A program made the position numbers and the translations under genes. This document shows, in pieces, positions 1-63,918 of a DNA stretch of 63,918 bases. The notes under the pieces were generated by a model. It saw only the letters and a program-made list of their open reading frames with translations, had not been told where the DNA came from and did not search any database. The stretch lies in IMG/VR virus record IMGVR_UViG_3300021138_000025, positions 1 through 63,918 of that record, one strand, 5' to 3'. This stretch comes from a virus. Every line of letters begins with the position of its first letter. Within the stretch, counting starts at the first letter, position 1.

Positions 1-1
1 C

Positions 2-1078
2 AATTCTGCAGGTAACGTAGTCATAACTCCAGTTTCAGTTTCTGTTGATGGCGCAGATACTATTAATGCCACTGGTATCTATACTACTGGTACTGTTAAT
101 GCCACTTCTCATACTTCTGGTACTAATGCTGTATTCAATAGCACAAACCTATTATATACTGGTAACACTACACTTCAACCAACTATTACTTTATCTAATA
201 CTGGAGCGTTCAGTATTGGTAATAGTAGCACTACTCAGACTACTTCAATTATTACAGTTGCTAACTCTGTGGGTAATATCGCCATTACTCCTATTTCTAT
301 TACATTAGCTAACACAACCCAGCCGTTCTTTGTTGCTAATAGTACAGCTGCAACTGCATATAATAAAGTGCAAATTGGTAACAATGCGTTAAATCCATAC
401 TCATATGGTACTGCAGCGGCTATTGAAATTGATTTGACTTCTAACGGATTCGTTCAGGTTGTTATTCAAAATGCTAACTCTCAGTTAAATGCCTCTTCTG
501 ACCTTGTTGCTGCAGCAGATAGCGGTAACGACGTAAGTAACTATGTGGATCTTGGTATTAATAGTTCTACATATTCTAATGCAAGTTATAATATCGGTGG
601 TGCATTAGATGCATATCTTTACGCTTCTAACGGTGCATTAACTATTGGTACTGCTTCTGTCAAAGACGTCGTTATCCATGCTGGTGGTACAACGACTACT
701 AATAGAATTCTTACTGTTAATACAAGCGGTGTTACTGTAAATACTTCTTCTAACCTTACTGTTTTATCAAATACATTTAACCTTGGTACTTCAAACGTTT
801 CTGGGCATACAACTTATGGTGCAGGTGGTTATACATATCTACCAAACGGTTTGAAAATGATATTTGGAGCAATTACAACTGCTAACTCTACAGCTAACGT
901 CATATCGTTTTCTGCACAAAGTGGTGTTTCATTTACATCAAATTGTTACTCGCTAACGCTAACTTCAAACGCTGTGGCTTCTGTTGCAGCTGCATATACA
1001 GTTAATGCTACTAGCTTTACATTAATAACAAATAGTGCTACTTCATCGACTGTATCATTTATGGCGATTGGTATTTAA
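2..1078 (+). CDS. Tail fibre protein, C-terminal part (5' end outside window)
   Basis: The frame is open from the first complete codon at base 2, so the gene begins upstream and at least 358 residues are visible. The protein is rich in Asn, Ser, Thr, Val and Gly, the composition seen throughout the fibre genes of this window. Near its end it carries GYTYLPNGLKMIFG, the LPNG-type motif of a fibre-tip domain, and it finishes in MAIGI. The same tip motif and a similar ending recur in the fibre genes at 15949 and 17320. An internal ATG at 269 could be mistaken for the start, but the upstream translation has the same composition and no stop. A role in host attachment is inferred from these shared modules. 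Confidence 0.75.
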   Translation, partial: NSAGNVVITPVSVSVDGADTINATGIYTTGTVNATSHTSGTNAVFNSTNLLYTGNTTLQPTITLSNTGAFSIGNSSTTQTTSIITVANSVGNIAITPISITLANTTQPFFVANSTAATAYNKVQIGNNALNPYSYGTAAAIEIDLTSNGFVQVVIQNANSQLNASSDLVAAADSGNDVSNYVDLGINSSTYSNASYNIGGALDAYLYASNGALTIGTASVKDVVIHAGGTTTTNRILTVNTSGVTVNTSSNLTVLSNTFNLGTSNVSGHTTYGAGGYTYLPNGLKMIFGAITTANSTANVISFSAQSGVSFTSNCYSLTLTSNAVASVAAAYTVNATSFTLITNSATSSTVSFMAIGI

Positions 1079-1087
1079 GGAATAATA

Positions 1088-2614
1088 ATGGGTAATCTTT
1101 TACCGAATTTTACAAAAAATATTATCGAAGAGATAAACAATAGTATCTTTTCGAATACATCGCAATATTATGCATTTGCTTCATTTTCTGCCAATACACC
1201 ATCTTTGACAGAAGATCAAATGTTTGTCAATGAATGGCAATTACTATTTGGTAAACAATTAAATTCAGGTAATTTTCTTCCTGTTATATCAAATATAATT
1301 TGGACATCTAATACTGTATATTCAATATACGACAATCATATTGATTTATCAAATACTAATTTTTATGCAGCCGCACAAACTGTAGGTTATTATCATATCT
1401 ATAAATGTATGGATAATGCAAATGGAAGCCCATCAATTTCTAATCCAAGCGCCATAGCTTTACCTACACAAACCTCTACTTTTCAAACAGCTGATAACTA
1501 TAAGTGGAAATATATAACTTCCATTACCAATGCAGTTTATAATAGATTTGCAACTGATGTGCATATGCCGATCTATTCCAATGTTAGTGTGGTTTCTTCA
1601 GCTGCTGAAAATAGTGGCGTTGATAATATACTAATTTCTAATGGCGGTTTCTATAATACGTACCACAATGGAATTGTACAGGGTGGCAATTCATCAATTA
1701 TTCAGGTAGCTGCTAGTGCAAATACAACCCTTGGTTATTATAATAATAACTCTATCTATTTGTATAATTCAGGCTCACCTACTACATCCCAGTTATTTCA
1801 AATCGCTAATTACTTTTCCAACAGTTCTGGTAATTGGGTTGTACCTAATAGCAGTGTTAATTCTGCTTCTGTTACAGCTGGTGTTACAAGTTATAGTATC
1901 TCCCCTTCTATCATAATTCAAACAGATGGTACAATTCAGCCTCTTGCTTATTCAGTAATTAATGCATCTTCTAATAGTATTTCTAATGCAATTATCATTA
2001 ATAGTGGATCAAATATAACTTGGGCTAATGTTAGTGTTTTTGGTAATCCAAGTTATGGTGGTTCGGGCGCTAATCTTCAAGCTATTGTTCCTCCTCCAGG
2101 AGGTCATGGTTATGATCCTGTAACAGAATTATATGCTAAAGGTATAGGTGTATACTTTACATTCTCCAATACAGAATCAGCAACTATACCAACAAATGTT
2201 TTATATAATGGCGTAGGTATAGCTAAAAATCCATATGGTATGAATACTTCTACAGGCGTAATATCTTCTGTTATAGATACAAATACTTTTAGTGCATATT
2301 TAAATGCTAGTTTTGTTACACCATTATCTTCAACACTATATACAGTTGGTGATACTGTAACAGGTAATACTTCAGGTGCAGTAGGCACTGTTGTATTTTG
2401 TAACACATCGACAATTTATTTAACAGGCGATAAATATTTTGTAAATGGTGAATATATTGTTAACAGTGGGAAAACTTTAGTTGCACAAACTACCATAAAT
2501 ACATTAGGTAGTGTATATACTAAGAATTTTAAACCTTTCTATGTTCAATCAGTTAGCACAGTTTCGAGATCTAATACTCAAAATGAAGCATTTAAATTGA
2601 TAATTCAAATTTAA
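1088..2614 (+). CDS. gp8: Baseplate wedge protein, gp8-like
   Basis: Predicted baseplate wedge subunit of the T4 gp8 family, in a longer form (508 residues against about 334 in T4) resembling cyanophage versions. Signature segments of that branch are visible: IYDNHIDL at about residues 80-87, YHIYKCMDN at 102-110 and ADNYKWKYI at 135-143. The C-terminal 200 residues are Asn/Ser/Thr-rich and contain a small beta module around NTSGAVGTV, perhaps a surface insertion. The start at ATG 1088 follows AAGGAATAATA. It sits between a fibre gene and the giant DUF4815-like gene, which fits baseplate assembly. The gp8 call rests on remembered motifs and was not checked by alignment. Confidence 0.7.
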   Translation: MGNLLPNFTKNIIEEINNSIFSNTSQYYAFASFSANTPSLTEDQMFVNEWQLLFGKQLNSGNFLPVISNIIWTSNTVYSIYDNHIDLSNTNFYAAAQTVGYYHIYKCMDNANGSPSISNPSAIALPTQTSTFQTADNYKWKYITSITNAVYNRFATDVHMPIYSNVSVVSSAAENSGVDNILISNGGFYNTYHNGIVQGGNSSIIQVAASANTTLGYYNNNSIYLYNSGSPTTSQLFQIANYFSNSSGNWVVPNSSVNSASVTAGVTSYSISPSIIIQTDGTIQPLAYSVINASSNSISNAIIINSGSNITWANVSVFGNPSYGGSGANLQAIVPPPGGHGYDPVTELYAKGIGVYFTFSNTESATIPTNVLYNGVGIAKNPYGMNTSTGVISSVIDTNTFSAYLNASFVTPLSSTLYTVGDTVTGNTSGAVGTVVFCNTSTIYLTGDKYFVNGEYIVNSGKTLVAQTTINTLGSVYTKNFKPFYVQSVSTVSRSNTQNEAFKLIIQI

Positions 2615-2627
2615 TTAGGGAAAAGAA

Positions 2628-5600
2628 ATGCCAATTAATACTAATTTAGATGTAGCACCCTATTATGACGATTTTAATGCAAATAATGAATATTATCGAA
2701 TTTTGTTTAGACCTTCAACAGCTGTACAAGCTCGCGAACTAACTCAAATACAATCTATCCTCCAAAATCAAATTGAAAACTTTGGTAACTGGGCATTTAA
2801 AAATGGCAACATCGTTTCTGGTTGCGCTATTCATGATGACCCAAATGTACCATTCGTTCGCCTTCAAGATTATCAAAGCAATGGTGCGTCTTATGATGCA
2901 ACGTCTTTTGCTAATTTACAGGTTGTCAGCGCTGTTTCAAACCTTACAGCTACAATCATCGTAAGTAATTCAGGTTTAACTGCGAACTATCCTAATACCA
3001 ATGTTATCTATCTAAGATATATTAATACTGGTAACAATGGCGCCAAAGTATTTTCTAATAACGAAATTTTAAATTTTTACGTCAATCCAAGAACAGGCAA
3101 TAACGTAGCTGATATAGTAGCTATTGTTAATACATATGCTAATTCTACATCTGGTCAACTTACAACTGGCGCTGCTCATGGTATCCATGTTGACGCAGGT
3201 GTAGTTTTCCTCAATGGTGTTTTTGTTAATGTTCTTCAACCAACATATGGTCTTGTAAATAATTTTGGAACTTATGCAGGTAACAACGTAGTTGGGTTCC
3301 AACTAACAGAATCAATAGTAACTGAAAATCAAGATTCATCTTTACTTGATAATGCTCTTGGATATCCAAATGAAAATGCTCCAGGTGCACATCGTTTAAA
3401 ATTACTTCCAACTCTTGTTTCTTTAGATACATCAAATAGCTCGACTAATACTAGCGGCTTCAATCCAATTGTTACATATAATTATGGTGCAATAAGCACC
3501 ACATCAGTTGCTGGTCAAAATCTATATTCAATTCTTAACGATTCAATCGCCAAAAGAACTTATGAAACTTCAGGTAACTACGTAGTTAATCCATTCGTCG
3601 TTGATACAACTACAAATGGTCCTTCTGCATTAACACCTGATTTGGTTTACGGTAGAGTAAATCCAGGTGTTGGATATGCCGAAGGTTATAGAGTAGAACT
3701 TCAAAAAACTCAGTACATTACTATGCGTAGAGGTAATGATACTAATTCTAAATTAGAACAACAGATCACATTCAATTATGGTAGTTATTTTCTATTAGAT
3801 GAAGTTGCAGGTGATTTCGGATTTAATACTGCAGGAACAATTTCTTTATATGATACACCCCAATTTTCTGTTACTAAAAGATTATTTGCATCTGCAACAC
3901 CAGTAGGCAATGTCATCGGTACTGCTCAAGTTAGATGTTTCTCATATAATGATGGTAAAACACAAGGGTCCAATACTGCATTATATGCACTTCATGTGTT
4001 TAATATTAATATGAACAGTGGCAATGGTTATAACCTTAGTCAAGTTCAGTCTGTATATTACAATGCAGGTGGCATTAAGGGTATTGGCGACGTTGTTGGT
4101 AGCGGTATCAATAATGCTTCTACTAAAGATCAACTTTTTAGTTTCGGTGATGTTGGCTTACAATCTTTAAGAGATTCAAGTAACAACTTACATTCTGAGT
4201 ATACATATAGAACTCGTGTAAGCACCCAAATGAACACTGTTGGTGATTCAACAATTACACTTCCTTCTTCTGCAGCTGGTGGTATTGATATTTTACCATA
4301 TGGTACTGGTGTATTAACTGATTTAAATGCAGCTAATTTTACTCTTATTGTTACTGGTGCTAATACTGATACTGCAAATTTCTCAGGAACTGTGAGCGTC
4401 AACGCTACAAGTAATGTTGTGACAGGTACTAGCACTTCTTTCATAATTAACTTTAATATTGGAGATCAAATTAAAGTTAATCAAGGCACAGCAACAGATG
4501 TAAGAACTGTTACTTCTATCGTTAATACTACTTCATTGTCTGTTGATAATCCATTTTCAACGACCAATGGTACAGCTACATATGCAAAAACATACATAAC
4601 TGGTAAAATTATACCAATCAATCAGTATCCTGCTGCGTATGGTGGACCTTCTTCATATATACAAGTAACAAATACTACTTCATTTTCGGTTAATACTTTA
4701 GAAGCTCCAAGCACTCCAGTTAATGTTGATGTTGTATTTGATGTATTAAGAACATTTGCTACTCCAGCTAAAAAAGTTATCAATAAAAATCGTTTTGTTA
4801 AATTAGATACATCATTAAATCCAAATGGACCATGGTGTTTAGGGTTTAGTGATATACACCAAGTTAGTTTGGTAACAGGTTCATCTACTGCAAGTTATTC
4901 TCTTACTAATCAAGATATAACTTCTAATTTCGTATTTGATACAGGTCAAAAAGATACTATATACAGCCTAGGATACCTATACCCTGCAGCTGGTTACAAT
5001 ACATCAGCTAACCCATATCTATTAGTTCAGTTAGATTATTTCACAACTAACACCGCTTCAGGTACAGGTTTCTATAGTGTTGAATCATATCCTGTAAATG
5101 ATGGACTTCCTGGATTTGTTACTGTTTCTTCTGGTTCTACTGCAGTTGTTGGTAATAATACTACATTTACATCTTCGTTTATTGTTGGTGATTTAATCGA
5201 AATAGATTCGACATTTAGAACTGTTGCAAGTATAGCTAATTCTACATACATGACTATTAATACCCCATTTAATAATAGTTATACAAATGTTTCTTATTAT
5301 AATGCTACTACTATACAAACTAAAGATATACCTCTTTATGTTGACGAAGGTGGCAAAAAAATATCACTAAGAGATTATGTAGATTTTAGACTTCCTGCAA
5401 ATAGTAATGCTACTGATACAGGTAAATGTGACACTTCAAATTCAGCTCAGTTAACAGCCGCTATTGGTGCTGCTAGTACTAATCCTTCAAATACTGTTGC
5501 ATATAATGTCTATACAACATTAAATGTACCATCATATGGTAAAAATTTCCAATCTGATTATACATATTATCTACCAAGAAAAGATTTGATAATGATGACA

Positions 5601-6605
5601 TCAGATAATGTAATTAAGATTAAAGAAGGTCATCCAAGTGATTCGCCACAAACTCCATTGTATCCAGATAATGCGATGGTTCTTGCCACTATAAATGTAC
5701 CTCCATATCCTTCATTATCTTCTGACCAACTTGATACATTGTTATCGATAAATCAACTTTCTAAAAATCTAACCAGAGATAATTCTCATGGTATATCTAT
5801 CAATTTAGTTTCAAATCGTAGATATACTATGAAGGATATTGGTAAGTTAGATTCTAGAATTACCAATCTTGAATACTATCAGGCTCTTTCTCTATTGGAG
5901 AAAAAAGCTACTGATATGAATGTCACAGATTCAAATGGTCTTAATAGATTTAAAAATGGTATTTTCGTTGATGCATTTAATGACTTTACTCAAAGCGACG
6001 TAACAAATCCAGAATATTCTATAGCTATCGATACTACAAGTGGCTTTGCTAGACCTAGAATTGTTCGTGAAATTGTTAATATTCAATTCAATGGTGGTAT
6101 ATCAAGTGCACAACAAACAGGGCGTGCAGTTTCTCTACCTTACACTGAAGTAGCATTTATGGCTCAACCGTTTGCTACTAAATATAGAAGTTCCGCCCAC
6201 GTTTCTATGGCTTGGAACGGTACTTGTTTAGCTATTCCTGCATATGATAATCATGTTGATACTAATAATACTGGATCAATTAATATTACTGTTGACCTAT
6301 CTACTCCATGGAAAGATTTCGCTCAAAGCCCATTTGGATCTATTTGGAATGATTGGGCTACAACAACTTCAACTACTACTAATACTGTTGTTACTAATAG
6401 CGGTGCACCTATTTCTAATGTCAATCTTGGATTTATTGGTAAATTTACAGGTGGTGGTGGCGGTCAAAACCCAACGACTGAAAAAGAAGCTGAAACTGCT
6501 GCATTAGCGTTAATACATGCAAAGTATGGTAATAATGTTACTATTGGTGCATTATCGTTAAAGCATGGCAGTGACGCCCCAGTTGTAATTGCCCCACCAT
6601 TTTAA
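2628..6605 (+). CDS. Large baseplate/tail structural protein, DUF4815 type
   Basis: A 1325-residue virion protein. Its N-terminus has the conserved pattern NTNLDVAPYYDDF followed by YYRILFRPSTAVQARELTQ (residues 22-40) and IQSILQNQIE, which I recognise from DUF4815 proteins of cyanophage-like T4 relatives. That family is structural, and this gene lies next to a baseplate wedge gene. Residues about 587-655 and 829-894 are two copies of a beta-rich module (GTVSVNxTSxxVxG ... VxSIxNxTxxxxxxPF), also found in the next gene. The C-terminus turns Gly/Ala/His-rich (FTGGGGGQNPTTEKEAE). The start has AGGGAAAAGAA in front. The exact place in the baseplate or fibre network cannot be read from sequence. 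Confidence 0.7.
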   Translation: MPINTNLDVAPYYDDFNANNEYYRILFRPSTAVQARELTQIQSILQNQIENFGNWAFKNGNIVSGCAIHDDPNVPFVRLQDYQSNGASYDATSFANLQVVSAVSNLTATIIVSNSGLTANYPNTNVIYLRYINTGNNGAKVFSNNEILNFYVNPRTGNNVADIVAIVNTYANSTSGQLTTGAAHGIHVDAGVVFLNGVFVNVLQPTYGLVNNFGTYAGNNVVGFQLTESIVTENQDSSLLDNALGYPNENAPGAHRLKLLPTLVSLDTSNSSTNTSGFNPIVTYNYGAISTTSVAGQNLYSILNDSIAKRTYETSGNYVVNPFVVDTTTNGPSALTPDLVYGRVNPGVGYAEGYRVELQKTQYITMRRGNDTNSKLEQQITFNYGSYFLLDEVAGDFGFNTAGTISLYDTPQFSVTKRLFASATPVGNVIGTAQVRCFSYNDGKTQGSNTALYALHVFNINMNSGNGYNLSQVQSVYYNAGGIKGIGDVVGSGINNASTKDQLFSFGDVGLQSLRDSSNNLHSEYTYRTRVSTQMNTVGDSTITLPSSAAGGIDILPYGTGVLTDLNAANFTLIVTGANTDTANFSGTVSVNATSNVVTGTSTSFIINFNIGDQIKVNQGTATDVRTVTSIVNTTSLSVDNPFSTTNGTATYAKTYITGKIIPINQYPAAYGGPSSYIQVTNTTSFSVNTLEAPSTPVNVDVVFDVLRTFATPAKKVINKNRFVKLDTSLNPNGPWCLGFSDIHQVSLVTGSSTASYSLTNQDITSNFVFDTGQKDTIYSLGYLYPAAGYNTSANPYLLVQLDYFTTNTASGTGFYSVESYPVNDGLPGFVTVSSGSTAVVGNNTTFTSSFIVGDLIEIDSTFRTVASIANSTYMTINTPFNNSYTNVSYYNATTIQTKDIPLYVDEGGKKISLRDYVDFRLPANSNATDTGKCDTSNSAQLTAAIGAASTNPSNTVAYNVYTTLNVPSYGKNFQSDYTYYLPRKDLIMMTSDNVIKIKEGHPSDSPQTPLYPDNAMVLATINVPPYPSLSSDQLDTLLSINQLSKNLTRDNSHGISINLVSNRRYTMKDIGKLDSRITNLEYYQALSLLEKKATDMNVTDSNGLNRFKNGIFVDAFNDFTQSDVTNPEYSIAIDTTSGFARPRIVREIVNIQFNGGISSAQQTGRAVSLPYTEVAFMAQPFATKYRSSAHVSMAWNGTCLAIPAYDNHVDTNNTGSINITVDLSTPWKDFAQSPFGSIWNDWATTTSTTTNTVVTNSGAPISNVNLGFIGKFTGGGGGQNPTTEKEAETAALALIHAKYGNNVTIGALSLKHGSDAPVVIAPPF

Positions 6606-6633
6606 TAATTTTTATGTTTTTTAGGAGATAATT

Positions 6634-9573
6634 TTGGCCACAACACCCGTTACACCTGTATTAGCCCCGCCGCAATTATCTGTTGGTAATGGTTATATCG
6701 TTACAAATACAACTACAACAATAACTACAACATCTAATGTTGGTGGCCAGCAAATAGTTGTTACACCTAATGCTAATACTGTCAGTATTGGTAACATTGT
6801 TACAGACGTTTCAATGCAACCATATATTGCAAATAGAATTGTTTCATTCTATGCATATAATATGCGACCAAATCAAAATCTTCATGTATTTTTTGATAAT
6901 ATTTTAGTCGACCAGTATTGCGCTCCAGGTATTGTCCCTCAATCTATAACTGATTCTTCTGATTATCATTCTATTCAAAAAAATGGTAATTGGGGTGATC
7001 CTATTGTTTCTGATCAGTTTGGTCAGGTTGCAGGCCAGTTTAATATTCCAGGTGGCACATTTAAAACAGGTGATCGTATTCTAGAACTTGCAGACGTAAC
7101 TGATCTTACACAAGGTTTAGATGCATTAACAACTAAATCGACTGCGACATTTACAGCTTCTAATCTTAGTGTTACTAAAGAAAATGTAACTTTAACAACC
7201 ATTAATCCAGAAATATCATACGTTCCTATATCAAAAAATGTTGTAACTACATCTGTAAATACTAGCATTACAATTAGACCAGATATTGGTACTGTATATG
7301 CAAATTGGAACGAACCAATTGCACAGGGATTGACAATCAATACTCCATCGGGCGAAGCAGGTATATTTGCAACATCACTTGATATATTTTTCAAACAAAA
7401 AGCTCAAATTACCACTTATGGTGTTAGCGTATATCTTTGCGAAATTAAAAACGGCTATCCAGATGGTAATACAGTACTTCCATTCTCGAAAGTTCATTTA
7501 CCATACGCTAATATTAATGTAAGTGCAGATTCTTCTATACCTACGAATTTTAAATTTGAAGCCCCTGTATTCCTAAACAATGGAACTGAATACGCATTTA
7601 TTGTAAAACCAGATGCTGGTGATCCTGATTATTTTGTTTATAGCGCAGTTTTAGGCGACATTGATATTCAAACAGGTCAACAAGTATACACCCAGCCTAC
7701 AGTTGGTGGTACAGCTTTTTATGGAGCAACCGATACTGAGTGGACTGCTCTTCAAACTGAATATCTTAAATTTGAATTACATAGAGCTAAATTTACATCA
7801 CAAAGCGCAGATGCTTATTTCAATAATCAGCCAGCTGAATTTCTTAATATTTCTAATGTCGCTATGGTTAATACAACAGTTAGTATTATTCCAGGAGATT
7901 ATGTTTTCCAAGCTACTAGTAATGTGGTTACAACTGCTCAAACTGCTGTTAATGCTATCCTCAATTACTATGATGATGTTAAAGATATTATCTACGCTGC
8001 AAATTCATCTGGTACATTTGTTAATAATGGTGTTATCCAAATACATAGATTTGCAAATACATTACTTGCAACTTCGCCAGGACCAAATACTACAACATTA
8101 ATCGCTTCTGCTAATACAGGCGTATTATATGATGCTAAATTAAATAACATAGTACCTCAATTTGCAACTATTTCTCCTGCAGGTACTGCGCTTTCATTTA
8201 AGTATTCTGGTACAAGTAATACATATGCAGCAGACACTTATGAAACACCTATTAATGTAGGCAGATCAAATGAACTTTATGATTATGAAAGAATAGTTGC
8301 AAGTAGATCAAATGAAACTGGTCATATGAGCGGAGCAAGTTCTCTTACTTTACACGCTACTATGGCTACTGATTCTGAATTTCTTTCTCCTATAATCGAT
8401 ACTGTAAGAAATCAAGAACTTTTAGTATCTAATGAAATCGATCCAATTTCTTTCATATATGAAGAATTTTATACAAACGGTTCTTCAAAGTCAAAATATA
8501 TTTCTAAAATTGTTACTTTGGCTCAAGGACAAGATGCACAAGATCTTCAAGTAATTTTATCTGCTTATAGACCTCCAGGCTCTGATATTCAGGTTTGGAC
8601 TAGATTTTTAAGTAGTCAAGATTCAGAACCTATGTCTAATAAAACATGGGTTCCTATGATCAACACGGGTGATTCATTATTCTCTAATCCAGGCAATCCA
8701 TCTGATCTTCGTGAATTTACATATGTAATACCACAGTATTATGGTATGATCCCAACAAACGGTACAGCAAATGTTGTTTATAATAGTACAACATTAACAG
8801 GCAATGGAACTCAATTTGGCACAGACGTTAAAGTTGGATGGTGGATCAATTTCCTTGCTAATTCTACATTTAATGAAGCTTCTAGACAGGTTGTATCTAT
8901 TGCAAATACCACTTCATTGACTTTAAGTAGCGCATTTAATAGCAGTACAGGTTATGCAAATGTTCAATATTTTGTCGTTGCACCACCAACTACTCCATGG
9001 CTTTCAACACAAGCTTCTGTTCCATTAATCGGAACTGTTTCTGTTAATACTACTTCGGCTGCTATTACTGGATTTAGTAATACACAATCGGGAACATTGA
9101 ATAGTAATACATTAGTAACTAGCTTATCTAATACTGCTGCTTTAGTAGCTGGTATGATTGTTACTGGTACTGGTTTACCTTCAAATAGTGTAGTATATGT
9201 TGCTAACGTTGTTAATGGTACTTCTATTAATCTAAGTGCTAATGCAACTTCAACTGGTTCGCAAAGCCTTACGTTTACTTCTAACTTTGTTGGACAATTA
9301 CTTCCAGGAACTATTGTAAATATTGCAAGCGATCAGCAAGTAATAGTGTCAGTAACAAATGCTATTTCTGCTGTTATTGGTACACCATGGTCATCAACGG
9401 TTTCTAATACAGCTGCTAGTATCATAACACCTACTGGTCTTTCATATTATAATTCATCGTTCAATCAATATTCAACTCTCAACAGATTTCAGATCAAAAT
9501 TATTTTACAATCAAATGACAGTTCAGCTGTTCCGCTTGTAGATGATGTTAGAGCTTTGGCGATGCAACTATGA
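6634..9573 (+). CDS. Large tail/baseplate structural protein, partner of the DUF4815 protein
   Basis: A 979-residue protein read from a TTG at 6634. TTAGGAGATAA is a good ribosome site 4-10 bases upstream and no closer ATG exists. Residues about 70-95 (MRPNQNLHVFFDN, then QYCAPG) match a motif I know from cyanophage-like proteins that follow DUF4815 genes. The middle contains a domain typical of carbohydrate or ligand display (ISIFKQK-like, SVYLCEIKNGYPDG). The C-terminal third carries two copies of the beta module shared with the upstream gene, about residues 710-780 and 800-933. The second copy appears interrupted by another beta module (VAGMIVTGTGLPSNS). It overlaps the next gene by ATGA. 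It is probably part of the baseplate-fibre interface. Confidence 0.6.
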   Translation: MATTPVTPVLAPPQLSVGNGYIVTNTTTTITTTSNVGGQQIVVTPNANTVSIGNIVTDVSMQPYIANRIVSFYAYNMRPNQNLHVFFDNILVDQYCAPGIVPQSITDSSDYHSIQKNGNWGDPIVSDQFGQVAGQFNIPGGTFKTGDRILELADVTDLTQGLDALTTKSTATFTASNLSVTKENVTLTTINPEISYVPISKNVVTTSVNTSITIRPDIGTVYANWNEPIAQGLTINTPSGEAGIFATSLDIFFKQKAQITTYGVSVYLCEIKNGYPDGNTVLPFSKVHLPYANINVSADSSIPTNFKFEAPVFLNNGTEYAFIVKPDAGDPDYFVYSAVLGDIDIQTGQQVYTQPTVGGTAFYGATDTEWTALQTEYLKFELHRAKFTSQSADAYFNNQPAEFLNISNVAMVNTTVSIIPGDYVFQATSNVVTTAQTAVNAILNYYDDVKDIIYAANSSGTFVNNGVIQIHRFANTLLATSPGPNTTTLIASANTGVLYDAKLNNIVPQFATISPAGTALSFKYSGTSNTYAADTYETPINVGRSNELYDYERIVASRSNETGHMSGASSLTLHATMATDSEFLSPIIDTVRNQELLVSNEIDPISFIYEEFYTNGSSKSKYISKIVTLAQGQDAQDLQVILSAYRPPGSDIQVWTRFLSSQDSEPMSNKTWVPMINTGDSLFSNPGNPSDLREFTYVIPQYYGMIPTNGTANVVYNSTTLTGNGTQFGTDVKVGWWINFLANSTFNEASRQVVSIANTTSLTLSSAFNSSTGYANVQYFVVAPPTTPWLSTQASVPLIGTVSVNTTSAAITGFSNTQSGTLNSNTLVTSLSNTAALVAGMIVTGTGLPSNSVVYVANVVNGTSINLSANATSTGSQSLTFTSNFVGQLLPGTIVNIASDQQVIVSVTNAISAVIGTPWSSTVSNTAASIITPTGLSYYNSSFNQYSTLNRFQIKIILQSNDSSAVPLVDDVRALAMQL

Positions 9574-9782
9574 CGAATAAATATGTGAAGACAGACGTTG
9601 AAGGTTTTGTAAAAGACCCTAACAATGGCGCTGTTTTGAGCGTTGATTATGTAGGTTTAGATGCATATAGAAAACAAAAACAGAATGCTTTGAAAGCTGA
9701 ACGTGCTAATATTAGATTAGATTCAGTTGAAAAAGACTTAGGCGAAATTAAGCAAATGCTTCAACAGTTATTACAGAGATAA
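9570..9782 (+). CDS. Small conserved virion-region protein with C-terminal coiled coil
   Basis: Seventy residues, starting at the ATG that overlaps the previous stop codon (ATGA), so translation is probably coupled. The N-terminus reads YVKTDVEGFVKDPNNGAVLS, a segment I recall from small proteins next to tail genes in T4-like cyanophages. The second half is charged and heptad-like (LDSVEKDLGEIKQMLQQLLQ), suggesting an oligomerising coiled coil. No enzymatic motif is present. Location inside the baseplate/fibre block suggests a minor structural or assembly role, which is an inference. Confidence 0.6.
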   Translation: MTNKYVKTDVEGFVKDPNNGAVLSVDYVGLDAYRKQKQNALKAERANIRLDSVEKDLGEIKQMLQQLLQR

Positions 9783-9787
9783 AATAA

Positions 9788-10477
9788 ATGACTTGGTTAA
9801 TTACAAATATCGCAAATACAGATACTTTCCAGAAATGGCTTGACACAACTAATTATCTCGTCAATGCTGTGTCCACTGCAGCTGTTACTGTCGGTAACGC
9901 TGCTGTAGGTTCAGCTGGTGTTACTGCTACGTTTACAGCAAACGCTATTACAACAAATAACGTAACTATTAATGCTAATCTTTCAGTTAACGCTATTTCT
10001 ATTGGCAATAGTAGTATTAATACCATCGCTAATTCTTCTATATTATTAATCTCTAATACAACTGCTAACATTTCATTGACAATACCAACGGCTGCGCAAA
10101 TTTCAAATGGCCAATATTATCATAATGCAAATGGTGCATGGTCTGCAATTGTTTCTCCATATAGTCCTGCTACTAATAATTCTGTTACCACAACAGGTAC
10201 TAGTGCGCAGGTTATTGACTCTTATCTAATTTCAACATATCATGCGGCTGAATATTTGGTAAATGTTATTGATAATCAAACAAGTTATAATAGATATACA
10301 TCTAAAATAATTGTATCGACCGATGGCGGCAGCAATAATTTCATTACAGAATACGCTGAATTTGGCAATAACGCATTAGGTGTATTCACTGTTTCTTCTA
10401 ATGCTAGTAGTATTATATTAAATTATACACCAGCTTCCGTAAGTACAACAGTTAGATATGTTAGGACTATCATCTAA
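9788..10477 (+). CDS. Short tail fibre/baseplate-attached protein
   Basis: A 229-residue Asn/Thr/Ala-rich protein. Its N-terminal stretch TDTFQKWLDTTNYLVNAVST resembles the attachment segment at the start of many T4-like cyanophage fibre proteins. The middle has repeats such as NATSIGNSSINTI and NISLTIP. The C-terminal part (VIDSYLISTYHAAEYLVNVIDN to the end) looks like a compact beta domain in the style of fibre tips. Start ATG 9788 follows AGATAAAATAA, a weak site. The stop overlaps the start of the next gene (TAATGG). Function as a fibre is inferred. Confidence 0.6.
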   Translation: MTWLITNIANTDTFQKWLDTTNYLVNAVSTAAVTVGNAAVGSAGVTATFTANAITTNNVTINANLSVNAISIGNSSINTIANSSILLISNTTANISLTIPTAAQISNGQYYHNANGAWSAIVSPYSPATNNSVTTTGTSAQVIDSYLISTYHAAEYLVNVIDNQTSYNRYTSKIIVSTDGGSNNFITEYAEFGNNALGVFTVSSNASSIILNYTPASVSTTVRYVRTII

Positions 10478-10860
10478 TGGCTACAAAAGCTAACTTAGTA
10501 ATCGATCAAGGCACAACATTTTCCACTGATTTATCGCTGCAAGATAAAAATGGTGATCCGCTCAGCTTGGGTGGATTTACTGCAAATTCTGTAATCAAAA
10601 AATGGTATACTTCTCAAACTTCTGTTCCATTTAATGTTTCTATCAATACAGCTTCTGGAACTATTACTTTAGAATTAGATGCTAGTACTTCTGCTAATTT
10701 ATATGCTGGAAGATATGTTTATGATGTTGATATTACAGAAACTGCTACGGGTACGGTTTCTAGAGTAGTTGAAGGTATTATCACTGTTACTCCATCTGTT
10801 ACTGCTGGAATTTTCTCAACCAATAATACATGGTTTGCCAATGGTTATACTAATGGTTGA
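10477..10860 (+). CDS. Fibre/baseplate accessory protein with a BppU-N-like beta fold
   Basis: A 127-residue protein with the pattern DQGTTFSTDLSLQDKNGDPL, then GFTANSVIKKWYTS, then YAGRYVYDVDIT and GIITVTPSVT. This layout (an unmodified-line "TxF..L.L.D..G.P..L.G" strand pair followed by a TG.I.L..... strand and a closing V.EG.I.V.P strand) is typical of small beta-sandwich domains in phage receptor-binding complexes, for example the N-terminal domain of BppU-type baseplate proteins. The start overlaps the preceding stop as TAATGG. It is likely a small connector in the adhesion apparatus, though the fold is only inferred. Confidence 0.55.
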   Translation: MATKANLVIDQGTTFSTDLSLQDKNGDPLSLGGFTANSVIKKWYTSQTSVPFNVSINTASGTITLELDASTSANLYAGRYVYDVDITETATGTVSRVVEGIITVTPSVTAGIFSTNNTWFANGYTNG

Positions 10861-10865
10861 TAATA

Positions 10866-11240
10866 ATGACCATTATATCTAATGTAACAGTATCTAATAA
10901 AAACGCAGTTGCAGTTTCTGTTTCGCAAAACGAGGGTATTACCATATCAAATACTTCCGCTATTACCACAATTACTAATGTAATAGTAGCTGATAAAAGA
11001 TCAATATCAGTCTCTAGCAATGCTATAGCTGGCATTATAAACACTACAACACCTGTTACTTTAATACCGACGCCGACTATGGCTAGTGGCGCTTCGACAT
11101 TAGAATCTCTTACCGATGTGGTTTCTACTGGTGAAACTACTGGTGACACTTTAGTTTATGATTCAAATACAAAAACATGGATTGCGCAACCGCTTGATTT
11201 GTCAAATGTTACTGGTGGATTAGACGGTGGGACCTTTTAA
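10866..11240 (+). CDS. Small fibre-associated protein ending in LDGGTF
   Basis: I place the start at ATG 10866; a TTG at 10857 in the same frame overlaps the previous stop and is an alternative. The protein of 124 residues is mostly Val/Ser/Asn/Thr beta repeats. It then has SLTDVVSTGETTGDTLVYD, typical of the SLxDVxxxxPxxGQxLxYD motif of fibre proteins, and ends in LDGGTF. The same six C-terminal residues close the unrelated fibre at 11276. Such identical endings suggest a shared docking or maturation signal. Enzymatic motifs are absent. Confidence 0.55.
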   Translation: MTIISNVTVSNKNAVAVSVSQNEGITISNTSAITTITNVIVADKRSISVSSNAIAGIINTTTPVTLIPTPTMASGASTLESLTDVVSTGETTGDTLVYDSNTKTWIAQPLDLSNVTGGLDGGTF

Positions 11241-11242
11241 AT

Positions 11243-11250
11243 AATAAATA
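11243..11250 (+). promoter_or_regulatory. Probable T4-type late promoter, AATAAATA
   Basis: One mismatch to the T4 late -10 box TATAAATA, in the short gap after the gene ending at 11240 and about 26 bases before the fibre start at 11276. The window encodes the matching sigma factor gp55. Confidence 0.5.
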
Positions 11251-11275
11251 GATAAAATTATAAAGGGACCAAAAC

Positions 11276-13414
11276 ATGGCCAACAATAGAATTCAAATTA
11301 AAAGAAGTGCGGCGACTTCTTCGCCAACAACATTAAATCCAGGCGAACTGGCATTTAGTAACGTAACTGGTGGTTCAGGCGTTCTCTTCATTGGTTCTAC
11401 TGATGGTGCTACAGTTGTTCCTATCGCTGGTGTTAGAAATCCAGGAACACTTACTGCAAACCAAGCATTGGTTGCAAACTCGACTTCTGGTATCAATCAG
11501 ATTATCACTTCCAATGTTACCTTACAATATCTTTCCGCTAACGGTTCTTATGGTACTGGAGGTTATTTTCTAGCCTCTGGTGGTACTAGCACTAATGCAT
11601 ATTGGGTTTCTGCGGGTTCAGTTGGTGTTAATGTAAATGCTCAGTATGCATGGACTAATACACAATCCTATTCAAATACAATTACATTTAATGGTTGGAT
11701 TCAATCTACAAATGCTATTTCAGCAAATGGTTCTAATGGTACTTCTGGATATGTTCTAGCTTCTGGTGGTAATGGTAACGTATATTGGGTTGCACCTGCA
11801 AGTTTATCACTTAATACATCTGCACAATATACTTGGTCTAACACCCAGACTTTTCAAAACACTATTACGTTCAGTACTTCAATTCTTGCTAATACAGTTA
11901 ACGCTGCATCATATACCGTCGGTACATGGGGCGGTGCAGCTAATGCATTCATTGCTAATAGCTCATTCGTTGGATGGGGTAATACAACAGCAAACGTGCA
12001 AATAGCATGGGATAGCACTGGTCAAGATTTACTAGCTATCGGTGGTAATCTTAATAACTATGTAGAAGCTGCTATTTGGAATAGTAATACAGGCGTTTCG
12101 GCCTCTGCTGATTTTAGCATTAATGATAATAACGGTCTTTATTCTAATAACTATGTCGATATTGGTATTAATGGTTCTAACTGGTCGAATACTCTTTGGA
12201 CTATCAATGGTCCTTCTGATGGTTATGTTTACACAGGTAATACCAATCTTTCTATCGGTACAGCAGCTGCTTCGTATATTAACTTCTTTACCAATGGCAC
12301 TCTTGCTGGTAATGAACGTATGCGTATTACTTCTGGTGGTAACGTTGGTATCAATAATACCGCTCCAACGAATCAGCTATCTGTAAACGGTTCAACTTAT
12401 CTTGGTGGTACTGTTAACGTATCTGCAAACGTTGTTGGTGTTAATGCTTACTTTACAAACATTAACGCTTCAGCTAACGTTTATGCAACTACAGTTTACG
12501 CCAACGTAACTGGTACATATGCAAATATCACAGGCCAAGTTAATACAGCTACTTTCTATGCAGCCACTTCTGCTAACGTAGGCACTTACTTTACTGTTAA
12601 CTCTACATCTGCTTCTGAAACAGTTAACGCTTCTTTCAGTGGCGCTAATCTTTACGTTAATACAACAAATACTGCCTTTACTTCTAATACTACACTTGGT
12701 GGTACAAATACCTCGATTACTTCGAATGTTCAGTTGTCTGGTACTAACACTTATATTAGCTCGAACGTAACAATTACTGGCGCTAATATTGACGCTACAT
12801 CATCTACTCTTCGTGTGCGTGATATCACTGCTTCTGGTAACCTTATAGTTACTGGTTCAGTTGTTACTGTTAATACAACCACGCTTCAAGTTAATGATAA
12901 CGTAATTGAAATTGGTTTTAATAACGGTGGCCTTTCAACTGATCTTATCGACACTGGTATCTATTCGCCATCTAATACTGGTGGCAGTGTTATCTATTCT
13001 GGCGTTGCTCGTATTGCTGCTTCTTCAAATACAACTGTTCCTTGGTATAAGATCTTTAATACAGCAACTAATCCAAATAGTGGGTTGACTATTGTAAGCT
13101 CTACAACTGGCGCTCTACAGGCTTATCTATATCCATATGGTCTTGGTGGGGCTTTTGTTGCTAACTCAACTGTTGTTAATATAACAGCAAATGGTACTCT
13201 TTCAGCTACTATTACTGCTAATACTTTAACACTAACAACTAACCTTGCTACTACTTCAGGCGGTACTGGTCAAAATGCATATTCTTCTGGTGATTTATTG
13301 GTTGGTAATACCGCCAATGCTTTAACAAGATTAGGTATCGGTACAGACGGATATGTTCTTCAAGTTAATGGAACAACTGTTGCTTGGAATACTTTAGATG
13401 GTGGAACATTTTAA
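11276..13414 (+). CDS. Large tail fibre protein with Mtd-N-like start
   Basis: A 712-residue fibre. The N-terminus NNRIQIKRSAATSSPTTLNP plus GELAFSN and LFIGSTDG has the layout of the major-tropism-determinant N-terminal domain (IQIRR...L..GELA...D...L.IG) found in many phage fibres. The body has tandem near-repeats (AQYAWTNTQSYSNTITFNG and AQYTWSNTQTFQNTITF), and the string SANGSNGTSGYVLASGGNG occurs in related form twice. It ends in a segment with TSGGTGQNAY and LDGGTF. Start ATG 11276 follows AAAGGGACCAAAAC and a late-promoter-like box. It is clearly a virion fibre; which fibre (long, short or decorative) is unknown. Confidence 0.75.
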   Translation: MANNRIQIKRSAATSSPTTLNPGELAFSNVTGGSGVLFIGSTDGATVVPIAGVRNPGTLTANQALVANSTSGINQIITSNVTLQYLSANGSYGTGGYFLASGGTSTNAYWVSAGSVGVNVNAQYAWTNTQSYSNTITFNGWIQSTNAISANGSNGTSGYVLASGGNGNVYWVAPASLSLNTSAQYTWSNTQTFQNTITFSTSILANTVNAASYTVGTWGGAANAFIANSSFVGWGNTTANVQIAWDSTGQDLLAIGGNLNNYVEAAIWNSNTGVSASADFSINDNNGLYSNNYVDIGINGSNWSNTLWTINGPSDGYVYTGNTNLSIGTAAASYINFFTNGTLAGNERMRITSGGNVGINNTAPTNQLSVNGSTYLGGTVNVSANVVGVNAYFTNINASANVYATTVYANVTGTYANITGQVNTATFYAATSANVGTYFTVNSTSASETVNASFSGANLYVNTTNTAFTSNTTLGGTNTSITSNVQLSGTNTYISSNVTITGANIDATSSTLRVRDITASGNLIVTGSVVTVNTTTLQVNDNVIEIGFNNGGLSTDLIDTGIYSPSNTGGSVIYSGVARIAASSNTTVPWYKIFNTATNPNSGLTIVSSTTGALQAYLYPYGLGGAFVANSTVVNITANGTLSATITANTLTLTTNLATTSGGTGQNAYSSGDLLVGNTANALTRLGIGTDGYVLQVNGTTVAWNTLDGGTF

Positions 13415-13429
13415 TTAAGTGGAGTTATT

Positions 13430-13639
13430 ATGGATACTGAATTTGTAAATTTATATATTGAACGAATTGTCAAAGAAGTTGAGGAGTTGACTAAAGCTCG
13501 ACTCCTCAATGAAGCTAAAACTAATTATCTTGAAAATGCAAATCAAAAATTGATTAAGCATATCGAACAGTTAGAAATGCAAATAGAAAAACAAAATAAA
13601 AAAACTAAAAAAGAAGTAAATACTTTAGAACAATTTTAA
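13430..13639 (+). CDS. Small coiled-coil protein in the fibre block
   Basis: Sixty-nine residues, highly charged and helical, with a long heptad-like run (IERIVKEVEELTKARLLNE, then NQKLIKHIEQLEMQIEKQ) and no beta-fibre composition. It sits between two Mtd-N-like fibres with a good ribosome site, GTGGAGTTATT, before the ATG. It might be a fibre chaperone, trimerisation factor or minor structural protein; nothing in the sequence decides this. Confidence 0.6.
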   Translation: MDTEFVNLYIERIVKEVEELTKARLLNEAKTNYLENANQKLIKHIEQLEMQIEKQNKKTKKEVNTLEQF

Positions 13640-13670
13640 ACCTCGGTAAATACCGATATGAGGACGCCAT

Positions 13671-14984
13671 ATGGCAAACAATAGAGTATATGTAAAGAGA
13701 ACGTCTACAACTGGTCGTGCACCTAATACGACAGCCTCTTACGCAACTAATACCCAATATATTGCTGCTGGCGAATTAGCCCTCAATATGACTGATCAGA
13801 TTCTTTATACATCTGATGGCACAAATCTTATTACTGTTGGTTCAAATCTTACATCTTTGAACGTTAGTGGTAATACTAAAGTAGTCAATGTGTATTCAAC
13901 TGGTGTTGTCAATTCTGCTTCTCACACAGTAGGCACTGCATTTACAGCTAACTCATCGATGACTAATACGGTTTCTTTAGTAGTCTCGACTAATGTGGCT
14001 ACGATTGGCACAGCTGCATATTTTATATCAAATGGCAACATAGGCATTGGTACTAATACACCAAATGCATCACTTTCGATTACTCCTTCAACTGCTTCTG
14101 GTACTGCAGGAGCAGTAAATAAGATACGCGTATATGATGATAATTCAGGATCATTATATGGTCTGGGCGTTTCAACTGCTTCTTTAGATATCGTGACGGG
14201 ATATGGTGGACAGATTAATTTCTATGGTGGTGGCAACACTCCAATTTTACTTGCTAGGATAGATAGTCAAGGAAATGCTGCTTTTGGAGAAACTAGTGAT
14301 ACAGCCAGAGCTGCAATAACAGGATATGCTGTTAATAATGCTGCAGGTTTATATGTTTTTGGTGGCGGTGGCGGTGGCACATATACTGATATTATGGGCG
14401 CTAACTATGACAGTTGGACAGGTGGAGCTCCTGGTACTATAAGATTTTATGATAGTAATTATAGTGCTGATATAGCATTCTTGATGAAAACTCAAGGTGC
14501 TAGCACTACACCTAGTAACGAACGTGTTCGTTTTTCTGCTAACGGTAATGTGGGTATTGGTAATGCTGCACCAATTGATAAATTGTCAGTCAATGGCACA
14601 ACTTATTTTGGAGCGAACGTAAAAATTGCAGCTGGTATATCTGTTATCGATTCAACAGGATCTGGAGGTACTATCGGTCAAGTACTGACTTCAAATGGTT
14701 CTGGCAATGTGTATTGGGCGGCTGGTGGTATTGGTTCAGTTAATACTGCAGCTCAATATACTTGGTCTAATACTCAAACTTTTTCTGCAAACCAAACGTT
14801 ATTTACAAGTAGCAACGCATCGACCAACGCGACTACTGGTTCTATTGTTGCAAACGGTGGTATAGCTGCAAATGGTAACATATATACTGCTGGACATATT
14901 GGTTATGCCAACTCTGCTGGCGCAAACCAAGCTTATACTTATTACAACTCATCAACTGGAACTCTTGATACGGTATTTGGATAA
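13671..14984 (+). CDS. Tail fibre protein with Mtd-N-like start
   Basis: A 437-residue fibre paralogous to the one at 11276. It begins NNRVYVKRTSTTGRAPNT, then has AAGELALNMTDQILYTSDG, the same GELA...LYxxDG layout. The body includes a Gly-rich turn (FGGGGGGTYTD) and the segment SNERVRFSANGNVGIGNAAP, matching NERMRITSGGNVGINNTAP in the 11276 fibre, so the two share a repeated beta module. It also has QYTWSNTQTF like its neighbour. The start follows a small palindrome (CGGTAAATACCG) and ATGAGGACGCC. The stop overlaps the next start (TAATGG). Confidence 0.7.
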   Translation: MANNRVYVKRTSTTGRAPNTTASYATNTQYIAAGELALNMTDQILYTSDGTNLITVGSNLTSLNVSGNTKVVNVYSTGVVNSASHTVGTAFTANSSMTNTVSLVVSTNVATIGTAAYFISNGNIGIGTNTPNASLSITPSTASGTAGAVNKIRVYDDNSGSLYGLGVSTASLDIVTGYGGQINFYGGGNTPILLARIDSQGNAAFGETSDTARAAITGYAVNNAAGLYVFGGGGGGTYTDIMGANYDSWTGGAPGTIRFYDSNYSADIAFLMKTQGASTTPSNERVRFSANGNVGIGNAAPIDKLSVNGTTYFGANVKIAAGISVIDSTGSGGTIGQVLTSNGSGNVYWAAGGIGSVNTAAQYTWSNTQTFSANQTLFTSSNASTNATTGSIVANGGIAANGNIYTAGHIGYANSAGANQAYTYYNSSTGTLDTVFG

Positions 14985-15934
14985 TGGCTACTACTAGGTT
15001 ATACAGTAACGGTACTCTTGGTGTATCTGGTCTTGGTGCGCATGGCGTTCTTGATGAAATGACACTTCCGTATCTTTATACGGGCAGCATTTATTTTGCT
15101 TCTGCAAATTCTGATTATCTATCAAGTGCAGCAAATTCTGTTTTCCAAGCAAATACTCCAGGCGGTTTAACCGTAGAAGCTTGGATATACCCACTTACTG
15201 TTAGTGGTACACTTGGCATAATTGGATATAATAATATTGGTTCGCAGTCTGGAAATAGTAGTGCTGGCGGCTGGATGCTTGCTTTTACTGGAACTGCAGG
15301 ACAACTATATCTGTCTACGTATAATACTGCAGGCTCTAGTTCAACATCAACTCTTAATAGTGGTACAACCTTAATAACTGCAAATACTTGGAATCATGTT
15401 GCATTTACATGCAGTGGAACTGTTGGTACTTTATGGATAAATGGCGTAAACGTAGGCAGTAATACTTTAGGCTCAATATCCTACGGGGCGGCTACTCTAC
15501 GCGTCGGGGCTTGGAATTATACCACGCCTAGATACTTTAACGGCTATATGACAGATATTCGTATTACCAGTGGTGTTCAATTATATACTACTACTTTTAC
15601 ACCTCCTGCACAAAAACTTCCCGTTCTTGCAAACACCCAGCTTCTTTTGAGCACGTATTACAACAATCCATCAGTTAACGTATTTACAGACTCAAGTTCG
15701 TATGCTAGAACTATAACAGTAAACGGTTCTGGAGCACCTGTTAGCATTAATGCCACTCCTGTGACCAATTATCCATCAACCGTAACGCCTCCGCAAAGGA
15801 TATATAGTAATGGGACTTTGCAAGTATTAGGAAGTTTTGACGAAGAAACTGCTTTAATAGGCGTTTCTAATAGATTGTTCAGTAATGGTCTTCTAAGAAC
15901 AGCTGGTATTTTTGATGAAGTTACAACATTTTAA
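14984..15934 (+). CDS. Fibre protein with LamG-like (concanavalin-type) domain
   Basis: A 316-residue protein. Residues about 30-205 form a LamG/concanavalin-like jelly roll: GSIYFASANSDYLSSAAN, GGLTVEAWIYPL, NTWNHVAFTCSGTVGTLWIN, RYFNGYMTDIRITSG and LYTTTFTPPAQ are the successive strands of that family. LamG domains commonly bind sugars, so it is a plausible receptor-binding module. The domain is framed by a short repeat seen three times: RLYSNGTLGVSG...LDE at the start, then RIYSNGTLQVLGSFDEE and RLFSNGLLRTAGIFDEV near the end. The start overlaps the previous stop. Confidence 0.75.
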   Translation: MATTRLYSNGTLGVSGLGAHGVLDEMTLPYLYTGSIYFASANSDYLSSAANSVFQANTPGGLTVEAWIYPLTVSGTLGIIGYNNIGSQSGNSSAGGWMLAFTGTAGQLYLSTYNTAGSSSTSTLNSGTTLITANTWNHVAFTCSGTVGTLWINGVNVGSNTLGSISYGAATLRVGAWNYTTPRYFNGYMTDIRITSGVQLYTTTFTPPAQKLPVLANTQLLLSTYYNNPSVNVFTDSSSYARTITVNGSGAPVSINATPVTNYPSTVTPPQRIYSNGTLQVLGSFDEETALIGVSNRLFSNGLLRTAGIFDEVTTF

Positions 15935-15948
15935 TGGAGAATAATTAG

Positions 15949-16347
15949 ATGGCGCTTCTTTCGACTGGAACAAGAGTATACGGAAATGCTAGTATAGATA
16001 CGCAATTAACCGTCAATACAAATTTTACTGCCAATACTCTCGGTGTTTATAATAATACTAATACGTTTACTTTTGGTACGTCATCGCTTGCAGCAAATGG
16101 TTATACGTATCTCCCAAACGGAGTAAAAATGACATGGTTTACTGCATCGGTAACTAATGGCGCGGCTCAAGCACTGGCGTATCCGTCAGCATTTTCTACA
16201 AATGCTTACAGTATTCACGCGGTATGCGCAAGTACTGCCCAAACTGCAGCAGTAACTATAAAAACAACTATTGCTAATGCAACCCATGTTACTGCAAATA
16301 GTATTGGCGTTAATACTTCATGGTATTTTGTAGCGTTAGGAGTATAA
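15949..16347 (+). CDS. Short fibre-tip protein
   Basis: A 132-residue protein. Most of it is the fibre-tip domain with GYTYLPNGVKMTWFTASV, related to the motif in the first gene of the window and in the gene at 17320, and it ends WYFVALGV. The N-terminal 40 residues carry Asn/Thr repeats that could form a short triple-helical stalk. Start ATG 15949 follows GGAGAATAATTAG. It probably forms a small spike or the distal tip of a neighbouring fibre. Confidence 0.6.
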   Translation: MALLSTGTRVYGNASIDTQLTVNTNFTANTLGVYNNTNTFTFGTSSLAANGYTYLPNGVKMTWFTASVTNGAAQALAYPSAFSTNAYSIHAVCASTAQTAAVTIKTTIANATHVTANSIGVNTSWYFVALGV

Positions 16348-16348
16348 T

Positions 16349-16672
16349 ATGAATATTGTATATACAAGAGAATACTCGCAAGTAATGGTAACAAATGAAA
16401 ACTCTTTAACTGATGTTGTAAAATCTTTCTATTGTAATATTATAGGGACGGATTCTGATTCGGGTGTATCAGTTCCAGTTGGTTTTGGCGTATCACTTAC
16501 TTCCCCTGATCCAAGTACATTTGTACAATTTACTAATCTAACGCCAGCAATTCTTGATGGTTGGGTTAATGAAAATGTTGATATTAAATACTATGAAAAT
16601 ATAATTTCTACATCAATAAGTAACATTATTAATCCTCCAACTGTAAATAAAGAGCTGCCATGGGTTTCTTAA
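16349..16672 (+). CDS. Small conserved phage protein, DUF7936-like
   Basis: A 107-residue protein lacking the fibre composition. Its order of features (SFYCNIIGTDSDSGVS strand pair, then GFGVSLTSPDPSTFVQF, LTPAILDGWVNE, and a final INPPTVNKELPWVS) matches a family of small proteins found next to tail or fibre genes, where the ending is characteristically NPPxVxxxLPW. I believe this is the DUF7936 family. Only two bases separate it from the previous gene. Function is unknown. Confidence 0.55.
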   Translation: MNIVYTREYSQVMVTNENSLTDVVKSFYCNIIGTDSDSGVSVPVGFGVSLTSPDPSTFVQFTNLTPAILDGWVNENVDIKYYENIISTSISNIINPPTVNKELPWVS

Positions 16673-16699
16673 CCAACGAGTTAACAAAACTATAATTTG

Positions 16700-16707
16700 T
16701 ATAAATA
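16700..16707 (+). promoter_or_regulatory. T4-type late promoter, TATAAATA
   Basis: A perfect match to the T4 late -10 box. It lies in the 66-base gap between the genes ending at 16672 and starting at 16739, and probably serves the fibre genes from 16739 onward. Confidence 0.7.
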
Positions 16708-16738
16708 AAAGAAATATCGCCAATAGGGAGAGTGAACT

Positions 16739-17323
16739 TTGGCCGACACTAATTTCATAGTTAAAGACGGTTTAACCGTCAATTCAACAGCTATAGTCAA
16801 TTCAACAGCTATATATTTCGGCACGATTAGTGCATCATCTAATGGATATTTCTCCAATCAAACTATTATTACCATCGGTAATTCATCTGTTAATGGTACG
16901 ATAAATTCAACATCTGTATCTCAAACAGCAAATAATACTTTGTATGTTGGATCTACAACAGCTGCTAACGTAGTTTCGAATACACAATTAACTTCTAATT
17001 TAGCTAACTATGCAACATTATCTGGCGCTACATTTACAGGTAATGTTTATGTCGGTACTGGATCAAGTAATACATGGGTTACAACTTCTGGTATTTACTT
17101 CGATGGTGTTCCTTTTTCTGGCGGTACTGATTATAGTAAAGGTAACTATGGTGCAGTTGGCTCTCCTTTAAATGCAGGCAATATGTTTAGAATTAATGCC
17201 AATACAGTTTCTAACAATGTAACTATTGACGCGCAAGATAATGCATCTGTTATTGGTCCTATAACAATCAGCGGTGCTTATTCGATAACAATTTCAACTG
17301 GCGGTAGATTGGTAATACTATGA
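16739..17323 (+). CDS. Tail fibre/adhesin protein
   Basis: A 194-residue protein started from TTG 16739 behind AGGGAGAGTGAAC. It is Asn/Ser/Thr-rich with a duplicated NSTAIVNSTAIYFG opening. It contains LANYATLSGATFTGNV, a widespread fibre linker that precedes trimeric domains. The C-terminal block ASVIGPITISGAYSITISTG ends in RLVIL. This ending is shared in related form with the protein at 18104 (SVGPLTINSGVVITIPSG, KWVVL). It overlaps the next start codon (ATGA). It is likely a small fibre component. Confidence 0.6.
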   Translation: MADTNFIVKDGLTVNSTAIVNSTAIYFGTISASSNGYFSNQTIITIGNSSVNGTINSTSVSQTANNTLYVGSTTAANVVSNTQLTSNLANYATLSGATFTGNVYVGTGSSNTWVTTSGIYFDGVPFSGGTDYSKGNYGAVGSPLNAGNMFRINANTVSNNVTIDAQDNASVIGPITISGAYSITISTGGRLVIL

Positions 17324-18102
17324 GTACACTTAATGTAGCAAATATAAAATCATCAAATAGCATAACTGATTTATCAGTCTCCTCTGCTAATACTACTAGC
17401 GGTTCATTAGTTGTATGGTCAAATGGTGCTGGTGTAGTTATCAATGGTAACTATGCTACGCCAGATGCATATTTCTATTCTAATGGGCAAGTTTATGTTC
17501 CAACACAAATTCTTGCAGGTACAAATTCGGGCGCTGTAACTGCTATTACTGGCATATCCAATACTGCATATGGTGTTTATGGCAATTCGAATACTTTAAT
17601 AGGCGTCTATGGATTTTCTAATACAGGTTATGGTGTTTATGGATCATCTCCATCTGGAACTGCTGGTGTTTACGGATTATCAAATACAGGTTATGGTATT
17701 ATTGCTTCATCAAATACTGGACCTGCTCTTTATGCACAATCAAATACAGGTGTTGTAGCGCAGTTCTCTAATGCTACTACTACACTTGCTAGAGTGGAAG
17801 CCAACGGTAACTTTACACTCGGTTCTTCTACTATTGCAGCGAACGGTTATACTCTTTTACCAAACGGATTATTGTTACAGTGGGGTTCAATGACAGCTAC
17901 AGTTAACGCTTCAACTATTGCAATAGGATCTTTTACAACACCGTTTAACACTTTGTATTCATTCCTAATAACTGGAAAAAACGTAGTTAACATAACTCAA
18001 GCTTCTACTGTTAGTGCAAATAATACAAATTTTTCATGGTATACAAATTATTCAGCTGGTGCAACTTCAACTGTAATGAACTATATGGCAATAGGAGTTT
18101 GA
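17320..18102 (+). CDS. Tail fibre with YGVYG repeats and LPNG tip domain
   Basis: A 260-residue fibre. The N-terminus STLNVANIKSSNSIT is the short attachment peptide (S-x-L-x-V-x-x-I) that starts several adhesins here. Residues about 80-145 form imperfect repeats of the type SNTxYGVYGxS (four to five copies), as in beta-helical fibres. The end is a tip domain with GYTLLPNGLLLQWGSMT and a final MAIGV, like the first gene of the window. Only one base separates it from the next ATG. A receptor-contacting role is inferred. Confidence 0.65.
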   Translation: MSTLNVANIKSSNSITDLSVSSANTTSGSLVVWSNGAGVVINGNYATPDAYFYSNGQVYVPTQILAGTNSGAVTAITGISNTAYGVYGNSNTLIGVYGFSNTGYGVYGSSPSGTAGVYGLSNTGYGIIASSNTGPALYAQSNTGVVAQFSNATTTLARVEANGNFTLGSSTIAANGYTLLPNGLLLQWGSMTATVNASTIAIGSFTTPFNTLYSFLITGKNVVNITQASTVSANNTNFSWYTNYSAGATSTVMNYMAIGV

Positions 18103-18103
18103 T

Positions 18104-18451
18104 ATGTCAACACTACAGGTAGCTAATATTTGGTTTGAATCGACTCAAAACAATGGTATGTCATATATAGGTGGCAATCCTAATACATTCGCATTGCAAT
18201 TAGGTGGCGCTAACGTAATGACATTTGCCACTGGTACAGGCGGCGCATTATCAGTTGGTAATGGTTCAGTATACACTACTGTTAACTCATCTGTCGTATC
18301 ATTAGGTGGTGCATTTTATGAAAACAGCAGAACAGTAGCAACAAATTATACAATTTCAACAGGAAAATCAGCAATGTCAGTTGGTCCTTTAACAATAAAT
18401 AGTGGTGTTGTAATAACAATTCCTTCAGGAAGCAAGTGGGTGGTACTATGA
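18104..18451 (+). CDS. Small adhesin-like fibre protein
   Basis: A 115-residue protein with the attachment peptide STLQVANIWFESTQNN. It has a Gly/Thr-rich middle and the ending SVGPLTINSGVVITIPSG, KWVVL, related to the C-terminus of the 16739 protein. This C-terminal segment resembles a short left-handed beta-helix cap seen at the end of many phage surface proteins. It is translationally coupled to the following gene (ATGA overlap). Confidence 0.55.
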   Translation: MSTLQVANIWFESTQNNGMSYIGGNPNTFALQLGGANVMTFATGTGGALSVGNGSVYTTVNSSVVSLGGAFYENSRTVATNYTISTGKSAMSVGPLTINSGVVITIPSGSKWVVL

Positions 18452-19056
18452 GTTCAATTACAATCAACGGTGATACGAGCGGTTCGGTAATCCTTCAGGC
18501 CAATGCTACGGCGGGATCTAGTACACTTTATCTACCAGTAGGCACTGGTACTATTGCAGCGCAAGGTGTATCTACGAATATTGTAACAGGTGCAGTAGTT
18601 ACGCCAACTTCTGGTACAACAGCAACATTAGCAACAGGTATTCCTTCTTGGGTTAAACGAATAACTATTCAATTTTATGGTGTAGTTATGGGAACAGCAA
18701 CAACATCTCTTGTTGTCCAGTTAGGAACATCTGGTGGATTTGTTACCAGCGGTTATAATAGTGTTTCTTTTTATGAAGCAAGTACACCTACTAATGGTTT
18801 TCAAAGTGCGACGAATGGTATGCAATTTGGAACAATGACCAGTAACTCACAAACATTATTTGGCACTTTTGTATTAACAACTACTGGTGGTAATATTTGG
18901 ATTGGTAGTGGGACGAATGGTATAACAGCTGATACTTTAGCATGTTTTAATAGTGGCTATTTGTCTTTAGGTGGCGTTTTAACACAGCTTCAGATGAGTA
19001 CTTCTGCTGGAACTGGTACATTTTCTTCAGGTACATTTAATATACTTTACGAGTGA
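18448..19056 (+). CDS. Adhesin-like fibre protein, paralogue of the next gene
   Basis: I start this at the ATG overlapping the previous stop (18448); a GTG twelve bases upstream is less likely. The 202-residue protein contains LPVGTGTIAAQGVSTNIVTG, then IPSWVKRITIQF, and ends TFNILYE. The next gene has IPAGTGTTAVQGVSTNIV, IPSWVRRVTINL and the end ANILYE in the same order, so the two are tandem duplicates that have since diverged. Small proteins of this layout (IPSWxKRITxxF) occur in many phage tail clusters. A structural or adhesive role is inferred. Confidence 0.6.
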   Translation: MSSITINGDTSGSVILQANATAGSSTLYLPVGTGTIAAQGVSTNIVTGAVVTPTSGTTATLATGIPSWVKRITIQFYGVVMGTATTSLVVQLGTSGGFVTSGYNSVSFYEASTPTNGFQSATNGMQFGTMTSNSQTLFGTFVLTTTGGNIWIGSGTNGITADTLACFNSGYLSLGGVLTQLQMSTSAGTGTFSSGTFNILYE

Positions 19057-19064
19057 GAAAATAA

Positions 19065-19700
19065 ATGGCAACAACTATTAATGCAACAACAGCATCTGGT
19101 CTTCAGGTAACATCTGATAACTCTGGTGTAATTCAGTTTCAACAGAATGGCAGTAACACTGTTACTATCCCAGCTGGTACGGGTACGACCGCGGTGCAGG
19201 GTGTTTCTACAAATATCGTTATTCCAGGAGCACAGATCTCGACTAATACTGGTTCAGCTACTCCTATTACTCTTAGTTCATCTATTCCATCGTGGGTCAG
19301 ACGAGTAACAATTAACTTAAAATCATTTGGCACAAATAACACTTCTATTCCACTCGTAAGAATTGGTCCATCTTCAGGAGCTGTTTCTTCAGGTTATCTA
19401 TCTTCGGGTATAGCATTATCTTCAAGTGTTGTTTCTTTTGCAACTTCAACTTCTGGGTTTCCATTAACGGGACAATGGTCTTCTTCTATAGCTTTACATG
19501 GTTCTATGATTTTATCATTAATAGACGCTTCTACGAATACATGGGTAGCAATAGGCACATTTGGTAGAAGTGATTCTGGCGGTGGTTCAACAATGGCTGG
19601 TTCTATATCTCTTGCGGGTGCTCTATCTATAGTTACACTAGCAACAACAAGCGGCACTGATTTATTTAATAACGGCACAGCCAACATCCTTTACGAATGA
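19065..19700 (+). CDS. Adhesin-like fibre protein, tandem paralogue
   Basis: A 211-residue paralogue of the preceding protein, aligned over its whole length: a GxGTxAxQGVSTNIV segment near residue 45, IPSWVRRVTINL near 80, and the terminal ANILYE. The variable middle region differs most, as expected if it contacts receptors. Start ATG 19065 follows GAGTGAGAAAATAA. The pair suggests a locus that diversifies by duplication. Confidence 0.6.
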   Translation: MATTINATTASGLQVTSDNSGVIQFQQNGSNTVTIPAGTGTTAVQGVSTNIVIPGAQISTNTGSATPITLSSSIPSWVRRVTINLKSFGTNNTSIPLVRIGPSSGAVSSGYLSSGIALSSSVVSFATSTSGFPLTGQWSSSIALHGSMILSLIDASTNTWVAIGTFGRSDSGGGSTMAGSISLAGALSIVTLATTSGTDLFNNGTANILYE

Positions 19701-19710
19701 GAGAAAATAA

Positions 19711-20376
19711 ATGTCAGTTATAGTCGACGGTACAAACGGTATCACAATGCCAGATTCATCTAATACTGGCACAGTACACGGCATGCTTCTTCGCGCGCCA
19801 CAGATAATAACAAGTGGCACGTCCTACACGACGCCATCAAACTGCAACAGCATTTATGTTGAAGTGGTTGGCGGCGGTGGCGGCGGTGGAGTCGGGTCTC
19901 TATATGGGGCAGGCGGCGGCGGCGGTGGGTATGCTGCAAAATATTTTTCTGTATCTCCAAGTACGTCGTATACTTACGGAATTGGTGCGGGTGGATCAGG
20001 TTCCAGTTCCACCACTGGAAGTTCTGGCGGGAATACAACATTTACTGTTTCTTCAACGACAATAACTGGTTCTGGAGGCAGCGGAGGTGCAGGGTCTTCT
20101 ACCGCAACTTCAGGCGGAACGGGAATAAATGGAGATTTAAATATTACCGGAGGAAGTGGGGGCGGAAGCGACGGAAATTTTGGGGGCGGTTTTTCTGGAC
20201 AGGGCGGTAGTTCTTTTTTTGGTTCTGGCGCTCCGGCGGCGATTGGCAATACCCAATTATCAGGGTTAAATGGCACTGGATATGGCTCCGGCGGTGGAGG
20301 ATCATATAAATATGGTGGCTCTCCATCAGGTGGGAACGGCACACAAGGCATCATTCGCATTTGGGAGTACACATAA
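19711..20376 (+). CDS. Glycine-rich adhesin
   Basis: A 221-residue protein with a short non-glycine N-terminus (SVIVDGTNGITMPDSSN) typical of fibre attachment peptides. It then has a beta segment APQIITSGTSYTTPSNCNSI and VEVVGGGGGGG. About 130 residues follow that are dominated by Gly with Ser, Thr and aromatic turns, ending QGIIRIWEYT. Glycine-rich tracts of this kind build polyglycine-II bundles in gp38-type receptor-binding tips. The gene is markedly richer in G+C than its neighbours because of GGC codons, so it may have a separate origin. The start follows GAGAGAAAATAA. Confidence 0.65.
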   Translation: MSVIVDGTNGITMPDSSNTGTVHGMLLRAPQIITSGTSYTTPSNCNSIYVEVVGGGGGGGVGSLYGAGGGGGGYAAKYFSVSPSTSYTYGIGAGGSGSSSTTGSSGGNTTFTVSSTTITGSGGSGGAGSSTATSGGTGINGDLNITGGSGGGSDGNFGGGFSGQGGSSFFGSGAPAAIGNTQLSGLNGTGYGSGGGGSYKYGGSPSGGNGTQGIIRIWEYT

Positions 20377-20663
20377 TGACAATTTCAATTACTGGTAAAA
20401 AAGCAGCCCTAGTAAACAGTGATGGAATTGTTGAAAACATTATTGTTTGGCAAGAAGGCGATTCTATACCAACTGATCACACTATTGTAGTATTAGATGC
20501 GGAACATCATATATCTATTGGATGGATTCATAACAACGACGGTACTTTCACAGACCCTAATCCACCCGCAGAACCTACTCCTGCCCCTCAGCCTACTCTG
20601 GCTGAGCTACAATCCCAGTTAGCCGCACTAACCGCACAGATACAAACGTTAGCGAATACTTAA
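20376..20663 (+). CDS. Small fibre accessory protein, possible assembly factor
   Basis: Start taken at ATG 20376, which overlaps the preceding TAA. The 95-residue protein opens with KKAALVNSDGIVENIIVWQ, then has HHISIGWIHNNDGTFTDP, a Pro-rich linker (PPAEPTPAPQPT) and a C-terminal helix LAELQSQLAALTAQIQTLA. The IGWxxxxxGxFxxP-linker-coiled-coil arrangement is common in small proteins next to phage fibre genes, some annotated as assembly factors or tail fibre hinge parts. Here it sits among glycine-rich adhesins, so a chaperone or linker function for them is possible. Confidence 0.55.
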   Translation: MTISITGKKAALVNSDGIVENIIVWQEGDSIPTDHTIVVLDAEHHISIGWIHNNDGTFTDPNPPAEPTPAPQPTLAELQSQLAALTAQIQTLANT

Positions 20664-20673
20664 GGACTAATTA

Positions 20674-21801
20674 ATGTCGATTATTGTCGTTGATAAACTA
20701 TCATCTAATAATGTGTTATCGACAAATAGTATTGTTTATGCAACAAATACTATTGCAGCTACCATCAACACAACAGCTATAGCTTTACCTAATATATCAT
20801 CAACTTTAGCATTGTCTCCAAATACAATAAGTGCATATGGTTCTAATGCTACTAGTGTACAAGGCGGTGGTATAACTATAAACACAACTGCTATATCAGT
20901 TGGTAATTCTTCAGCCAATATAATAATAAAAGGTCAAATTAGTACACCTACGATTTATGTTGGTGGATTTGTTAATTCTGCTGCTTGGAATGGTCAGTAT
21001 ACAGCGTTTAATTATGATTATACTCTTTTTGCAGCTAATGCTATTGGTAATAATGGCATTAGTGTTTCACCTGTCATGTTTCCAACTAATACAGAGACTG
21101 TTAATACTCAAATATTTACTGCAAATGGAACTTGGACTGAACCTTCTTGGGCAACAACTGGTTACGAGCTCGTATTCGTTCATATGTGGGGCGGTGGTGG
21201 TGGTGGAAACACAGGCTTAGGTGGCGGTGGCGGTGCTTTTGTTTATGGAATTTATACTATGAGTCAATTAGCAAATGCTTCATACACTGTAACAGTTGGT
21301 TCTGGTGGAGCCGCAGGAGTTGCTGGTGGCAATTCTAGTTTTAATACTGCTGGATCACAAGTTCCAACTTTAACTGCTTATGGCGGCGGACCTGCTAATA
21401 CTACAGTGGTCGGCGGCGGAGGTGGATGGTTTGGAGCGGGTAGCGCAGGAACTGGTGGTGGACCCCTTGGGGGAAATAATTCAGCAATAAATAGTTCTTC
21501 AACTTTTGGTGGCGGTGGTGGCGCAGGCGGAATTGCTGGCGTTGGCGGCGGTGGAGCTATTACTAATGGTACAGAAAGCCGAAATTCTATTTACGGTGGC
21601 GCTGCAGGTGGTGCATCATCTCCAGGTATTTCAATATATGGTGGCGGTGGCGGCGGTAGTACAGGAATAGGATCTTCAGTGTACGGAGGATTTGGTGGGA
21701 ATGGTTCAGTATCTGCTACTACACCAGGAGGCGGTGGTGGTGCAAATAATGCAGGCGCTCGCGGTGAAGTACGTATTTACACCATAAGGAAATTATATTA
21801 A
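20674..21801 (+). CDS. Glycine-rich tip adhesin
   Basis: A 375-residue protein. The first 130 residues are Asn/Ser/Thr fibre sequence with the attachment peptide SIIVVDKLSSNNVLS. Then comes IFTANGTWTEPSWATTG and VHMWGGGGGGNTG, followed by about 200 residues of glycine-rich sequence with SIYGGAAGG-type turns and the ending GARGEVRIYTIRK. The two following genes have the same architecture (FTANGTWTKPS, WGGGGGGG, GARGEVRVW), so these are paralogous adhesins. By analogy with gp38-type adhesins, the glycine-rich part probably forms the receptor-binding tip. Confidence 0.7.
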   Translation: MSIIVVDKLSSNNVLSTNSIVYATNTIAATINTTAIALPNISSTLALSPNTISAYGSNATSVQGGGITINTTAISVGNSSANIIIKGQISTPTIYVGGFVNSAAWNGQYTAFNYDYTLFAANAIGNNGISVSPVMFPTNTETVNTQIFTANGTWTEPSWATTGYELVFVHMWGGGGGGNTGLGGGGGAFVYGIYTMSQLANASYTVTVGSGGAAGVAGGNSSFNTAGSQVPTLTAYGGGPANTTVVGGGGGWFGAGSAGTGGGPLGGNNSAINSSSTFGGGGGAGGIAGVGGGGAITNGTESRNSIYGGAAGGASSPGISIYGGGGGGSTGIGSSVYGGFGGNGSVSATTPGGGGGANNAGARGEVRIYTIRKLY

Positions 21802-22838
21802 TGTCATCAGTAAACGTAGATACTATCTATTCAGGTACAGTTGCAACTAATAGTTTGTCATATGGTAATACATCAGGTAATTTGCAAATACAATATAATT
21901 CTTCTTCTTTAGTTGTAGGTTCAAATCTTATAATTAATAGCTCAAATATTTTAATCAATAGCACTGCAATTTATGTTGGTAATAGTTCTGTTAATACTAC
22001 TATAACTGCAAATGGTTTAACAACAAATAGTATTATCATTAATGGTACTACATATAATACTTTTCCAACATTTGCAAATACAATAAATTATCAAGTATTT
22101 ACTGCAAATGGAACTTGGACAAAACCATCTAATGCTGGTCCAAATGATCTTGTTACTATTATGGCATGGGGAGGTGGTGGAGGTGGAGGTGGAACTACCT
22201 CAGGAAAAGCTGGTGGCGGTGGCGCATGTGTCGTAGTTAACCTTTTAGCATCTCAATGTAACGCAGTTTGTAATGTTGTTGTAGGATCTGGTGGAGCAAA
22301 TGGTGGCGCTGTTGTAAATAATGGAGCTGCAGGACAATCATCAATATTCTACGCCAACTCTGTAGTTCCAACAATTATAACTGCATATGGTGGTGGCGGT
22401 GGAAGTGGAAATACTACTGCAGGAGCTTCAGGTAGTGGTGGTGGATGGTTTTCTACTGGAAGTACACCTTCTAGTACTACTGATGGAACTGCTCAAATTG
22501 GAGGTGGTCCTATTGGAGGAAATGGTACTATATTTGATTCTACATTTGGTGGTGGATTTGGAGCAAATAGTTCATTAAATGGCGGTGCTGGTGGTAATTC
22601 AATATATGGCGGTGGCGGTGGCGGTAGATCATCAGGAGTTGGTGGTTCTTCTATCTATGGCGGTGGCGGTGGCGCGACAAGCGGCTCTACTGGTACATCT
22701 AATTTTGGCGGAAATGGCGGAAACTCTTCAGTACTAGCAACAACTCCAGGCGGTGGTGGTGGCGGTGGCCAAGGCTTAGTGAATGGATTTACAGGTGCTC
22801 GCGGTGAAGTTCGCGTTTGGATACAACACGTAGGATAA
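21801..22838 (+). CDS. Glycine-rich tip adhesin, paralogue
   Basis: A 345-residue adhesin overlapping the previous stop by one base (TAATG). It has the attachment peptide SSVNVDTIYSGTVATNS, a short stalk containing NSTAIYVGNSSVNTTI, then FTANGTWTKPSNAGPNDLV and MAWGGGGGGGG. The C-terminal 220 residues are glycine-rich with repeated SIYGGGGGG motifs, ending GARGEVRVWIQHVG. The repeated GGT/GGC codon runs make the locus prone to slippage and recombination with its two neighbours. Confidence 0.7.
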   Translation: MSSVNVDTIYSGTVATNSLSYGNTSGNLQIQYNSSSLVVGSNLIINSSNILINSTAIYVGNSSVNTTITANGLTTNSIIINGTTYNTFPTFANTINYQVFTANGTWTKPSNAGPNDLVTIMAWGGGGGGGGTTSGKAGGGGACVVVNLLASQCNAVCNVVVGSGGANGGAVVNNGAAGQSSIFYANSVVPTIITAYGGGGGSGNTTAGASGSGGGWFSTGSTPSSTTDGTAQIGGGPIGGNGTIFDSTFGGGFGANSSLNGGAGGNSIYGGGGGGRSSGVGGSSIYGGGGGATSGSTGTSNFGGNGGNSSVLATTPGGGGGGGQGLVNGFTGARGEVRVWIQHVG

Positions 22839-22842
22839 TAAC

Positions 22843-24420
22843 ATGGAATTAGATGTATCAAATGTAAACGTCAATACGGTAATTACTAGCACACCATTAA
22901 ATATTAATGGGTTATATCTTGACAATGACACAACAATTGGATCAAATGTTCAACTTGCAAGTTCTCTTGGTAGTGGTCTGCTTGGTTATCAATATAATTT
23001 CGGAGCCGCATTATACGGAGCTTCTTGGAATGATATTTTCACATATAGTCTTCAGCCCAATAACGTATCTTATTTTACTGATTTAGATTTTAGATCTTTT
23101 GCAAATGGCGCACCATATAGTGCAGATAGTACATATATGTTTACTGGATATTTTTTAGCTCCAGTTAGTGGTAATTGGAATTTTAATGTTACTGGGGATG
23201 GTGCTAGTGTATTTAATATGTGGGTTGGCGCCAATGCTGGGCTAGGCGTTGCTAATAGTTCTAATTATTTTTTAGATACCAGTAAATCTGTTACTGGCGC
23301 TAATATCTATATGAATAATCAATATCAAAATAATTATTTTAATATTAACTTTACTGCAGGTGTATATACTCCTGTAAGAATATTATTGGGTACATACGTA
23401 TCATCTGGATTTACTTTATCATTTGCTCCTCCAAATAATATAGCTACATCTAAATTTGGAACTAATTTAACTGGATATTTTTTCAATGATGCACCATATG
23501 TTAGAGTAGGTGCAGGAACATATGGCCAAATTAATTCATATTCTAGTACATACAATACTTCAAATGCAAGTATAATAACTGCAAATTCAATTTCAGTTCC
23601 TACCCTTACCCTTGGTGGATTAACTTGGAATGGTATTAATTTTCCTGGAGGCATGGGAGGTATTGTCAATACCCAATATGTTACTACAACTGGTAACTGG
23701 ATAAATCCATTAAATGATGTTACTAATCCAATACAACCTCTATTAACTGGTAATGAGCAAGTTTTAGTTATGTTGTGGGGTGCTGGTGGTGGAGCTTCTA
23801 CTAATGGTGGTTATATCAATTGTGGTGGCGGTGGTGCCTTTGCTATGGGAACTTATAAACTTTCTGATTTACCTAGTGCAGTTTATGTTACAGTAGGAAC
23901 AGGTGGAGCTGATGGGGGTCACGGCTTCGGTGGTGATGGTGGATATTCTCAATTTTTTGGGAATGGTAATATACTTTATGCTTATGGTGGCGGTGGCGGT
24001 GTTGAAGCCTCAACATCTGGAACAAGTGGAGCTGGTGGAGGTTTAATTTCTGCAGCCAGTACAAATACAGCAGGTGGACCATTAGGTGGAGCAGTGGCCA
24101 CTAGTGGTGTTAACGGAGGCGACTCGACATTTGGTGGTGGTGGATCTGCATGGGCCAATACTAATGGAAATTATGGAAACGCTGGTTCTTCTGTTTATGG
24201 CGGTGGTGGTGGCGGACAATGGCTTACGAATAAAAGTAGTTATCCAGGAAATTCTATATATGGTGGTGGCGGTGGTTCGGTAAACACTGTAATAAGTACT
24301 TCTATTTTTGGTGGCGCGGGTGGAAATAATTCATTTGCTCCTCTGACTCCTGGAGGCGGCGGTGGCGGTATACAAAAAAATGGCGCGGATGGCCAAGTTC
24401 GTATTTGGGTAATCAGGTAA
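22843..24420 (+). CDS. Adhesin with GLEYA/PA14-like domain and glycine-rich tip
   Basis: A 525-residue protein with the fibre-type N-terminus ELDVSNVNVNTVITST. Residues about 45-225 look like a GLEYA/PA14-type beta barrel: MFTGYFLAPVSGNWNFNVTG, FNMWVGANAG, then FTAGVYTPVRILLG and GFTLSFAPP are the characteristic strands. This family includes yeast and bacterial sugar-binding adhesins. The C-terminal part repeats the neighbouring design (VMLWGAGGGAS, SIYGGGGGS, ending GADGQVRIWVIR). It is the last gene of the fibre bank, followed directly by a late promoter for the neck genes. Sugar binding is an inference from the fold guess. Confidence 0.65.
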   Translation: MELDVSNVNVNTVITSTPLNINGLYLDNDTTIGSNVQLASSLGSGLLGYQYNFGAALYGASWNDIFTYSLQPNNVSYFTDLDFRSFANGAPYSADSTYMFTGYFLAPVSGNWNFNVTGDGASVFNMWVGANAGLGVANSSNYFLDTSKSVTGANIYMNNQYQNNYFNINFTAGVYTPVRILLGTYVSSGFTLSFAPPNNIATSKFGTNLTGYFFNDAPYVRVGAGTYGQINSYSSTYNTSNASIITANSISVPTLTLGGLTWNGINFPGGMGGIVNTQYVTTTGNWINPLNDVTNPIQPLLTGNEQVLVMLWGAGGGASTNGGYINCGGGGAFAMGTYKLSDLPSAVYVTVGTGGADGGHGFGGDGGYSQFFGNGNILYAYGGGGGVEASTSGTSGAGGGLISAASTNTAGGPLGGAVATSGVNGGDSTFGGGGSAWANTNGNYGNAGSSVYGGGGGGQWLTNKSSYPGNSIYGGGGGSVNTVISTSIFGGAGGNNSFAPLTPGGGGGGIQKNGADGQVRIWVIR

Positions 24421-24421
24421 C

Positions 24422-24429
24422 TATAAATA
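24422..24429 (+). promoter_or_regulatory. T4-type late promoter, TATAAATA
   Basis: A perfect late -10 box directly after the glycine-rich adhesin stop codon. A ribosome site (CAGGAGTTACTA) and the neck gene start follow at 24451. Confidence 0.75.
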
Positions 24430-24450
24430 GAATAAAAACAGGAGTTACTA

Positions 24451-25188
24451 ATGGCGCTACCAACAAGCAGACCTCAATTTAAAGAATATTGCCTTCGTAA
24501 ACTCGGTAAACCTGTCATTGAAATTAACGTCGATGATGATCAGGTAGAAGATCGTATTGATGAAGCTCTACGTTATTTCTGGGATTATCATTTCGATGGC
24601 TCAGATAAAATTTATTATAAGCATCAAGTAAGCGCACAAGACATAACTAATCGTTATGTTACTATGCCAGACAATATTATTGGTGTTGTTAATATTTTTG
24701 AAATTGGTCAAGCTCTTAATACCAACAACCTATTCAACATTCGTTATCAGATCGCATTAAACGATCTGTATACGCTTACATCTGTTTCTATGGTTCCATA
24801 TTATATGGCTATGCAGCATGTACAGTTCCTTGAACAAATGCTTGTCGGTAAACAGCCCCTAAGATATAACCGTCACCAAAATCAATGTTTTATTGATATG
24901 GATTGGAATATCATCAACGTTGGTGATTATCTAATTATTGAAGCATATCAAATCGTAGATCCAGACTTATTCACACGTTGTTGGGGTGATCGTTGGTTAT
25001 CACGTTATGCTGAATGTCTTATTAAACAACAATGGGGTCAAAACTTAAAAAAATTCGAAGGTATGCAAATGCCTGGAGGATTAAAGTTTAATGGTCAAAA
25101 AATATATGATGAAGCAACTCAAGAACGTGCAGAACTTGAGAAAGAAATGATGACTATAACTATACCTGTTTCAGATCAGATAGGTTAA
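24451..25188 (+). CDS. gp13: Neck protein gp13
   Basis: A 245-residue neck protein of the T4 gp13 family (T4: about 309 residues), which with gp14 closes the head and joins it to the tail. Recognisable cyanophage-type segments are PTSRPQFKEYCLRKLG at the start, DDQVEDRIDEALRYFWDYH, and DPDLFTRCWGDRWLSRYAEC near residue 170. The last residues are rich in Glu and Met. It has a strong ribosome site and a late promoter. It is followed after four bases by gp14, as expected for the 13-14-15 operon. Confidence 0.85.
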   Translation: MALPTSRPQFKEYCLRKLGKPVIEINVDDDQVEDRIDEALRYFWDYHFDGSDKIYYKHQVSAQDITNRYVTMPDNIIGVVNIFEIGQALNTNNLFNIRYQIALNDLYTLTSVSMVPYYMAMQHVQFLEQMLVGKQPLRYNRHQNQCFIDMDWNIINVGDYLIIEAYQIVDPDLFTRCWGDRWLSRYAECLIKQQWGQNLKKFEGMQMPGGLKFNGQKIYDEATQERAELEKEMMTITIPVSDQIG

Positions 25189-25192
25189 GTTA

Positions 25193-25915
25193 ATGGCGAC
25201 TAATTTCTTCTTCAATAATTTTCAATCATCTCAAGAGCAATTGCTTATTGAGAATTTGATTATTGAATCCATAAAAATTTATGGAGAAGATATGTATTAT
25301 ATTCCACGTCAGCTGAATAACTATGATTCAGTTTACGGAGCCGACGACCAATCAAGTTATATTCATGCATATCCAATTGAACTGTATATTAAATCGGTTA
25401 ATGGTTTCTCAGGCGATGGTAATTTTATGTCTAAATTTGGTCTTGAAATTAGAGACCAAGTTGTATTTTCTATCGCCCAAAGAAGATTTAACGAGGATAT
25501 CGCATCATATAATGCACAATTAAGACCAAATGAAGGCGACCTTATATATTTCCCATTAAATAAAAAATGTTTCCAAATTAAATTTGTATCTAAGTTTGAG
25601 ATGTTTTATCAGTTAGGTGCATTACAAACATGGGAATTAACCTGTGAATTATTCGAATATTCAAATGAAACGATCAATACAGGTATTCCTGAAATTGATA
25701 TTCTTCAGAAAAAATTCAGCACTAATCAATTAGATTGGACTATTAAAACTGAATCTGGAGATAGCATTATGACAGAAGATGGTAATTATATAGTTCTTGA
25801 AGGTGCTATACTAAACAAACTTCTAGTCGCCGCAGACAATGATGAAATACAGAAAGAATCAGATATGTTTATTGATTTCAGTTCAAATGATCCTTTCAGT
25901 GAAGGTAATGAATAA
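25193..25915 (+). CDS. gp14: Neck protein gp14
   Basis: A 240-residue head-completion/neck protein of the gp14 family (T4: 256 residues). Typical segments are LIENLIIESIKIYGEDMYYI near the N-terminus, QVVFSIAQRRFNED in the middle, and GDLIYFPLNKKCFQIKFV followed by FYQLGALQTWELTCELFEYS. The C-terminus is acidic. Its stop overlaps the next start (TAATG). The position between gp13 and gp15 agrees with the assignment. Confidence 0.85.
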   Translation: MATNFFFNNFQSSQEQLLIENLIIESIKIYGEDMYYIPRQLNNYDSVYGADDQSSYIHAYPIELYIKSVNGFSGDGNFMSKFGLEIRDQVVFSIAQRRFNEDIASYNAQLRPNEGDLIYFPLNKKCFQIKFVSKFEMFYQLGALQTWELTCELFEYSNETINTGIPEIDILQKKFSTNQLDWTIKTESGDSIMTEDGNYIVLEGAILNKLLVAADNDEIQKESDMFIDFSSNDPFSEGNE

Positions 25916-26742
25916 TGTTCGGTCAAACTTTTTACTTCAGCTTAATTCGTAAATACGTTGTACTTATTGGAACTTTATTCAATGATATTCGTATTACAAA
26001 AGAGAACGAATCTGGAGATGAAACAGCTCTTATAAAAGTACCTGTTACATATGCTGCCAAAGATAAAATGCTTGCACGTGTTCTTCAAGACCCTAATCTT
26101 GATAGACAAACAGCAACAACGACATTACCTATGATTTCATTTGAAATGGGCCAGATGAGATATGATGGAACTAGAAAATTAAACACAGTTGGTAGATCAG
26201 CTATTTCTAATAGCAATACTTACATGAATTATCAATATAATCCAGTTCCATATAATATAGAATTTAAAGTTAGTATCTATGTTAAAAATACAGAAGATGG
26301 AACTAAAATTATAGAACAAATACTTCCATTTTTTACACCAGATTGGACAACTACTGTCAAATTAATTCCTGAGATGGAAATAGTACTAGATATACCAGTG
26401 ATTTTAAATGATATTAAATATGAAGATAAATATGATGGCGACTTTAAAGAACGTAGAGCAATTATTTGGACTCTTGATTTGCTATTAAAAGGCACATTAT
26501 ATGGACCAGTTAAAAAAGGTGGCGTTATTAAATTCGTTGAAGCAAATTTCCTTATACCTGCAAATGTGGATTCTACAGCTGTAGGTAATACTCCAGTTTC
26601 TGAATATATTACTATTCAGCCTGGACTTACTGCCAATGGCACCCCTACATCAAATGCAAGTTTATCTATTCCGTACGAAGAAATATTAGCAACAGACGAT
26701 TATGGCTTTATTACGGAAATAACTAATGTAAAACCAAGTTGA
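25915..26742 (+). CDS. gp15: Tail sheath stabiliser gp15
   Basis: A 275-residue protein of the T4 gp15 family (272 residues in T4), which caps the tail tube and sheath and connects to the neck. Family-typical segments are the opening GQTFYFSLIRKYVVLIGTLF, KVPVTYAAKDKMLARV near residue 45, and LPMISFEMGQMRYDGTRKL near residue 80. The segment RRAIIWTLDLLLKGTLYGPV follows near residue 180. Start and stop are tightly coupled to gp14 and gp16. Confidence 0.85.
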   Translation: MFGQTFYFSLIRKYVVLIGTLFNDIRITKENESGDETALIKVPVTYAAKDKMLARVLQDPNLDRQTATTTLPMISFEMGQMRYDGTRKLNTVGRSAISNSNTYMNYQYNPVPYNIEFKVSIYVKNTEDGTKIIEQILPFFTPDWTTTVKLIPEMEIVLDIPVILNDIKYEDKYDGDFKERRAIIWTLDLLLKGTLYGPVKKGGVIKFVEANFLIPANVDSTAVGNTPVSEYITIQPGLTANGTPTSNASLSIPYEEILATDDYGFITEITNVKPS

Positions 26743-26746
26743 AAAA

Positions 26747-27160
26747 ATGACAAATAATTCTAATAATGATCCTTTAAGTGAAGCTCTTGGAATAAATCCT
26801 CTACCAACTAATAGTACGGTACAGAATATTATAGCAACAGCCCACAATGATAGCGCGCTCAATGATTTTGAAGCAGCTCGCGCTAATATACACGAAGTAA
26901 TTCAAAATGGGCAAGAAGCTATATTCAAACTTGGGCAAATTGCAGACAGCTCTCAACACCCAAGAGCGTTTGAAGTATTAGCAAAGCTTATGGATACTAT
27001 GCTTCAAGCTAATAAAGATCTTTTAGATCTTCAAACTAAAATCAGAGAAATTAACGCTGTCGATGCACCTACAAATGCACAGGCTAAAAATATAACTAAT
27101 AATCTTTTTGTCGGTTCTACTGCTGAATTACAAAAGGTTATATCTGATATGAAATCATAA
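26747..27160 (+). CDS. gp16: Small terminase subunit gp16
   Basis: A 137-residue protein in the position of the small terminase (T4 gp16, 164 residues), the DNA-recognition partner of gp17. The central helices (ARANIHEVIQNGQEAIFKL, then HPRAFEVLAKLMDTMLQANK DLLDLQTKIRE in one helix) match the oligomerising coiled-coil core of gp16 proteins. The last segment TNNLFVGSTAELQKVI is also typical. Its stop overlaps the start of the large subunit (TAATG), as in T4. Confidence 0.8.
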   Translation: MTNNSNNDPLSEALGINPLPTNSTVQNIIATAHNDSALNDFEAARANIHEVIQNGQEAIFKLGQIADSSQHPRAFEVLAKLMDTMLQANKDLLDLQTKIREINAVDAPTNAQAKNITNNLFVGSTAELQKVISDMKS

Positions 27161-28812
27161 TGTTAACTCCAGATTTGGGTAAAGTAGCCACTGGCTATAA
27201 TGGTAATACTCTATTAAAACGTGCTAACCAACCGATAGAGTGGACACCACAGCTAGTTCAAGAGTACATTAAATGCTCTAAAGATCCAGTATATTTTACT
27301 GAGTCTTATATGAAGATCGTAAACGTCGATAAAGGTCTTATTGGGTTTACACTTTATGATTACCAAAAGGAAATGTTACGTTCCTTTGCTGCTAACCGTT
27401 TTAATATTATTACTACGGCTCGTCAGGCGGGTAAGTCAACTACCACTTGCGCATTTATTCTTTGGTATATTATTTTCCATGCTGATAAAACTGTAGCTCT
27501 ACTTGCCAACAAAGGCGATACTGCTCGTGAAATTCTTGGGCGTATTCAGTTGGCGTATCAACATCTTCCAGTTTGGTTACAACAGGGCATCAAAGAATGG
27601 AATAAGGGTTCGATGGAACTCGAAAATGGTTCAAGAGTTATAGCTTCCGCTACCTCAACAGACGCCATCCGTGGTTATTCGATCAACCTTCTATTCATCG
27701 ACGAAGCAGCCTTTATCGAAAACTGGGATGACTTTTTTACATCGGTTTATCCTACGATTTCTTCTGGTTCTGAATCTAAGATTATTCTCGTTTCAACACC
27801 AAATGGGTTAAACCATTTCTATAGTATTTGGATTAATGCTATAGAGAAACGCAACCAATACCAAAGTATTCGTGTTGCATGGGAGAATGTTCCTGGAAGA
27901 AACGAGGCTTGGAGGCAAGATACTCTTGCTGCAATGAACTTCGATAATGAGAAATTCAATCAGGAATATTGCTGTGAATTTCTAGGTTCTTCTGGAACTC
28001 TCATTGCAGGTTGGAAACTGAAGGAGATGGTTCACCAAACTCCATTGGTTAATAAAGAAGGATTGGCTCAGTATTTCCAACCAATTAAAGACCATGTATA
28101 TATGATGGTGTGTGACGTTTCTCGAGGTAAAGGTTTAGATTACTCTGCATTCCAATTAATGGATGTCACATCAATGCCTTATCAACAGGCGTGTACATAT
28201 AGAAATAATCATATTGGCCCTGCTGACTATGCTGAAGTTATACATAGAGTAGCAAAAGCATATAATAATGCATCAGTTCTTGTTGAAGTAAATGATATTG
28301 GTGAGCAGGTTGCTCATACTCTACACTATGATTTGGGATATGAAAGTGTTCTCTTTACTGAAAATGCAGGTAGATCAGGTAAACGTATTACCAGCGGTTT
28401 CGGTGGAGGTAGTGTAGATAAAGGTATTCGTACTACAAAAATTGTTAAATCAATTGGTTGTTCTATTTTAAAATTATTAATAGAACAAAATCAGCTTTTG
28501 ATTAACGACTTTCATACTATTCATGAGTTTTCTACTTTCTCTAAGAAAGCTAACTCGTTTGAAGCTGAGTCTGGAAAACATGATGACATGGTTATGCCAT
28601 TGGTGCTATTTGCTTGGCTTTCTGAACAGCAATATTTTAAAGACTATACTAACATAAACACTCTCTTATCAATGAAAGAAAAGTCTGACGAAGATCTAGA
28701 CCAAGACATGGTTCCTTTCGGATTTTTTGAGGATGGAAGAGATGAATATGATGAAACTATTGAAAAATTTGTGCCTGATAGTTGGATGTGGAATGTAAGA
28801 GAAGACTTTTAA
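27160..28812 (+). CDS. gp17: Large terminase subunit gp17 (packaging ATPase and nuclease)
   Basis: A 550-residue terminase that pumps DNA into the prohead and cuts concatemers. The ATPase domain has Walker A ARQAGKST at residues 87-94, Walker B LLFIDE at 177-182 and the coupling motif STPNG at 222-226. The RNase-H-fold nuclease has the acidic triad positions D319 (VCDVSRG), E376 (VEVND) and D475/D476 (GKHDD). Length and order match the cyanophage branch of gp17; T4 gp17 is 610 residues. The start overlaps the gp16 stop. A late-type box follows at its end for gp18. Confidence 0.95.
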   Translation: MLTPDLGKVATGYNGNTLLKRANQPIEWTPQLVQEYIKCSKDPVYFTESYMKIVNVDKGLIGFTLYDYQKEMLRSFAANRFNIITTARQAGKSTTTCAFILWYIIFHADKTVALLANKGDTAREILGRIQLAYQHLPVWLQQGIKEWNKGSMELENGSRVIASATSTDAIRGYSINLLFIDEAAFIENWDDFFTSVYPTISSGSESKIILVSTPNGLNHFYSIWINAIEKRNQYQSIRVAWENVPGRNEAWRQDTLAAMNFDNEKFNQEYCCEFLGSSGTLIAGWKLKEMVHQTPLVNKEGLAQYFQPIKDHVYMMVCDVSRGKGLDYSAFQLMDVTSMPYQQACTYRNNHIGPADYAEVIHRVAKAYNNASVLVEVNDIGEQVAHTLHYDLGYESVLFTENAGRSGKRITSGFGGGSVDKGIRTTKIVKSIGCSILKLLIEQNQLLINDFHTIHEFSTFSKKANSFEAESGKHDDMVMPLVLFAWLSEQQYFKDYTNINTLLSMKEKSDEDLDQDMVPFGFFEDGRDEYDETIEKFVPDSWMWNVREDF

Positions 28813-28818
28813 TAAATA
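28811..28818 (+). promoter_or_regulatory. Probable T4-type late promoter, AATAAATA
   Basis: One mismatch from the late consensus. It overlaps the gp17 stop codon and sits 41 bases before the gp18 start. Confidence 0.5.
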
Positions 28819-28859
28819 ACATAAACAAAATTATATTCTCGTTTAAAAGGAGAGAAAAA

Positions 28860-31178
28860 ATGGCAGTTCAACTAAGTCCAGGCGTTAATATTACGGAAAT
28901 CGATCTTACTACAGTTGTTCCATCAGTTGCTAGTTCTGATGGTGCGATTGCTGGTGTATTCCGTTGGGGTCCAGTATCCCAAAGAGTACAAGTCGATTCA
29001 GAATCAAAATTGGTTAACTTATTCGGTAAACCAACAAATTATAACGCTGAAACGTTTTTCACAGCGGCTAACTTCCTATCATATTCAAATAGCCTATATG
29101 TATCACGTGCAGCTAATACTAGCGGTGCTACTCCAGTAGTTTCAGGTAACGTCACCGCAACCGCTGCTAACGTATATGTTTCAAATACAGCTGGTCTTTC
29201 GACTGGTATGTATGTAACTCAAATTACTAATGCAAATGCATTTGTTCCTGCCATATCTACTGTAATTACCGCAATTGTTAATACCACTTGCTTTACTATG
29301 TCTAATACTTCTGGCGTAACAAATGGCGCTGTTAGTATCTATTTTGGTCACCCAGAAACATCATATACTGCTTTAGCTTTCGATCCAGTAACAGCGACTC
29401 CATATACTGCAAACCTTTCTAACCAGATTGTTACCAATTCAACTACATACTTAACAGTTAATGGTAATTTCGATACAGGCGTTAGCTACGTTGCAAGATA
29501 TCCAGGTGCAATCGGTAATTCTTTAAGAATTTCTGTTTGTGATTCTGTAAATGCTTTCTCTTCAAACGTAACATATGCAAACGGTTATGCTAACTCTTCA
29601 GTTGGTACAGGCGCAGTTGCTGGAGCTGCTGGTTCTTATCAATACGGTGTAGTATCGTTTAATATTGGTAGCAATACAGCTTCTGTTGTGTTCTCTGGCC
29701 AGTCTAATGGTTTTGCTAATGCTGCCCAGTATTCTGTCGGCGATCAGATCCTTGTAGGTAATGCAGCCATTGGTTTCCAATATCTACAAATTGCAAATAC
29801 TTTATCAGTAACTGCAAACGTTGCTGCTAATACTACAACGCTAACAATGCAGTTCCAAGCTCCTTATAGACTTGCTACAGCATATTCAACTAGCACAGTT
29901 TCTCGTTACTGGGAATTCCATAATCTTGTTAACGTTGCTCCAGGAACTTCTGATTACGTTATTAATAACGGTAACTCAGCTGCTATCGACGAGCTTCACG
30001 TTGTTGTTGTTGACGACAATGGTTTATTTACTGGTACTCCAGGTACTATTCTTGAAACATTCGCGAATATGTCAAGAGCTACTGATTCTAAAACAGATGA
30101 TAATTCTGTAAATTACTATAAAGAAGTAATTAACCAGAATTCGATATATATCTGGTGGGCAAATGATCGTTCAGGTTCTCCTTCAGCTAATGCTGCTCTT
30201 GTATCATCTTCAACTGATAGCAACCCATCAAATATGCAGCTTGTTCTTGGTTCAGACGGTTTAGATGAAACAAATGCAAATAATCTTGCGATTATTGCAA
30301 ATGCTTATAATTTATTCCAATCTGCAGAAGATGTAGATATTTCTCTAGTTCTTCAGGGTCGTCCTCTTGGACCTTCTGGCCAGACTTATCAGCTAGCTAA
30401 CTATATCATTGATAATATCGTAACACTTCGCGCCGATTGTATTGCTCTTATTTCACCAGACAAATCTCTTGAAATTGGCCAATATGGTTTAGAAGCAGCT
30501 AATCTAGTTGGTTGGAGAAATAATCTTCATTCTACTTCATACGCTGTAATGGATTCTGGCTACAAATATCAATACGATCGTTACAACGATATCTATCGTT
30601 GGATTCCGTTGAATGGCGACGTTGCTGGCCTATGCGCTCGTACAGATCAAACTAACGATGCATGGTGGTCACCTGCTGGTTTCAATCGCGGTCAAATCAA
30701 AAATATTGTTAAGTTAGCGTATAACCCAAAACATACTGATCGTGATACTCTATATAAGAATGGTATTAATCCAGTTGTTGCATTCCCTGGACAGGGCATT
30801 GTTCTTTATGGCGATAAAACTCTTCAAGCAAAACCATCTGCATTCGACCGCATCAATGTTCGTCGTCTGTTCCTTGTTCTTGAAAAAGCAATATCAATCG
30901 CTGCAAAGTATTCGCTCTTTGAATTCAACGATGCATTTACAAGATCACAGTTTAAAAATCTTGTAACTCCATACCTACGCACTATTCAAGGTCGTCGCGG
31001 TATTACTGACTTCTTAGTTGTCTGTGATGACACCAACAATACACCTACTATTGTTGATTCGAATCAGTTCGTTGGCGATATCTATATTAAGCCAGCTCGT
31101 TCTATCAACTTTATCCAATTGAATTTCGTAGCTGTTGCTACTGGCGTTCAGTTCTCCGAAGTTGTTGGTCAGTTTTAA
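28860..31178 (+). CDS. gp18: Tail sheath protein gp18
   Basis: The start is the ATG at 28860 behind AAAAGGAGAGAAAAA; an upstream in-frame ATG within gp17 lacks a ribosome site. The 772-residue protein (T4: 659) is the contractile sheath. It begins AVQLSPGVNITEIDLTTVVP and has GAIAGVFRWGP near residue 30. The C-terminal sheath domain includes VRRLFLVLEKAISIAAKYSL, FEFNDAFTRSQF and GDIYIKPARSINFIQLNFVA. The extra length comes mainly from an inserted beta module around residues 90-160 (NTAGLSTGMYVTQIT), related to modules in the big baseplate proteins of this window. Confidence 0.92.
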   Translation: MAVQLSPGVNITEIDLTTVVPSVASSDGAIAGVFRWGPVSQRVQVDSESKLVNLFGKPTNYNAETFFTAANFLSYSNSLYVSRAANTSGATPVVSGNVTATAANVYVSNTAGLSTGMYVTQITNANAFVPAISTVITAIVNTTCFTMSNTSGVTNGAVSIYFGHPETSYTALAFDPVTATPYTANLSNQIVTNSTTYLTVNGNFDTGVSYVARYPGAIGNSLRISVCDSVNAFSSNVTYANGYANSSVGTGAVAGAAGSYQYGVVSFNIGSNTASVVFSGQSNGFANAAQYSVGDQILVGNAAIGFQYLQIANTLSVTANVAANTTTLTMQFQAPYRLATAYSTSTVSRYWEFHNLVNVAPGTSDYVINNGNSAAIDELHVVVVDDNGLFTGTPGTILETFANMSRATDSKTDDNSVNYYKEVINQNSIYIWWANDRSGSPSANAALVSSSTDSNPSNMQLVLGSDGLDETNANNLAIIANAYNLFQSAEDVDISLVLQGRPLGPSGQTYQLANYIIDNIVTLRADCIALISPDKSLEIGQYGLEAANLVGWRNNLHSTSYAVMDSGYKYQYDRYNDIYRWIPLNGDVAGLCARTDQTNDAWWSPAGFNRGQIKNIVKLAYNPKHTDRDTLYKNGINPVVAFPGQGIVLYGDKTLQAKPSAFDRINVRRLFLVLEKAISIAAKYSLFEFNDAFTRSQFKNLVTPYLRTIQGRRGITDFLVVCDDTNNTPTIVDSNQFVGDIYIKPARSINFIQLNFVAVATGVQFSEVVGQF

Positions 31179-31184
31179 TAAATA
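31177..31184 (+). promoter_or_regulatory. Probable T4-type late promoter, AATAAATA
   Basis: One mismatch from the late consensus. It overlaps the gp18 stop and sits about 26 bases upstream of the tail tube start, whose ribosome site is AAAGGAGTAATGTAG. Confidence 0.5.
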
Positions 31185-31209
31185 GATAAAACTCAAAGGA
31201 GTAATGTAG

Positions 31210-31824
31210 ATGCCTTTTAATATTAGTGCTTTCAAATCTAATGGTCTAGTATACGGTGGTACTAGACCATCCCTCTTCAATGTATTCATGTCAGTACCAA
31301 CTGGCATTGGTATCGACAATGTTTCAGTAGACAAGTTCCGTTTCGTTTGCCGTGCAGCTGAACTACCAGATTCAACTGTAGCTTCAATTGACGTTCCATA
31401 TTTTGGTCGTAAAATTAAAGTTGCTGGCGAACGTACTTTCTCTGATTGGTCAGTAACAGTAATGAATGACGAAGATTTCGCTGTTCGTGCATTGTTCGAA
31501 ACATGGTCAAACGGTCTTAATCGTCTTGTATCAAATGTTCGCGATCCTAACCTTAACTTCGAACTTTATAAGCAAGACCTTGAAGTTATTCAATATGGTA
31601 AAGACGGTTCTGAACTTAGATCATATCTAATCGTTGGAGCTTTCCCAACCACTATTGGTCCAATTGCTCTAGACTGGGATTCAGCTAACCAAGTTGAAAC
31701 ATTCACAGTTAACTTTGCTTATGATTATTGGATTCCAGGAATCGAAGCTTCTGATAAAAAAGCTGGTGGCGTAAACGTCTATGGCCAAGCAGCTCTCGAA
31801 GATGGCCCAGCTGGTCCAGCCTAA
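31210..31824 (+). CDS. gp19: Tail tube protein gp19
   Basis: A 204-residue tail tube subunit (T4 gp19: 163 residues). Family segments visible are RPSLFNVFMSVPTG, FRFVCRAAELPDSTVAS, PYFGRKIKVAGERTFSDW, MNDEDFAVRALFETWSNG, and FPTTIGPIALDWDSANQVET with a closing VNFAYDYW. It follows gp18 directly, as in T4, and is separated from gp20 by a strong terminator hairpin. High expression is expected from the sheath/tube position. Confidence 0.93.
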   Translation: MPFNISAFKSNGLVYGGTRPSLFNVFMSVPTGIGIDNVSVDKFRFVCRAAELPDSTVASIDVPYFGRKIKVAGERTFSDWSVTVMNDEDFAVRALFETWSNGLNRLVSNVRDPNLNFELYKQDLEVIQYGKDGSELRSYLIVGAFPTTIGPIALDWDSANQVETFTVNFAYDYWIPGIEASDKKAGGVNVYGQAALEDGPAGPA

Positions 31825-31843
31825 ATATTATTACAGTGATAAC

Positions 31844-31872
31844 GGAGAGGGGATAAAACCCCTCTCCATTTT
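31844..31872 (+). terminator. Rho-independent terminator after gp19
   Basis: A perfect nine-base-pair stem GGAGAGGGG / CCCCTCTCC around the six-base loop ATAAAA, followed by ATTTT. It separates the tail genes from the portal gene. Confidence 0.8.
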
Positions 31873-31882
31873 GGAGATTTAA

Positions 31883-33652
31883 ATGGCAGAACTATTTGGG
31901 TTTGAATTCAAACGTAAAATACCAGTTGATACGCTACCTTCATTCGCCCCAAAGGAGAATGATGACGGAGCAGTAGTAGTAGCAGCAGGTGGTGCTTATG
32001 GCACATACGTTGATCTTGACGGTACAGTAAGAACAGAAGCAGAATTAGTTACAAAATACCGCGAAATGGCTCTTCAGCCAGAATGTGATGCAGCGGTTGA
32101 TGAAATTGTAAATGAATCATTATCTTGTGATGATGAAACTATTGTCGATATTAATTTAGACAATACAGATATTTCCGATAATATTAAAAAAGTTATTAGA
32201 GAAGAATTTCAGCAATGCTTGAAACTTCTTGATTTCAACAAACATGCATATGACATTTATCGCCGTTGGTATATCGATGGCCGTTTATACTATCATGTTC
32301 TTGTTGATGACAAAGCAGTTAAAGAAGGCATCAAAGAACTTAGATACGTAGATCCACGCAAGATCCGTAAAGTTCGTGAAGTTGCTAAAAGAAAACTACA
32401 AACTGGTATGACTACTGGTGAAGGTGTTATGACAAAAACTGTTAATGAATACTTTATCTTCAATGATAAAGGTTTCAATTACGGTAACAAAGCAGTTGGG
32501 CCAAGTTCAAATGGTTTAAAAATTGCTAAAGATTCAGTACTTCACATTGTATCTGGTTTAACTGATAACCAAGGTACAATGGTTCTATCATATCTACACA
32601 AAGCTATTAAGGCATTGAACCAGTTGCGCACACTTGAAGACGCATTGGTTATCTATCGCCTTGCTCGTGCACCTGAACGTCGTATTTGGTATATCGACGT
32701 TGGTAACTTACCTAAGATGAAAGCTGAACAATATGTTCGCGACATTATGGTTAAGCATAAAAACAGATTGATTTACGACGCCTCATCAGGCGAAGTAAGA
32801 GATGACCGCAAATTCATGACGATGCTAGAAGATTACTGGTTACCACGTCGTGAAGGTGGAAAGGGTACAGAAGTGACCACACTTCCAGGCGGTCAGACTT
32901 TAGGCCAGATGGATGACGTTCTTTATTTTCAGAAGAAATTTCTTCAGACATTGAATGTTCCTATCAGCCGTTTAAATTCAGATGCATTGTTCTCTATTGG
33001 ACGTGCAACAGAAATTACCCGTGACGAATTGAAATTTGACCGTTTCGTTGTTCGTTTACGTTTGAGATTCTCTAGCCTATTTACTAAAATTCTTGAGAAA
33101 CAATTAGTTCTTAAGGGTGTAATGACTATTGAAGAATTTCAAAAACTTGCTATGGATTTCAAATATGAATATTCAAGAGATAATTATTTCACTGAATTAA
33201 AAAATAATGAAATTACTGAAGGTCGTGCAAACCTTGCTCGTAATCTTCAAGATATGGCTGGTAAATATTATTCCCATGCTTGGATTCGTAAAAATATCCT
33301 TCATCAAACTGATGAAGATCTTGAAAAAATGGACGAGCAAATTACTGAAGAAACACAATCACAAGATCCACGTTGGATTAATCCAACTATTGAACAGAAT
33401 GTGCAAATGCTTCAACAGCAACAACAGGCTGCACAACCTCCAGCTGATGATAATCAACAACCTGAAGCTGATCCAAATAAAATTGAAGAAGTTAGACAGG
33501 CAATGGTCACTATAGATCAAATGAAGAAAAAACCTAAAGCGCAACGTTCAATTCAAGATCAATCCAAATATAAAGCCGCTGTACAAATAGTTGCCAAAAA
33601 TCCAGATGTAGTGAAACAAATGGGTACTGGTGGCGGTACTACTGCCCAATAA
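31883..33652 (+). CDS. gp20: Portal protein gp20
   Basis: A 589-residue portal (T4: 524), the dodecameric entry channel for DNA at the head vertex. Typical segments are ALQPECDAAVDEIVNESLS, YRRWYIDGRLYYHVLVDD, ELRYVDPRKIRKVREV, RLARAPERRIWYIDVGNLPK, ISRLNSDALFSIGRATEITR and DELKFDRFVVRLRLRFS. The C-terminus is Gln-rich (about residues 510-530), a common feature of this branch. It has a ribosome site GGAGATTTAA and starts the head-assembly gene run 20-(67-like)-21-22-23. Confidence 0.95.
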   Translation: MAELFGFEFKRKIPVDTLPSFAPKENDDGAVVVAAGGAYGTYVDLDGTVRTEAELVTKYREMALQPECDAAVDEIVNESLSCDDETIVDINLDNTDISDNIKKVIREEFQQCLKLLDFNKHAYDIYRRWYIDGRLYYHVLVDDKAVKEGIKELRYVDPRKIRKVREVAKRKLQTGMTTGEGVMTKTVNEYFIFNDKGFNYGNKAVGPSSNGLKIAKDSVLHIVSGLTDNQGTMVLSYLHKAIKALNQLRTLEDALVIYRLARAPERRIWYIDVGNLPKMKAEQYVRDIMVKHKNRLIYDASSGEVRDDRKFMTMLEDYWLPRREGGKGTEVTTLPGGQTLGQMDDVLYFQKKFLQTLNVPISRLNSDALFSIGRATEITRDELKFDRFVVRLRLRFSSLFTKILEKQLVLKGVMTIEEFQKLAMDFKYEYSRDNYFTELKNNEITEGRANLARNLQDMAGKYYSHAWIRKNILHQTDEDLEKMDEQITEETQSQDPRWINPTIEQNVQMLQQQQQAAQPPADDNQQPEADPNKIEEVRQAMVTIDQMKKKPKAQRSIQDQSKYKAAVQIVAKNPDVVKQMGTGGGTTAQ

Positions 33653-33664
33653 GGAGAATATAAC

Positions 33665-33871
33665 ATGACAGAGAATAATAAATACAGTATAGAAGATTTA
33701 ATTGCAACATCTACCAATCAACAACCATTAGATTTTGAACATGTGTTTGGTGAGTTAATGGTAGATAAAATACAAGCTGCGGTTAATGATAGAAAAATTC
33801 AAATCGCACAAAGTATGTATTCTTCAGAAGAAGATTTTGAAAGCGAATATAACTCAGAGGAAGATTACTAA
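33665..33871 (+). CDS. gp67: Small acidic prohead core protein, gp67-like
   Basis: A 68-residue protein between gp20 and the core/protease genes, the place held by gene 67 in T4. Its central motif DFEHVFGELMVDKIQAAVND followed by RKIQIAQSMY is like the helix of gp67 (family pattern: an A.RT.DLI...KI.IA.. helix). The C-terminus is strongly acidic (SSEEDFESEYNSEEDY), again like gp67. The start has AAGGAGAATATAAC. Its stop overlaps the next start. Gp67 proteins are internal core proteins cut by gp21. Confidence 0.65.
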   Translation: MTENNKYSIEDLIATSTNQQPLDFEHVFGELMVDKIQAAVNDRKIQIAQSMYSSEEDFESEYNSEEDY

Positions 33872-34761
33872 TGGCTAAGAAACCCCTAAGAAGTGTTGCT
33901 CCTAAAAACTTAAAGGAGTTGGAAGGCGTAAATAAATCTAAGGTTAGAGCTGGTTCAACTGGAGAACTTCCAGGGGTTGACTACATGCCAAAAGATGAAA
34001 TGGGTCAGAAGTTTGTAAAAGCTCATGACACTGAGGAATGGGAAGATCGCGCAGGTAATAAAGAAAATATATACAATGGCGACAAAGTAAAGTATTCTTT
34101 AAAGACTCCTCAAAATAAACGCATGGGTAGAGATCAAAAAGAATCAGAAAAAGTATACGAAGATTCTAAAATGAGATGCGAAGCATGCGGTAATATGTAT
34201 GAAGGTGCATCATGCGATTGTGGTAAAATGAAAAAAGGTACTAAAAAAAACCTTATCCTCAGTGGCGGTAAAGGTCTCCAAGAAGTCATTACAAAAAAAA
34301 CTCCTACTAGTGAAGTAATAAATGACTTTGTTCATTCAAAAAATAAAATGTTTGCTGGCGATTCGAAAGAACAACGTATTAAGAGAGCTCTTGGTGCAAA
34401 ATATGCCATGATGCGTTCTGAAGAAAAAGATCATGATGATACAGAAGAAGAAATAAGCATGGTTGGTACTGAGCTTAGAGCCATCTGCTCTGATGCAGAA
34501 GATCTTCTAGCAAGAATGCCAAAAGATATGCACATTGAGCCATGGGTTCAATCAAAGGTTGCTGTTGCAAAATCAATGATTTCAGGCGTTCGTGATTACA
34601 TGCTTAATAAAAAGTCTGTCAAAGAAGATTTAGCAATGCCAATGCTTGAAGATGGCAAAAAGAAAAAGAAAAATAAGAAAATGGAAAAAGAAGAAACTTC
34701 TCCAGCCGACAGCTCAATGAATTTAAACACATATGGCACTATTGATCAAGGGAGAGTATAA
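33871..34761 (+). CDS. Putative prohead core protein with Cys cluster
   Basis: A 296-residue charged protein inserted between the gp67-like gene and gp21. Residues 103-117 form a C-x2-C-x8-C-x-C cluster (MRCEACGNMYEGASCDCG), which could hold zinc. The region WVQSKVAVAKSMISGVRDYM (near residue 225-245) resembles a helix found in other cyanophage-like head-region proteins. The final part is Lys-rich (KKKKKNKKMEKEE). No enzymatic motif is visible. Placement and charge suggest an internal head or core protein, possibly processed by the gp21 protease. Confidence 0.5.
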   Translation: MAKKPLRSVAPKNLKELEGVNKSKVRAGSTGELPGVDYMPKDEMGQKFVKAHDTEEWEDRAGNKENIYNGDKVKYSLKTPQNKRMGRDQKESEKVYEDSKMRCEACGNMYEGASCDCGKMKKGTKKNLILSGGKGLQEVITKKTPTSEVINDFVHSKNKMFAGDSKEQRIKRALGAKYAMMRSEEKDHDDTEEEISMVGTELRAICSDAEDLLARMPKDMHIEPWVQSKVAVAKSMISGVRDYMLNKKSVKEDLAMPMLEDGKKKKKNKKMEKEETSPADSSMNLNTYGTIDQGRV

Positions 34762-35117
34762 TGGCGTATATATCACCAGCAGCTGGAGCTTTTAATCCAA
34801 TTGGAAATACTGTTACTTTTTTAGGTAACACTGCAGCCCCAACTGCGATACAAGCTGTTGGAACTACTGCAAATATTAATTATAGCTATTGTCAATATCG
34901 TATTTTTAACTCAGGTTCGTATTTAACATTTATTGGATATGGCTCTAGTGCAACTATTGCAAATAATAATGCTATTGTTGTTTCTACTAGTAATACTGGT
35001 TTACCAATTCTTCCAGGAACAGTAGAAATTATTTCGGCACCTGCTAATTCTTATTTTACTGGAATTACTGCTTCTGGCACATCTCAAATTTATGTAACTC
35101 CTGGATTGGGTGTTTAA
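34761..35117 (+). CDS. Small beta-rich head-region protein, possible decoration protein
   Basis: A 118-residue beta-rich protein without charged coils. It contains YCQYRIFNSGSYLTFIGYGS, then GLPILPGTVEIISAPANSYF and TASGTSQIYVTPGLGV. The LPGTxExxxxPxxxYFxxIxAxGTxxxYVTPGxG pattern occurs in small proteins encoded near capsid genes of many phages, thought to be head-associated. The ATG overlaps the preceding TAA. A capsid decoration role is a guess from position and composition. Confidence 0.5.
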   Translation: MAYISPAAGAFNPIGNTVTFLGNTAAPTAIQAVGTTANINYSYCQYRIFNSGSYLTFIGYGSSATIANNNAIVVSTSNTGLPILPGTVEIISAPANSYFTGITASGTSQIYVTPGLGV

Positions 35118-35118
35118 T

Positions 35119-35349
35119 ATGACTGTTAAAGCATCTATCCAAACTGGTACTAGCGTTACTATTGGCGGCGGCGGTTCACCAACTATTGCTTATGGTACTG
35201 GCGCTCCTAGTGGAACAAAAGTTACTGGTGCAGCATCTTCTGCTACTGGCACCCCTGTTACTGGTTCACAATATATCAGAACAGATGGTACTACTGGTGC
35301 AAGAATATATTGGTACTACGGTTCTTGGACCGCACAATCATCTCCATAA
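35119..35349 (+). CDS. Small Gly/Thr/Ser-rich protein of unknown function
   Basis: The start is put at ATG 35119, one base after the previous stop; a GTG nine bases upstream is an alternative. The 76-residue protein is Gly/Thr/Ser-rich (TGTSVTIGGGGSPTIAYG) and has RTDGTTGARIYWYYGSWTAQ at the end, a short beta hairpin motif seen at the ends of small phage virion proteins. It is co-transcribed with the preceding possible decoration protein. Function is unknown. Confidence 0.45.
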   Translation: MTVKASIQTGTSVTIGGGGSPTIAYGTGAPSGTKVTGAASSATGTPVTGSQYIRTDGTTGARIYWYYGSWTAQSSP

Positions 35350-35359
35350 GGGAACTAAA

Positions 35360-36037
35360 ATGAAGTTAATTACAGAACTAACTGAAGAAGTAGAATATCT
35401 TTCTGAAGCCAAAGAATCTGGCGAAAAGGAACATTTTATTCATGGTGTATTTCTTCAAGGTAATTTAAAAAACCGTAACGGTAGAATTTATCCAATTGAT
35501 ATTCTATCGAAAGAAGTAGATCGTTATATGAAAGATATGGTCAAGCATAATCGTGCTTTCGGCGAGCTTGGTCATCCAGCTGGTCCTGCTATTAATCTTG
35601 ACCGTGTTTCACATATCATTGTCGATCTTAAAAGAGATGGTTCTAATTTTATTGGTAAAGCAAAACTTACTGATACACCAATGGGCAATATTGCAAAAGG
35701 TCTTTTAAAATCAGGTGGTAAAATTGGTGTTTCATCACGTGGTTTAGGTTCATTAAAAGCAGGTAAAGACGGCATTATGGAAGTTGGACCTGACTTCAAA
35801 CTTGCTACTGCTGCTGATATTGTTCATGATCCATCAGCACCTCATGCTTTCGTCGAAGGCATTATGGAAGGCGTTGAATGGATTTATGATCCAATTAAAG
35901 ACACTTGGTATGAAGAAAAAGTTGATGGTATCAAAAAAGCTATTAGTAAAATGTCTAGATCCCAACTTGAAGAACAAAGACTAGCTATTTTTGAAGATTA
36001 TATCGCTTCATTAACAGTAAACCAACATATTATATAA
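35360..36037 (+). CDS. gp21: Prohead protease gp21
   Basis: The start is ATG 35360 behind AAGGGAACTAAA; the longer frame upstream is out of keeping with the family. The 225-residue serine protease (T4: 212) matures the prohead by cutting core and capsid proteins. Family features are HGVFLQGNLKNRNGRIYP near the N-terminus, FGELGHPAGPAINLDRVSH with the probable catalytic His72, and KIGVSSRGLGS with the probable nucleophile Ser125 or Ser126. It stands between core genes and the scaffold gene as in T4. Confidence 0.92.
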   Translation: MKLITELTEEVEYLSEAKESGEKEHFIHGVFLQGNLKNRNGRIYPIDILSKEVDRYMKDMVKHNRAFGELGHPAGPAINLDRVSHIIVDLKRDGSNFIGKAKLTDTPMGNIAKGLLKSGGKIGVSSRGLGSLKAGKDGIMEVGPDFKLATAADIVHDPSAPHAFVEGIMEGVEWIYDPIKDTWYEEKVDGIKKAISKMSRSQLEEQRLAIFEDYIASLTVNQHII

Positions 36038-36040
36038 ATA
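36033..36040 (+). promoter_or_regulatory. T4-type late promoter, TATAAATA
   Basis: A perfect late box overlapping the gp21 stop codon, 32 bases before the scaffold start, whose ribosome site is AAAGGAGACTTTTCTA. Confidence 0.75.
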
Positions 36041-36071
36041 ATTCTAAAATCTATTAAAGGAGACTTTTCTA

Positions 36072-37427
36072 ATGGCTGATATCGAAAACAATACCGACCT
36101 TCAAGAAATCTTCAGAGCTTCATTAGAAGAAGCTAAGAAGAAAGCTCGCGCTAAATCAAAGAAGCGTGAAGAGGAAGAAGAAGGCGAAGAGGAAGAAGAA
36201 GAGGAAGAAGAGGGCGGTCATCGTAAGATGGAAGAAGCTCGTCGTGAAGAAGAAGAGGAAGAAGATAGCACTGAGTCAGAACGTGAACAGGGCTGGTCTA
36301 AAACTAACAAAGTTTCCGGAAAGCGCGATGAAAAAGATGACGAAAAAGCACAAAAGGGTAAGAAAAGACCTGCTGCATATGGTTCTGTAAAAGAAGACAC
36401 TCTTTCAGCTTCAACTCTCAAGCCAGCTGCTCGTTCTGTTTCTGATTCAAAGGCTCTTACTAAGTCAAAAATTGGTATGATGACTGGCATGATGCACATG
36501 ATGAATGGCATGGGTAAGTCAGACATGGTTGACTTTTTCAATAAAGTTATCGGTCTTTATGGCCCAAATAAAAACTGGGGTGTTGATAATTGGGAAGGTA
36601 AAAACGAAGCATCAATTCGTATGAATCCATCACAAGCTGTAAGCAGCAAAGGTCCATCAACTAATATGCCAATGCCAAAACTTAATGTCAAAGAAGACGT
36701 TGAGGAAATGTTTGATGGTCAAGACCTATCAGAAGAATTTAAAGAAAAAGCATCAACTCTATTTGAAGCAGCTATCAGCGCTCGTTTAATCGCTGAATCA
36801 GCTCGTCTTGAAGAAGAATTTGAAGCAAGATTTAATGATGAACTTTATACTTTCACTGAAGAAGTTACTAACAAACTCGACACATATCTCGATTATGTAG
36901 TTGAAAATTGGATGACAGAAAATGAAGTAGCCATCGAATCATCTCTCCGTAATGAACTTTCAGAAGAGTTCATGGATGGATTAAAGAATCTTTTTGCTGA
37001 ACATTATATCGATGTACCACAGCAAAAGGTTGATGTTCTAGAAGCTCTTGCCGATAAGGTAAATGCACTAGAATCAAAGCTTGACGAAACAATTACTGAA
37101 AACACAGAGTTAAAAGGATTTGTTTTAGAAAATCATAAAAATGAAATTCTAGAAGAAATTTCCTCTGACCTTGCACTAACACAGCAGGAAAAATTTGCTG
37201 CTCTTGTTGAAGGTATTGAATTCGATGGCGATCTTAACACATATGCAAGAAAGCTTATGATCGTTAAAGAAAACTATTTCAACAAATCAACAACTTCATA
37301 TTCTTCAAATATCGAAGAAGAAACTTTTGAAGGCGATATCGAAAATACTAATGGTTCAGGTTCAAGATTCGTTGATCCACAAGTTAACCGTTATGTACAA
37401 GCAATCGCTAAAACAGTTAAGAAGTAA
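36072..37427 (+). CDS. gp22: Prohead scaffold protein gp22
   Basis: A 451-residue scaffold (T4: 269, cyanophage forms are longer). The N-terminal region has a basic helix (AKKKARAKSKKR) followed by an extreme Glu-rich stretch at residues 33-63. The centre has a Met-rich segment (IGMMTGMMHMMNGMG). The C-terminal half is the helical scaffold proper (SEEFKEKASTLFEAAISARL, then the usual coiled helices), closing with RFVDPQVNRYVQAIAKTVKK, a gp22 signature. It lies directly upstream of the major capsid gene. The long acidic tract is an addition compared with T4. Confidence 0.88.
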   Translation: MADIENNTDLQEIFRASLEEAKKKARAKSKKREEEEEGEEEEEEEEEGGHRKMEEARREEEEEEDSTESEREQGWSKTNKVSGKRDEKDDEKAQKGKKRPAAYGSVKEDTLSASTLKPAARSVSDSKALTKSKIGMMTGMMHMMNGMGKSDMVDFFNKVIGLYGPNKNWGVDNWEGKNEASIRMNPSQAVSSKGPSTNMPMPKLNVKEDVEEMFDGQDLSEEFKEKASTLFEAAISARLIAESARLEEEFEARFNDELYTFTEEVTNKLDTYLDYVVENWMTENEVAIESSLRNELSEEFMDGLKNLFAEHYIDVPQQKVDVLEALADKVNALESKLDETITENTELKGFVLENHKNEILEEISSDLALTQQEKFAALVEGIEFDGDLNTYARKLMIVKENYFNKSTTSYSSNIEEETFEGDIENTNGSGSRFVDPQVNRYVQAIAKTVKK

Positions 37428-37432
37428 TCTTA

Positions 37433-37440
37433 TATAAATA
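37433..37440 (+). promoter_or_regulatory. T4-type late promoter, TATAAATA, for gp23
   Basis: A perfect late box five bases after the gp22 stop and 40 bases before the major capsid start. The gp23 ribosome site is AACGAAAGGAACTACT. Confidence 0.8.
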
Positions 37441-37479
37441 AATTGAACAATACCTTTAAAAGAAACGAAAGGAACTACT

Positions 37480-38883
37480 ATGTATCTAGCTGAGGAAATC
37501 CAAAACAAGTGGGCTCCAGTCCTAGACCATGACGCTCTTGGCGCCATTAAGGACCAGCACCGCCGTTCCGTAACTGCTATTATGCTTGAGAACACTGAAC
37601 GTGCTCTTACAGAATCAGCAGCTCACGGTTCGTATCAAACTCTTTCTGAAACATCATCTGCACTTCCAGCAAACTTCATGGGCTCAAGCTCATCAACTGC
37701 TGGCGCTGGTGGTATCGATACTTTCGATCCAGTATTGATCTCCCTAGTTCGTCGTGCAATGCCTAACCTTATTGCATATGACATCTGCGGCGTTCAGCCA
37801 ATGACTGGCCCAACTGGTCTTATTTTCGCGATGCGTTCGCGTTATGCTAACCAGACTGGTGCAGACGGTCTTGCTAACGGTCAGATCCAAGATAACGAAA
37901 CATTCTATAACGAAGTTAACACTGCCTTCACTGGCGCTGGTGGTCTAACTGGCGTTAACTCAAACAACTTCGGTTTAGGTTTCAAGGGTACTATTCCAGG
38001 TGCAACTAATACTTCACCTCTAACAGCTACTAACACCTATAACACTGGTGGTGGTATGACTACTGCTGCTGGCGAAGCACTTGGTGTTGATTCTGGTAAC
38101 GTATTCCCACAGATGGCCTTCACAATCGAAAAGGTTACTGTTACTGCTAACACTCGTGCTCTAAAAGCAGAATACACTATGGAACTTGCTCAAGATCTTA
38201 AGGCAATCCATGGTCTAGACGCTGAAACTGAACTTGCTAACATTCTTTCGGCTGAAATTCTTTCAGAAATCAACCGCGAAATCGTTCGTACTATCAACAT
38301 CACTGCTGTTGCTGGTGCTCAGGACAATACAACTACTGCTGGTGTATTCGATCTTGATACCGACTCAAACGGTCGTTGGTCAGTAGAAAAGTTCAAGGGT
38401 CTTATGTTCCAGCTTGAACGCGAAGCTAACCAGATTGCCAAGCAGACTCGTCGTGGTAAGGGTAACATCGTTATCTGTTCTTCGGACGTTGCTTCCGCAC
38501 TTCAGATGGCTGGTGTTCTTGACTACGCTCCTGCTCTTAACTCAAACAAGCTTGAAGTTGACGATACTGGCAATACTTTCGCTGGTGTTCTTAACGGTCG
38601 TCTTAAAGTTTATATCGACCCATACGCAATCGGTGGTAACTATATCACTGTTGGCTATAAAGGTTCGTCAGCTTTCGACGCTGGTCTATTCTATTGCCCA
38701 TACGTTCCTCTACAGATGGTTCGTGCGGTTGATCAGTCAACCTTCCAGCCTAAGATTGGTTTCAAGACTCGTTATGGCGTTGTAGCGAATCCATTCGCTC
38801 AGGGTCTAACTAAGGGTTCAGGCGCTCTTGCTATTAACACTAACGTATACTATCGTCGCGTTATCGTCAATAATCTTATGTGA
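37480..38883 (+). CDS. gp23: Major capsid protein gp23
   Basis: A 467-residue capsid protein of HK97 fold (T4: 521). Recognisable segments are IQNKWAPVLDHDALGAIKD at the start and ESSAHG-like TESAAHGSYQTLSETSSA near the processing region. Then come GIDTFDPVLISLVRRAMPNL, IAYDICGVQPMTGPTGLIFA, and MELAQDLKAIHGLDAETELA. The gp21 cut that removes the N-terminal arm is expected near residues 50-65. Codon use looks more uniform and G+C-richer than in neighbouring genes, as expected for the most highly expressed gene. It ends at a strong terminator. Confidence 0.96.
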   Translation: MYLAEEIQNKWAPVLDHDALGAIKDQHRRSVTAIMLENTERALTESAAHGSYQTLSETSSALPANFMGSSSSTAGAGGIDTFDPVLISLVRRAMPNLIAYDICGVQPMTGPTGLIFAMRSRYANQTGADGLANGQIQDNETFYNEVNTAFTGAGGLTGVNSNNFGLGFKGTIPGATNTSPLTATNTYNTGGGMTTAAGEALGVDSGNVFPQMAFTIEKVTVTANTRALKAEYTMELAQDLKAIHGLDAETELANILSAEILSEINREIVRTINITAVAGAQDNTTTAGVFDLDTDSNGRWSVEKFKGLMFQLEREANQIAKQTRRGKGNIVICSSDVASALQMAGVLDYAPALNSNKLEVDDTGNTFAGVLNGRLKVYIDPYAIGGNYITVGYKGSSAFDAGLFYCPYVPLQMVRAVDQSTFQPKIGFKTRYGVVANPFAQGLTKGSGALAINTNVYYRRVIVNNLM

Positions 38884-38914
38884 GGACTCGTTTTCTCATA
38901 TCTATACACTAAAT

Positions 38915-38945
38915 AAAGTCAGGGGCGCGCCCCTGACTTTTTCTT
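38915..38945 (+). terminator. Strong rho-independent terminator after gp23
   Basis: A perfect palindrome of 26 bases whose arms read AAAGTCAGGGGCG and CGCCCCTGACTTT, followed by TTCTTTT. It stops late transcription after the capsid gene. Confidence 0.9.
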
Positions 38946-38957
38946 TTGGAGGTAGCT

Positions 38958-39650
38958 ATGGAAAAATATGGGTTTGTTTATATCTGGTTTGATCGCAAAC
39001 ATAAAAGATATTATGTAGGTTGTCATTGGGGAACAGTTGATGATGGATATATTTGTTCATCTAGATGGATGCGTAATGCATATAATCGTAGGAAAAAAGA
39101 TTTCAAAAGACGTATTATAAAAATAAATTTAGGTAGAGAACAAATGTACGTTGAAGAACAGCGTTATCTTGATATGCAAAAACCTGAAGAAAAGAAAATT
39201 CGTTATTATAATATACAAACAAAAAATGGTAATCTTTGGCACCAATATCCTGAGTCAGTAAAAACTATTGGACAAAAAATATCTCACTCAAAAACTGGTA
39301 AAAGTGTGCCTGCTCCTCCTGGTCGTGGCGCTAAAATCTCAGCAGCTAAAAAAGGTAAAGCTTTAACTGAAGAGCATAAAGCTGCTTTGAGAGGAATACA
39401 AAAACCAGCTCATACTGAAAAATGGAAATCAGCCAATTCCGAAAGAATGAAAGAGCAATGGTCAAATGGTTCTAGAAAAAGAGCAGAGCCAAAAATATCG
39501 ATGACACGTGAAGAGCAAGATAAACTTTGTTCAGGACAACTTAAAAACAGATGGGCTGATCCAGTATGGGCCACTAATCAAAAAATAAAATTAAAAGAAG
39601 CTTGGATTAAAAGAAAAGAAAAACTAAATATCAATGAACTTGCTCAATGA
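38958..39650 (+). CDS. GIY-YIG homing endonuclease with NUMOD3-type repeats
   Basis: The start is ATG 38958 behind TTGGAGGTAGCT. The 230-residue protein has a GIY-YIG nuclease core in variant form: FVYIWFDRKHKRYYVGCHWG (VYIW at 7-10, YYVG at 18-21), followed by basic residues and EEQRYLD with the metal-binding Glu. The rest has several NUMOD3-like DNA-binding repeats (GQKISHSKTGKS, GAKISAAKKGKALTEEHKA). It sits between two terminators just behind the capsid gene, a typical free-standing homing-endonuclease insertion site. It is not a virion protein. The target is probably the corresponding intergenic site in related phages. Confidence 0.85.
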   Translation: MEKYGFVYIWFDRKHKRYYVGCHWGTVDDGYICSSRWMRNAYNRRKKDFKRRIIKINLGREQMYVEEQRYLDMQKPEEKKIRYYNIQTKNGNLWHQYPESVKTIGQKISHSKTGKSVPAPPGRGAKISAAKKGKALTEEHKAALRGIQKPAHTEKWKSANSERMKEQWSNGSRKRAEPKISMTREEQDKLCSGQLKNRWADPVWATNQKIKLKEAWIKRKEKLNINELAQ

Positions 39651-39693
39651 AGGCAAGATATTTTAAGACGGTTTCAAGCCGCAAACTTTAAGA

Positions 39694-39719
39694 GGAGAGC
39701 TTCGGCACTCCCTTTTTTT
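39694..39719 (+). terminator. Rho-independent terminator with UUCG tetraloop
   Basis: GGAGAGC, TTCG loop, GCACTCC (one A-A mismatch), then CTTTTTTT. It closes the endonuclease cassette. Confidence 0.8.
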
Positions 39720-39722
39720 ATA

Positions 39723-39730
39723 TATAAATA
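39723..39730 (+). promoter_or_regulatory. T4-type late promoter, TATAAATA
   Basis: A perfect late box immediately after the terminator T-run and 23 bases before the tail-tube-like gene at 39753. Confidence 0.75.
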
Positions 39731-39752
39731 GTAGGTGATATTGGAGGAATAT

Positions 39753-40310
39753 ATGTCAGCTGCAGAAAACACCCCATCAAATAAAAACTTTTTATCTCCA
39801 CTTAATTTTCAATTTCAAATTAAGAAAACACCGTATACTAACTTCTTTATTCAAAAAGTTAATATACCATCTATGGCTCTGCAAGCATCGGAAACACCTA
39901 CACCATTCGTAAAAACGCCAGCTCCAGGCGATCATATTAATTTTGGAACTTTAGAAATTACTTTTAAAGTAGATGAAGATTTACAAAATTATCTAGAACT
40001 TTTTAATTGGATGACTCATTTAGGATTTGATCAAAATTTTAATCAATATTATGATATTGAAAAACAATCTCCTACTAGCGGTAATGGTATATATTCTGAC
40101 ATTTCAGTTACAGCTTTAACGAGTTCACATCAACCAAATTATGTTATTTCATATATAGATGCATTTCCTGTAAATCTCGGAGCAATTACTTTTAATACAA
40201 CTGATCCGAATATTAATTATATCGAATGTAGTGCTACTTTTAAATATACGTATTTTACTGTAGAACAAATAAACAGTATTAATGTTTCTATTGTTGGAAA
40301 TACTGGTTGA
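39753..40310 (+). CDS. Tail-tube-like structural protein of cyanophage type
   Basis: The start is ATG 39753 behind TTGGAGGAATAT. The 185-residue protein begins with a short tail, then NFLSPLNFQFQIKKTPYTNF is the usual opening (here KNFLSPLNFQF). It continues FIQKVNIPSMAL, PTPFVKTPAPGDHINFG, ITFKVDEDLQNYLELFNW, and SSHQPNYVISYIDAFPVNLG. I recognise this arrangement from a conserved structural protein in T4-like cyanophages, with the overall pattern of the gp19 tube fold. It has its own late promoter. It is probably a tube-related or tail-completion protein rather than the main tube. Confidence 0.7.
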   Translation: MSAAENTPSNKNFLSPLNFQFQIKKTPYTNFFIQKVNIPSMALQASETPTPFVKTPAPGDHINFGTLEITFKVDEDLQNYLELFNWMTHLGFDQNFNQYYDIEKQSPTSGNGIYSDISVTALTSSHQPNYVISYIDAFPVNLGAITFNTTDPNINYIECSATFKYTYFTVEQINSINVSIVGNTG

Positions 40311-40335
40311 CTTTTTCTTTATTATGTAGTATACT
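40307..40335 (+). promoter_or_regulatory. Sigma-70-like promoter upstream of uvsY
   Basis: TTGACT at 40307-40312 and TATACT at 40330-40335 with a 17-base spacer. The TGA stop of the preceding gene lies inside the -35 hexamer. The spacing and T-rich spacer match the other TTGACT boxes of the window. Confidence 0.75.
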
Positions 40336-40371
40336 ATATGATAATTGAAACAGTTTCAAAAGAGTTTTATA

Positions 40372-40806
40372 ATGAAAATCGAAGATATTTTTAATCAATG
40401 GAAAGAAGATTCTGAAATTGATAAAACAGAGCTCGGAGATGAAGCTCTTAAAATTCCTAAGTTACATCATAGATATTATCAAATGTTTATTAACGAACGC
40501 CTTTTGCTTCGTTCATATGATGCAGAGATGAAGCAACTTAAACTTGATAAGTGGGAATTTTACACTCAAGGTCCAAACGAAGAAACAAAAGAAAAAGGTT
40601 GGACTTTACCAGCCAAAGGATTAATCCTTAAAGCTGACATTCCTATGTACATGGAAGCAGATAAAGATATTATTAAACTTTCTCTTAAGATTGGTATTCA
40701 ACAAGAGAAAATAGAACTATTAGAATCTATAATTAAATCATTGACCAATAGAGGGTATAACATCAAGGCAGCGATTGATTTTCAAAAGTTTATAAGTGGT
40801 CAATAG
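40372..40806 (+). CDS. uvsY: Recombination mediator UvsY
   Basis: The start is ATG 40372 behind AAAAGAGTTTTATA; the ATG 27 bases upstream lacks a ribosome site and extends into the promoter. The 144-residue protein (T4: 137) loads UvsX recombinase on gp32-coated single strands. Family pattern: IEDIFNQWKEDSEIDKTELG, then KIPKLHHRYYQMFINERLLL and the C-terminal helices ending NRGYNIKAAIDFQKFISG. It has its own sigma-70-like promoter, unlike the surrounding late genes, and is followed by a homing endonuclease and uvsW. Confidence 0.9.
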   Translation: MKIEDIFNQWKEDSEIDKTELGDEALKIPKLHHRYYQMFINERLLLRSYDAEMKQLKLDKWEFYTQGPNEETKEKGWTLPAKGLILKADIPMYMEADKDIIKLSLKIGIQQEKIELLESIIKSLTNRGYNIKAAIDFQKFISGQ

Positions 40807-40815
40807 CAGCCTTTA

Positions 40816-40823
40816 TATAAATA
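40816..40823 (+). promoter_or_regulatory. T4-type late promoter, TATAAATA
   Basis: A perfect late box ten bases after the uvsY stop and about 19 bases before the endonuclease start at 40842 (ribosome site TGGAGGAAGTTTT). The endonuclease and uvsW may therefore be late-expressed. Confidence 0.7.
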
Positions 40824-40841
40824 GATTATGGAGGAAGTTTT

Positions 40842-41399
40842 ATGACTTATCATATAATCTACAAAACAACAAATATTAAAAACAACAAATATTATTATGG
40901 TGTCCATTCTACAGAAAAATTAGAAGATGGATATCTTGGTTCTGGTAATGGTTTAAAAAATGATATTAAAAAATATGGAATTGAAAATTTCAAAAAAGAA
41001 ATAATAGCATTTTTTAATGATAGAAATGAAGCTTTAATATTTGAAGCGAATTTAGTTTCAAAAGAATTAATTAACGATCCTATGTGTTATAATTCCACTA
41101 TAGGAGGCGGCGCTCCACCAATTAGGACTGGAAAAATTTCACCTTCTAATTTATTAATAGGTGAAAACAGAACAAAAAAACAAAAAGAAGCCGCTAAAAA
41201 ACATTCTGAAAAAATGAAAGAAAAAATTCCTTGGAATAAAGGAACAAAGGGAAAACAAAAAGCTTGGAACAAAGGTGTATCTAATCCTACATTAAAAGAT
41301 ATAGCTTCTATAGAAAGAATATGTCCACATTGTAATAGAATAGGAAAAGGTTCTAGTATGTTAAGGTGGCATTTTGATAATTGTAAAATGAGAGCATAA
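40842..41399 (+). CDS. GIY-YIG homing endonuclease with C-terminal zinc finger
   Basis: A 185-residue endonuclease between uvsY and uvsW. The GIY-YIG core is HIIYKTTNIKNNKYYYGVHS, followed by DGYLGSGNGLKNDIKKYG and the ALIFEANLVSKE helix with the conserved Glu. The centre is a basic linker (NKGTKGKQKAWNKG, twice), a NUMOD-like DNA-binding element. The C-terminus has a CxxC-HxxxC finger (C161, C164, H177, C181). The stop overlaps the uvsW start (TAATGG). It is probably a mobile gene spreading through the uvsY-uvsW junction. Confidence 0.85.
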   Translation: MTYHIIYKTTNIKNNKYYYGVHSTEKLEDGYLGSGNGLKNDIKKYGIENFKKEIIAFFNDRNEALIFEANLVSKELINDPMCYNSTIGGGAPPIRTGKISPSNLLIGENRTKKQKEAAKKHSEKMKEKIPWNKGTKGKQKAWNKGVSNPTLKDIASIERICPHCNRIGKGSSMLRWHFDNCKMRA

Positions 41400-42850
41400 T
41401 GGATACAGTAAGCATTGAGAAGATTAACGAAGTCTATAATAAAATTCATTGCGATCCATCTATCGCATATGAACTCAATGATTATTTCACATTTGATGTT
41501 CCAGGCGCTAAGTTTATGCCTGCATATAAAAATAAATTTTGGGATGGCAAGGTTAGATTATTTCAGTTAATGACTGGATACCTTTACGCTGGCCTTAATG
41601 GTTATGTTGAAGAATTTTGTAGATCAAGAAATTATGTCGTTGACTATATCAGCGAATTTGCTTCCACTGAATTTTCAGTAACAGAAGCCAACCAATTTAT
41701 TAGTAAATTAAATCTTCCAGAAAAATATATACCTAGAGATTATCAGCTCGAAGCTTTTGTATATGCAGTTCGTAATCGTAGAGCTGTATTATTATCACCA
41801 ACTGCTTCTGGTAAATCTTTTATCATTTATCTCCTTATGAGATATTATAGTGTTAAAACACTTATCATTGTACCAACCACTTCTTTGGTTAGTCAACTAT
41901 ATTCTGATTTTGCAGATTATGGATTTCAATCTGACATTTTCTGTCATAGAATTTATTCTGGCCAAGAGAAACATTCTAATCGGCCGATTACTATTTCGAC
42001 TTGGCAGTCGATATACAAACTTCCTAAAGATTATTTCTCGCAGTTTGATTTAATCATTGGCGACGAAGCTCATTTATTCAAAGCTAAATCTTTAACATCA
42101 ATAATGTCTAAGATGGAAACGACTCCATATCGTTTTGGTTTCACAGGTACACTTGATGGAGCGCAAACTAATAAACTGGTGTTAGAAGGTTTGTTTGGTC
42201 CAGTTCGTAAAGTTATTACGACAGCTGAATTGATCGAACAGAAACATGTTGCTGATTTTAAAATTAAAGCAATCGTTCTTTCTTATCCAGAAGAAATCCG
42301 CAAAGCCGTTTCTAAAATGGACTATCAAACTGAAATGGATTATCTTGTTCGTTTAGAACCTAGAAATAGGTTTATTCGTAATCTTGCATTATCCCTTGAA
42401 GGTAATACTTTATTATTGTTTCAATATGTAGATAAACATGGTAAAGGATTATATGAAGCTCTAAAAAGAGAAACAGATCGTCCAGTGTATTATGTTTCTG
42501 GATCTGTCGATGGTGAAGAAAGAGAAGAGATTCGTAAAATTGTTGAACAACAAAACAATGCAATTATCGTTGCTTCTTATGGAACATTCTCCACTGGTGT
42601 AAATATTAAAAATCTCCATAATGTTATTTTTTCTTCTCCTTCGAAATCCAGAATAAGAAATCTTCAGTCGATCGGGCGTGGTTTACGTAGGTCGGAAACA
42701 AAGACGGAATCAACTCTATATGATATATCAGATGATATGTCTCATAATAAAAGAAAGAACTTCACTCTGCTCCACTTTATGGAACGTATTATAATATACA
42801 ACGAAGAGAAGTTTCCATACAAGATCTATAAGATATCGATAACAATCTAA
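41399..42850 (+). CDS. uvsW: UvsW helicase
   Basis: A 483-residue SF2 helicase (T4 UvsW: 503) that unwinds branched DNA and RNA-DNA hybrids at origins, switching the phage to recombination-dependent replication. Motifs: Q/Walker A SPTASGKS near residues 134-141, IIGDEAH with DEAH at 222-225, GFTGTL, SYGTFSTGVN and QSIGRGLRR near the C-terminus. The N-terminal domain (FDVPGAKFMPAYKNKFWDGK) is UvsW-specific. The endonuclease insert directly upstream overlaps its start. Confidence 0.93.
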   Translation: MDTVSIEKINEVYNKIHCDPSIAYELNDYFTFDVPGAKFMPAYKNKFWDGKVRLFQLMTGYLYAGLNGYVEEFCRSRNYVVDYISEFASTEFSVTEANQFISKLNLPEKYIPRDYQLEAFVYAVRNRRAVLLSPTASGKSFIIYLLMRYYSVKTLIIVPTTSLVSQLYSDFADYGFQSDIFCHRIYSGQEKHSNRPITISTWQSIYKLPKDYFSQFDLIIGDEAHLFKAKSLTSIMSKMETTPYRFGFTGTLDGAQTNKLVLEGLFGPVRKVITTAELIEQKHVADFKIKAIVLSYPEEIRKAVSKMDYQTEMDYLVRLEPRNRFIRNLALSLEGNTLLLFQYVDKHGKGLYEALKRETDRPVYYVSGSVDGEEREEIRKIVEQQNNAIIVASYGTFSTGVNIKNLHNVIFSSPSKSRIRNLQSIGRGLRRSETKTESTLYDISDDMSHNKRKNFTLLHFMERIIIYNEEKFPYKIYKISITI

Positions 42851-42907
42851 TTCATAATGGCACAATGTGATTATACGGCATTTGCCCAAAAAGTCAAGGG
42901 GTAATTT

Positions 42908-43483
42908 ATGGCTAACCGCACTGGACGTGTAAAAAACTATATTAACAATAAAACGCTCTACAATTCAATGATTGAACACAGAGCTAAATTAAAAGAAGCT
43001 CTAGATAACGAGAAAGCAAAGCCTCAAGTCAGTAACTATATCGGTCAATCTATTCTTTTGATTTGTAACAATTTAGCTAAGAAACCAAACTTTTCTGGAT
43101 ACACTTATAAACAAGATATGATCAGTGATGGAATCATTGACTGTATCGCCGCCGTGGATAATTTCAATCCAGATAAAACAAACAACCCATTCGCCTATTT
43201 TACTCAGATAGCATGGAATGCTTTTATTAGAAGAATCCATAAAGAGAAAAAACAAACATATATCAAACATAAGAATTTCGAAAACAGTTTCCTTATGAAT
43301 GAGTTATGGTCTGACTCTGAGAATATGCATCTTAAATCAAACGAATATTCATCTGATGTGGTAAGCAGCTATGAAAATAAGTTGACTAAAATCAAAAAAA
43401 ATAGTAAACTAAGTGGAGTTGAAAAATTCTCTGTACTGGACGAGGAAGTTAAAAATGAAGAACTTGCATCTGATACCAATTAA
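42908..43483 (+). CDS. gp55: Late-transcription sigma factor gp55
   Basis: A 191-residue sigma-70-family protein (T4 gp55: 185). It directs host RNA polymerase to the TATAAATA promoters, which are abundant in this window. The family segment NFSGYTYKQDMISDGIIDCI, followed by NNPFAYFTQIAWNAFIRRIH and KEKKQTYIKHK, corresponds to region 2 with the -10-recognising helix. The start has AAGGGGTAATTT. The end overlaps a small gene. Its presence makes the late-promoter boxes above convincing. Confidence 0.92.
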   Translation: MANRTGRVKNYINNKTLYNSMIEHRAKLKEALDNEKAKPQVSNYIGQSILLICNNLAKKPNFSGYTYKQDMISDGIIDCIAAVDNFNPDKTNNPFAYFTQIAWNAFIRRIHKEKKQTYIKHKNFENSFLMNELWSDSENMHLKSNEYSSDVVSSYENKLTKIKKNSKLSGVEKFSVLDEEVKNEELASDTN

Positions 43484-43637
43484 TGTTATTGATATTGTTG
43501 AAAAATTAAATGCTCAAGGAATTCGAGAGAGCGAACGAAATAATTATTTGCTTCGTTTAGAAGCAATTCGCGATTACTGCGAAGATGCTATTAATAAAAA
43601 TAACAAGCCTGTAAAAAATACGCGAGCGTTTAAGTGA
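43455..43637 (+). CDS. Small conserved protein overlapping gp55
   Basis: A 60-residue protein whose start I place at ATG 43455 (ribosome site GAGGAAGTTAAAA), 29 bases inside the end of gene 55. The sequence is one helical domain, NVIDIVEKLNAQGIRESERN then LLRLEAIRDYCEDAI, without known motif. Its stop overlaps the GTG start of gene 47. Small proteins at this junction are common in T4-like cyanophages; the function is unknown. Confidence 0.6.
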   Translation: MKNLHLIPINVIDIVEKLNAQGIRESERNNYLLRLEAIRDYCEDAINKNNKPVKNTRAFK

Positions 43638-44698
43638 AAATTGCTTTAATAACAGACACCCACTGGGGGATTAGAAATGACTCAATCGCATTCCAAGACA
43701 ACTCCAAACGATTCCTCGATGATATATTCTTTCCTACTTTACTTCGTGATGGGATCGGCAATGTCCTGCATTTGGGGGACTTGGTTGATCGCCGCAAATA
43801 CGTTAATTTTCTCACTGCAAAAAGACTCAGGGAAGATTTCCTAGAACCATTAAAGCAAAATAATATTCACATGGATATTATTGCAGGCAACCATGATGTG
43901 TTTTATAAAAATACAAACAAGGTTAATGCTTTAACGGAATTGGTTACTGGTAATTATAACAACATTAGTGTATATACAGATCCAACTGAAATTTCATATA
44001 ATGGAACAAAGATGTTGTTGCTGCCATGGATCTGTGATGAAAATAGAGAACAGTCTTTAAAATTTATAAAGGAAACAGATGCGCAAATCGCTATGGGGCA
44101 TTTGGAGCTTCAAGGTTATGAAATGTTTAAAGGTTCTGTTGTTTCACATGGCGATGATCCTTCTTTATTTAATCGGTTTGATATTGTATGCAGTGGTCAT
44201 TTTCATCATCGTTCAACTGATGGTCATATATGGTATCTTGGAAGTCATGCGGAGTTTACTTGGTCTGATTGGAATGACCCAAAAGGTTTCCATATCTTCG
44301 ACACAGAAACTAGAGAATTAAAATTTATTAGAAATCCATATACCATGTTTGAAAAGATTTGGTACAACGATACTGATTCTGATTTTCTAAATGCAGATGT
44401 TGATTATAGTAAGTATAAAGGCAAGATAGTAAAGGTTATCGTTCAGAACAAAACTAATCTTTATTGGTTTGATAAGTTTATTGAAAACCTAGAATCTGAA
44501 AATCTTCTTGATTTGCAAATCGTTGAAGATCATTTAAACTTAAACCTTGAAGATGATAACGATATTGTAAATGAAGCTGAGTCAACTATTAATATCTTTA
44601 AAAAATATATTGAAGGTATTGATACTAAAACTGTAAACAAAGAAAAACTAGAAAAGAAAATCATTGATCTTTATAATGAGGCATTGGCAGTTGAATGA
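43634..44698 (+). CDS. gp47: Recombination nuclease subunit gp47 (Mre11/SbcD-like)
   Basis: A 354-residue calcineurin-like phosphoesterase, starting from a GTG that overlaps the preceding TGA. Metal-binding motifs are in order: ITDTHWG (D8, H10), LHLGDLVDRR, IIAGNHDVFY, MGHLELQG and CSGHFHHR. With gp46 it forms the Mre11-Rad50-type complex that resects ends for recombination-dependent replication and helps degrade host DNA. T4 gp47 is 339 residues. A 75-residue gene lies between it and gp46. Confidence 0.93.
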   Translation: MKIALITDTHWGIRNDSIAFQDNSKRFLDDIFFPTLLRDGIGNVLHLGDLVDRRKYVNFLTAKRLREDFLEPLKQNNIHMDIIAGNHDVFYKNTNKVNALTELVTGNYNNISVYTDPTEISYNGTKMLLLPWICDENREQSLKFIKETDAQIAMGHLELQGYEMFKGSVVSHGDDPSLFNRFDIVCSGHFHHRSTDGHIWYLGSHAEFTWSDWNDPKGFHIFDTETRELKFIRNPYTMFEKIWYNDTDSDFLNADVDYSKYKGKIVKVIVQNKTNLYWFDKFIENLESENLLDLQIVEDHLNLNLEDDNDIVNEAESTINIFKKYIEGIDTKTVNKEKLEKKIIDLYNEALAVE

Positions 44699-44922
44699 AA
44701 ATCATACATATTAACAGAAACATCATTCAACAAAATGCTAAACATAATAGAGAAGAGCCTGTTGTGCGTGTTGAAGAAAATGGTGTCGTTAAATATTGCA
44801 TGGAAGTTGATATAAAAGGACCATCGCGTATGGTCTATCGTCCAAATAAACCTAGAACATGTGGCGCAAAACTATGGATCGAAACTGATGCTGAAGTTGA
44901 ATTAATAGGTGAAAAGCTTTGA
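44695..44922 (+). CDS. Small protein between gp47 and gp46
   Basis: Seventy-five residues, with start and stop overlapping both neighbours (ATGA and TTGA). Middle segment HNREEPVVRVEENGVVKYCM, then PNKPRTCGAKLWIETDAEVE, suggests a small beta barrel with two Cys. Similar short frames sit between genes 47 and 46 in T4 relatives. Translational coupling suggests it works with the nuclease complex, but no function is known. Confidence 0.6.
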   Translation: MKIIHINRNIIQQNAKHNREEPVVRVEENGVVKYCMEVDIKGPSRMVYRPNKPRTCGAKLWIETDAEVELIGEKL

Positions 44923-46625
44923 TACTTTTTAAAAAAATTAGATATAAAAATTTATTATCTACGGGAAATCTTTTTACTGAGATTGATTTGAACACTCATA
45001 ACACTTCATTGATTGTTGGTGAGAACGGTGCTGGCAAATCAACCATCCTTGACGCTTTGTCTTTTGTAATCTTCGGTAAAGCATTCCGTAAGATTAATAA
45101 GGCGCAGCTGATCAATACCATAACTCAAAAGAACCTTGTGGTTGAAGTTGAGTTTTTTATTGGTACAAATAACTATAAGATCATTCGTGGAGCAAAGCCG
45201 AATATATTTGAGGTGTATCAAAATGATATTATCCTCAATCAATCTGCAGAAATGAAAGACTATCAAGAAATTCTTGAGAAGCAGATTATGAAAGTTAATC
45301 ATAAATCTTTCTGTCAGGTTGTAGTTCTTGGGTCAGCTACCTTCCAATCTTTCATGCAGTTGAACACAGCGCAACGTCGCGAGATTATTGAAGACCTTCT
45401 TGATCTTCAAATCTTTACAACGATGAATTCTCTTTTGAAAGATAAAGTTCTTATCAATAGTGATTCACTTAACACTTGTTCTAATAATAAGAAAATTGCA
45501 GAAGAAAAGATTAAACTTATTCGTGAACATATGCAAGAGATGCAAAATAATAATGATGCTATTATTGCAGAAAAGAAAGAGCGCATTGAAGAAACTAAAT
45601 CACAGTTAGAAATTTTAACGGCTCAACAAAATAACATTAATGAGGAAGCTAAAGAATTAGCAAGCCAAACTACTAATCTTGAAACGCTTGAAAATAAAAT
45701 GTCTAAGCTTCAATCTTTGAAGCATAAAATTGAAGCTAATCTTGCTATCGTAAATAAAGAAGTCGCTTTCTTTAATAGTCATGACAACTGCCCTACTTGT
45801 AAACAGGAAATTGATCATGATTTTAAATGTGAAGCTATTGATACAAGAAACACTAACATTACTGAAATTCAAGATGGCCTTGATAAACTATCAGCTGAAT
45901 ATGACAAAGTAAACTCTGAAATAAAAAATATGAATCTTATTAATAATCAGGTTCGTCAAAAAGTAATAAACTATCACGTTATTGATACTAAAATTAATTC
46001 ATTGAATACCTATGTTAAACAACTTAACAATGAAATTAATTCAATTCAAAAAACTGTAGAAGAACAGGATAATACAAAGATTGGAGATCTTGAAAAAGAA
46101 TTCTCTGATATCGAGAAAACACATAGTGAGCTTTCTGAAGAAAGGCAGCTTCTTAATGCAGCTGGTGTTTTACTAAAAGATGGCGGTATTAAATCTAAGA
46201 TCATTAAACAGTATATCCCTGTTATCAATAAACTGATTAACAAATATCTTTCCGCCATGGAGTTTATGTGTCAGTTTGAACTAGATGAAAACTTCAACGA
46301 AACTATTAAGTCTCGTTATAGAGATGTGTTTAGTTACGAGAGTTTCTCTGAAGGCGAAAAAATGCGTATCGATCTTGCTATCCTGTTTACATGGAGAGCG
46401 GTTTCGAAACTTCGTAACTCTATCAACACCAACCTTCTTATCATGGATGAGGTATTCGATAGCTCATTGGATTCGAATGGTACAGAAGAATTTTTAAAGA
46501 TATTAAATAGCTTGACTTTTGACACAAATACGTTTATAATAAGTCATAAGACTGATCAACTTTTCGATAAATTCGAACGAGTGATTAAGTTTGAAAAGCA
46601 TAAGAATTTTTCAAGGATAGCTTAA
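44919..46625 (+). CDS. gp46: Recombination nuclease subunit gp46 (Rad50/SbcC-like)
   Basis: A 568-residue SMC-type ATPase begun from a TTG that overlaps the previous stop. Walker A is GENGAGKS at residues 34-41. Two long coiled-coil arms flank a zinc-hook CPTC at C291/C294. The ABC signature region is YESFSEGEKMRIDLA and Walker B is LLIMDEVFDSSLD near residues 506-518. Length is like T4 gp46 (560). It dimerises through the hook and drives DNA-end processing by gp47. Confidence 0.93.
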   Translation: MILFKKIRYKNLLSTGNLFTEIDLNTHNTSLIVGENGAGKSTILDALSFVIFGKAFRKINKAQLINTITQKNLVVEVEFFIGTNNYKIIRGAKPNIFEVYQNDIILNQSAEMKDYQEILEKQIMKVNHKSFCQVVVLGSATFQSFMQLNTAQRREIIEDLLDLQIFTTMNSLLKDKVLINSDSLNTCSNNKKIAEEKIKLIREHMQEMQNNNDAIIAEKKERIEETKSQLEILTAQQNNINEEAKELASQTTNLETLENKMSKLQSLKHKIEANLAIVNKEVAFFNSHDNCPTCKQEIDHDFKCEAIDTRNTNITEIQDGLDKLSAEYDKVNSEIKNMNLINNQVRQKVINYHVIDTKINSLNTYVKQLNNEINSIQKTVEEQDNTKIGDLEKEFSDIEKTHSELSEERQLLNAAGVLLKDGGIKSKIIKQYIPVINKLINKYLSAMEFMCQFELDENFNETIKSRYRDVFSYESFSEGEKMRIDLAILFTWRAVSKLRNSINTNLLIMDEVFDSSLDSNGTEEFLKILNSLTFDTNTFIISHKTDQLFDKFERVIKFEKHKNFSRIA

Positions 46626-47197
46626 TGTTTGAAACTGTTGTAATTGACGATATCGTGGATACTGTAAAACAAAAACATATCCACGATATGTTAATGACTG
46701 CTGACTGGAAATTCCTTATGGATGTTAGTGGTGTGCAAAATACATATCCATCGCATGGTTTTGCTCATGTTTTAAAATATCCAAATGGATTACTTTCTCC
46801 TTTGTATGAGGAAATCAGCCCTCATATTTTAGATTCTATTTCTAGTGGCAATTATAAAATTAAAGAGAACTATTATAACCGTTCTTTCCTTCAGCTGCCA
46901 TTAGCAGCAAAATATATGAAAGAACACAATGGCATTCATGTGGATCTTCCAAAAGAAATTCCACATGTAGCTTGTGTTTATTATGTAAATAATTCAGACG
47001 GTGATACCATTATTTACGAGCAAACTATTAACGATACTCCAGGCGGCTCGAATAATGTTCAACTCATTGAACATAAAAGAGTTGAACCAAAGCGTGGTCG
47101 TATAGTTATGTTTGATGGATCTAGGTATCACTGTAGCAGTCAACCAACGATTAACTATCGTTGTATCATTAACTTCGATTTAATTATGGAACAATAA
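46625..47197 (+). CDS. 2OG-Fe(II) oxygenase, P4HA/phytanoyl-like phage type
   Basis: A 190-residue double-stranded beta-helix dioxygenase. Iron ligands are H105-x-D107 (GIHVDLP) and H169 (SRYHCSSQP), with R179 (NYRCII) as the probable 2-oxoglutarate anchor. The strand between them, VACVYYVNNSDGDTIIYE, is typical of prolyl-hydroxylase-like phage enzymes common in cyanophages. Substrate unknown: a protein side chain or nucleic-acid base is possible. It is tightly coupled to gp46 (TAATG) and to the deformylase downstream. It is unrelated in sequence to the larger dioxygenase at 48859. Confidence 0.8.
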   Translation: MFETVVIDDIVDTVKQKHIHDMLMTADWKFLMDVSGVQNTYPSHGFAHVLKYPNGLLSPLYEEISPHILDSISSGNYKIKENYYNRSFLQLPLAAKYMKEHNGIHVDLPKEIPHVACVYYVNNSDGDTIIYEQTINDTPGGSNNVQLIEHKRVEPKRGRIVMFDGSRYHCSSQPTINYRCIINFDLIMEQ

Positions 47198-47198
47198 T

Positions 47199-47675
47199 AT
47201 GGAATTAGTACCAGCCAACGATCCAATCTTAACTAAAGTTTGCGAAACTTTTGATTTTCTTAATCCTCCATTTGACCCTGTTGAATTTTCTCAAGAACTT
47301 ATTAAGTTTATGTATAGTAAAAATGGAGTTGGTTTAGCAGCGAATCAGGTTGGTGTTCCATATCGTATCTTTGCTATGAGAGCAGCCCCTGAAAATTTTG
47401 TTTGTTTTAATCCTAAGATTATTATGCCAGGAACTGATGAGATTGTTCTTGAAGAAGGATGCTTGACTTTTCCCAAATTATTAGTTAAGATAAAGCGACC
47501 TCAACATATTCGTGTTCGATTTAATACACCGAACGGAGATACATTGACAAAACAGTTTACAGGATTATCTGCTCGTATCTTTCAACATGAACTAGATCAT
47601 CTTGACGGAATTGTATTTTATAATAAAGCAAATCGGTTTCATCGCGAACAAGCATTGAAGAATTGGAAAAAATGA
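47199..47675 (+). CDS. def: Peptide deformylase
   Basis: A 158-residue deformylase with all three family motifs: GVGLAANQ at residues 43-50, EEGCLTFP at 85-92 and HELDH at 130-134. The metal is bound by C88, H130 and H134. It removes the formyl group from new proteins. Phage forms are short at the C-terminus like this one and are common in marine T4-like phages, where they may hasten production of host or phage membrane proteins. It overlaps the next gene by ATGA. Confidence 0.93.
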   Translation: MELVPANDPILTKVCETFDFLNPPFDPVEFSQELIKFMYSKNGVGLAANQVGVPYRIFAMRAAPENFVCFNPKIIMPGTDEIVLEEGCLTFPKLLVKIKRPQHIRVRFNTPNGDTLTKQFTGLSARIFQHELDHLDGIVFYNKANRFHREQALKNWKK

Positions 47676-48205
47676 ATATCTTCTATATTGATCATGACCC
47701 TATGCAAGCTGCCGAGTGGATGGTTGATAAACACGTAGTTAAAATGATTCTCGAATCAGCTCAACTACTTTCTACCGCCCATCGCGTTTTAGATGGCAGA
47801 CAAATCGAAGGCCAATCAAAAACTGGCAGAAAAGCTAAACGGTGGATTCTCGATGATGGTCGCGAAGATGTTTTATATTCTGCGACGCATATCAATCATC
47901 CATCTGCCGTTTGGTGTCGCGAATCAATAGAGAATTATAACTGGCTGGTAGATCACTTCTTTGCTCTCATGAACGAATACACTTATCGTTATGAGAAGCA
48001 GCATAAGTGCTATGGTGAAATTTCATACATGCTTCAATCACCTCCGAAGAATTTAGAAAAATTCGATTGGACAACTATGCCTTCCTGTATGACAGATGAA
48101 TATATTATATCAAATGATCCAATAATCAATTACCGTAATTATTACAAAATCGGTAAAGCAAATTTACACAATTGGAAAAAACGTAAACCACCAGAATGGA
48201 TTTAA
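47672..48205 (+). CDS. Conserved T4-like phage protein, function unknown
   Basis: The start is ATG 47672 overlapping the deformylase stop. The 177-residue protein begins NIFYIDHDPMQAAEWMVDKH, then VVKMILESAQLLSTAHRVLD, and THINHPSAVWCRESIENYNW, a set of segments I recall from conserved hypothetical proteins of cyanophages and other T4 relatives. The invariant-looking His, Asp, Glu and Trp residues suggest an enzyme acting on nucleic acids, but I know no assigned reaction. It is in the same operon as the deformylase and the MazG-like gene. Confidence 0.65.
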   Translation: MNIFYIDHDPMQAAEWMVDKHVVKMILESAQLLSTAHRVLDGRQIEGQSKTGRKAKRWILDDGREDVLYSATHINHPSAVWCRESIENYNWLVDHFFALMNEYTYRYEKQHKCYGEISYMLQSPPKNLEKFDWTTMPSCMTDEYIISNDPIINYRNYYKIGKANLHNWKKRKPPEWI

Positions 48206-48206
48206 A

Positions 48207-48401
48207 ATGGACGATATTAAAATTAAACAAAGAATGAAAGAGCTTATGATACCCATTGATCAGCAGATTATGATGACTGATGATCCAGGTGAAGTTATGA
48301 TGTTGGCTTGTGCAATGCTATCAACTGTAAAGCAAATATTTGATTTGCAACTTGGCGTTGATGGAAGAAATAAAATGTTTAGGAGTATTATGGATGAGTA
48401 A
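48207..48401 (+). CDS. Small conserved helical protein
   Basis: Sixty-four residues starting one base after the preceding stop. The core DDPGEVMMLACAMLSTVKQIFD and LGVDGRNKMFRSIMDE is a pair of amphipathic helices known to me from small T4-like cyanophage proteins without function. The last 8 bases overlap the next start. Probably a small binding protein. Confidence 0.55.
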   Translation: MDDIKIKQRMKELMIPIDQQIMMTDDPGEVMMLACAMLSTVKQIFDLQLGVDGRNKMFRSIMDE

Positions 48402-48813
48402 TTGGTTTGAAGATGTAAAGGACTTTCACCGCGCATTTGGTCAGCGTATTGGAGATAAGCCAGAATTGGCGCAAGATTTTACTGAGAGAAATCTTAGATG
48501 CAGTTTAATGGATGAAGAATTTAATGAATATATTGAAGCTGAAAATAAACACGATCTTATAGAAGTGGCTGATGCTCTAGCTGACATTATCTACATTGCT
48601 CTTGGCACAGCTGTATCATATGGCATTCCTCTTGATAAAGTATTCGAAGAAGTTCACCGTAGCAATATGGCGAAGCTCGTTGATGGTAAGGTTCTTCGTC
48701 GAGAAGATGGCAAGATTCAAAAGCCAAAGGGTTGGACTCCACCTGATATTGAATATGTGATAAAAAAGACACATGAAGAAAACACTTTACTTAATCAACA
48801 AATTGGTTTATAA
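48394..48813 (+). CDS. MazG-like nucleotide pyrophosphohydrolase
   Basis: The start is ATG 48394 behind TTTAGGAGTATTATGG. The 139-residue protein has the all-alpha NTP-PPase layout: a DFHRAFGQRIG helix, then E41-E42-x2-E45 (LMDEEFNEYIEA) and E57-x2-D60-x3-D64 (EVADALADII), the metal-binding set. The C-terminal GKVLRREDGKIQKPKGWTPP matches the phage/PRA-PH MazG type. Such enzymes hydrolyse dNTPs or ppGpp-like alarmones; in marine phages they are commonly kept with nucleotide-metabolism genes. If this phage uses modified bases, removal of canonical nucleotides is another possible role. Confidence 0.8.
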   Translation: MSNWFEDVKDFHRAFGQRIGDKPELAQDFTERNLRCSLMDEEFNEYIEAENKHDLIEVADALADIIYIALGTAVSYGIPLDKVFEEVHRSNMAKLVDGKVLRREDGKIQKPKGWTPPDIEYVIKKTHEENTLLNQQIGL

Positions 48814-48858
48814 TAATGCATATATACGATTATAGATATTATTATAACGGAGAGAAAA

Positions 48859-50163
48859 ATGGTTAGAACACTTGTTGTAAAAAAGCGCGATGTAGAACAT
48901 GTCCTTGGTACATTCATCACCTGTGCAGATTATGCCGATGAAATCATTCAAGAAGATTGTGATTTGTATGCAGAATCGCTTGATGGAACTATCTCAGAAG
49001 AGAATATTATTTTCAAGTATCGCAAGAATGTTTTCAGTCAGGAAGAAATGGATGCAGCCTATACTGGTTTGAGAGATGCTGCGACTGAATCACAGAACCG
49101 TGGACTTGCCGCTGGTCCTCGTGGTGAACAACTTGGGGCTGAAGGTCGTGGTAATCGCGATTGGGTTAGCCCAGAACAAATTGAAATCCTTGCCTTTCTT
49201 GGTAGGCCATTAAATTCTTTTGATGATGGTACTACAATCGAAACGATTAAGGAAAGTCATAAGAAAGGTTCTAAGGAAGAAACTCGCGGTCAGGTATGGC
49301 TTCGTTCTGCAGTATTGCAGAAGTATGAAGAATACCATGGATGGTTTGATAAGTGGCTTGCTGGTATTCATAACCTTTCGCGTGAAGAACAGATGGCTGA
49401 AGCAAAGCATATTGTTGAAAATTATATTTCAGAAACAAATTATGCACAGTCAGTAATGTCTGGTATTGCTGGATACTTCGATCGTTATCCACGTATTCCA
49501 TATGGTCGTGCAACTTCATATACTGAAAAGAATTATGATAAGTTTGCGCTTGTTTTTCCATATCTTCGCAAACTTAATCAACAATTTAAAGAACTACTTC
49601 CTGTACGTTGGGGTGCACAAAACGAATGTGCTCAAAAACTCGATCCTCGTTTTCGTATTGATGAAACTGTCTTTACGACATTGACAGTTAATCATAACTG
49701 GCGTACAGCTTGTCATAGAGATGCTGGAGACTTACATGAAGGATTCTCGAATATTTGCGGCATTACTGGCCCTGAAGGTAAAGGTTGGAAGGGCGCTGAG
49801 TTCATTCTTCCAGAATTTGGTATCGCTATTAATCTCCAGCCTGGAGATATGTTGCTCGTCAATAATCATGGTGGTATTCACGGTAATGATGCACTTATTG
49901 GAGATGATAATGATCGCCTTACCTTGGTATCTTATTTCCGCGAAAAGATGCTTGATCTCAAAGCTTGGGATTACGAAAACCTCCGCAAGCAATATGTCGA
50001 TGAAAGACGAATGAATAAAGATCATCCACTTCATCGCCATCTTTGGAATGGTGTTTCTGCAAATATGTGGGATGAACAAGAATGGTATGACTATATGAAG
50101 AAGCATAATATTGCTGACCCATATGGCAAAGAAGCAGCAGCGAGCTTGGATTCATTCTTCTAA
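48859..50163 (+). CDS. TET/JBP-like 2OG-Fe(II) dioxygenase, predicted DNA-pyrimidine hydroxylase
   Basis: A 434-residue protein. The C-terminal half has the TET/JBP arrangement: FTTLTVNHNWRTACHRDAGD with H286-x-D288, GFSNICGITGPEGKGWKG, AEFILPEFGIAINLQPGDML, then GGIHGND with H341 and DRLTLVSYFRE with R353 as the 2OG anchor. TET/JBP enzymes hydroxylate the methyl of 5mC or thymine inside DNA; phage members start hypermodification pathways (family knowledge). The first 200 residues are helical and unassigned and may bind DNA. The start has AACGGAGAGAAAA. It leads a run of modification-type genes. Which base it acts on cannot be read from sequence. Confidence 0.75.
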   Translation: MVRTLVVKKRDVEHVLGTFITCADYADEIIQEDCDLYAESLDGTISEENIIFKYRKNVFSQEEMDAAYTGLRDAATESQNRGLAAGPRGEQLGAEGRGNRDWVSPEQIEILAFLGRPLNSFDDGTTIETIKESHKKGSKEETRGQVWLRSAVLQKYEEYHGWFDKWLAGIHNLSREEQMAEAKHIVENYISETNYAQSVMSGIAGYFDRYPRIPYGRATSYTEKNYDKFALVFPYLRKLNQQFKELLPVRWGAQNECAQKLDPRFRIDETVFTTLTVNHNWRTACHRDAGDLHEGFSNICGITGPEGKGWKGAEFILPEFGIAINLQPGDMLLVNNHGGIHGNDALIGDDNDRLTLVSYFREKMLDLKAWDYENLRKQYVDERRMNKDHPLHRHLWNGVSANMWDEQEWYDYMKKHNIADPYGKEAAASLDSFF

Positions 50164-50843
50164 TGTGTGGTGTGCTAGGTATAGCGATTAAAAATTTTAC
50201 AAAGAAAGACCACGATTTAGTTCGTGGTCTTTTCATTCAATCTATGATCCGTGGTAAACATGCTAGTGGTGTTTCATATGTCAAAAACGGAATTGTAAAT
50301 ACAGTTAAAGAATCAATACCTGCAGAAGAGTTTATATTAAAACAAAATTTAGATAATTGGAGAAATGAAGATGGAAACCTTTATTGTATTGGTCATATTA
50401 GGTATTCTACTTCTGACTTGCGTTTTAATCAGCCCTTTGGAACTGATTTACTGGGCATTGTTCACAACGGAGTTATATCCCAAGAACCACCAGAAACTTG
50501 GGAAGAGAAATATGGATACAAAACAGAAACTGCAAATGACTCAGAATTGATTTTGAAATGCTGGGAACAACATCAAAATCCTTTGAGCGTTTTTCCTGAA
50601 GCAAGCATGGCAGTTTGCGGTATCAGTTACAATAAAAAATTAACTGCATTTAGAAATGCGGAAAGACCTTTGTATTATTACACTGATGAAAGGTCTAGTG
50701 TGTTTGCTTCAACTAAAGATATTTTAAATCGTTCTGGTTTATCATCTGTAACTAAAACAAAAATGTATGAAGTTATTACAGTTGAAGATTTTAATCTGAC
50801 ACGGCTTCCTATGAATGACATTAATGTAGAGGACTTGCAATGA
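50163..50843 (+). CDS. Stand-alone class II glutamine amidotransferase
   Basis: A 226-residue N-terminal-nucleophile amidotransferase. The start MCGVLGIAI gives Cys2 as nucleophile after Met removal. Then MIRGKHASGVSYV, CIGHIRYSTSDLRFNQPF, LGIVHNGVISQ, and the TANDSELILKC segment match the glutaminase domain of PurF/GlmS/AsnB-type enzymes. No synthase domain follows, so it must hand ammonia to a partner; the adjoining amidoligase is the obvious candidate. The start overlaps the dioxygenase stop (TAATG), and the end overlaps the amidoligase start (ATGA). Confidence 0.85.
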   Translation: MCGVLGIAIKNFTKKDHDLVRGLFIQSMIRGKHASGVSYVKNGIVNTVKESIPAEEFILKQNLDNWRNEDGNLYCIGHIRYSTSDLRFNQPFGTDLLGIVHNGVISQEPPETWEEKYGYKTETANDSELILKCWEQHQNPLSVFPEASMAVCGISYNKKLTAFRNAERPLYYYTDERSSVFASTKDILNRSGLSSVTKTKMYEVITVEDFNLTRLPMNDINVEDLQ

Positions 50844-51724
50844 ATTACGATCCAAAAGATTATACATGGGGCTACGAAATTGAGTGGGGTGATATTGACA
50901 GGCGTACAATTATCCCTTCGCATTTAGGTAAGTGGGAATTTGCTGAAACAGATATTGTTAATTTGAATGGCGAGTTTCGTGGCCTTGCATGCGATCCATT
51001 AGGTGAATCACCTCCAGTTGGTGGTGAAATTAATACAAAGCCAACTGCAACTTGGCAAGATCAAGTTGAACGTATTATGGAAATTAAAAAGCTCTTTACT
51101 GATTTAAAACAATCACCAACAGCTTCTTGTGTCAATCATGGTCATCTTCATGTCTATGTTCCTGGATTGAAAGATGATATTCCTGCATTGAAGAAGTTAG
51201 TTAAGTATATTCGAGACAATCAACACATTACAATTGATAGATTATATCAGTACCGTCTTGATCCTCTTATGTCCAGTGCTAAAACTGCCAAGACATATTT
51301 GAAGTGGGATGGTGGTCGTCCAATGCCCGACTATATGTGTAACAACATTATTAGTCTTACACAGGACTTCGAGCATTTTATTAAACTTCATGCGGCTGGT
51401 AAAGATGGTGTATCAATGGGTCGGCCATTCCGATATGCAATCAATACATATTGCATGAAACATACTGGAACAATTGAGTTCCGTTGTTTGCGTTCTTCAA
51501 CAGAGCGTAGGGAAATTGAAGACTCATTTAGGTTTGCGGAAAAGTTTATTGAAGCTGCATTAAATGATGGTCCACCAGTAGAAGATATTCTTAGCGAATA
51601 TGATTATCAGTTTCCTAAATTTAATTACGACCATGAAATGTATCTCGGCTGGGAGAAAACAAAATATGATAAGTCAAGAGGCAATAAGCAACGTGAGTTC
51701 CTTTCAGTTGAGGCCAACGACTAA
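50840..51724 (+). CDS. Amidoligase of the GCS2/Amidoligase_2 type
   Basis: A 294-residue carboxylate-amine ligase. The family pattern is visible: GYEIEWGD at residues 11-18, GGEINTKPT at 61-69, CVNHGHLHVYVPG at 97-109, RYAINTY at 198-204 and TGTIEFRCLRSS at 209-220. Enzymes of this superfamily (glutamine-synthetase-like fold) join a carboxyl and an amine with ATP and are often encoded beside class II amidotransferases and GNAT proteins in biosynthetic clusters. Here all three genes are adjacent and overlapping. A likely task is building or amidating an amino-acid adduct destined for DNA, which is an inference from the neighbourhood. Confidence 0.78.
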   Translation: MNYDPKDYTWGYEIEWGDIDRRTIIPSHLGKWEFAETDIVNLNGEFRGLACDPLGESPPVGGEINTKPTATWQDQVERIMEIKKLFTDLKQSPTASCVNHGHLHVYVPGLKDDIPALKKLVKYIRDNQHITIDRLYQYRLDPLMSSAKTAKTYLKWDGGRPMPDYMCNNIISLTQDFEHFIKLHAAGKDGVSMGRPFRYAINTYCMKHTGTIEFRCLRSSTERREIEDSFRFAEKFIEAALNDGPPVEDILSEYDYQFPKFNYDHEMYLGWEKTKYDKSRGNKQREFLSVEAND

Positions 51725-52220
51725 AACTGAATTCATTGCTTCTCTTACTGATTTAAAAGAAGATAAGTTTGCCAAAACATTCGTTGCTAAATGCAACATG
51801 ATGGATGATTGGGATAAATGTAGGGGTGTGTGGATCGACGGTAGACTTGCAGGAGCTATCGTCGTTACCATTTCAAAACGTAAACCAATCACTGCTAATC
51901 TTCAACTTCTCCATACTTTCCATGAGTTCAGAGGTAAGGGTGTTGCTCGTAAATTGTGCGAGTGGGCAAAGGATCATGCTATTGAAATGGATGCAGAATA
52001 CTTTCGTGTTTCTGCGGAGTTTGATGCGGTTCCATTTTATGAGAAGTGTGGATTTAAATTCGTTTGCAAACAAAAAACAGCCAAGCTCGCCATGTTTAAA
52101 CTTTCTGACCCAGATATTATTGATGAATACATTTGGAAAACGATGAAGAAAAAAGGTAAAGGCGGATGCGTAGAGTGTTACGTTGATTATAAAGGTGTTG
52201 ACTTTTTTCAAGAAGTATAG
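51666..52220 (+). CDS. GNAT acetyltransferase
   Basis: I choose ATG 51666 (ribosome site GGGAGAAAACAAA), which gives 184 residues; earlier ATGs lie deep in the amidoligase gene. The GNAT fold is clear from LQLLHTFHEFRGKGVARKLC with the acetyl-CoA loop RGKGVA at residues 89-94, followed by AEYFRVSAEFDAVPFYEKCG. The C-terminal 45 residues are basic and contain a Cys pair (GGCVECYVDY). GNATs acetylate amines; in this context the amine could be a DNA-base adduct or an intermediate. The gene overlaps the amidoligase end by 59 bases and carries the next promoter in its last codons. Confidence 0.8.
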   Translation: MISQEAISNVSSFQLRPTTKTEFIASLTDLKEDKFAKTFVAKCNMMDDWDKCRGVWIDGRLAGAIVVTISKRKPITANLQLLHTFHEFRGKGVARKLCEWAKDHAIEMDAEYFRVSAEFDAVPFYEKCGFKFVCKQKTAKLAMFKLSDPDIIDEYIWKTMKKKGKGGCVECYVDYKGVDFFQEV

Positions 52221-52226
52221 TATAAT
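52198..52226 (+). promoter_or_regulatory. Sigma-70-like promoter at the end of the GNAT gene
   Basis: TTGACT at 52198-52203, 17-base spacer, TATAAT at 52221-52226. The TAG stop of the GNAT gene directly precedes the -10 box. It would drive the GIY-YIG/ParB, transferase and kinase genes. Confidence 0.75.
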
Positions 52227-52250
52227 ATCTATATAACTTAGGAGATTGTT

Positions 52251-53528
52251 ATGGATTACGATGCAATCGTTTACGGCTGGCGTAATATTGAAAATAAAAT
52301 GATGTATGTGGGGTTCCATAAAACCCAAGAAGAATTTGATGGATATGTCACTTCTTCCGAAAGCGAAGAACTTAGACATGCATGGTCACATGGTCTTTTA
52401 AATCGTACAATTCTTTATCGTGGAACTGTTTCCGAGTCTATCACTTTTGAGAATTTTATTCTTAAGAGTGTTGATGCTCGCGTCAATCCTATGTTTTATA
52501 ACCGCTCGAATGGTGGCGGCGTAGGCTGTCAATCTTTTGATATCATAACAAAAGATATGAAGAAGATTGCAGAAAAGTGGTTAGGTGGTAATGACAATAT
52601 CAATAAATTAAAGCGTGAATTTCTCGCTAATAAAAAATTGGTTAAGTCGATTAAGAAAAAGATCGAAGCAGGTCATTATGTTATCTTCGAAGAGAAGATA
52701 GAAAACCTTGTCAATCTTCCACGCAACCAAGTTCGTTTGGTTGATTATGATCCTGATCATCTTCAAGAAATTACAGAGAGCATGCGATATGACCCAAAGG
52801 GTGCACGCAAATTAGTTTCTCCTGTAATTGTTTCTGTAGATGCAGAAGGATATAAACTAATCCTTGATGGCAATCATACCACAACTGCCGCATATAATGC
52901 CAAGTGGACAACCCTTCCTACAATCTACATTAACAGTTCAGACTTCGAGGATAACCAAGCTAACTATAATGATTTTGGATTGTTGATGAACCATCATCCA
53001 AAGCGTAAAAAATCTAATACGAAAGAAGATTGTAAGAAAGCAATTATGAATCTTCTAGAGGTTTCTAAATTAGAAATCGGTTCATCTCAATTCCGCGAAT
53101 GTTGTATTATTAATCTTGAAGAATATTTCAGTAAGCCAACAATTACTGCAAATATTAATTCTGTGGCTACAATTTTAAAAGAGCAACAGGATATTATTAA
53201 ATACAACTTTAAGAAGTATGGTAAATCTGATATTGAACAAATTACTAAAGGTTGCGAATATTTGAATCCAAATAAAGCGATTATTTCTATCACCTCTGAT
53301 TCCTCATATAATGCAGGGGTTGGCGCTATTCTTAATAAGATGGGCGGTCTGGATTGTTGGGAAGGAATTATGCTTGTCAATCATAGAAATATGCACGAAT
53401 ACGATCGACGTAATGAACATCATTCTAAACTTATGAAAGCACTTGAACGTATTCATCCAAATGCAAAAGTTGAAGTTCAATACCTACCTTCCTTCATTGA
53501 TATGAAAAATAATGAACTCCATCAGTAA
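52251..53528 (+). CDS. GIY-YIG-like plus ParB-like fusion protein
   Basis: A 425-residue protein. The N-terminal domain (about residues 5-85: IVYGWRNIENKMMYVGFHKT, FENFILKSVDARVNPMFYNR) resembles a GIY-YIG fold as in the homing endonucleases of this window. The middle (about 143-235) is ParB-like: LPRNQVRLVDYDPDHLQEIT, LVSPVIVSVDAEGYKLILDG and NHTTTAAYNAKW, with D206-G-N-H209 as the typical ParB phosphate-loop motif. The C-terminal 190 residues are unassigned. ParB-like domains recur in phage DNA-modification clusters. It may be a modification-sensing nuclease or DNA-binding factor. It overlaps the next gene by 17 bases. Confidence 0.65.
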   Translation: MDYDAIVYGWRNIENKMMYVGFHKTQEEFDGYVTSSESEELRHAWSHGLLNRTILYRGTVSESITFENFILKSVDARVNPMFYNRSNGGGVGCQSFDIITKDMKKIAEKWLGGNDNINKLKREFLANKKLVKSIKKKIEAGHYVIFEEKIENLVNLPRNQVRLVDYDPDHLQEITESMRYDPKGARKLVSPVIVSVDAEGYKLILDGNHTTTAAYNAKWTTLPTIYINSSDFEDNQANYNDFGLLMNHHPKRKKSNTKEDCKKAIMNLLEVSKLEIGSSQFRECCIINLEEYFSKPTITANINSVATILKEQQDIIKYNFKKYGKSDIEQITKGCEYLNPNKAIISITSDSSYNAGVGAILNKMGGLDCWEGIMLVNHRNMHEYDRRNEHHSKLMKALERIHPNAKVEVQYLPSFIDMKNNELHQ

Positions 53529-54498
53529 ACAACGTAAACAAGATTTCATAAATTGGTATAAGTGGTCGCTGTCCATTAAGGATTGCGACCCCGCCATTTT
53601 TATGACCAATTATCTTTTTGATAGATTTGAGCATAACAAAGAACAAAAACTTTGGATTGCTTGGATCTATGGTACAACGTATTATCTTCCAACAACATGG
53701 GTTATATGGAATGAATTCCCAGACTTCGAACTCGTCGGGCTTGAACGACTCCGCGAATGGAATAATAACAATTACAAACGGCTCCGTTATCAAACTGACA
53801 CCAAGTGGAACAAAGGTCATCTTCCAGCCCAGTTCGAGTCGTACAAAAACTGGGTGGGAGATAAAACTCAACGCGAAGCATTTGCGCCCTATCTCATCGG
53901 AGAGCCAAGAGAAAACTTTGACCGACTCTGGCCAGAAATAAACAAGCTCCATAAATTCGGAAGATATTCTTCTTGGTTCTATATGCAAACACTTAAACAG
54001 TGCTGCGGTTTATCAATTGAACCGAAGAATCTAATGTTGGAAGATCATGACGGTTCGCGTTCACATCGTAATGGTCTTTGTATGGCTCTTGGTCTAGATG
54101 AATGGTACGATCAAAAACTTAACGCGCAACAGATTAATTATCTCGACGGCGAAGCTTACTACATACTTCAAGAGGTAAAGAAAGAATTTCCCACTACTGA
54201 TTATTTCGATATGGAAACTTGTCTTTGTTCGTTCAAAAAACTATTCCGTAAGACACGTGGACGTTACCTTGGGTATTATATTGATAGACAGGCAGAAGAA
54301 ATTTCGCAGTGCGCATCAGATGACTGGAAAGGTATTGACTGGCAACCGCTTTGGGATGCCAGAATTGAAACTTTAGAAAATAAACTGTTGACTAATCGCA
54401 TAGATAATAGTAGAATGAGTCTATACCTAGATTCTAACGTGTTGGATGCCACTGGACTTTTCGAAAAGAAAAGTGTTGGTCTTGAGGGGTTTTTTTAA
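53512..54498 (+). CDS. Amino acid:DNA transferase (alpha-glutamyl/putrescinyl-thymine pyrophosphorylase family)
   Basis: A 328-residue protein I assign to the family first predicted as alpha-glutamyl/putrescinyl-thymine pyrophosphorylase. These enzymes have a DNA-glycosylase-like helical fold, and members were later shown to attach amino acids to phosphorylated hydroxymethyl bases. Visible pattern: NWYKWSLSIKDCDPAIFMTN, EHNKEQKLWIAWIYGTTYYL, TTWVIWNEFPDFELVGLERL, RLRYQTDTKWNKGHLPAQF, and LEDHDGSRSHRNGL at residues 176-189 with possible catalytic Asp. A P-loop kinase of the partner type follows directly, which supports the call. The start overlaps the fusion gene. Confidence 0.7.
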   Translation: MNSISKQRKQDFINWYKWSLSIKDCDPAIFMTNYLFDRFEHNKEQKLWIAWIYGTTYYLPTTWVIWNEFPDFELVGLERLREWNNNNYKRLRYQTDTKWNKGHLPAQFESYKNWVGDKTQREAFAPYLIGEPRENFDRLWPEINKLHKFGRYSSWFYMQTLKQCCGLSIEPKNLMLEDHDGSRSHRNGLCMALGLDEWYDQKLNAQQINYLDGEAYYILQEVKKEFPTTDYFDMETCLCSFKKLFRKTRGRYLGYYIDRQAEEISQCASDDWKGIDWQPLWDARIETLENKLLTNRIDNSRMSLYLDSNVLDATGLFEKKSVGLEGFF

Positions 54499-55058
54499 TG
54501 AAAGTTATTGAGATTTTAAAGATGCGTGTGATAGCGATTGGTGGTGAGCCTGGATCTGGTAAATCCACATTAATGTGGAAGTTGATTAATCATTATCAAC
54601 CGAAGCCTATGTATGATGCATATAAGTTAGTTCCATATCTTCAGAAGGATAACATTTATATCCTTGGTAAGTATGAAGAAGGTGAAGTGTTTTCTGGCAC
54701 TGATAGGATGAGCATGGCTGTCCAGCCAGAAGCTATTAAATTTTTAAGCACATTAAATGATAGCTCAGTTGTTCTTTACGAAGGCGATCGTTTGTTTACA
54801 TCTTCATTCCTTGAAGATTGCGCTGAAAAATATACTCTTGAGATTATCTATCTTTCAACCTTAAAGGAAGTTAGAACCACGCGATACGCAGAGCGTGGTA
54901 GCAATCAAAATGAAACTTGGTTGCGTGGTCGTGAGAGTAAAATTGGTAACATTCTAACTAATTTCGATTTGATGTTTTTAACAGAGAAGTTTTTAAACAA
55001 CAATCTAGATGAACAGAAAGTAGTATTTGATAAAATTGTGGAGAAGATAAATGAATAA
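54498..55058 (+). CDS. P-loop kinase, predicted hydroxymethylpyrimidine-DNA kinase
   Basis: A 186-residue kinase with Walker A GGEPGSGKST at residues 15-24, YEGDRLF at 94-100 and a basic lid ERGSNQNETWLRGRESK at 132-148. This layout is that of the small P-loop kinases paired with amino acid:DNA transferases in phages with hypermodified thymine, where they phosphorylate 5-hydroxymethyl-dU in DNA to make it a leaving group. The start overlaps the transferase stop (TAATG), so the two are co-translated. If the target here is hydroxymethylcytosine instead, the same chemistry would apply. Confidence 0.72.
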   Translation: MKVIEILKMRVIAIGGEPGSGKSTLMWKLINHYQPKPMYDAYKLVPYLQKDNIYILGKYEEGEVFSGTDRMSMAVQPEAIKFLSTLNDSSVVLYEGDRLFTSSFLEDCAEKYTLEIIYLSTLKEVRTTRYAERGSNQNETWLRGRESKIGNILTNFDLMFLTEKFLNNNLDEQKVVFDKIVEKINE

Positions 55059-55494
55059 TAATGGAGGTTATGTAGTAGGTGCTATTGGTTCTACCAATTT
55101 TGGGCATTATCCTACTGGATCAAATGGAGGAGTTGATCCTAATTTTGATGTAATTTACGATGAATCTGGAGGAGTTATCGGCACAGCTGGTAAATTAATC
55201 AGTACACAAAATAAAAATATTTCGTATAAATATGGCGAAGATACCTATATTCAAGAAATTTCTGACTATATAGATAAGACATATGGTCAACATTACTCAA
55301 AAAATCAATTTCAAGCAACAGAGTTTATTATTGACTCTGGACATGGCACAGGATTTTGTATTGGTAATGTTTTGAAATATGCTCAGCGTTACGGTAGAAA
55401 AGGCACCCGTGATGAATGGCGAAAAGACCTAATGAAAGTGATTCACTACGCAATGATGCAATTACATGTCCATGATAATGAAGGAAGTAAATAA
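55051..55494 (+). CDS. DUF3310-like protein
   Basis: A 147-residue protein. The C-terminal 80 residues carry the DUF3310 arrangement: HYSKNQFQATEFIIDSGHG, then FCIGNVLKYAQRYGRKGTRD and RKDLMKVIHYAMMQLHVH (the FxxGNxxKYxxRxxxKxxxxDLxKxxxY pattern of small phage nucleotide-kinase-like or accessory proteins). The N-terminal 65 residues are Gly/Asn-rich and disordered. It overlaps the kinase by 8 bases. DUF3310 proteins are widespread in phages and of unsettled function. Confidence 0.65.
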   Translation: MNNNGGYVVGAIGSTNFGHYPTGSNGGVDPNFDVIYDESGGVIGTAGKLISTQNKNISYKYGEDTYIQEISDYIDKTYGQHYSKNQFQATEFIIDSGHGTGFCIGNVLKYAQRYGRKGTRDEWRKDLMKVIHYAMMQLHVHDNEGSK

Positions 55495-56348
55495 TGGAAA
55501 TTAATATTAATATTGAAGATCTAAGAAAGCGTAAGCTTTTTGTTGCTACACCAATGTATGGTGGTATGTGTGCAGGTATGTTTGCACGGTCAGTTGCTGA
55601 CCTCTCTGCAATTTGTACACAATATGGAATTCCCCTTCAGTTTTATTTCTTGTTTAACGAGTCTTTGATTACTCGCGCAAGAAATTACTGCGTTGATGAA
55701 TTTATTCGGTCAGGCGCTGATCATCTTATGTTCATTGACTCTGATATTGGATTCAATCCTCAGGATGTTATTGCATTGATGGCTCTTCAAGCTCAAGATG
55801 AAAAGTATGATATCATCGGTGGTCCATATCCTAAGAAGTGCATCAGCTGGGAAAAGATTAAATTGGCAGTTGATAAGGGTATCGCTGACGAAGATCCAAA
55901 TGTTCTCGAGAAGTTCGTTGGTGATTATGTCTTCAATCCAAAGGGTGGCCAGCAGTCTATCTCTATCGCTGATCCATGCGAAGTTCTTGAAATTGGTACT
56001 GGCTTCATGATGATCTCGAAGCAAGCTATGTCTAAGTTCTGTGATTTCTATCCTCAGTATATGTACAAGCCTGATCACGTTCGTACTGAACACTTCGATG
56101 GCACTCGTAAGATCATGATGGCTTTCCAAGCTGAAGTCGATCCTAAGTCTGAGCGTTATCTTTCAGAAGATTATTGGTTCTGTCAGAAGGCTCAGGAAGC
56201 TGGTCTTAAGACTTGGTTCTGCCCATGGATGAAGATGCAACATGTTGGCACTTATATCTTTGGTGGTTCGCTCGCCGACCTCGCATCGATCGGTGCATCT
56301 GCTACTGCTGACCCAAGTGCGCTTGGTGGTAAAGCAAAGAAACTTTGA
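55494..56348 (+). CDS. GT-A glycosyltransferase of cyanophage type
   Basis: A 284-residue protein. KLFVATPMYGGMCAGMFARS starts the nucleotide-binding half, NESLITRARN follows at residues 55-64, and FIDSDIGFNP gives the D82-S-D84 metal motif. Further segments are IIGGPYPKKCISW, EVLEIGTGFMMIS and YLSEDYWFCQKA, the acceptor-side and catalytic-base elements. Close relatives occur in many T4-like cyanophages next to DNA-replication genes. In the present neighbourhood DNA-base glycosylation is a reasonable guess, but modification of virion protein or host sugars cannot be excluded. Confidence 0.75.
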   Translation: MEININIEDLRKRKLFVATPMYGGMCAGMFARSVADLSAICTQYGIPLQFYFLFNESLITRARNYCVDEFIRSGADHLMFIDSDIGFNPQDVIALMALQAQDEKYDIIGGPYPKKCISWEKIKLAVDKGIADEDPNVLEKFVGDYVFNPKGGQQSISIADPCEVLEIGTGFMMISKQAMSKFCDFYPQYMYKPDHVRTEHFDGTRKIMMAFQAEVDPKSERYLSEDYWFCQKAQEAGLKTWFCPWMKMQHVGTYIFGGSLADLASIGASATADPSALGGKAKKL

Positions 56349-56364
56349 AACAAGGAGATATATT

Positions 56365-57018
56365 ATGAAGATTGATACAAATACAATTAGCGTTCTAAAA
56401 AACTTTGCCAAGATTAACCCTTCCATTATTGTACAGGAAGGGAACGTCTTGAAGACTATGTCAACAAACAAGACAATTTTGGCAAAGGCAAATGTCAATA
56501 CAAATTTCGGTAAGCGATTTGCGATTTATAATCTAGATCGTTTTCTTTCCACCATTAGTTTGTTCAATAATCCTGAACTAAACTTCGGTGAGAAGTCTGT
56601 TGAAATTTCAGATGAAACTAAGAAGATTAATTATACCTATGCTGATGAATCTACCATCGCAAAGGCTCCAGAAAAAGAAATTAATCTTCCATCTGTTGAC
56701 GTAATCTTTAAGCTTACTAATGATAACTTGAAGGATGTTGAAAAGGCAGCTGGTGTTCTTCAGCTTCCAGAAATTCTTGTTTCTGGCGATGGAGTAAATG
56801 TATATCTACAGGCTGCTGATTCAAAGAATCCTTCAGGCGATGTTTATTCGGTTGCTATTGGTACAACTGATAAGACATTTAAGGCTATCTTTAAGCATGA
56901 AAATATTCGTATCATTCCAGGTGATTATGAAGTAAGTATTTCATCTAAGGGCATCTCTAACTTCAAGGGTGCTGAAGCTGAATACTGGATTGCAGTTGAG
57001 CAGTCATCAACTTTCTAA
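56365..57018 (+). CDS. gp45: Sliding clamp gp45
   Basis: The start is ATG 56365 behind AACAAGGAGATATATT; the longer upstream frame is a shadow of the glycosyltransferase gene. The 217-residue protein (T4: 228) is the trimeric processivity clamp, which in T4 also activates late transcription with gp55 and gp33. Family segments: ISVLKNFAKINPSIIVQEGN, FGKRFAIYNLDRFLSTISLF and the C-terminal YEVSISSKGISNFKGAEAEY followed by WIAVEQSS. It is followed by a terminator with an embedded promoter. Confidence 0.92.
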   Translation: MKIDTNTISVLKNFAKINPSIIVQEGNVLKTMSTNKTILAKANVNTNFGKRFAIYNLDRFLSTISLFNNPELNFGEKSVEISDETKKINYTYADESTIAKAPEKEINLPSVDVIFKLTNDNLKDVEKAAGVLQLPEILVSGDGVNVYLQAADSKNPSGDVYSVAIGTTDKTFKAIFKHENIRIIPGDYEVSISSKGISNFKGAEAEYWIAVEQSSTF

Positions 57019-57019
57019 G

Positions 57020-57048
57020 TTGACTTTTTTGACTGGGGAGAGTATAAT
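57020..57048 (+). promoter_or_regulatory. Sigma-70-like promoter overlapping a terminator, for gp44
   Basis: TTGACT at 57020-57025, 17-base spacer, TATAAT at 57043-57048. The -10 box lies in the loop of the terminator hairpin at 57035-57058, and the gp45 stop lies just upstream. Confidence 0.8.
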
Positions 57049-57063
57049 AGCTCTCCCCTTTTT
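57035..57063 (+). terminator. Rho-independent terminator with promoter -10 in its loop
   Basis: GGGGAGAG (57035-57042), loop TATAATAG, CTCTCCCC (57051-57058), then TTTTT. It ends gp45 transcription while the loop provides the -10 box for gp44. Confidence 0.8.
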
Positions 57064-57080
57064 ATATTATGGAGTATATT

Positions 57081-58019
57081 ATGAACGAAGAATTTCTTTG
57101 GGTCGAGAAGTATCGTCCAAAAACTATTGAAGACACTATTCTTCCTGTACAACTAAAAGCAGTGTTTCAACAATTTGTTGAACAACAAAATATCCCTAAT
57201 CTTATCCTATCAGGTTCAGCAGGTGTTGGTAAAACAACAGTGGCTCGTGCTATGCTTGAACAATTGGGGTGTGATTATATCGTAATCAACGGGAGTATGA
57301 ATGGCAACATCGATACGCTTCGCAATGAGATCCTCAACTTCGCCTCTTCGGTCTCCCTCAGCGGAGGAAGAAAATACGTTATCCTTGACGAGGCTGACTA
57401 TCTTAACGCAAACTCCACACAGCCAGCCCTCCGTAACTTCATGGAGGAGTTCTCGCGGAATTGTGGGTTCATTCTCACATGTAACTTTAAGAACAGAATC
57501 ATCGAGCCACTTCATTCTCGGTGTTCAGTAATTGACTTCAAAATCAGCAAGTCTGATATGGCTAAGTTAGCTGGACAATTCTTCAAACGTGTTCAGATGA
57601 TTTTGGATAATGAAAAGATTACCTTTGATACAACTGTTGTTGCAGAAGTAATTAAGAAACACTTCCCTGATTGGAGACGTGTTCTTAATGAGCTTCAACG
57701 ATATTCAGCAACAGGTAGTATTGATTCTGGTATTCTTGCCAATCTTCAGCAAGTGTCTCTAAATGAATTAGTTTCATTGTTGAAAGATAAAAACTTCAGC
57801 GGCATCCGTAAGTGGGTCGCCGAGAATCTTGACAATGATCAAAATACTATATTTCGGAAGCTCTACGACCATTGTTCTGAATTTCTTGTTAAATCAAGTG
57901 TACCCGCTCTTGTTCTTCTTCTTGGTAGGTATCAATACCAAGCAGCTTTCTCGGCCGATTCCGAGATTAATCTTATGGCTTGTTTAACAGAGATGATGAT
58001 GGAATTGGAGTTCGTATAA
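57081..58019 (+). CDS. gp44: Clamp loader large subunit gp44
   Basis: The start is ATG 57081 behind TATGGAGTATATT. The 312-residue AAA+ ATPase (T4: 319) opens the gp45 clamp. Motifs: WVEKYRPKTIEDTILP at the start, Walker A SGSAGVGKT at residues 44-52, Walker B ILDEAD at 101-106, sensor-1 LTCNFKNRI and the arginine-finger SRC at 146-148. The C-terminal collar domain follows. The stop overlaps gene 62 (TAATG). Confidence 0.94.
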   Translation: MNEEFLWVEKYRPKTIEDTILPVQLKAVFQQFVEQQNIPNLILSGSAGVGKTTVARAMLEQLGCDYIVINGSMNGNIDTLRNEILNFASSVSLSGGRKYVILDEADYLNANSTQPALRNFMEEFSRNCGFILTCNFKNRIIEPLHSRCSVIDFKISKSDMAKLAGQFFKRVQMILDNEKITFDTTVVAEVIKKHFPDWRRVLNELQRYSATGSIDSGILANLQQVSLNELVSLLKDKNFSGIRKWVAENLDNDQNTIFRKLYDHCSEFLVKSSVPALVLLLGRYQYQAAFSADSEINLMACLTEMMMELEFV

Positions 58020-58396
58020 TGAACCCATTTGATTTTGTCAATTCTATTCTTAAAACAAAAAAAGATATAATGATAGATGCCGCTTCTGAGAAGGGGTATT
58101 CTTCATTCCTTTGTAATAGAGCGTTATCCTATCACTCAGATGCTATTCTATATGCTAACGAGATGAATATCAACCATCATCTTGATTCAAAACTTCAATT
58201 CCATTATTTAATAAATACAATACGTCCAGCTAGCAGACCTTCTGTTAAGTGGGCGAAGCGTAAAGAAAATGATGCGATTGATGCTATACAGAAATACTAT
58301 GGCTATAATTATGAAAAAGCCAAAGTAGCACTGTCCATCCTTTCTAAAGAACAAATAAAAATAATTAAGAACAAGTTTGAAAAGGGTGGAACATAA
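58019..58396 (+). CDS. gp62: Clamp loader small subunit gp62
   Basis: I start it at the ATG overlapping the gp44 stop (58019). The 125-residue protein (T4: 187) is the single non-ATPase subunit of the loader. Segments typical of the cyanophage form are FDFVNSILKTKKDIM, SFLCNRALSYHSDAILYANE and RPSVKWAKRKENDAIDAIQK. It is shorter than T4's protein but of the length seen in cyanophage relatives. Order 44-62-regA is as in T4. Confidence 0.88.
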   Translation: MNPFDFVNSILKTKKDIMIDAASEKGYSSFLCNRALSYHSDAILYANEMNINHHLDSKLQFHYLINTIRPASRPSVKWAKRKENDAIDAIQKYYGYNYEKAKVALSILSKEQIKIIKNKFEKGGT

Positions 58397-58798
58397 ATGA
58401 ATAACTTATTGGATTCTTTAATTGAGGTGAGAATAGCAGAGGAAGAAGATTTCTTAAAAATTAAGGAAACTCTAACAAGAATTGGTGTAGCCTCTAGGAA
58501 AGAGAAGAAACTATATCAATCATGCCATATCTTCCACAAACAAGGTAAATATTACATAGTGCACTTTAAGGAGATGTTTGCTATTGATGGCAAACCTTTT
58601 AATTTCTCTGATGAGGATAAAGGTCGCCGTAATAAAATAGCAGAGCTGCTTCAAGATTGGGGTCTTTTAAAAGTCGTAGAATCGGATATAATCAAAGAAC
58701 CACTTGCTTCCATGAGCCAGATTAAAATTATTAATCATAAAGAAAAGCACGAATGGACTCTTGAAGCCAAGTATAACATGGGGCGTAAAAAGAAATGA
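58397..58798 (+). CDS. regA: Translational repressor RegA
   Basis: A 133-residue RegA protein (T4: 122). It binds ribosome sites of early mRNAs and blocks translation. Family segments: SLIEVRIAEEEDFLKIKETL with TRIGVASRKEKKLYQSCHIF, YYIVHFKEMFAIDGKPFNFS and RRNKIAELLQDWGLLKVVES. It begins directly after the gp62 stop codon. The C-terminus is slightly longer and basic. Confidence 0.92.
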   Translation: MNNLLDSLIEVRIAEEEDFLKIKETLTRIGVASRKEKKLYQSCHIFHKQGKYYIVHFKEMFAIDGKPFNFSDEDKGRRNKIAELLQDWGLLKVVESDIIKEPLASMSQIKIINHKEKHEWTLEAKYNMGRKKK

Positions 58799-58953
58799 AA
58801 ACCTGCCAGGAAATAGAAGTTGCTATAAACGAAGTTAAGAAAAGGTTTAAAAAGAAAAAACCTATTGCTAAAACAAATTGTAAAACAACTAATCCAGGCA
58901 CTCGATGTAAAGAATGTAATTGTTGGAAAATGACTAGGGAGTACTGTTCGTAA
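58795..58953 (+). CDS. Cys-rich small protein
   Basis: A 52-residue frame starting at the ATG that overlaps the RegA stop (ATGA) and ending on the start of the next gene (TAATG). It has a basic helix (NEVKKRFKKKKPIAK) followed by a Cys cluster, NCKTTNPGTRCKECNCW and EYCS, with five Cys within 23 residues, probably a zinc-binding knuckle. Perfect coupling at both ends makes it a convincing gene in spite of its size. Nucleic-acid binding is a guess. Confidence 0.6.
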   Translation: MKTCQEIEVAINEVKKRFKKKKPIAKTNCKTTNPGTRCKECNCWKMTREYCS

Positions 58954-59318
58954 TGAATTTGCCATGGAAGATTGTGAAGAAAACTTATACACCAGCCGAT
59001 AAAAAAATAGAAGAAATAATTAACTTACTTTTCCCGCCTCTTATCTTAGAACAAGAAATTGGTAAAGATGGTGGGGTGACTAAGTTCCATATAGATTACT
59101 CAGCTGATTCAAATTTAGATTCAGTACTGAGTGATCTAGAAGATGGTCATAACGACAAAGCATGTCATGATACTCTTAAAGATATTTCTAATAGATTATT
59201 TAAATTGCGTAAGATGTTAGAAGCCTATAGAGAATTAGATAAAGACGCAAGATATATAATCGTTGAAAACTTTAATAGTAATAATGAGGAAATAGGTTAT
59301 GACGAAGGACAATATTGA
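58953..59318 (+). CDS. Conserved T4-like protein of unknown function
   Basis: A 121-residue protein with an Asp/Glu-rich helical second half. The first part LPWKIVKKTYTPADKKIEEI, then FHIDYSADSNLDSVLSDLED, and HDTLKDISNRLFKLRKMLEA, are segments I recall from small proteins downstream of regA in T4-like cyanophages. The start overlaps the previous stop, and the end overlaps the next gene by 20 bases. No function is known. Confidence 0.6.
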   Translation: MNLPWKIVKKTYTPADKKIEEIINLLFPPLILEQEIGKDGGVTKFHIDYSADSNLDSVLSDLEDGHNDKACHDTLKDISNRLFKLRKMLEAYRELDKDARYIIVENFNSNNEEIGYDEGQY

Positions 59319-59535
59319 TTTAGAATTGGATAATCTTTTCAATGCCATTGAAAAAATGATCGACATTCAAGATGTTATCTCATATGAAGAACAGCATGAA
59401 AATCGCGCTGCTGCTTATGACATAAAAGTAAAACATCATACTCCTGCTAAAAAAGAAGCCCAACAGGCATTCCAATCTGCAGTAAAAGAGATCGTCAGAA
59501 AGATGTTTAAAAACAGGACACCCTACCATCTATAA
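59299..59535 (+). CDS. Small helical protein of unknown function
   Basis: Seventy-eight residues, mostly helical (LELDNLFNAIEKMIDIQDVI and EAQQAFQSAVKEIVRKMF). The start overlaps the preceding gene by 20 bases and is behind AATGAGGAAATAGGTT. It ends just before a sigma-70-like promoter, so it probably closes the gp44-regA operon. Not recognised. Confidence 0.55.
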   Translation: MTKDNIDLELDNLFNAIEKMIDIQDVISYEEQHENRAAAYDIKVKHHTPAKKEAQQAFQSAVKEIVRKMFKNRTPYHL

Positions 59536-59541
59536 TAGGTG

Positions 59542-59569
59542 TTGACTTTTTCTCCAAATAGGGTATAAT
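59542..59569 (+). promoter_or_regulatory. Sigma-70-like promoter
   Basis: TTGACT at 59542-59547, 16-base spacer, TATAAT at 59564-59569, and ATG 59594 behind TTGGAGAAAATGAA. Same AGGTGTTGACTT context as the promoter at 52198. Confidence 0.75.
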
Positions 59570-59593
59570 GGTAATACCATTGGAGAAAATGAA

Positions 59594-59956
59594 ATGACGA
59601 TGCACCTTCTTCCTGCCTTTGTAACGACTACTAGAAATTCTCGTAAGACAAAATCGAAACCAGCATCTTCTAAACATGAAGCATGGTTGCTGAAACACGG
59701 AGTTCATCCTTCGCAAATTAAAGCAAAGAAAAGTGTTGACTTAAATTGGTCTTCAAGGTATAATGAGTCTATGATGGTTGATCGATCCGATTATGTAAGT
59801 CTAGGGATTAACGGTAATTGTCCGAAAGCCCCTGAGAAAGTATATACTGGCGGTAATCTCGTTGGTATTGCTACGATGCATAAGTCGAATATGGTTCCAA
59901 TCTTTGCTGAGTCTATTCAAGATGCTCAGGATATCGCTAGAATGAGGAGAGGTTGA
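59594..59956 (+). CDS. Conserved small phage protein of unknown function
   Basis: A 120-residue protein. Segments HEAWLLKHGVHPSQIKAKK, NESMMVDRSDYVSLGINGN, YTGGNLVGIATMHKSNMVPI and DAQDIARMRRG belong to a small protein family that is widespread in tailed phages; the TMHKSNxVP motif is its hallmark. Its function is not known to me. An internal TTGACT-TATAAT pair at 59736 suggests that a shorter C-terminal product could be made from ATG 59771 or 59774. The stop overlaps the next start. Confidence 0.65.
   Translation: MTMHLLPAFVTTTRNSRKTKSKPASSKHEAWLLKHGVHPSQIKAKKSVDLNWSSRYNESMMVDRSDYVSLGINGNCPKAPEKVYTGGNLVGIATMHKSNMVPIFAESIQDAQDIARMRRG
59736..59764 (+). promoter_or_regulatory. Intragenic sigma-70-like promoter
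   Basis: TTGACT at 59736-59741, 17-base spacer, TATAAT at 59759-59764, with the same GTGTTGACTT context as the intergenic promoters. It lies inside the preceding small gene and would drive the genes at 59956 and 60146. Confidence 0.6.
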
Positions 59957-60144
59957 TGCAAATTAAAGATAAGCTAGTCAAGGTGAACGATAATTTCAGT
60001 GTTCTAATGTATGATAACGGTTTCATGATTGAGATCGCTGGACGTGATCGCAATGATAATTGGGCGACCGCAAAAATTATGGCACATGATATTGAAGAAC
60101 TGATTGTTCTTATTAAAGAAGCAATAACCATTACGAGAGATTAA
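59956..60144 (+). CDS. Small protein of unknown function
   Basis: The start is the ATG overlapping the preceding TGA (TGATG), behind AGGAGAGG. The 62-residue protein alternates beta and helix: KLVKVNDNFSVLMYDNGFMI, EIAGRDRNDNWATAKIMAHD and IEELIVLIKEAITI. This looks like a compact domain of small phage early proteins. Not recognised. Confidence 0.55.
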   Translation: MQIKDKLVKVNDNFSVLMYDNGFMIEIAGRDRNDNWATAKIMAHDIEELIVLIKEAITITRD

Positions 60145-60145
60145 A

Positions 60146-60319
60146 ATGGATAACGTACAGATTCAACTCCAAGACCAAACTGGTAACTGGCGTACTTATC
60201 AAGTTACATTGAATCACTCGCAATATATTATTTCTGGGATGCGTAGTCTTGCATCTCAATTCCCTAATCAACGTGTAAGAGCGGTTGATATGAACGGACG
60301 ATTACTTGACATTCTTTGA
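60146..60319 (+). CDS. Very small early protein
   Basis: A 57-residue frame, ATG 60146, two bases after the previous stop. The sequence starts MDNVQIQLQDQTGNWRTYQV and contains YIISGMRSLASQFPNQRVRA followed by VDMNGRLLDIL. The QDQTGNWRTY ... RVRAVDxxGRLxDI pattern is known to me from small phage proteins without function. The frame matches its neighbours in codon use and ends ten bases before a promoter. Confidence 0.6.
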   Translation: MDNVQIQLQDQTGNWRTYQVTLNHSQYIISGMRSLASQFPNQRVRAVDMNGRLLDIL

Positions 60320-60328
60320 AAAAAAGTG

Positions 60329-60357
60329 TTGACTTTTGTCTTTTTCTATAGTAAGAT
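60329..60357 (+). promoter_or_regulatory. Sigma-70-like promoter, weaker -10
   Basis: TTGACT at 60329-60334, 17-base spacer, TAAGAT at 60352-60357. The -10 departs from consensus, but the AGTGTTGACTTTT context is the same as at other promoters. It serves the helix-turn-helix gene at 60385. Confidence 0.6.
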
Positions 60358-60384
60358 TACTAAATAATGTGAATGGAGAAACTA

Positions 60385-60642
60385 ATGACGACTAATCTAC
60401 AAAAGGTGTACGAAGCTCTTGTTGTAAACGGTGAAGAACTCACCGCAAAGCAGATCTCTGCACGTTATAATATCGCTAACCCACATGATGCTGTTTATCA
60501 GCTTCGTATGAAGGGCTATTCGATTTATAAGAATGAACATACGAATTCAAAGGGACACGTTACTAACAAGTATCGTTTTGGAACACCGTCCCGCAATGTT
60601 ATCGCTGCAGGCTACAAAGCACTCGCAGCGGGTCTCGTCTAA
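60385..60642 (+). CDS. Winged-helix DNA-binding protein
   Basis: The start is ATG 60385 behind ATGGAGAAACTA; the ATG twelve bases upstream is part of that ribosome site. The 85-residue protein has a winged helix-turn-helix pattern: VYEALVVNGEELTAKQISAR, YNIANPHDAVYQLRMKGYS (recognition helix) and IYKNEHTNSKGHVTNKYRF (wing). It stands alone between its own promoter and a terminator, so it is probably a regulator expressed early. Target unknown. Confidence 0.7.
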   Translation: MTTNLQKVYEALVVNGEELTAKQISARYNIANPHDAVYQLRMKGYSIYKNEHTNSKGHVTNKYRFGTPSRNVIAAGYKALAAGLV

Positions 60643-60666
60643 AGAATCCCAAAATTTGGGTCTTTG

Positions 60667-60694
60667 AGGCGGGATGAAAATCCCGCCTTTTTTA
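60667..60694 (+). terminator. Rho-independent terminator with GAAA tetraloop
   Basis: AGGCGGGAT (60667-60675), loop GAAA, ATCCCGCCT (60680-60688), followed by T-rich DNA. A weaker hairpin (CCCAAA/TTTGGG with outer AAAGA/TCTTT) lies just upstream at 60641-60665. Confidence 0.85.
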
Positions 60695-60710
60695 TTGTTG
60701 AAAATAGTTG

Positions 60711-60738
60711 TTGACTTATTTTCAATTTACGGTATAAT
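60711..60738 (+). promoter_or_regulatory. Sigma-70-like promoter of the RNA region
   Basis: TTGACT at 60711-60716, 16-base spacer, TATAAT at 60733-60738. No terminator is seen between it and the tRNA block, so it probably drives the structured RNA and tRNAs downstream. Confidence 0.75.
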
Positions 60739-60740
60739 GA

Positions 60741-61134
60741 TACTTGTGATGCTGTTTGACATTGTTAGAGAGAAAAGATAACTTCGGTTATCTCTTCATA
60801 GATACTACACGGGGTACCGCCTATGGACGCATAGGCTAATGAGCGATTGGGCCATCATGCCGCTCTAAGACAACCTGACCAATGGCTAATGACGGCTGCA
60901 ACCGACTCAGAAATTTGGTTTTATGTAGTATCTTTGAAGAGATAAAAGAGTTTTGGAAGGTACTGGCTAGGCGCTGGTATCTGTATTCCCTGGCAGGAGT
61001 ACGAACGAGGGATGCCAGTCTTTCTAGTAGCCAAATAACTAATTGTAGCAGTATGGCACTGCTGGTGAAGCACCTACGGAGATGGTAGGAAAGCAGATGA
61101 GAAATCATCTAACAAAACAAATGCCAATCAATTT
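60741..61134 (+). ncRNA. Candidate large structured non-coding RNA
   Basis: No convincing gene lies here, but the stretch is packed with helices. A 21-base inverted repeat (60789-60809 with 60924-60944, one mismatch) encloses about 115 bases. Inside are a hairpin GCCTATG/CATAGGC with GACG loop (60819-60836), GAGCG/CGCTC (60841-60865) and an AACC-TGA/TCA-GGTT stem. Upstream, GATAAC/GTTATC with UUCG loop (60777-60792) shares bases with the long stem and could compete with it. Downstream are AGCAGT/ACTGCT (61047-61063), GGTG/CACC and AGATGA/TCATCT with GAAA loop (61095-61110). Large ornate RNAs of the GOLLD and ROOL classes lie near phage tRNAs, so membership in such a class is a possibility. 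Confidence 0.6.
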
Positions 61135-61210
61135 GCGGTCTTAGTGTTGAGGGTCAGCACATGAGTTTGTGGCACTCAAAGAACTGGTTCGATCCCAGTA
61201 GACCGTACCA
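61135..61210 (+). tRNA. tRNA-His (GTG)
   Basis: Cloverleaf of 76 bases: acceptor GCGGTCT/AGACCGT, D stem GTGT/GCAC, anticodon stem TGAGT/ACTCA with loop TTGTGGC, T arm ACTGG-TTCGATC-CCAGT, discriminator A and encoded CCA. There is no G-1, position 72 is U (G1-U72) and 73 is A. This is the identity set of the Caulobacter-type alphaproteobacterial tRNA-His. Confidence 0.9.
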
Positions 61211-61377
61211 AAGAATTGCAGGGGATGGATACCTGTAAATCACCGATGACAAGAGTTGTGTATTGATTATCGGGTATAGTCGCAGCCACTGGGGTCTGCT
61301 TGACACAACCGTCTTATCCAATGAACCTACTCCGCGAAAAGGGAGATGCTGGATGGCAGTAACCAGCAACGAATTTA

Positions 61378-61470
61378 GGGTGAGTTGATGCTATGGCGTG
61401 TGCATCCCCGGACTGTAAATCCGGTCCTTACAGGTAAACAATGTTGGTTCGACTCCAACCTCACCCACCA
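61378..61470 (+). tRNA. tRNA-Tyr (GTA)
   Basis: A type II tRNA of 93 bases. Acceptor GGGTGAG/CTCACCC, anticodon stem CCGGA/TCCGG with loop CTGTAAA, long variable arm, T arm GTTGG-TTCGACT-CCAAC and encoded CCA. The 167 bases before it contain short hairpins such as TGCTGG/CCAGCA (61347-61368) but no gene. Confidence 0.9.
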
Positions 61471-61476
61471 TTACAC

Positions 61477-61552
61477 GAACCCATAGCACAATTGGTGGTG
61501 CAAGATGCTTTTAACTTCTAGGTTACAGGTTCAAATCCTGTTGGGTTCACCA
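61477..61552 (+). tRNA. tRNA-Lys (TTT)
   Basis: Seventy-six bases. Acceptor GAACCCA/TGGGTTC, D stem GCAC/GTGC, anticodon arm AGATG-CTTTTAA-CTTCT, T arm ACAGG-TTCAAAT-CCTGT and encoded CCA. The anticodon stem has one T-T mismatch at 30-40. Confidence 0.85.
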
Positions 61553-61754
61553 ATGTTGTGTTGGTCGAGATTCCATTAACACTCGACAAGTCCTAGTCTG
61601 CCTGTAGTATACTGCAGTTTAGATCGGGCACCAAAGTTTGCTTCCATGAACTAATTGCTTCTAGTACTGGTACCGGAAAAAAGCATTGCCCAAGTTCTCC
61701 TCGTCGTGGGGAGTATGTAGGTTGGAATCCTACTGGGAGCTCCTAACTAAATAT
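61553..61754 (+). ncRNA. Structured RNA or degenerate tRNA-like region
   Basis: No coding frame, but successive helices: TCGAG/CTCGA, CTGTAG/CTGCAG, and a long pairing in which GGGCA and TGCTT on one side match AAGCA and TGCCC on the other. Near the end there is a T-arm-like GTAGG-TTGGAAT-CCTAC followed by TGGGAGC, which can pair either with GCTTCCA or with AGTTCTC upstream. No acceptable anticodon arm results, so it is a decayed tRNA or a separate small RNA rather than a working tRNA. Confidence 0.45.
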
Positions 61755-61831
61755 GGACTACTAGCTCAATAGGTTAGAGCATCTGACTCTTAATCAGAGG
61801 GTTCGCAGTTCGATTCTGCGGTAGTCTACCA
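61755..61831 (+). tRNA. tRNA-Lys (CTT)
   Basis: Seventy-seven bases. Acceptor GGACTAC/GTAGTCT with G1-U72, D stem GCTC/GAGC, anticodon arm TCTGA-CTCTTAA-TCAGA, T arm CGCAG-TTCGATT-CTGCG and encoded CCA. Confidence 0.92.
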
Positions 61832-61844
61832 ATTTGGAGATGTT

Positions 61845-62486
61845 ATGGCAAATATCGGCATTTATAAACACCATCCTTACTGTTCTGAACAATCTTCTTC
61901 TGGTGTTGTAGATGCTATAAACCATTTCCATAAATGTAGTTATTTTAATGAAACTGATATTACTCCTGAGTTTTTAAGTCAATTTGATATGATAATATTT
62001 CCTGGAGGTATTGGTGACTCAGAAGAATTCTTTAATTTATTTCATTGGAGAAAAGCTGCAATAGTAAATGATTATGTAAAATCTGGAGGAAAATATCTTG
62101 GAATATGCATGGGTGCTTATTGGGCTGGTTCTCGTTACTTTGATATTATCGATAGCTTAGATGCAGTTCAATATATTAAACAGCCTGATGCATTAATAAA
62201 ACGTAGTTATGGAACTGTTGTCCCAGTAATGTGGGAAGGTAATAATGAAATAATATATTTCTATGACGGATGTACTTTTGATGGAGACATATCTAAAGCA
62301 CAAATCATAGGAAGTTATGGTTCGGGTCATCCTGCTGCGATAATTCAAGGTAATATAGGTTTGATTGGTCCGCATCCAGAGGCAAATGAGTTTTGGTTTG
62401 ATACATGGAAATATATGCCAGATTATTTTCATCGTGGTCACCATCATAAGTTGCTAAGAGAGTTTGTTAATAAATTGCTTAGATAG
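61845..62486 (+). CDS. Class I amidotransferase-like protein (biotin-protein-ligase N-terminal type)
   Basis: A 213-residue protein in the tRNA block, started from ATG 61845 behind TTTGGAGATGTT. The flavodoxin-like glutaminase fold is visible: FDMIIFPGGIGDSEEFFNLF, YVKSGGKYLGICMGAYWAGS with nucleophile-elbow Cys88, and GLIGPHPEANEFWFD with the His-x-Glu pair. This resembles the domain annotated BPL_N at the start of some biotin-protein ligases. No partner synthetase is attached. Its last 10 bases are the first 10 of tRNA-Phe. Whether it joins the modification cluster or acts elsewhere is unknown. Confidence 0.7.
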   Translation: MANIGIYKHHPYCSEQSSSGVVDAINHFHKCSYFNETDITPEFLSQFDMIIFPGGIGDSEEFFNLFHWRKAAIVNDYVKSGGKYLGICMGAYWAGSRYFDIIDSLDAVQYIKQPDALIKRSYGTVVPVMWEGNNEIIYFYDGCTFDGDISKAQIIGSYGSGHPAAIIQGNIGLIGPHPEANEFWFDTWKYMPDYFHRGHHHKLLREFVNKLLR

Positions 62487-62552
62487 CTCAGTTGGTAGAG
62501 CAGTGGTTTGAAGAACCACGTGTCGGCGGTTCGACCCCGTCTCTAAGCACCA
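62477..62552 (+). tRNA. tRNA-Phe (GAA)
   Basis: Seventy-six bases. Acceptor GCTTAGA/TCTAAGC, D stem GCTC/GAGC, anticodon arm GTGGT-TTGAAGA-ACCAC, T arm GGCGG-TTCGACC-CCGTC and encoded CCA. The T8-A9-G10 of the tRNA is the stop codon of the preceding gene. Confidence 0.92.
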
Positions 62553-62566
62553 TATAGGAGTATATC

Positions 62567-62779
62567 ATGTTTACTGTTGAAGAAGTATTACAATGGCAAG
62601 GGATCAGCGTTGTTGATAGTCTTGTAGCTACTGATTTGTGTAAGTCTAAATCAGATGCTCGACGTATGATTGATCAGGGTGCCATCAAAGTAGATGATAT
62701 GAAAGTGACTGATCATAATGCTGTTGTATTGTTCAGTCCAGATAAAACAAAACATATTTTAGTACAAATTGGCGCATAG
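62567..62779 (+). CDS. Small S4-like RNA-binding protein
   Basis: A 70-residue protein with a ribosome site ATAGGAGTATATC. The segment VVDSLVATDLCKSKSDARRM IDQGAIKVDD in the middle has the S4 signature (SKSxARRxIxxGxIxVD), as in the C-terminal domain of TyrRS and other RNA-binding proteins; the rest is a short extension. It is probably an RNA-binding protein, perhaps for one of the surrounding tRNAs or structured RNAs. Its last 10 bases overlap tRNA-Ile. Confidence 0.75.
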   Translation: MFTVEEVLQWQGISVVDSLVATDLCKSKSDARRMIDQGAIKVDDMKVTDHNAVVLFSPDKTKHILVQIGA

Positions 62780-62847
62780 CTCAGCCTGATTAGAGCATTC
62801 GACTGATAATCGAAAGGTCGTTGGTTTAAATCCAACTGTGCCAACCA
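62770..62847 (+). tRNA. tRNA-Ile (GAT)
   Basis: Seventy-eight bases. Acceptor TGGCGCA/TGTGCCA, D stem GCTC/GAGC, anticodon arm TTCGA-CTGATAA-TCGAA, T arm GTTGG-TTTAAAT-CCAAC and encoded CCA. T8-A9-G10 again supplies the stop of the upstream gene. Confidence 0.88.
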
Positions 62848-62851
62848 AAGT

Positions 62852-62954
62852 TTGCCAACAGTGAGGTCATGAATTCACTGGCCGTTCGTCTATAGGAATA
62901 GGATACAACTGCGGAGTCGGTTGAGAGATGGGTTCGATCCCCATACGGTGGCAA
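62852..62954 (+). ncRNA. tRNA-like RNA with a hairpin inserted in the acceptor stem
   Basis: The 3' part has a good D-arm-like segment (TCGTCTATAGG), a possible anticodon stem CAACT/GGTTG with an 8-base loop, and a clear T arm ATGGG-TTCGATC-CCCAT. The acceptor 3' strand ACGG-TGGCAA pairs with CCGT (62882-62885) and, across an inserted hairpin CAGTGA/TCACTG, with TTGCCA (62852-62857). No CCA is encoded. It may be a decayed tRNA or a distinct tRNA-like element. Confidence 0.5.
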
Positions 62955-62963
62955 TTTAATCAT

Positions 62964-63038
62964 GGTGGGCTCGTCTATCGGCTAGGACTCTTGATTTTCG
63001 CTCAAGCAAGAGGGGTTCGACTCCCCTGCTCACTACCA
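62964..63038 (+). tRNA. tRNA-Glu (TTC)
   Basis: Seventy-five bases. Acceptor GGTGGGC/GCTCACT with G1-U72, anticodon arm CTTGA-TTTTCGC-TCAAG, T arm AGGGG-TTCGACT-CCCCT and encoded CCA. Confidence 0.9.
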
Positions 63039-63045
63039 ATACTAA

Positions 63046-63124
63046 CAGCGTGTAGGGAAGTCTGGCCGTTCCCGCAAGTCTTGGACACTTGAGATCGATG
63101 GTTCAAATCCATCCACGCTGACCA
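63046..63124 (+). tRNA. tRNA-Pro (TGG)
   Basis: Seventy-nine bases. Acceptor CAGCGTG/CACGCTG, D stem GGGA/TCCC, anticodon arm CAAGT-CTTGGAC-ACTTG, T arm GATGG-TTCAAAT-CCATC and encoded CCA. Confidence 0.9.
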
Positions 63125-63128
63125 CATA

Positions 63129-63208
63129 GGCAGACCCACCGTGGCCCCGTGACGCGATTACTGCCTCCGCCATACGCGAAACGTGGGATGGGCTGCGTAT
63201 GCGGGGTT
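63129..63208 (+). ncRNA. Short GC-rich structured RNA
   Basis: GGCAG/CTGCC and a perfect CATACGC/GCGTATG stem are visible in a stretch that is clearly richer in G+C than its surroundings. A strong terminator follows directly. No coding frame. It may be the 3' end of the tRNA transcript or a separate small RNA. Confidence 0.4.
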
Positions 63209-63250
63209 TGGTGGTTTTCCTGACACAAGAAAAACCACCACTTTATTTTT
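63209..63250 (+). terminator. Terminator, probably bidirectional
   Basis: Perfect ten-base stem TGGTGGTTTT (63209-63218) / AAAACCACCA (63231-63240), then CTTTATTTTT. It ends the + strand tRNA transcript and sits right behind the stop of the convergent - strand gene. Confidence 0.8.
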
Positions 63251-63572
63251 ATTTCTTTTTTTCTAGTTTAGCGACGATAGCTTTTAGGCTAGCATGATCT
63301 TCTCTAATGTCTGCAAGAATTTCTACAAGATGTTCGTGATCTTCTTCTGCACGTTCTTCTGCTGCTTTACCAGCAAGGTTTTGGCCTACCATAATAAGAG
63401 GTAGTGCAACAAGCTGGATAATACCGCCAGATACGTAAAATACAAAATCTTGTAGAGATGGTATTACAGTTGGTAACATTGACCAGATAAAAAAGAAATA
63501 TACGCACCAAATGCTTGACATCCAAGCAACAGTTTTAAGAGCAATTGAGTCATTAATTTTAGATAAGTTCAT
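63249..63572 (-). CDS. Small membrane protein with C-terminal coiled coil
   Basis: The only clear - strand gene. I take the ATG at 63572 (read leftwards) because a ribosome site AAGGAGAATAAAA precedes it; the longer frame runs through the tRNA genes and is not credible. The 107-residue protein has two hydrophobic segments (about residues 12-33 and 42-62: MSSIWCVYFFFIWSMLPTVI and VSGGIIQLVALPLIMVGQ) and then a charged helix (AAEERAEEDHEHLVEILADI). A membrane-anchored protein is likely. Candidates are a host-takeover or superinfection factor; no family is recognised with certainty. A GATAAATA box at 63597-63606 on the same strand may be its late promoter. Confidence 0.65.
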   Translation of the reverse strand: MNLSKINDSIALKTVAWMSSIWCVYFFFIWSMLPTVIPSLQDFVFYVSGGIIQLVALPLIMVGQNLAGKAAEERAEEDHEHLVEILADIREDHASLKAIVAKLEKKK

Positions 63573-63610
63573 TTTTATTCTCCTTAATAAGGTTATTTGA
63601 TATTTATCTG

Positions 63611-63638
63611 TTGACTTATTCTCTAAATAAGGTATACT
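63611..63638 (+). promoter_or_regulatory. Sigma-70-like promoter for tRNA-Asn and tRNA-Thr
   Basis: TTGACT at 63611-63616, 16-base spacer, TATACT at 63633-63638, about 17 bases before tRNA-Asn. It restarts + strand transcription after the terminator and the divergent gene. Confidence 0.75.
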
Positions 63639-63654
63639 AAGTAATATAGAGTTT

Positions 63655-63729
63655 TGGGAAGTGGCGCAGCGGTAGCGCAGGTGACTGTTAATCACTTGGT
63701 CGTAGGTTCGAATCCTACCTTTCCAGCCA
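63655..63729 (+). tRNA. tRNA-Asn (GTT)
   Basis: Seventy-five bases. Acceptor TGGGAAG/CTTTCCA, D stem GCGC/GCGC, anticodon arm GGTGA-CTGTTAA-TCACT, T arm GTAGG-TTCGAAT-CCTAC, discriminator G and encoded CCA. Confidence 0.92.
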
Positions 63730-63734
63730 ATTCT

Positions 63735-63810
63735 GCCCTTATAGCTCATTTGGTAGAGCAGTTGCTTTGTAAGCATCAGGTGGTCAGTTCGAATCCGACT
63801 GGGGGCACCA
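63735..63810 (+). tRNA. tRNA-Thr (TGT)
   Basis: Seventy-six bases. Acceptor GCCCTTA/TGGGGGC, D stem GCTC/GAGC, anticodon arm GTTGC-TTTGTAA-GCATC, T arm GTCAG-TTCGAAT-CCGAC and encoded CCA. The anticodon stem and T stem each contain one mismatch. Confidence 0.85.
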
Positions 63811-63814
63811 TACT

Positions 63815-63903
63815 GTAGCGAAAGGGTGGCGTCCACCGTTCAGACCTCTATGCCCTATGCTGGCCAGCATCTATCGGGAGTGATTAGAGAAAAGAGCCGC
63901 TAC
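63815..63903 (+). ncRNA. Structured RNA closed by GTAGCG/CGCTAC
   Basis: An outer six-base stem (63815-63820 with 63898-63903) encloses GGTGG/CCACC and the palindrome ATGCTGG/CCAGCAT. No coding frame, no T arm. It follows tRNA-Thr closely and probably belongs to the same transcript. Confidence 0.45.
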
Positions 63904-63918
63904 ATTGAGTCGCTGTCA

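Follow-up and report, generated by a model that had tools for sequence, protein, structure and literature searches.

A run of adjacent genes in a viral DNA fragment raises the question of whether they constitute a pathway for DNA hypermodification and, if so, which genes belong to it and which base is altered. The sequence analyzed here (the window) is a 63,918-base fragment deposited as an IMG/VR virus record. An initial annotation had assigned eight of its genes to a route leading from a methylpyrimidine in DNA to an amino acid or sugar adduct, beginning with a TET/JBP-like dioxygenase. All eight open reading frames, as well as an interspersed DUF3310 gene, are present as claimed and in the claimed order:

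48859..50163, + strand: TET/JBP 2OG-Fe(II) dioxygenase, 434 aa; matches Pfam Tet_JBP and, over its full length, phrog_24024; predicted first step
50163..50843, + strand: class II (Ntn) glutamine amidotransferase domain, Cys2; GATase_6, 1.6e-9; predicted ammonia source
50840..51724, + strand: amidoligase, glutamine-synthetase/GCS fold; Amidoligase_2 below cut-off, AF2 model; predicted amide formation on the adduct
51600..52220, + strand: GNAT N-acetyltransferase; Acetyltransf_10, 1.6e-11
52251..53528, + strand: ParB-like protein, possible GIY-YIG N-terminus; PHROG ParB, 1.2e-5; accessory, possibly targeting
53512..54498, + strand: ADDT amino acid:DNA transferase; Pfam ADDT, 1.3e-26; predicted substitution step
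54498..55058, + strand: P-loop kinase (Ploopntkinase3); 48.0 bits, Walker A; predicted phosphorylation of the 5-hydroxymethyl base in DNA
55051..55494, + strand: DUF3310 protein; 39.5 bits (cut-off 24); neighbor, judged outside the module
55494..56348, + strand: GT-A-like protein phrog_1574; full-length phrog_1574 match, weak Pfam GT matches; backbone neighbor, judged outside the module

Seven of the eight junctions from the TET gene to the GT gene carry the overlapping stop and start codons that had been described, the exception being a 30-base gap between the GNAT and ParB-like genes. The same gene order recurs in dozens of independent IMG/VR contigs, and thus the arrangement is not the result of chance. 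We place the module at positions 48859 to 55058, with neighboring genes extending to 56348.

Enzyme families encoded by the module

The product of the first gene is a TET/JBP dioxygenase, for which oxidation of a DNA base is predicted. Its score against Tet_JBP is 67.8 bits (Pfam cut-off 34.9; E = 8.4e-19), and the Fe/2OG residues H286-x-D288, H341 and R353 are invariant among 83 homologues. An AF2 model (pLDDT 77.5, pTM 0.68) has a double-stranded beta-helix fold nearest to TET structures, with CcTet, TET2 and NgTET1 being the closest PDB entries (3e-8 to 1e-4). Searches of IMG/VR found 138 relatives, of which 80 were kept.

Profile checks also placed the products of genes 53512 and 54498 in their expected families, so that all three proteins score above cut-off and none failed. 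The ADDT protein yields 94.2 bits (Pfam cut-off 26.2) and has a Kuttervirus homologue with 29% identity; a PDB sequence search gave no match. The kinase matches Ploopntkinase3 with 48.0 bits against a cut-off of 27, carries a Walker A motif (GGEPGSGKST) that was checked in homologues, and has no match to HMUDK in Pfam. Its relatives are found in phages Cr30, Melnitz and Tonitrus, and in mycobacteriophages.

Between these genes lie an amidotransferase, an amidoligase and a GNAT enzyme. The amidotransferase scores 38.3 bits against GATase_6 (Pfam cut-off 27), and residues C2, R80, N102-G103 and D126 are invariant in an alignment of homologues. The amidoligase matches Amidoligase_2 (PF12224) below the cut-off (14.8 versus 22 bits), and matches to this family are weak in 18 of 20 members of its group, the best reaching 3.7e-4. 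Its homologues preserve E13, E15, H102, H104, R198, E213 and R215 without exception, including EXE, HXH and EXR motifs. A PDB sequence search with this protein gave no match. The best PDB matches of its AF2 model (pLDDT 88) belong almost entirely to the GS/GCS superfamily, the nearest being glutamine synthetase, YbdK and GCS enzymes; taken alone, the E-values of these matches are not significant. At least 200 relatives of the amidoligase exist in IMG/VR, of which 80 were kept. Among cellular genomes, its one occurrence is on a contig of 3.6 kb that had been binned to an Actinomycetota MAG; this contig has the same gene order and is probably viral. The GNAT protein scores 44.8 bits against Acetyltransf_10 (Pfam cut-off 23.6), with an uncertain start codon: the longest open reading frame overlaps the amidoligase gene by 125 bases.

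The ParB-like gene had been described as a GIY-YIG/ParB fusion. The ParB assignment stands on a PHROG match (1.2e-5), with the Pfam ParB_N score falling below the cut-off (14.6 versus 26.3 bits). No GIY-YIG family matched the N-terminus in Pfam or PHROGs at E-values up to 1, and therefore a motif is the basis for that half of the proposed fusion. ParB genes also adjoin or lie near TET genes in phages Cinna, Tonitrus and HTVC112P.

Genes that are inherited together

Membership in the module was assessed by using 31 distinct IMG/VR contigs that extend at least 5 kb to each side of the amidoligase gene (23 after clustering at 95%). In every one of these contigs (31/31; 23/23 when clustered), genes for TET, amidotransferase, ADDT and kinase all reside within 6 kb of the amidoligase gene. 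The GNAT gene is present at 28 of the 31 loci, and the ParB-like gene at 20. This linkage holds despite a variable genomic background and gene order. For example, the TET gene follows the kinase gene in three contigs (L135, L138 and L140), and lies between the ADDT and kinase genes in another (L163). Because the linkage is constant while order and background differ, the unit is composed of TET, amidotransferase, amidoligase, GNAT (plus the ParB-like protein), ADDT and kinase. Together with the protein families and catalytic residues, the linkage supports the earlier proposal of TET-initiated DNA hypermodification involving a kinase and ADDT, and it likewise supports the inclusion of the amidotransferase, amidoligase and GNAT trio.

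Exchangeable cassettes behind the TET gene

Of the TET loci, 51 extend downstream as far as the GT or clamp gene. A census of these loci reveals that exchangeable cassettes, which have been swapped repeatedly, occupy a slot bounded by TET and the clamp region. The slot contains the amide-type cassette at 19 loci, a TAGT glycosyltransferase (PF20691) at 17, an unnamed gene pair (c9/c10) at 7, a methyltransferase with ADDT and kinase at 7, and a myo-inositol-1-phosphate synthase with ADDT, HAD and kinase at 1. In a further search, the inositol cassette proved more widespread, being located in Cr30 and in many additional contigs. When cassette labels are placed on a FastTree tree of 128 TET proteins, at least 21 changes are needed, compared with a minimum of 3, and for the amide type alone the branches with good support require no fewer than 11. 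The trio is swapped as a unit with other base-tailoring enzymes.

TAGT and kinase genes never occur together in 50 TET loci, for which the chance is ~5e-8 if independence is assumed, but these loci are not independent. An exception to this exclusion is Cr30, wherein a weak TAGT match lies beside ADDT. Since the cassettes are interchangeable behind the same TET, their common intermediate must be the TET product, for which a hydroxymethylated pyrimidine within the DNA is the simplest candidate. In keeping with a hydroxyl made by TET, the slot is occupied in some relatives by TAGT and in others by ADDT plus kinase, both of which act downstream of a base hydroxyl.

A proposed pathway

Hydroxymethyl pyrimidines made by TET enzymes were reportedly predicted as starting points by Iyer et al. 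in 2013. From the protein families, catalytic residues, co-inheritance and cassette exchange described above, we consider it rather probable that the genes specify a post-replicative DNA hypermodification module, in which 5-hydroxymethyluracil generated by TET would be phosphorylated, substituted through the action of ADDT, and then amidated and acetylated. We infer the thymine substrate, the order of steps, the identity of the adduct and its biological role as follows. The dioxygenase would act on thymine in DNA as JBP does, hydroxylating its methyl group to yield 5-hydroxymethyluracil, and the P-loop kinase would phosphorylate the hydroxyl of this 5-hydroxymethyl base. With ADDT, an amino acid or similar nucleophile could then replace the phosphate or pyrophosphate. 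The amidotransferase is predicted to provide ammonia, with which the amidoligase would amidate the carboxylate of the adduct, or else the amidoligase might join a second amine. Acetylation of an amine by GNAT would render the adduct largely neutral. The module would likely serve to shield virion DNA from host nucleases.

Relationship to known hypermodification systems

Thymidine hypermodification in phages ViI, M6 and phiW-14 is reportedly the subject of work by Lee et al. in 2018 and 2021. The module resembles these systems (PMC6449724, PMC9476957) in its predicted chemistry: a P-loop kinase phosphorylates a hydroxymethylated pyrimidine of the DNA, after which transferases carry out the substitution. 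It also includes an ADDT/aGPT-Pplase transferase of the ViI type that is homologous to the Kuttervirus protein. In the three phages, however, 5hmdUTP is synthesized at the level of the nucleotide pool, whereas the module has TET and no hydroxymethylase was found. Their PLP and rSAM enzymes contrast with the amidotransferase, amidoligase and GNAT enzymes present here, as does their HMUDK kinase with Ploopntkinase3.

The initial annotation overstated the novelty of a TET start for systems with a kinase and a transferase. Rhodococcus phage Tonitrus carries genes for ParB, a TET-like protein, aGPT-Pplase2 and a 5-hmU kinase that have been proposed as a thymidine hypermodification set (PMC11955845), and thus shares TET, ADDT, Ploopntkinase3 and ParB with the module. 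Parts of the TET/ADDT/kinase set are also shared with Microbacterium phage Cinna and Mycobacterium phage Phelemich. Unlike the module, the regions viewed in these three phages have no amidotransferase or amidoligase annotated or found, and the corresponding region of Phelemich has an FAD oxidoreductase. Phage Melnitz is comparable as well, since it combines C5-MTase, TET, ParB-like and kinase genes, the last three being like those of the module. In contrast, no C5-MTase accompanies the window-type TETs, and the two types of TET sequence are hardly alike (~23-26%).

A related amidoligase occurs in phage Simon (PQ683277, unannotated), whose amidoligase and LMW phosphatase are 39% and 37% identical to those of a TET-linked cassette in one contig (L063). 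This pair lies beside ADDT, a 5-hmdU DNA kinase helical domain (4e-42) and a thymidylate-synthase-family enzyme. Simon therefore resembles the module in having an amidoligase, a P-loop kinase and ADDT, but the thymidylate-synthase-family enzyme and 5-hmdU kinase helical domain stand in place of TET, and its cassette also carries the phosphatase and an FAD oxidoreductase. From its sequence, we read Simon as a case in which similar tailoring enzymes have been coupled to a start of the pool type. No further amidoligases of the Simon type were found in IMG/VR.

The combination of TET, kinase and ADDT in phages is thus already known. Within the literature searched, the joining of the trio to this set, the exchange of cassettes, and the contrast in C5-MTase content appear to be new.

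Thymine or cytosine as the substrate

The methylpyrimidine that serves as the starting base had been left open, and the evidence now favors thymine. The window-type TET probably acts on this base, as judged by gene content. A search for C5-MTase (PF00145) was negative for all 69 records with window-type TETs, comprising the window, the complete genomes of Cr30, DLP6, C48C1 and S-CBWM1, and 64 contigs, some of which are 99 to 168 kb in length (including those of 162 and 168 kb). The same search was positive in all 16 Melnitz-type records used as a control, and an adjacent C5-MTase is present at all 57 Melnitz-type loci that retain 1.5 kb upstream. C5-MTase was likewise not found with HTVC112P-type TETs. 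A thymidylate-synthase-family hydroxymethylase (PF00303) was detected in the Kuttervirus control, but in none of the 64 contigs, the window, DLP6, C48C1 or S-CBWM1; Cr30 has a PF00303 protein whose specificity is not known. Neither type of enzyme was found within the 64-kb window. The absence of C5-MTase relative to the 57 of 57 Melnitz-type loci, along with the 5hmdU-type context in Simon, favors thymine without proving it. Since the window is itself a fragment (64 kb) and contigs make up most of the relatives, a missing C5-MTase gene is not proof for any single genome. As a separate matter, 5mC could be supplied by the host.

The same module might instead operate on cytosine, wherein a methyltransferase of the host, or one encoded at an unlinked site, would make 5mC for conversion by TET to 5hmC, followed by phosphorylation and substitution. 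Phage TETs are said, from experiments by Burke et al. in 2021, to act with C5-MTases on cytosine. At the Melnitz-type loci, a related kinase and a ParB-like gene accompany the C5-MTase and TET, and so neither the kinase family nor the ParB-like gene fixes the identity of the base. Likewise, the TAGT enzymes that occupy the same slot have relatives in T6-like phages whose substrates are bases derived from 5hmC (PMC13390438), which makes thymine less than certain. We nonetheless regard a cytosine substrate as unlikely in view of the C5-MTase distribution (0 of 69 versus 16 of 16 records) and the link in Simon between a related amidoligase and 5hmdU-type enzymes. A TET active-site residue was also considered as a discriminator, but the position five residues beyond the first His is Asp in both window-type and Melnitz TETs, and is therefore uninformative.

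The roles of the trio and of the neighboring genes

Returning to the proposed thymine pathway, the trio could conceivably reside in a DNA-modification operon by coincidence, and produce a small molecule or modify the cell wall or a protein. Pairs of amidoligase and GATase genes do occur in other phages, and a passage in one report suggests a role in cell-wall modification (PMC10580990, citing Iyer 2009). However, we find a separate function improbable given that TET, ADDT and kinase accompany the amidoligase at 31 of 31 loci from differing backgrounds, that the trio is exchanged en bloc for other base-tailoring enzymes, and that a related amidoligase lies in Simon's 5hmdU-type cassette, which lacks TET.

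Even though the genes are adjacent and overlapping, a nine-gene pathway that ends in glycosylation by the GT-A enzyme encoded at 55494 is highly improbable, as GT is present at only 16 of the 31 module loci, remains behind every cassette type, and is also encoded by T4-like Sinorhizobium phages for which no TET match was obtained. The phrog_1574 family is represented in 62 phage records, compared with 9 that have TET. DUF3310 is found at 13 of the 31 loci, and follows almost every cassette that occupies the T4-like slot. On this distribution, we reject both genes as pathway members and assign them to the T4-like backbone. The sugar adduct that had been suggested consequently has no basis at this locus.

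Biological implications

There is perhaps an even chance that a JBP-like thymine hydroxylase serves as a fixed platform on which T4-like freshwater phages swap tailoring cassettes for amidated or acetylated amino acid, TAGT sugar, methyltransferase-linked and inositol modifications, such that one slot gives rise to many bases, several of them chemically new. The presence or absence of an adjacent C5-MTase may provide a genomic rule that separates cytosine-directed from thymine-directed phage TETs, and this rule is open to testing in the cultured phages Cr30, DLP6, S-CBWM1, Tonitrus and Melnitz. If the proposed pathway is correct, phages would make 5-hydroxymethyluracil directly in DNA by using a JBP-like enzyme and would exchange the decorating enzymes as blocks, with amide-bearing and inositol-bearing DNA bases among the predicted products. 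Such exchange would allow the base encountered by host nucleases to change rapidly.

Gene neighborhoods of related TET/JBP dioxygenases

In the phage records Cr30, DLP6, S-CBWM1 and HTVC112P (L002, L003, L005 and L006), the Tet_JBP-family dioxygenase (TET) genes bear the label 'SNF2 DNA repair protein', which is contradicted by their full-length similarity to the Tet_JBP protein of the window. A second 2OG-Fe(II) oxygenase-like gene lies upstream in the window (46625-47197), scoring slightly under the cut-off for PF13640 and labeled 'DNA endonuclease V' in PHROGs.

In Methylophilales phage Melnitz (L227, 2951-7031), the gene order is cytosine-C5 methyltransferase, TET, ParB-like protein and kinase. 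Among 71 relatives in IMG/VR, the methyltransferase gene adjoins TET in all 57 that could be tested.

At seven loci, the cassette behind TET is replaced by a conserved but unnamed gene pair, here c9/c10 (326 and 147 aa), examples of which, besides relatives, are:

L011, 11305-12282: c9/c10 example
L060, 2426-2869: c9/c10 example

A Pfam search with c9 returned no families above the cut-off. The unannotated record of sewage phage Simon (L170) encodes, within 5864-13543, a thymidylate-synthase-family enzyme, a 5-hmdU kinase domain, an amino acid:DNA transferase (ADDT), an amidoligase, an LMW phosphatase and an FAD oxidoreductase.

Predicted base modifications

TET is adjoined by a cassette of genes for ADDT, myo-inositol-1-phosphate synthase, a HAD-like protein and a kinase in contigs L049, L065, L209-L217, L220 and L221 and in cultured Caulobacter phage Cr30 (L002, 12027-17894). 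From this gene content, an inositol-substituted DNA base is predicted, including for Cr30. In Phage C48C1 (L004, 9001-12355), TET precedes an unassigned gene and a gene for UDP-galactopyranose mutase, an arrangement that predicts a galactofuranosylated base. In Synechococcus phage S-CBWM1 (L005, 3729-7921), the consecutive genes for TET, a PF20691 glycosyltransferase (TAGT), HAD, an NTP transferase and an APH-like kinase may constitute a phage-encoded supply of activated sugar for base glycosylation.
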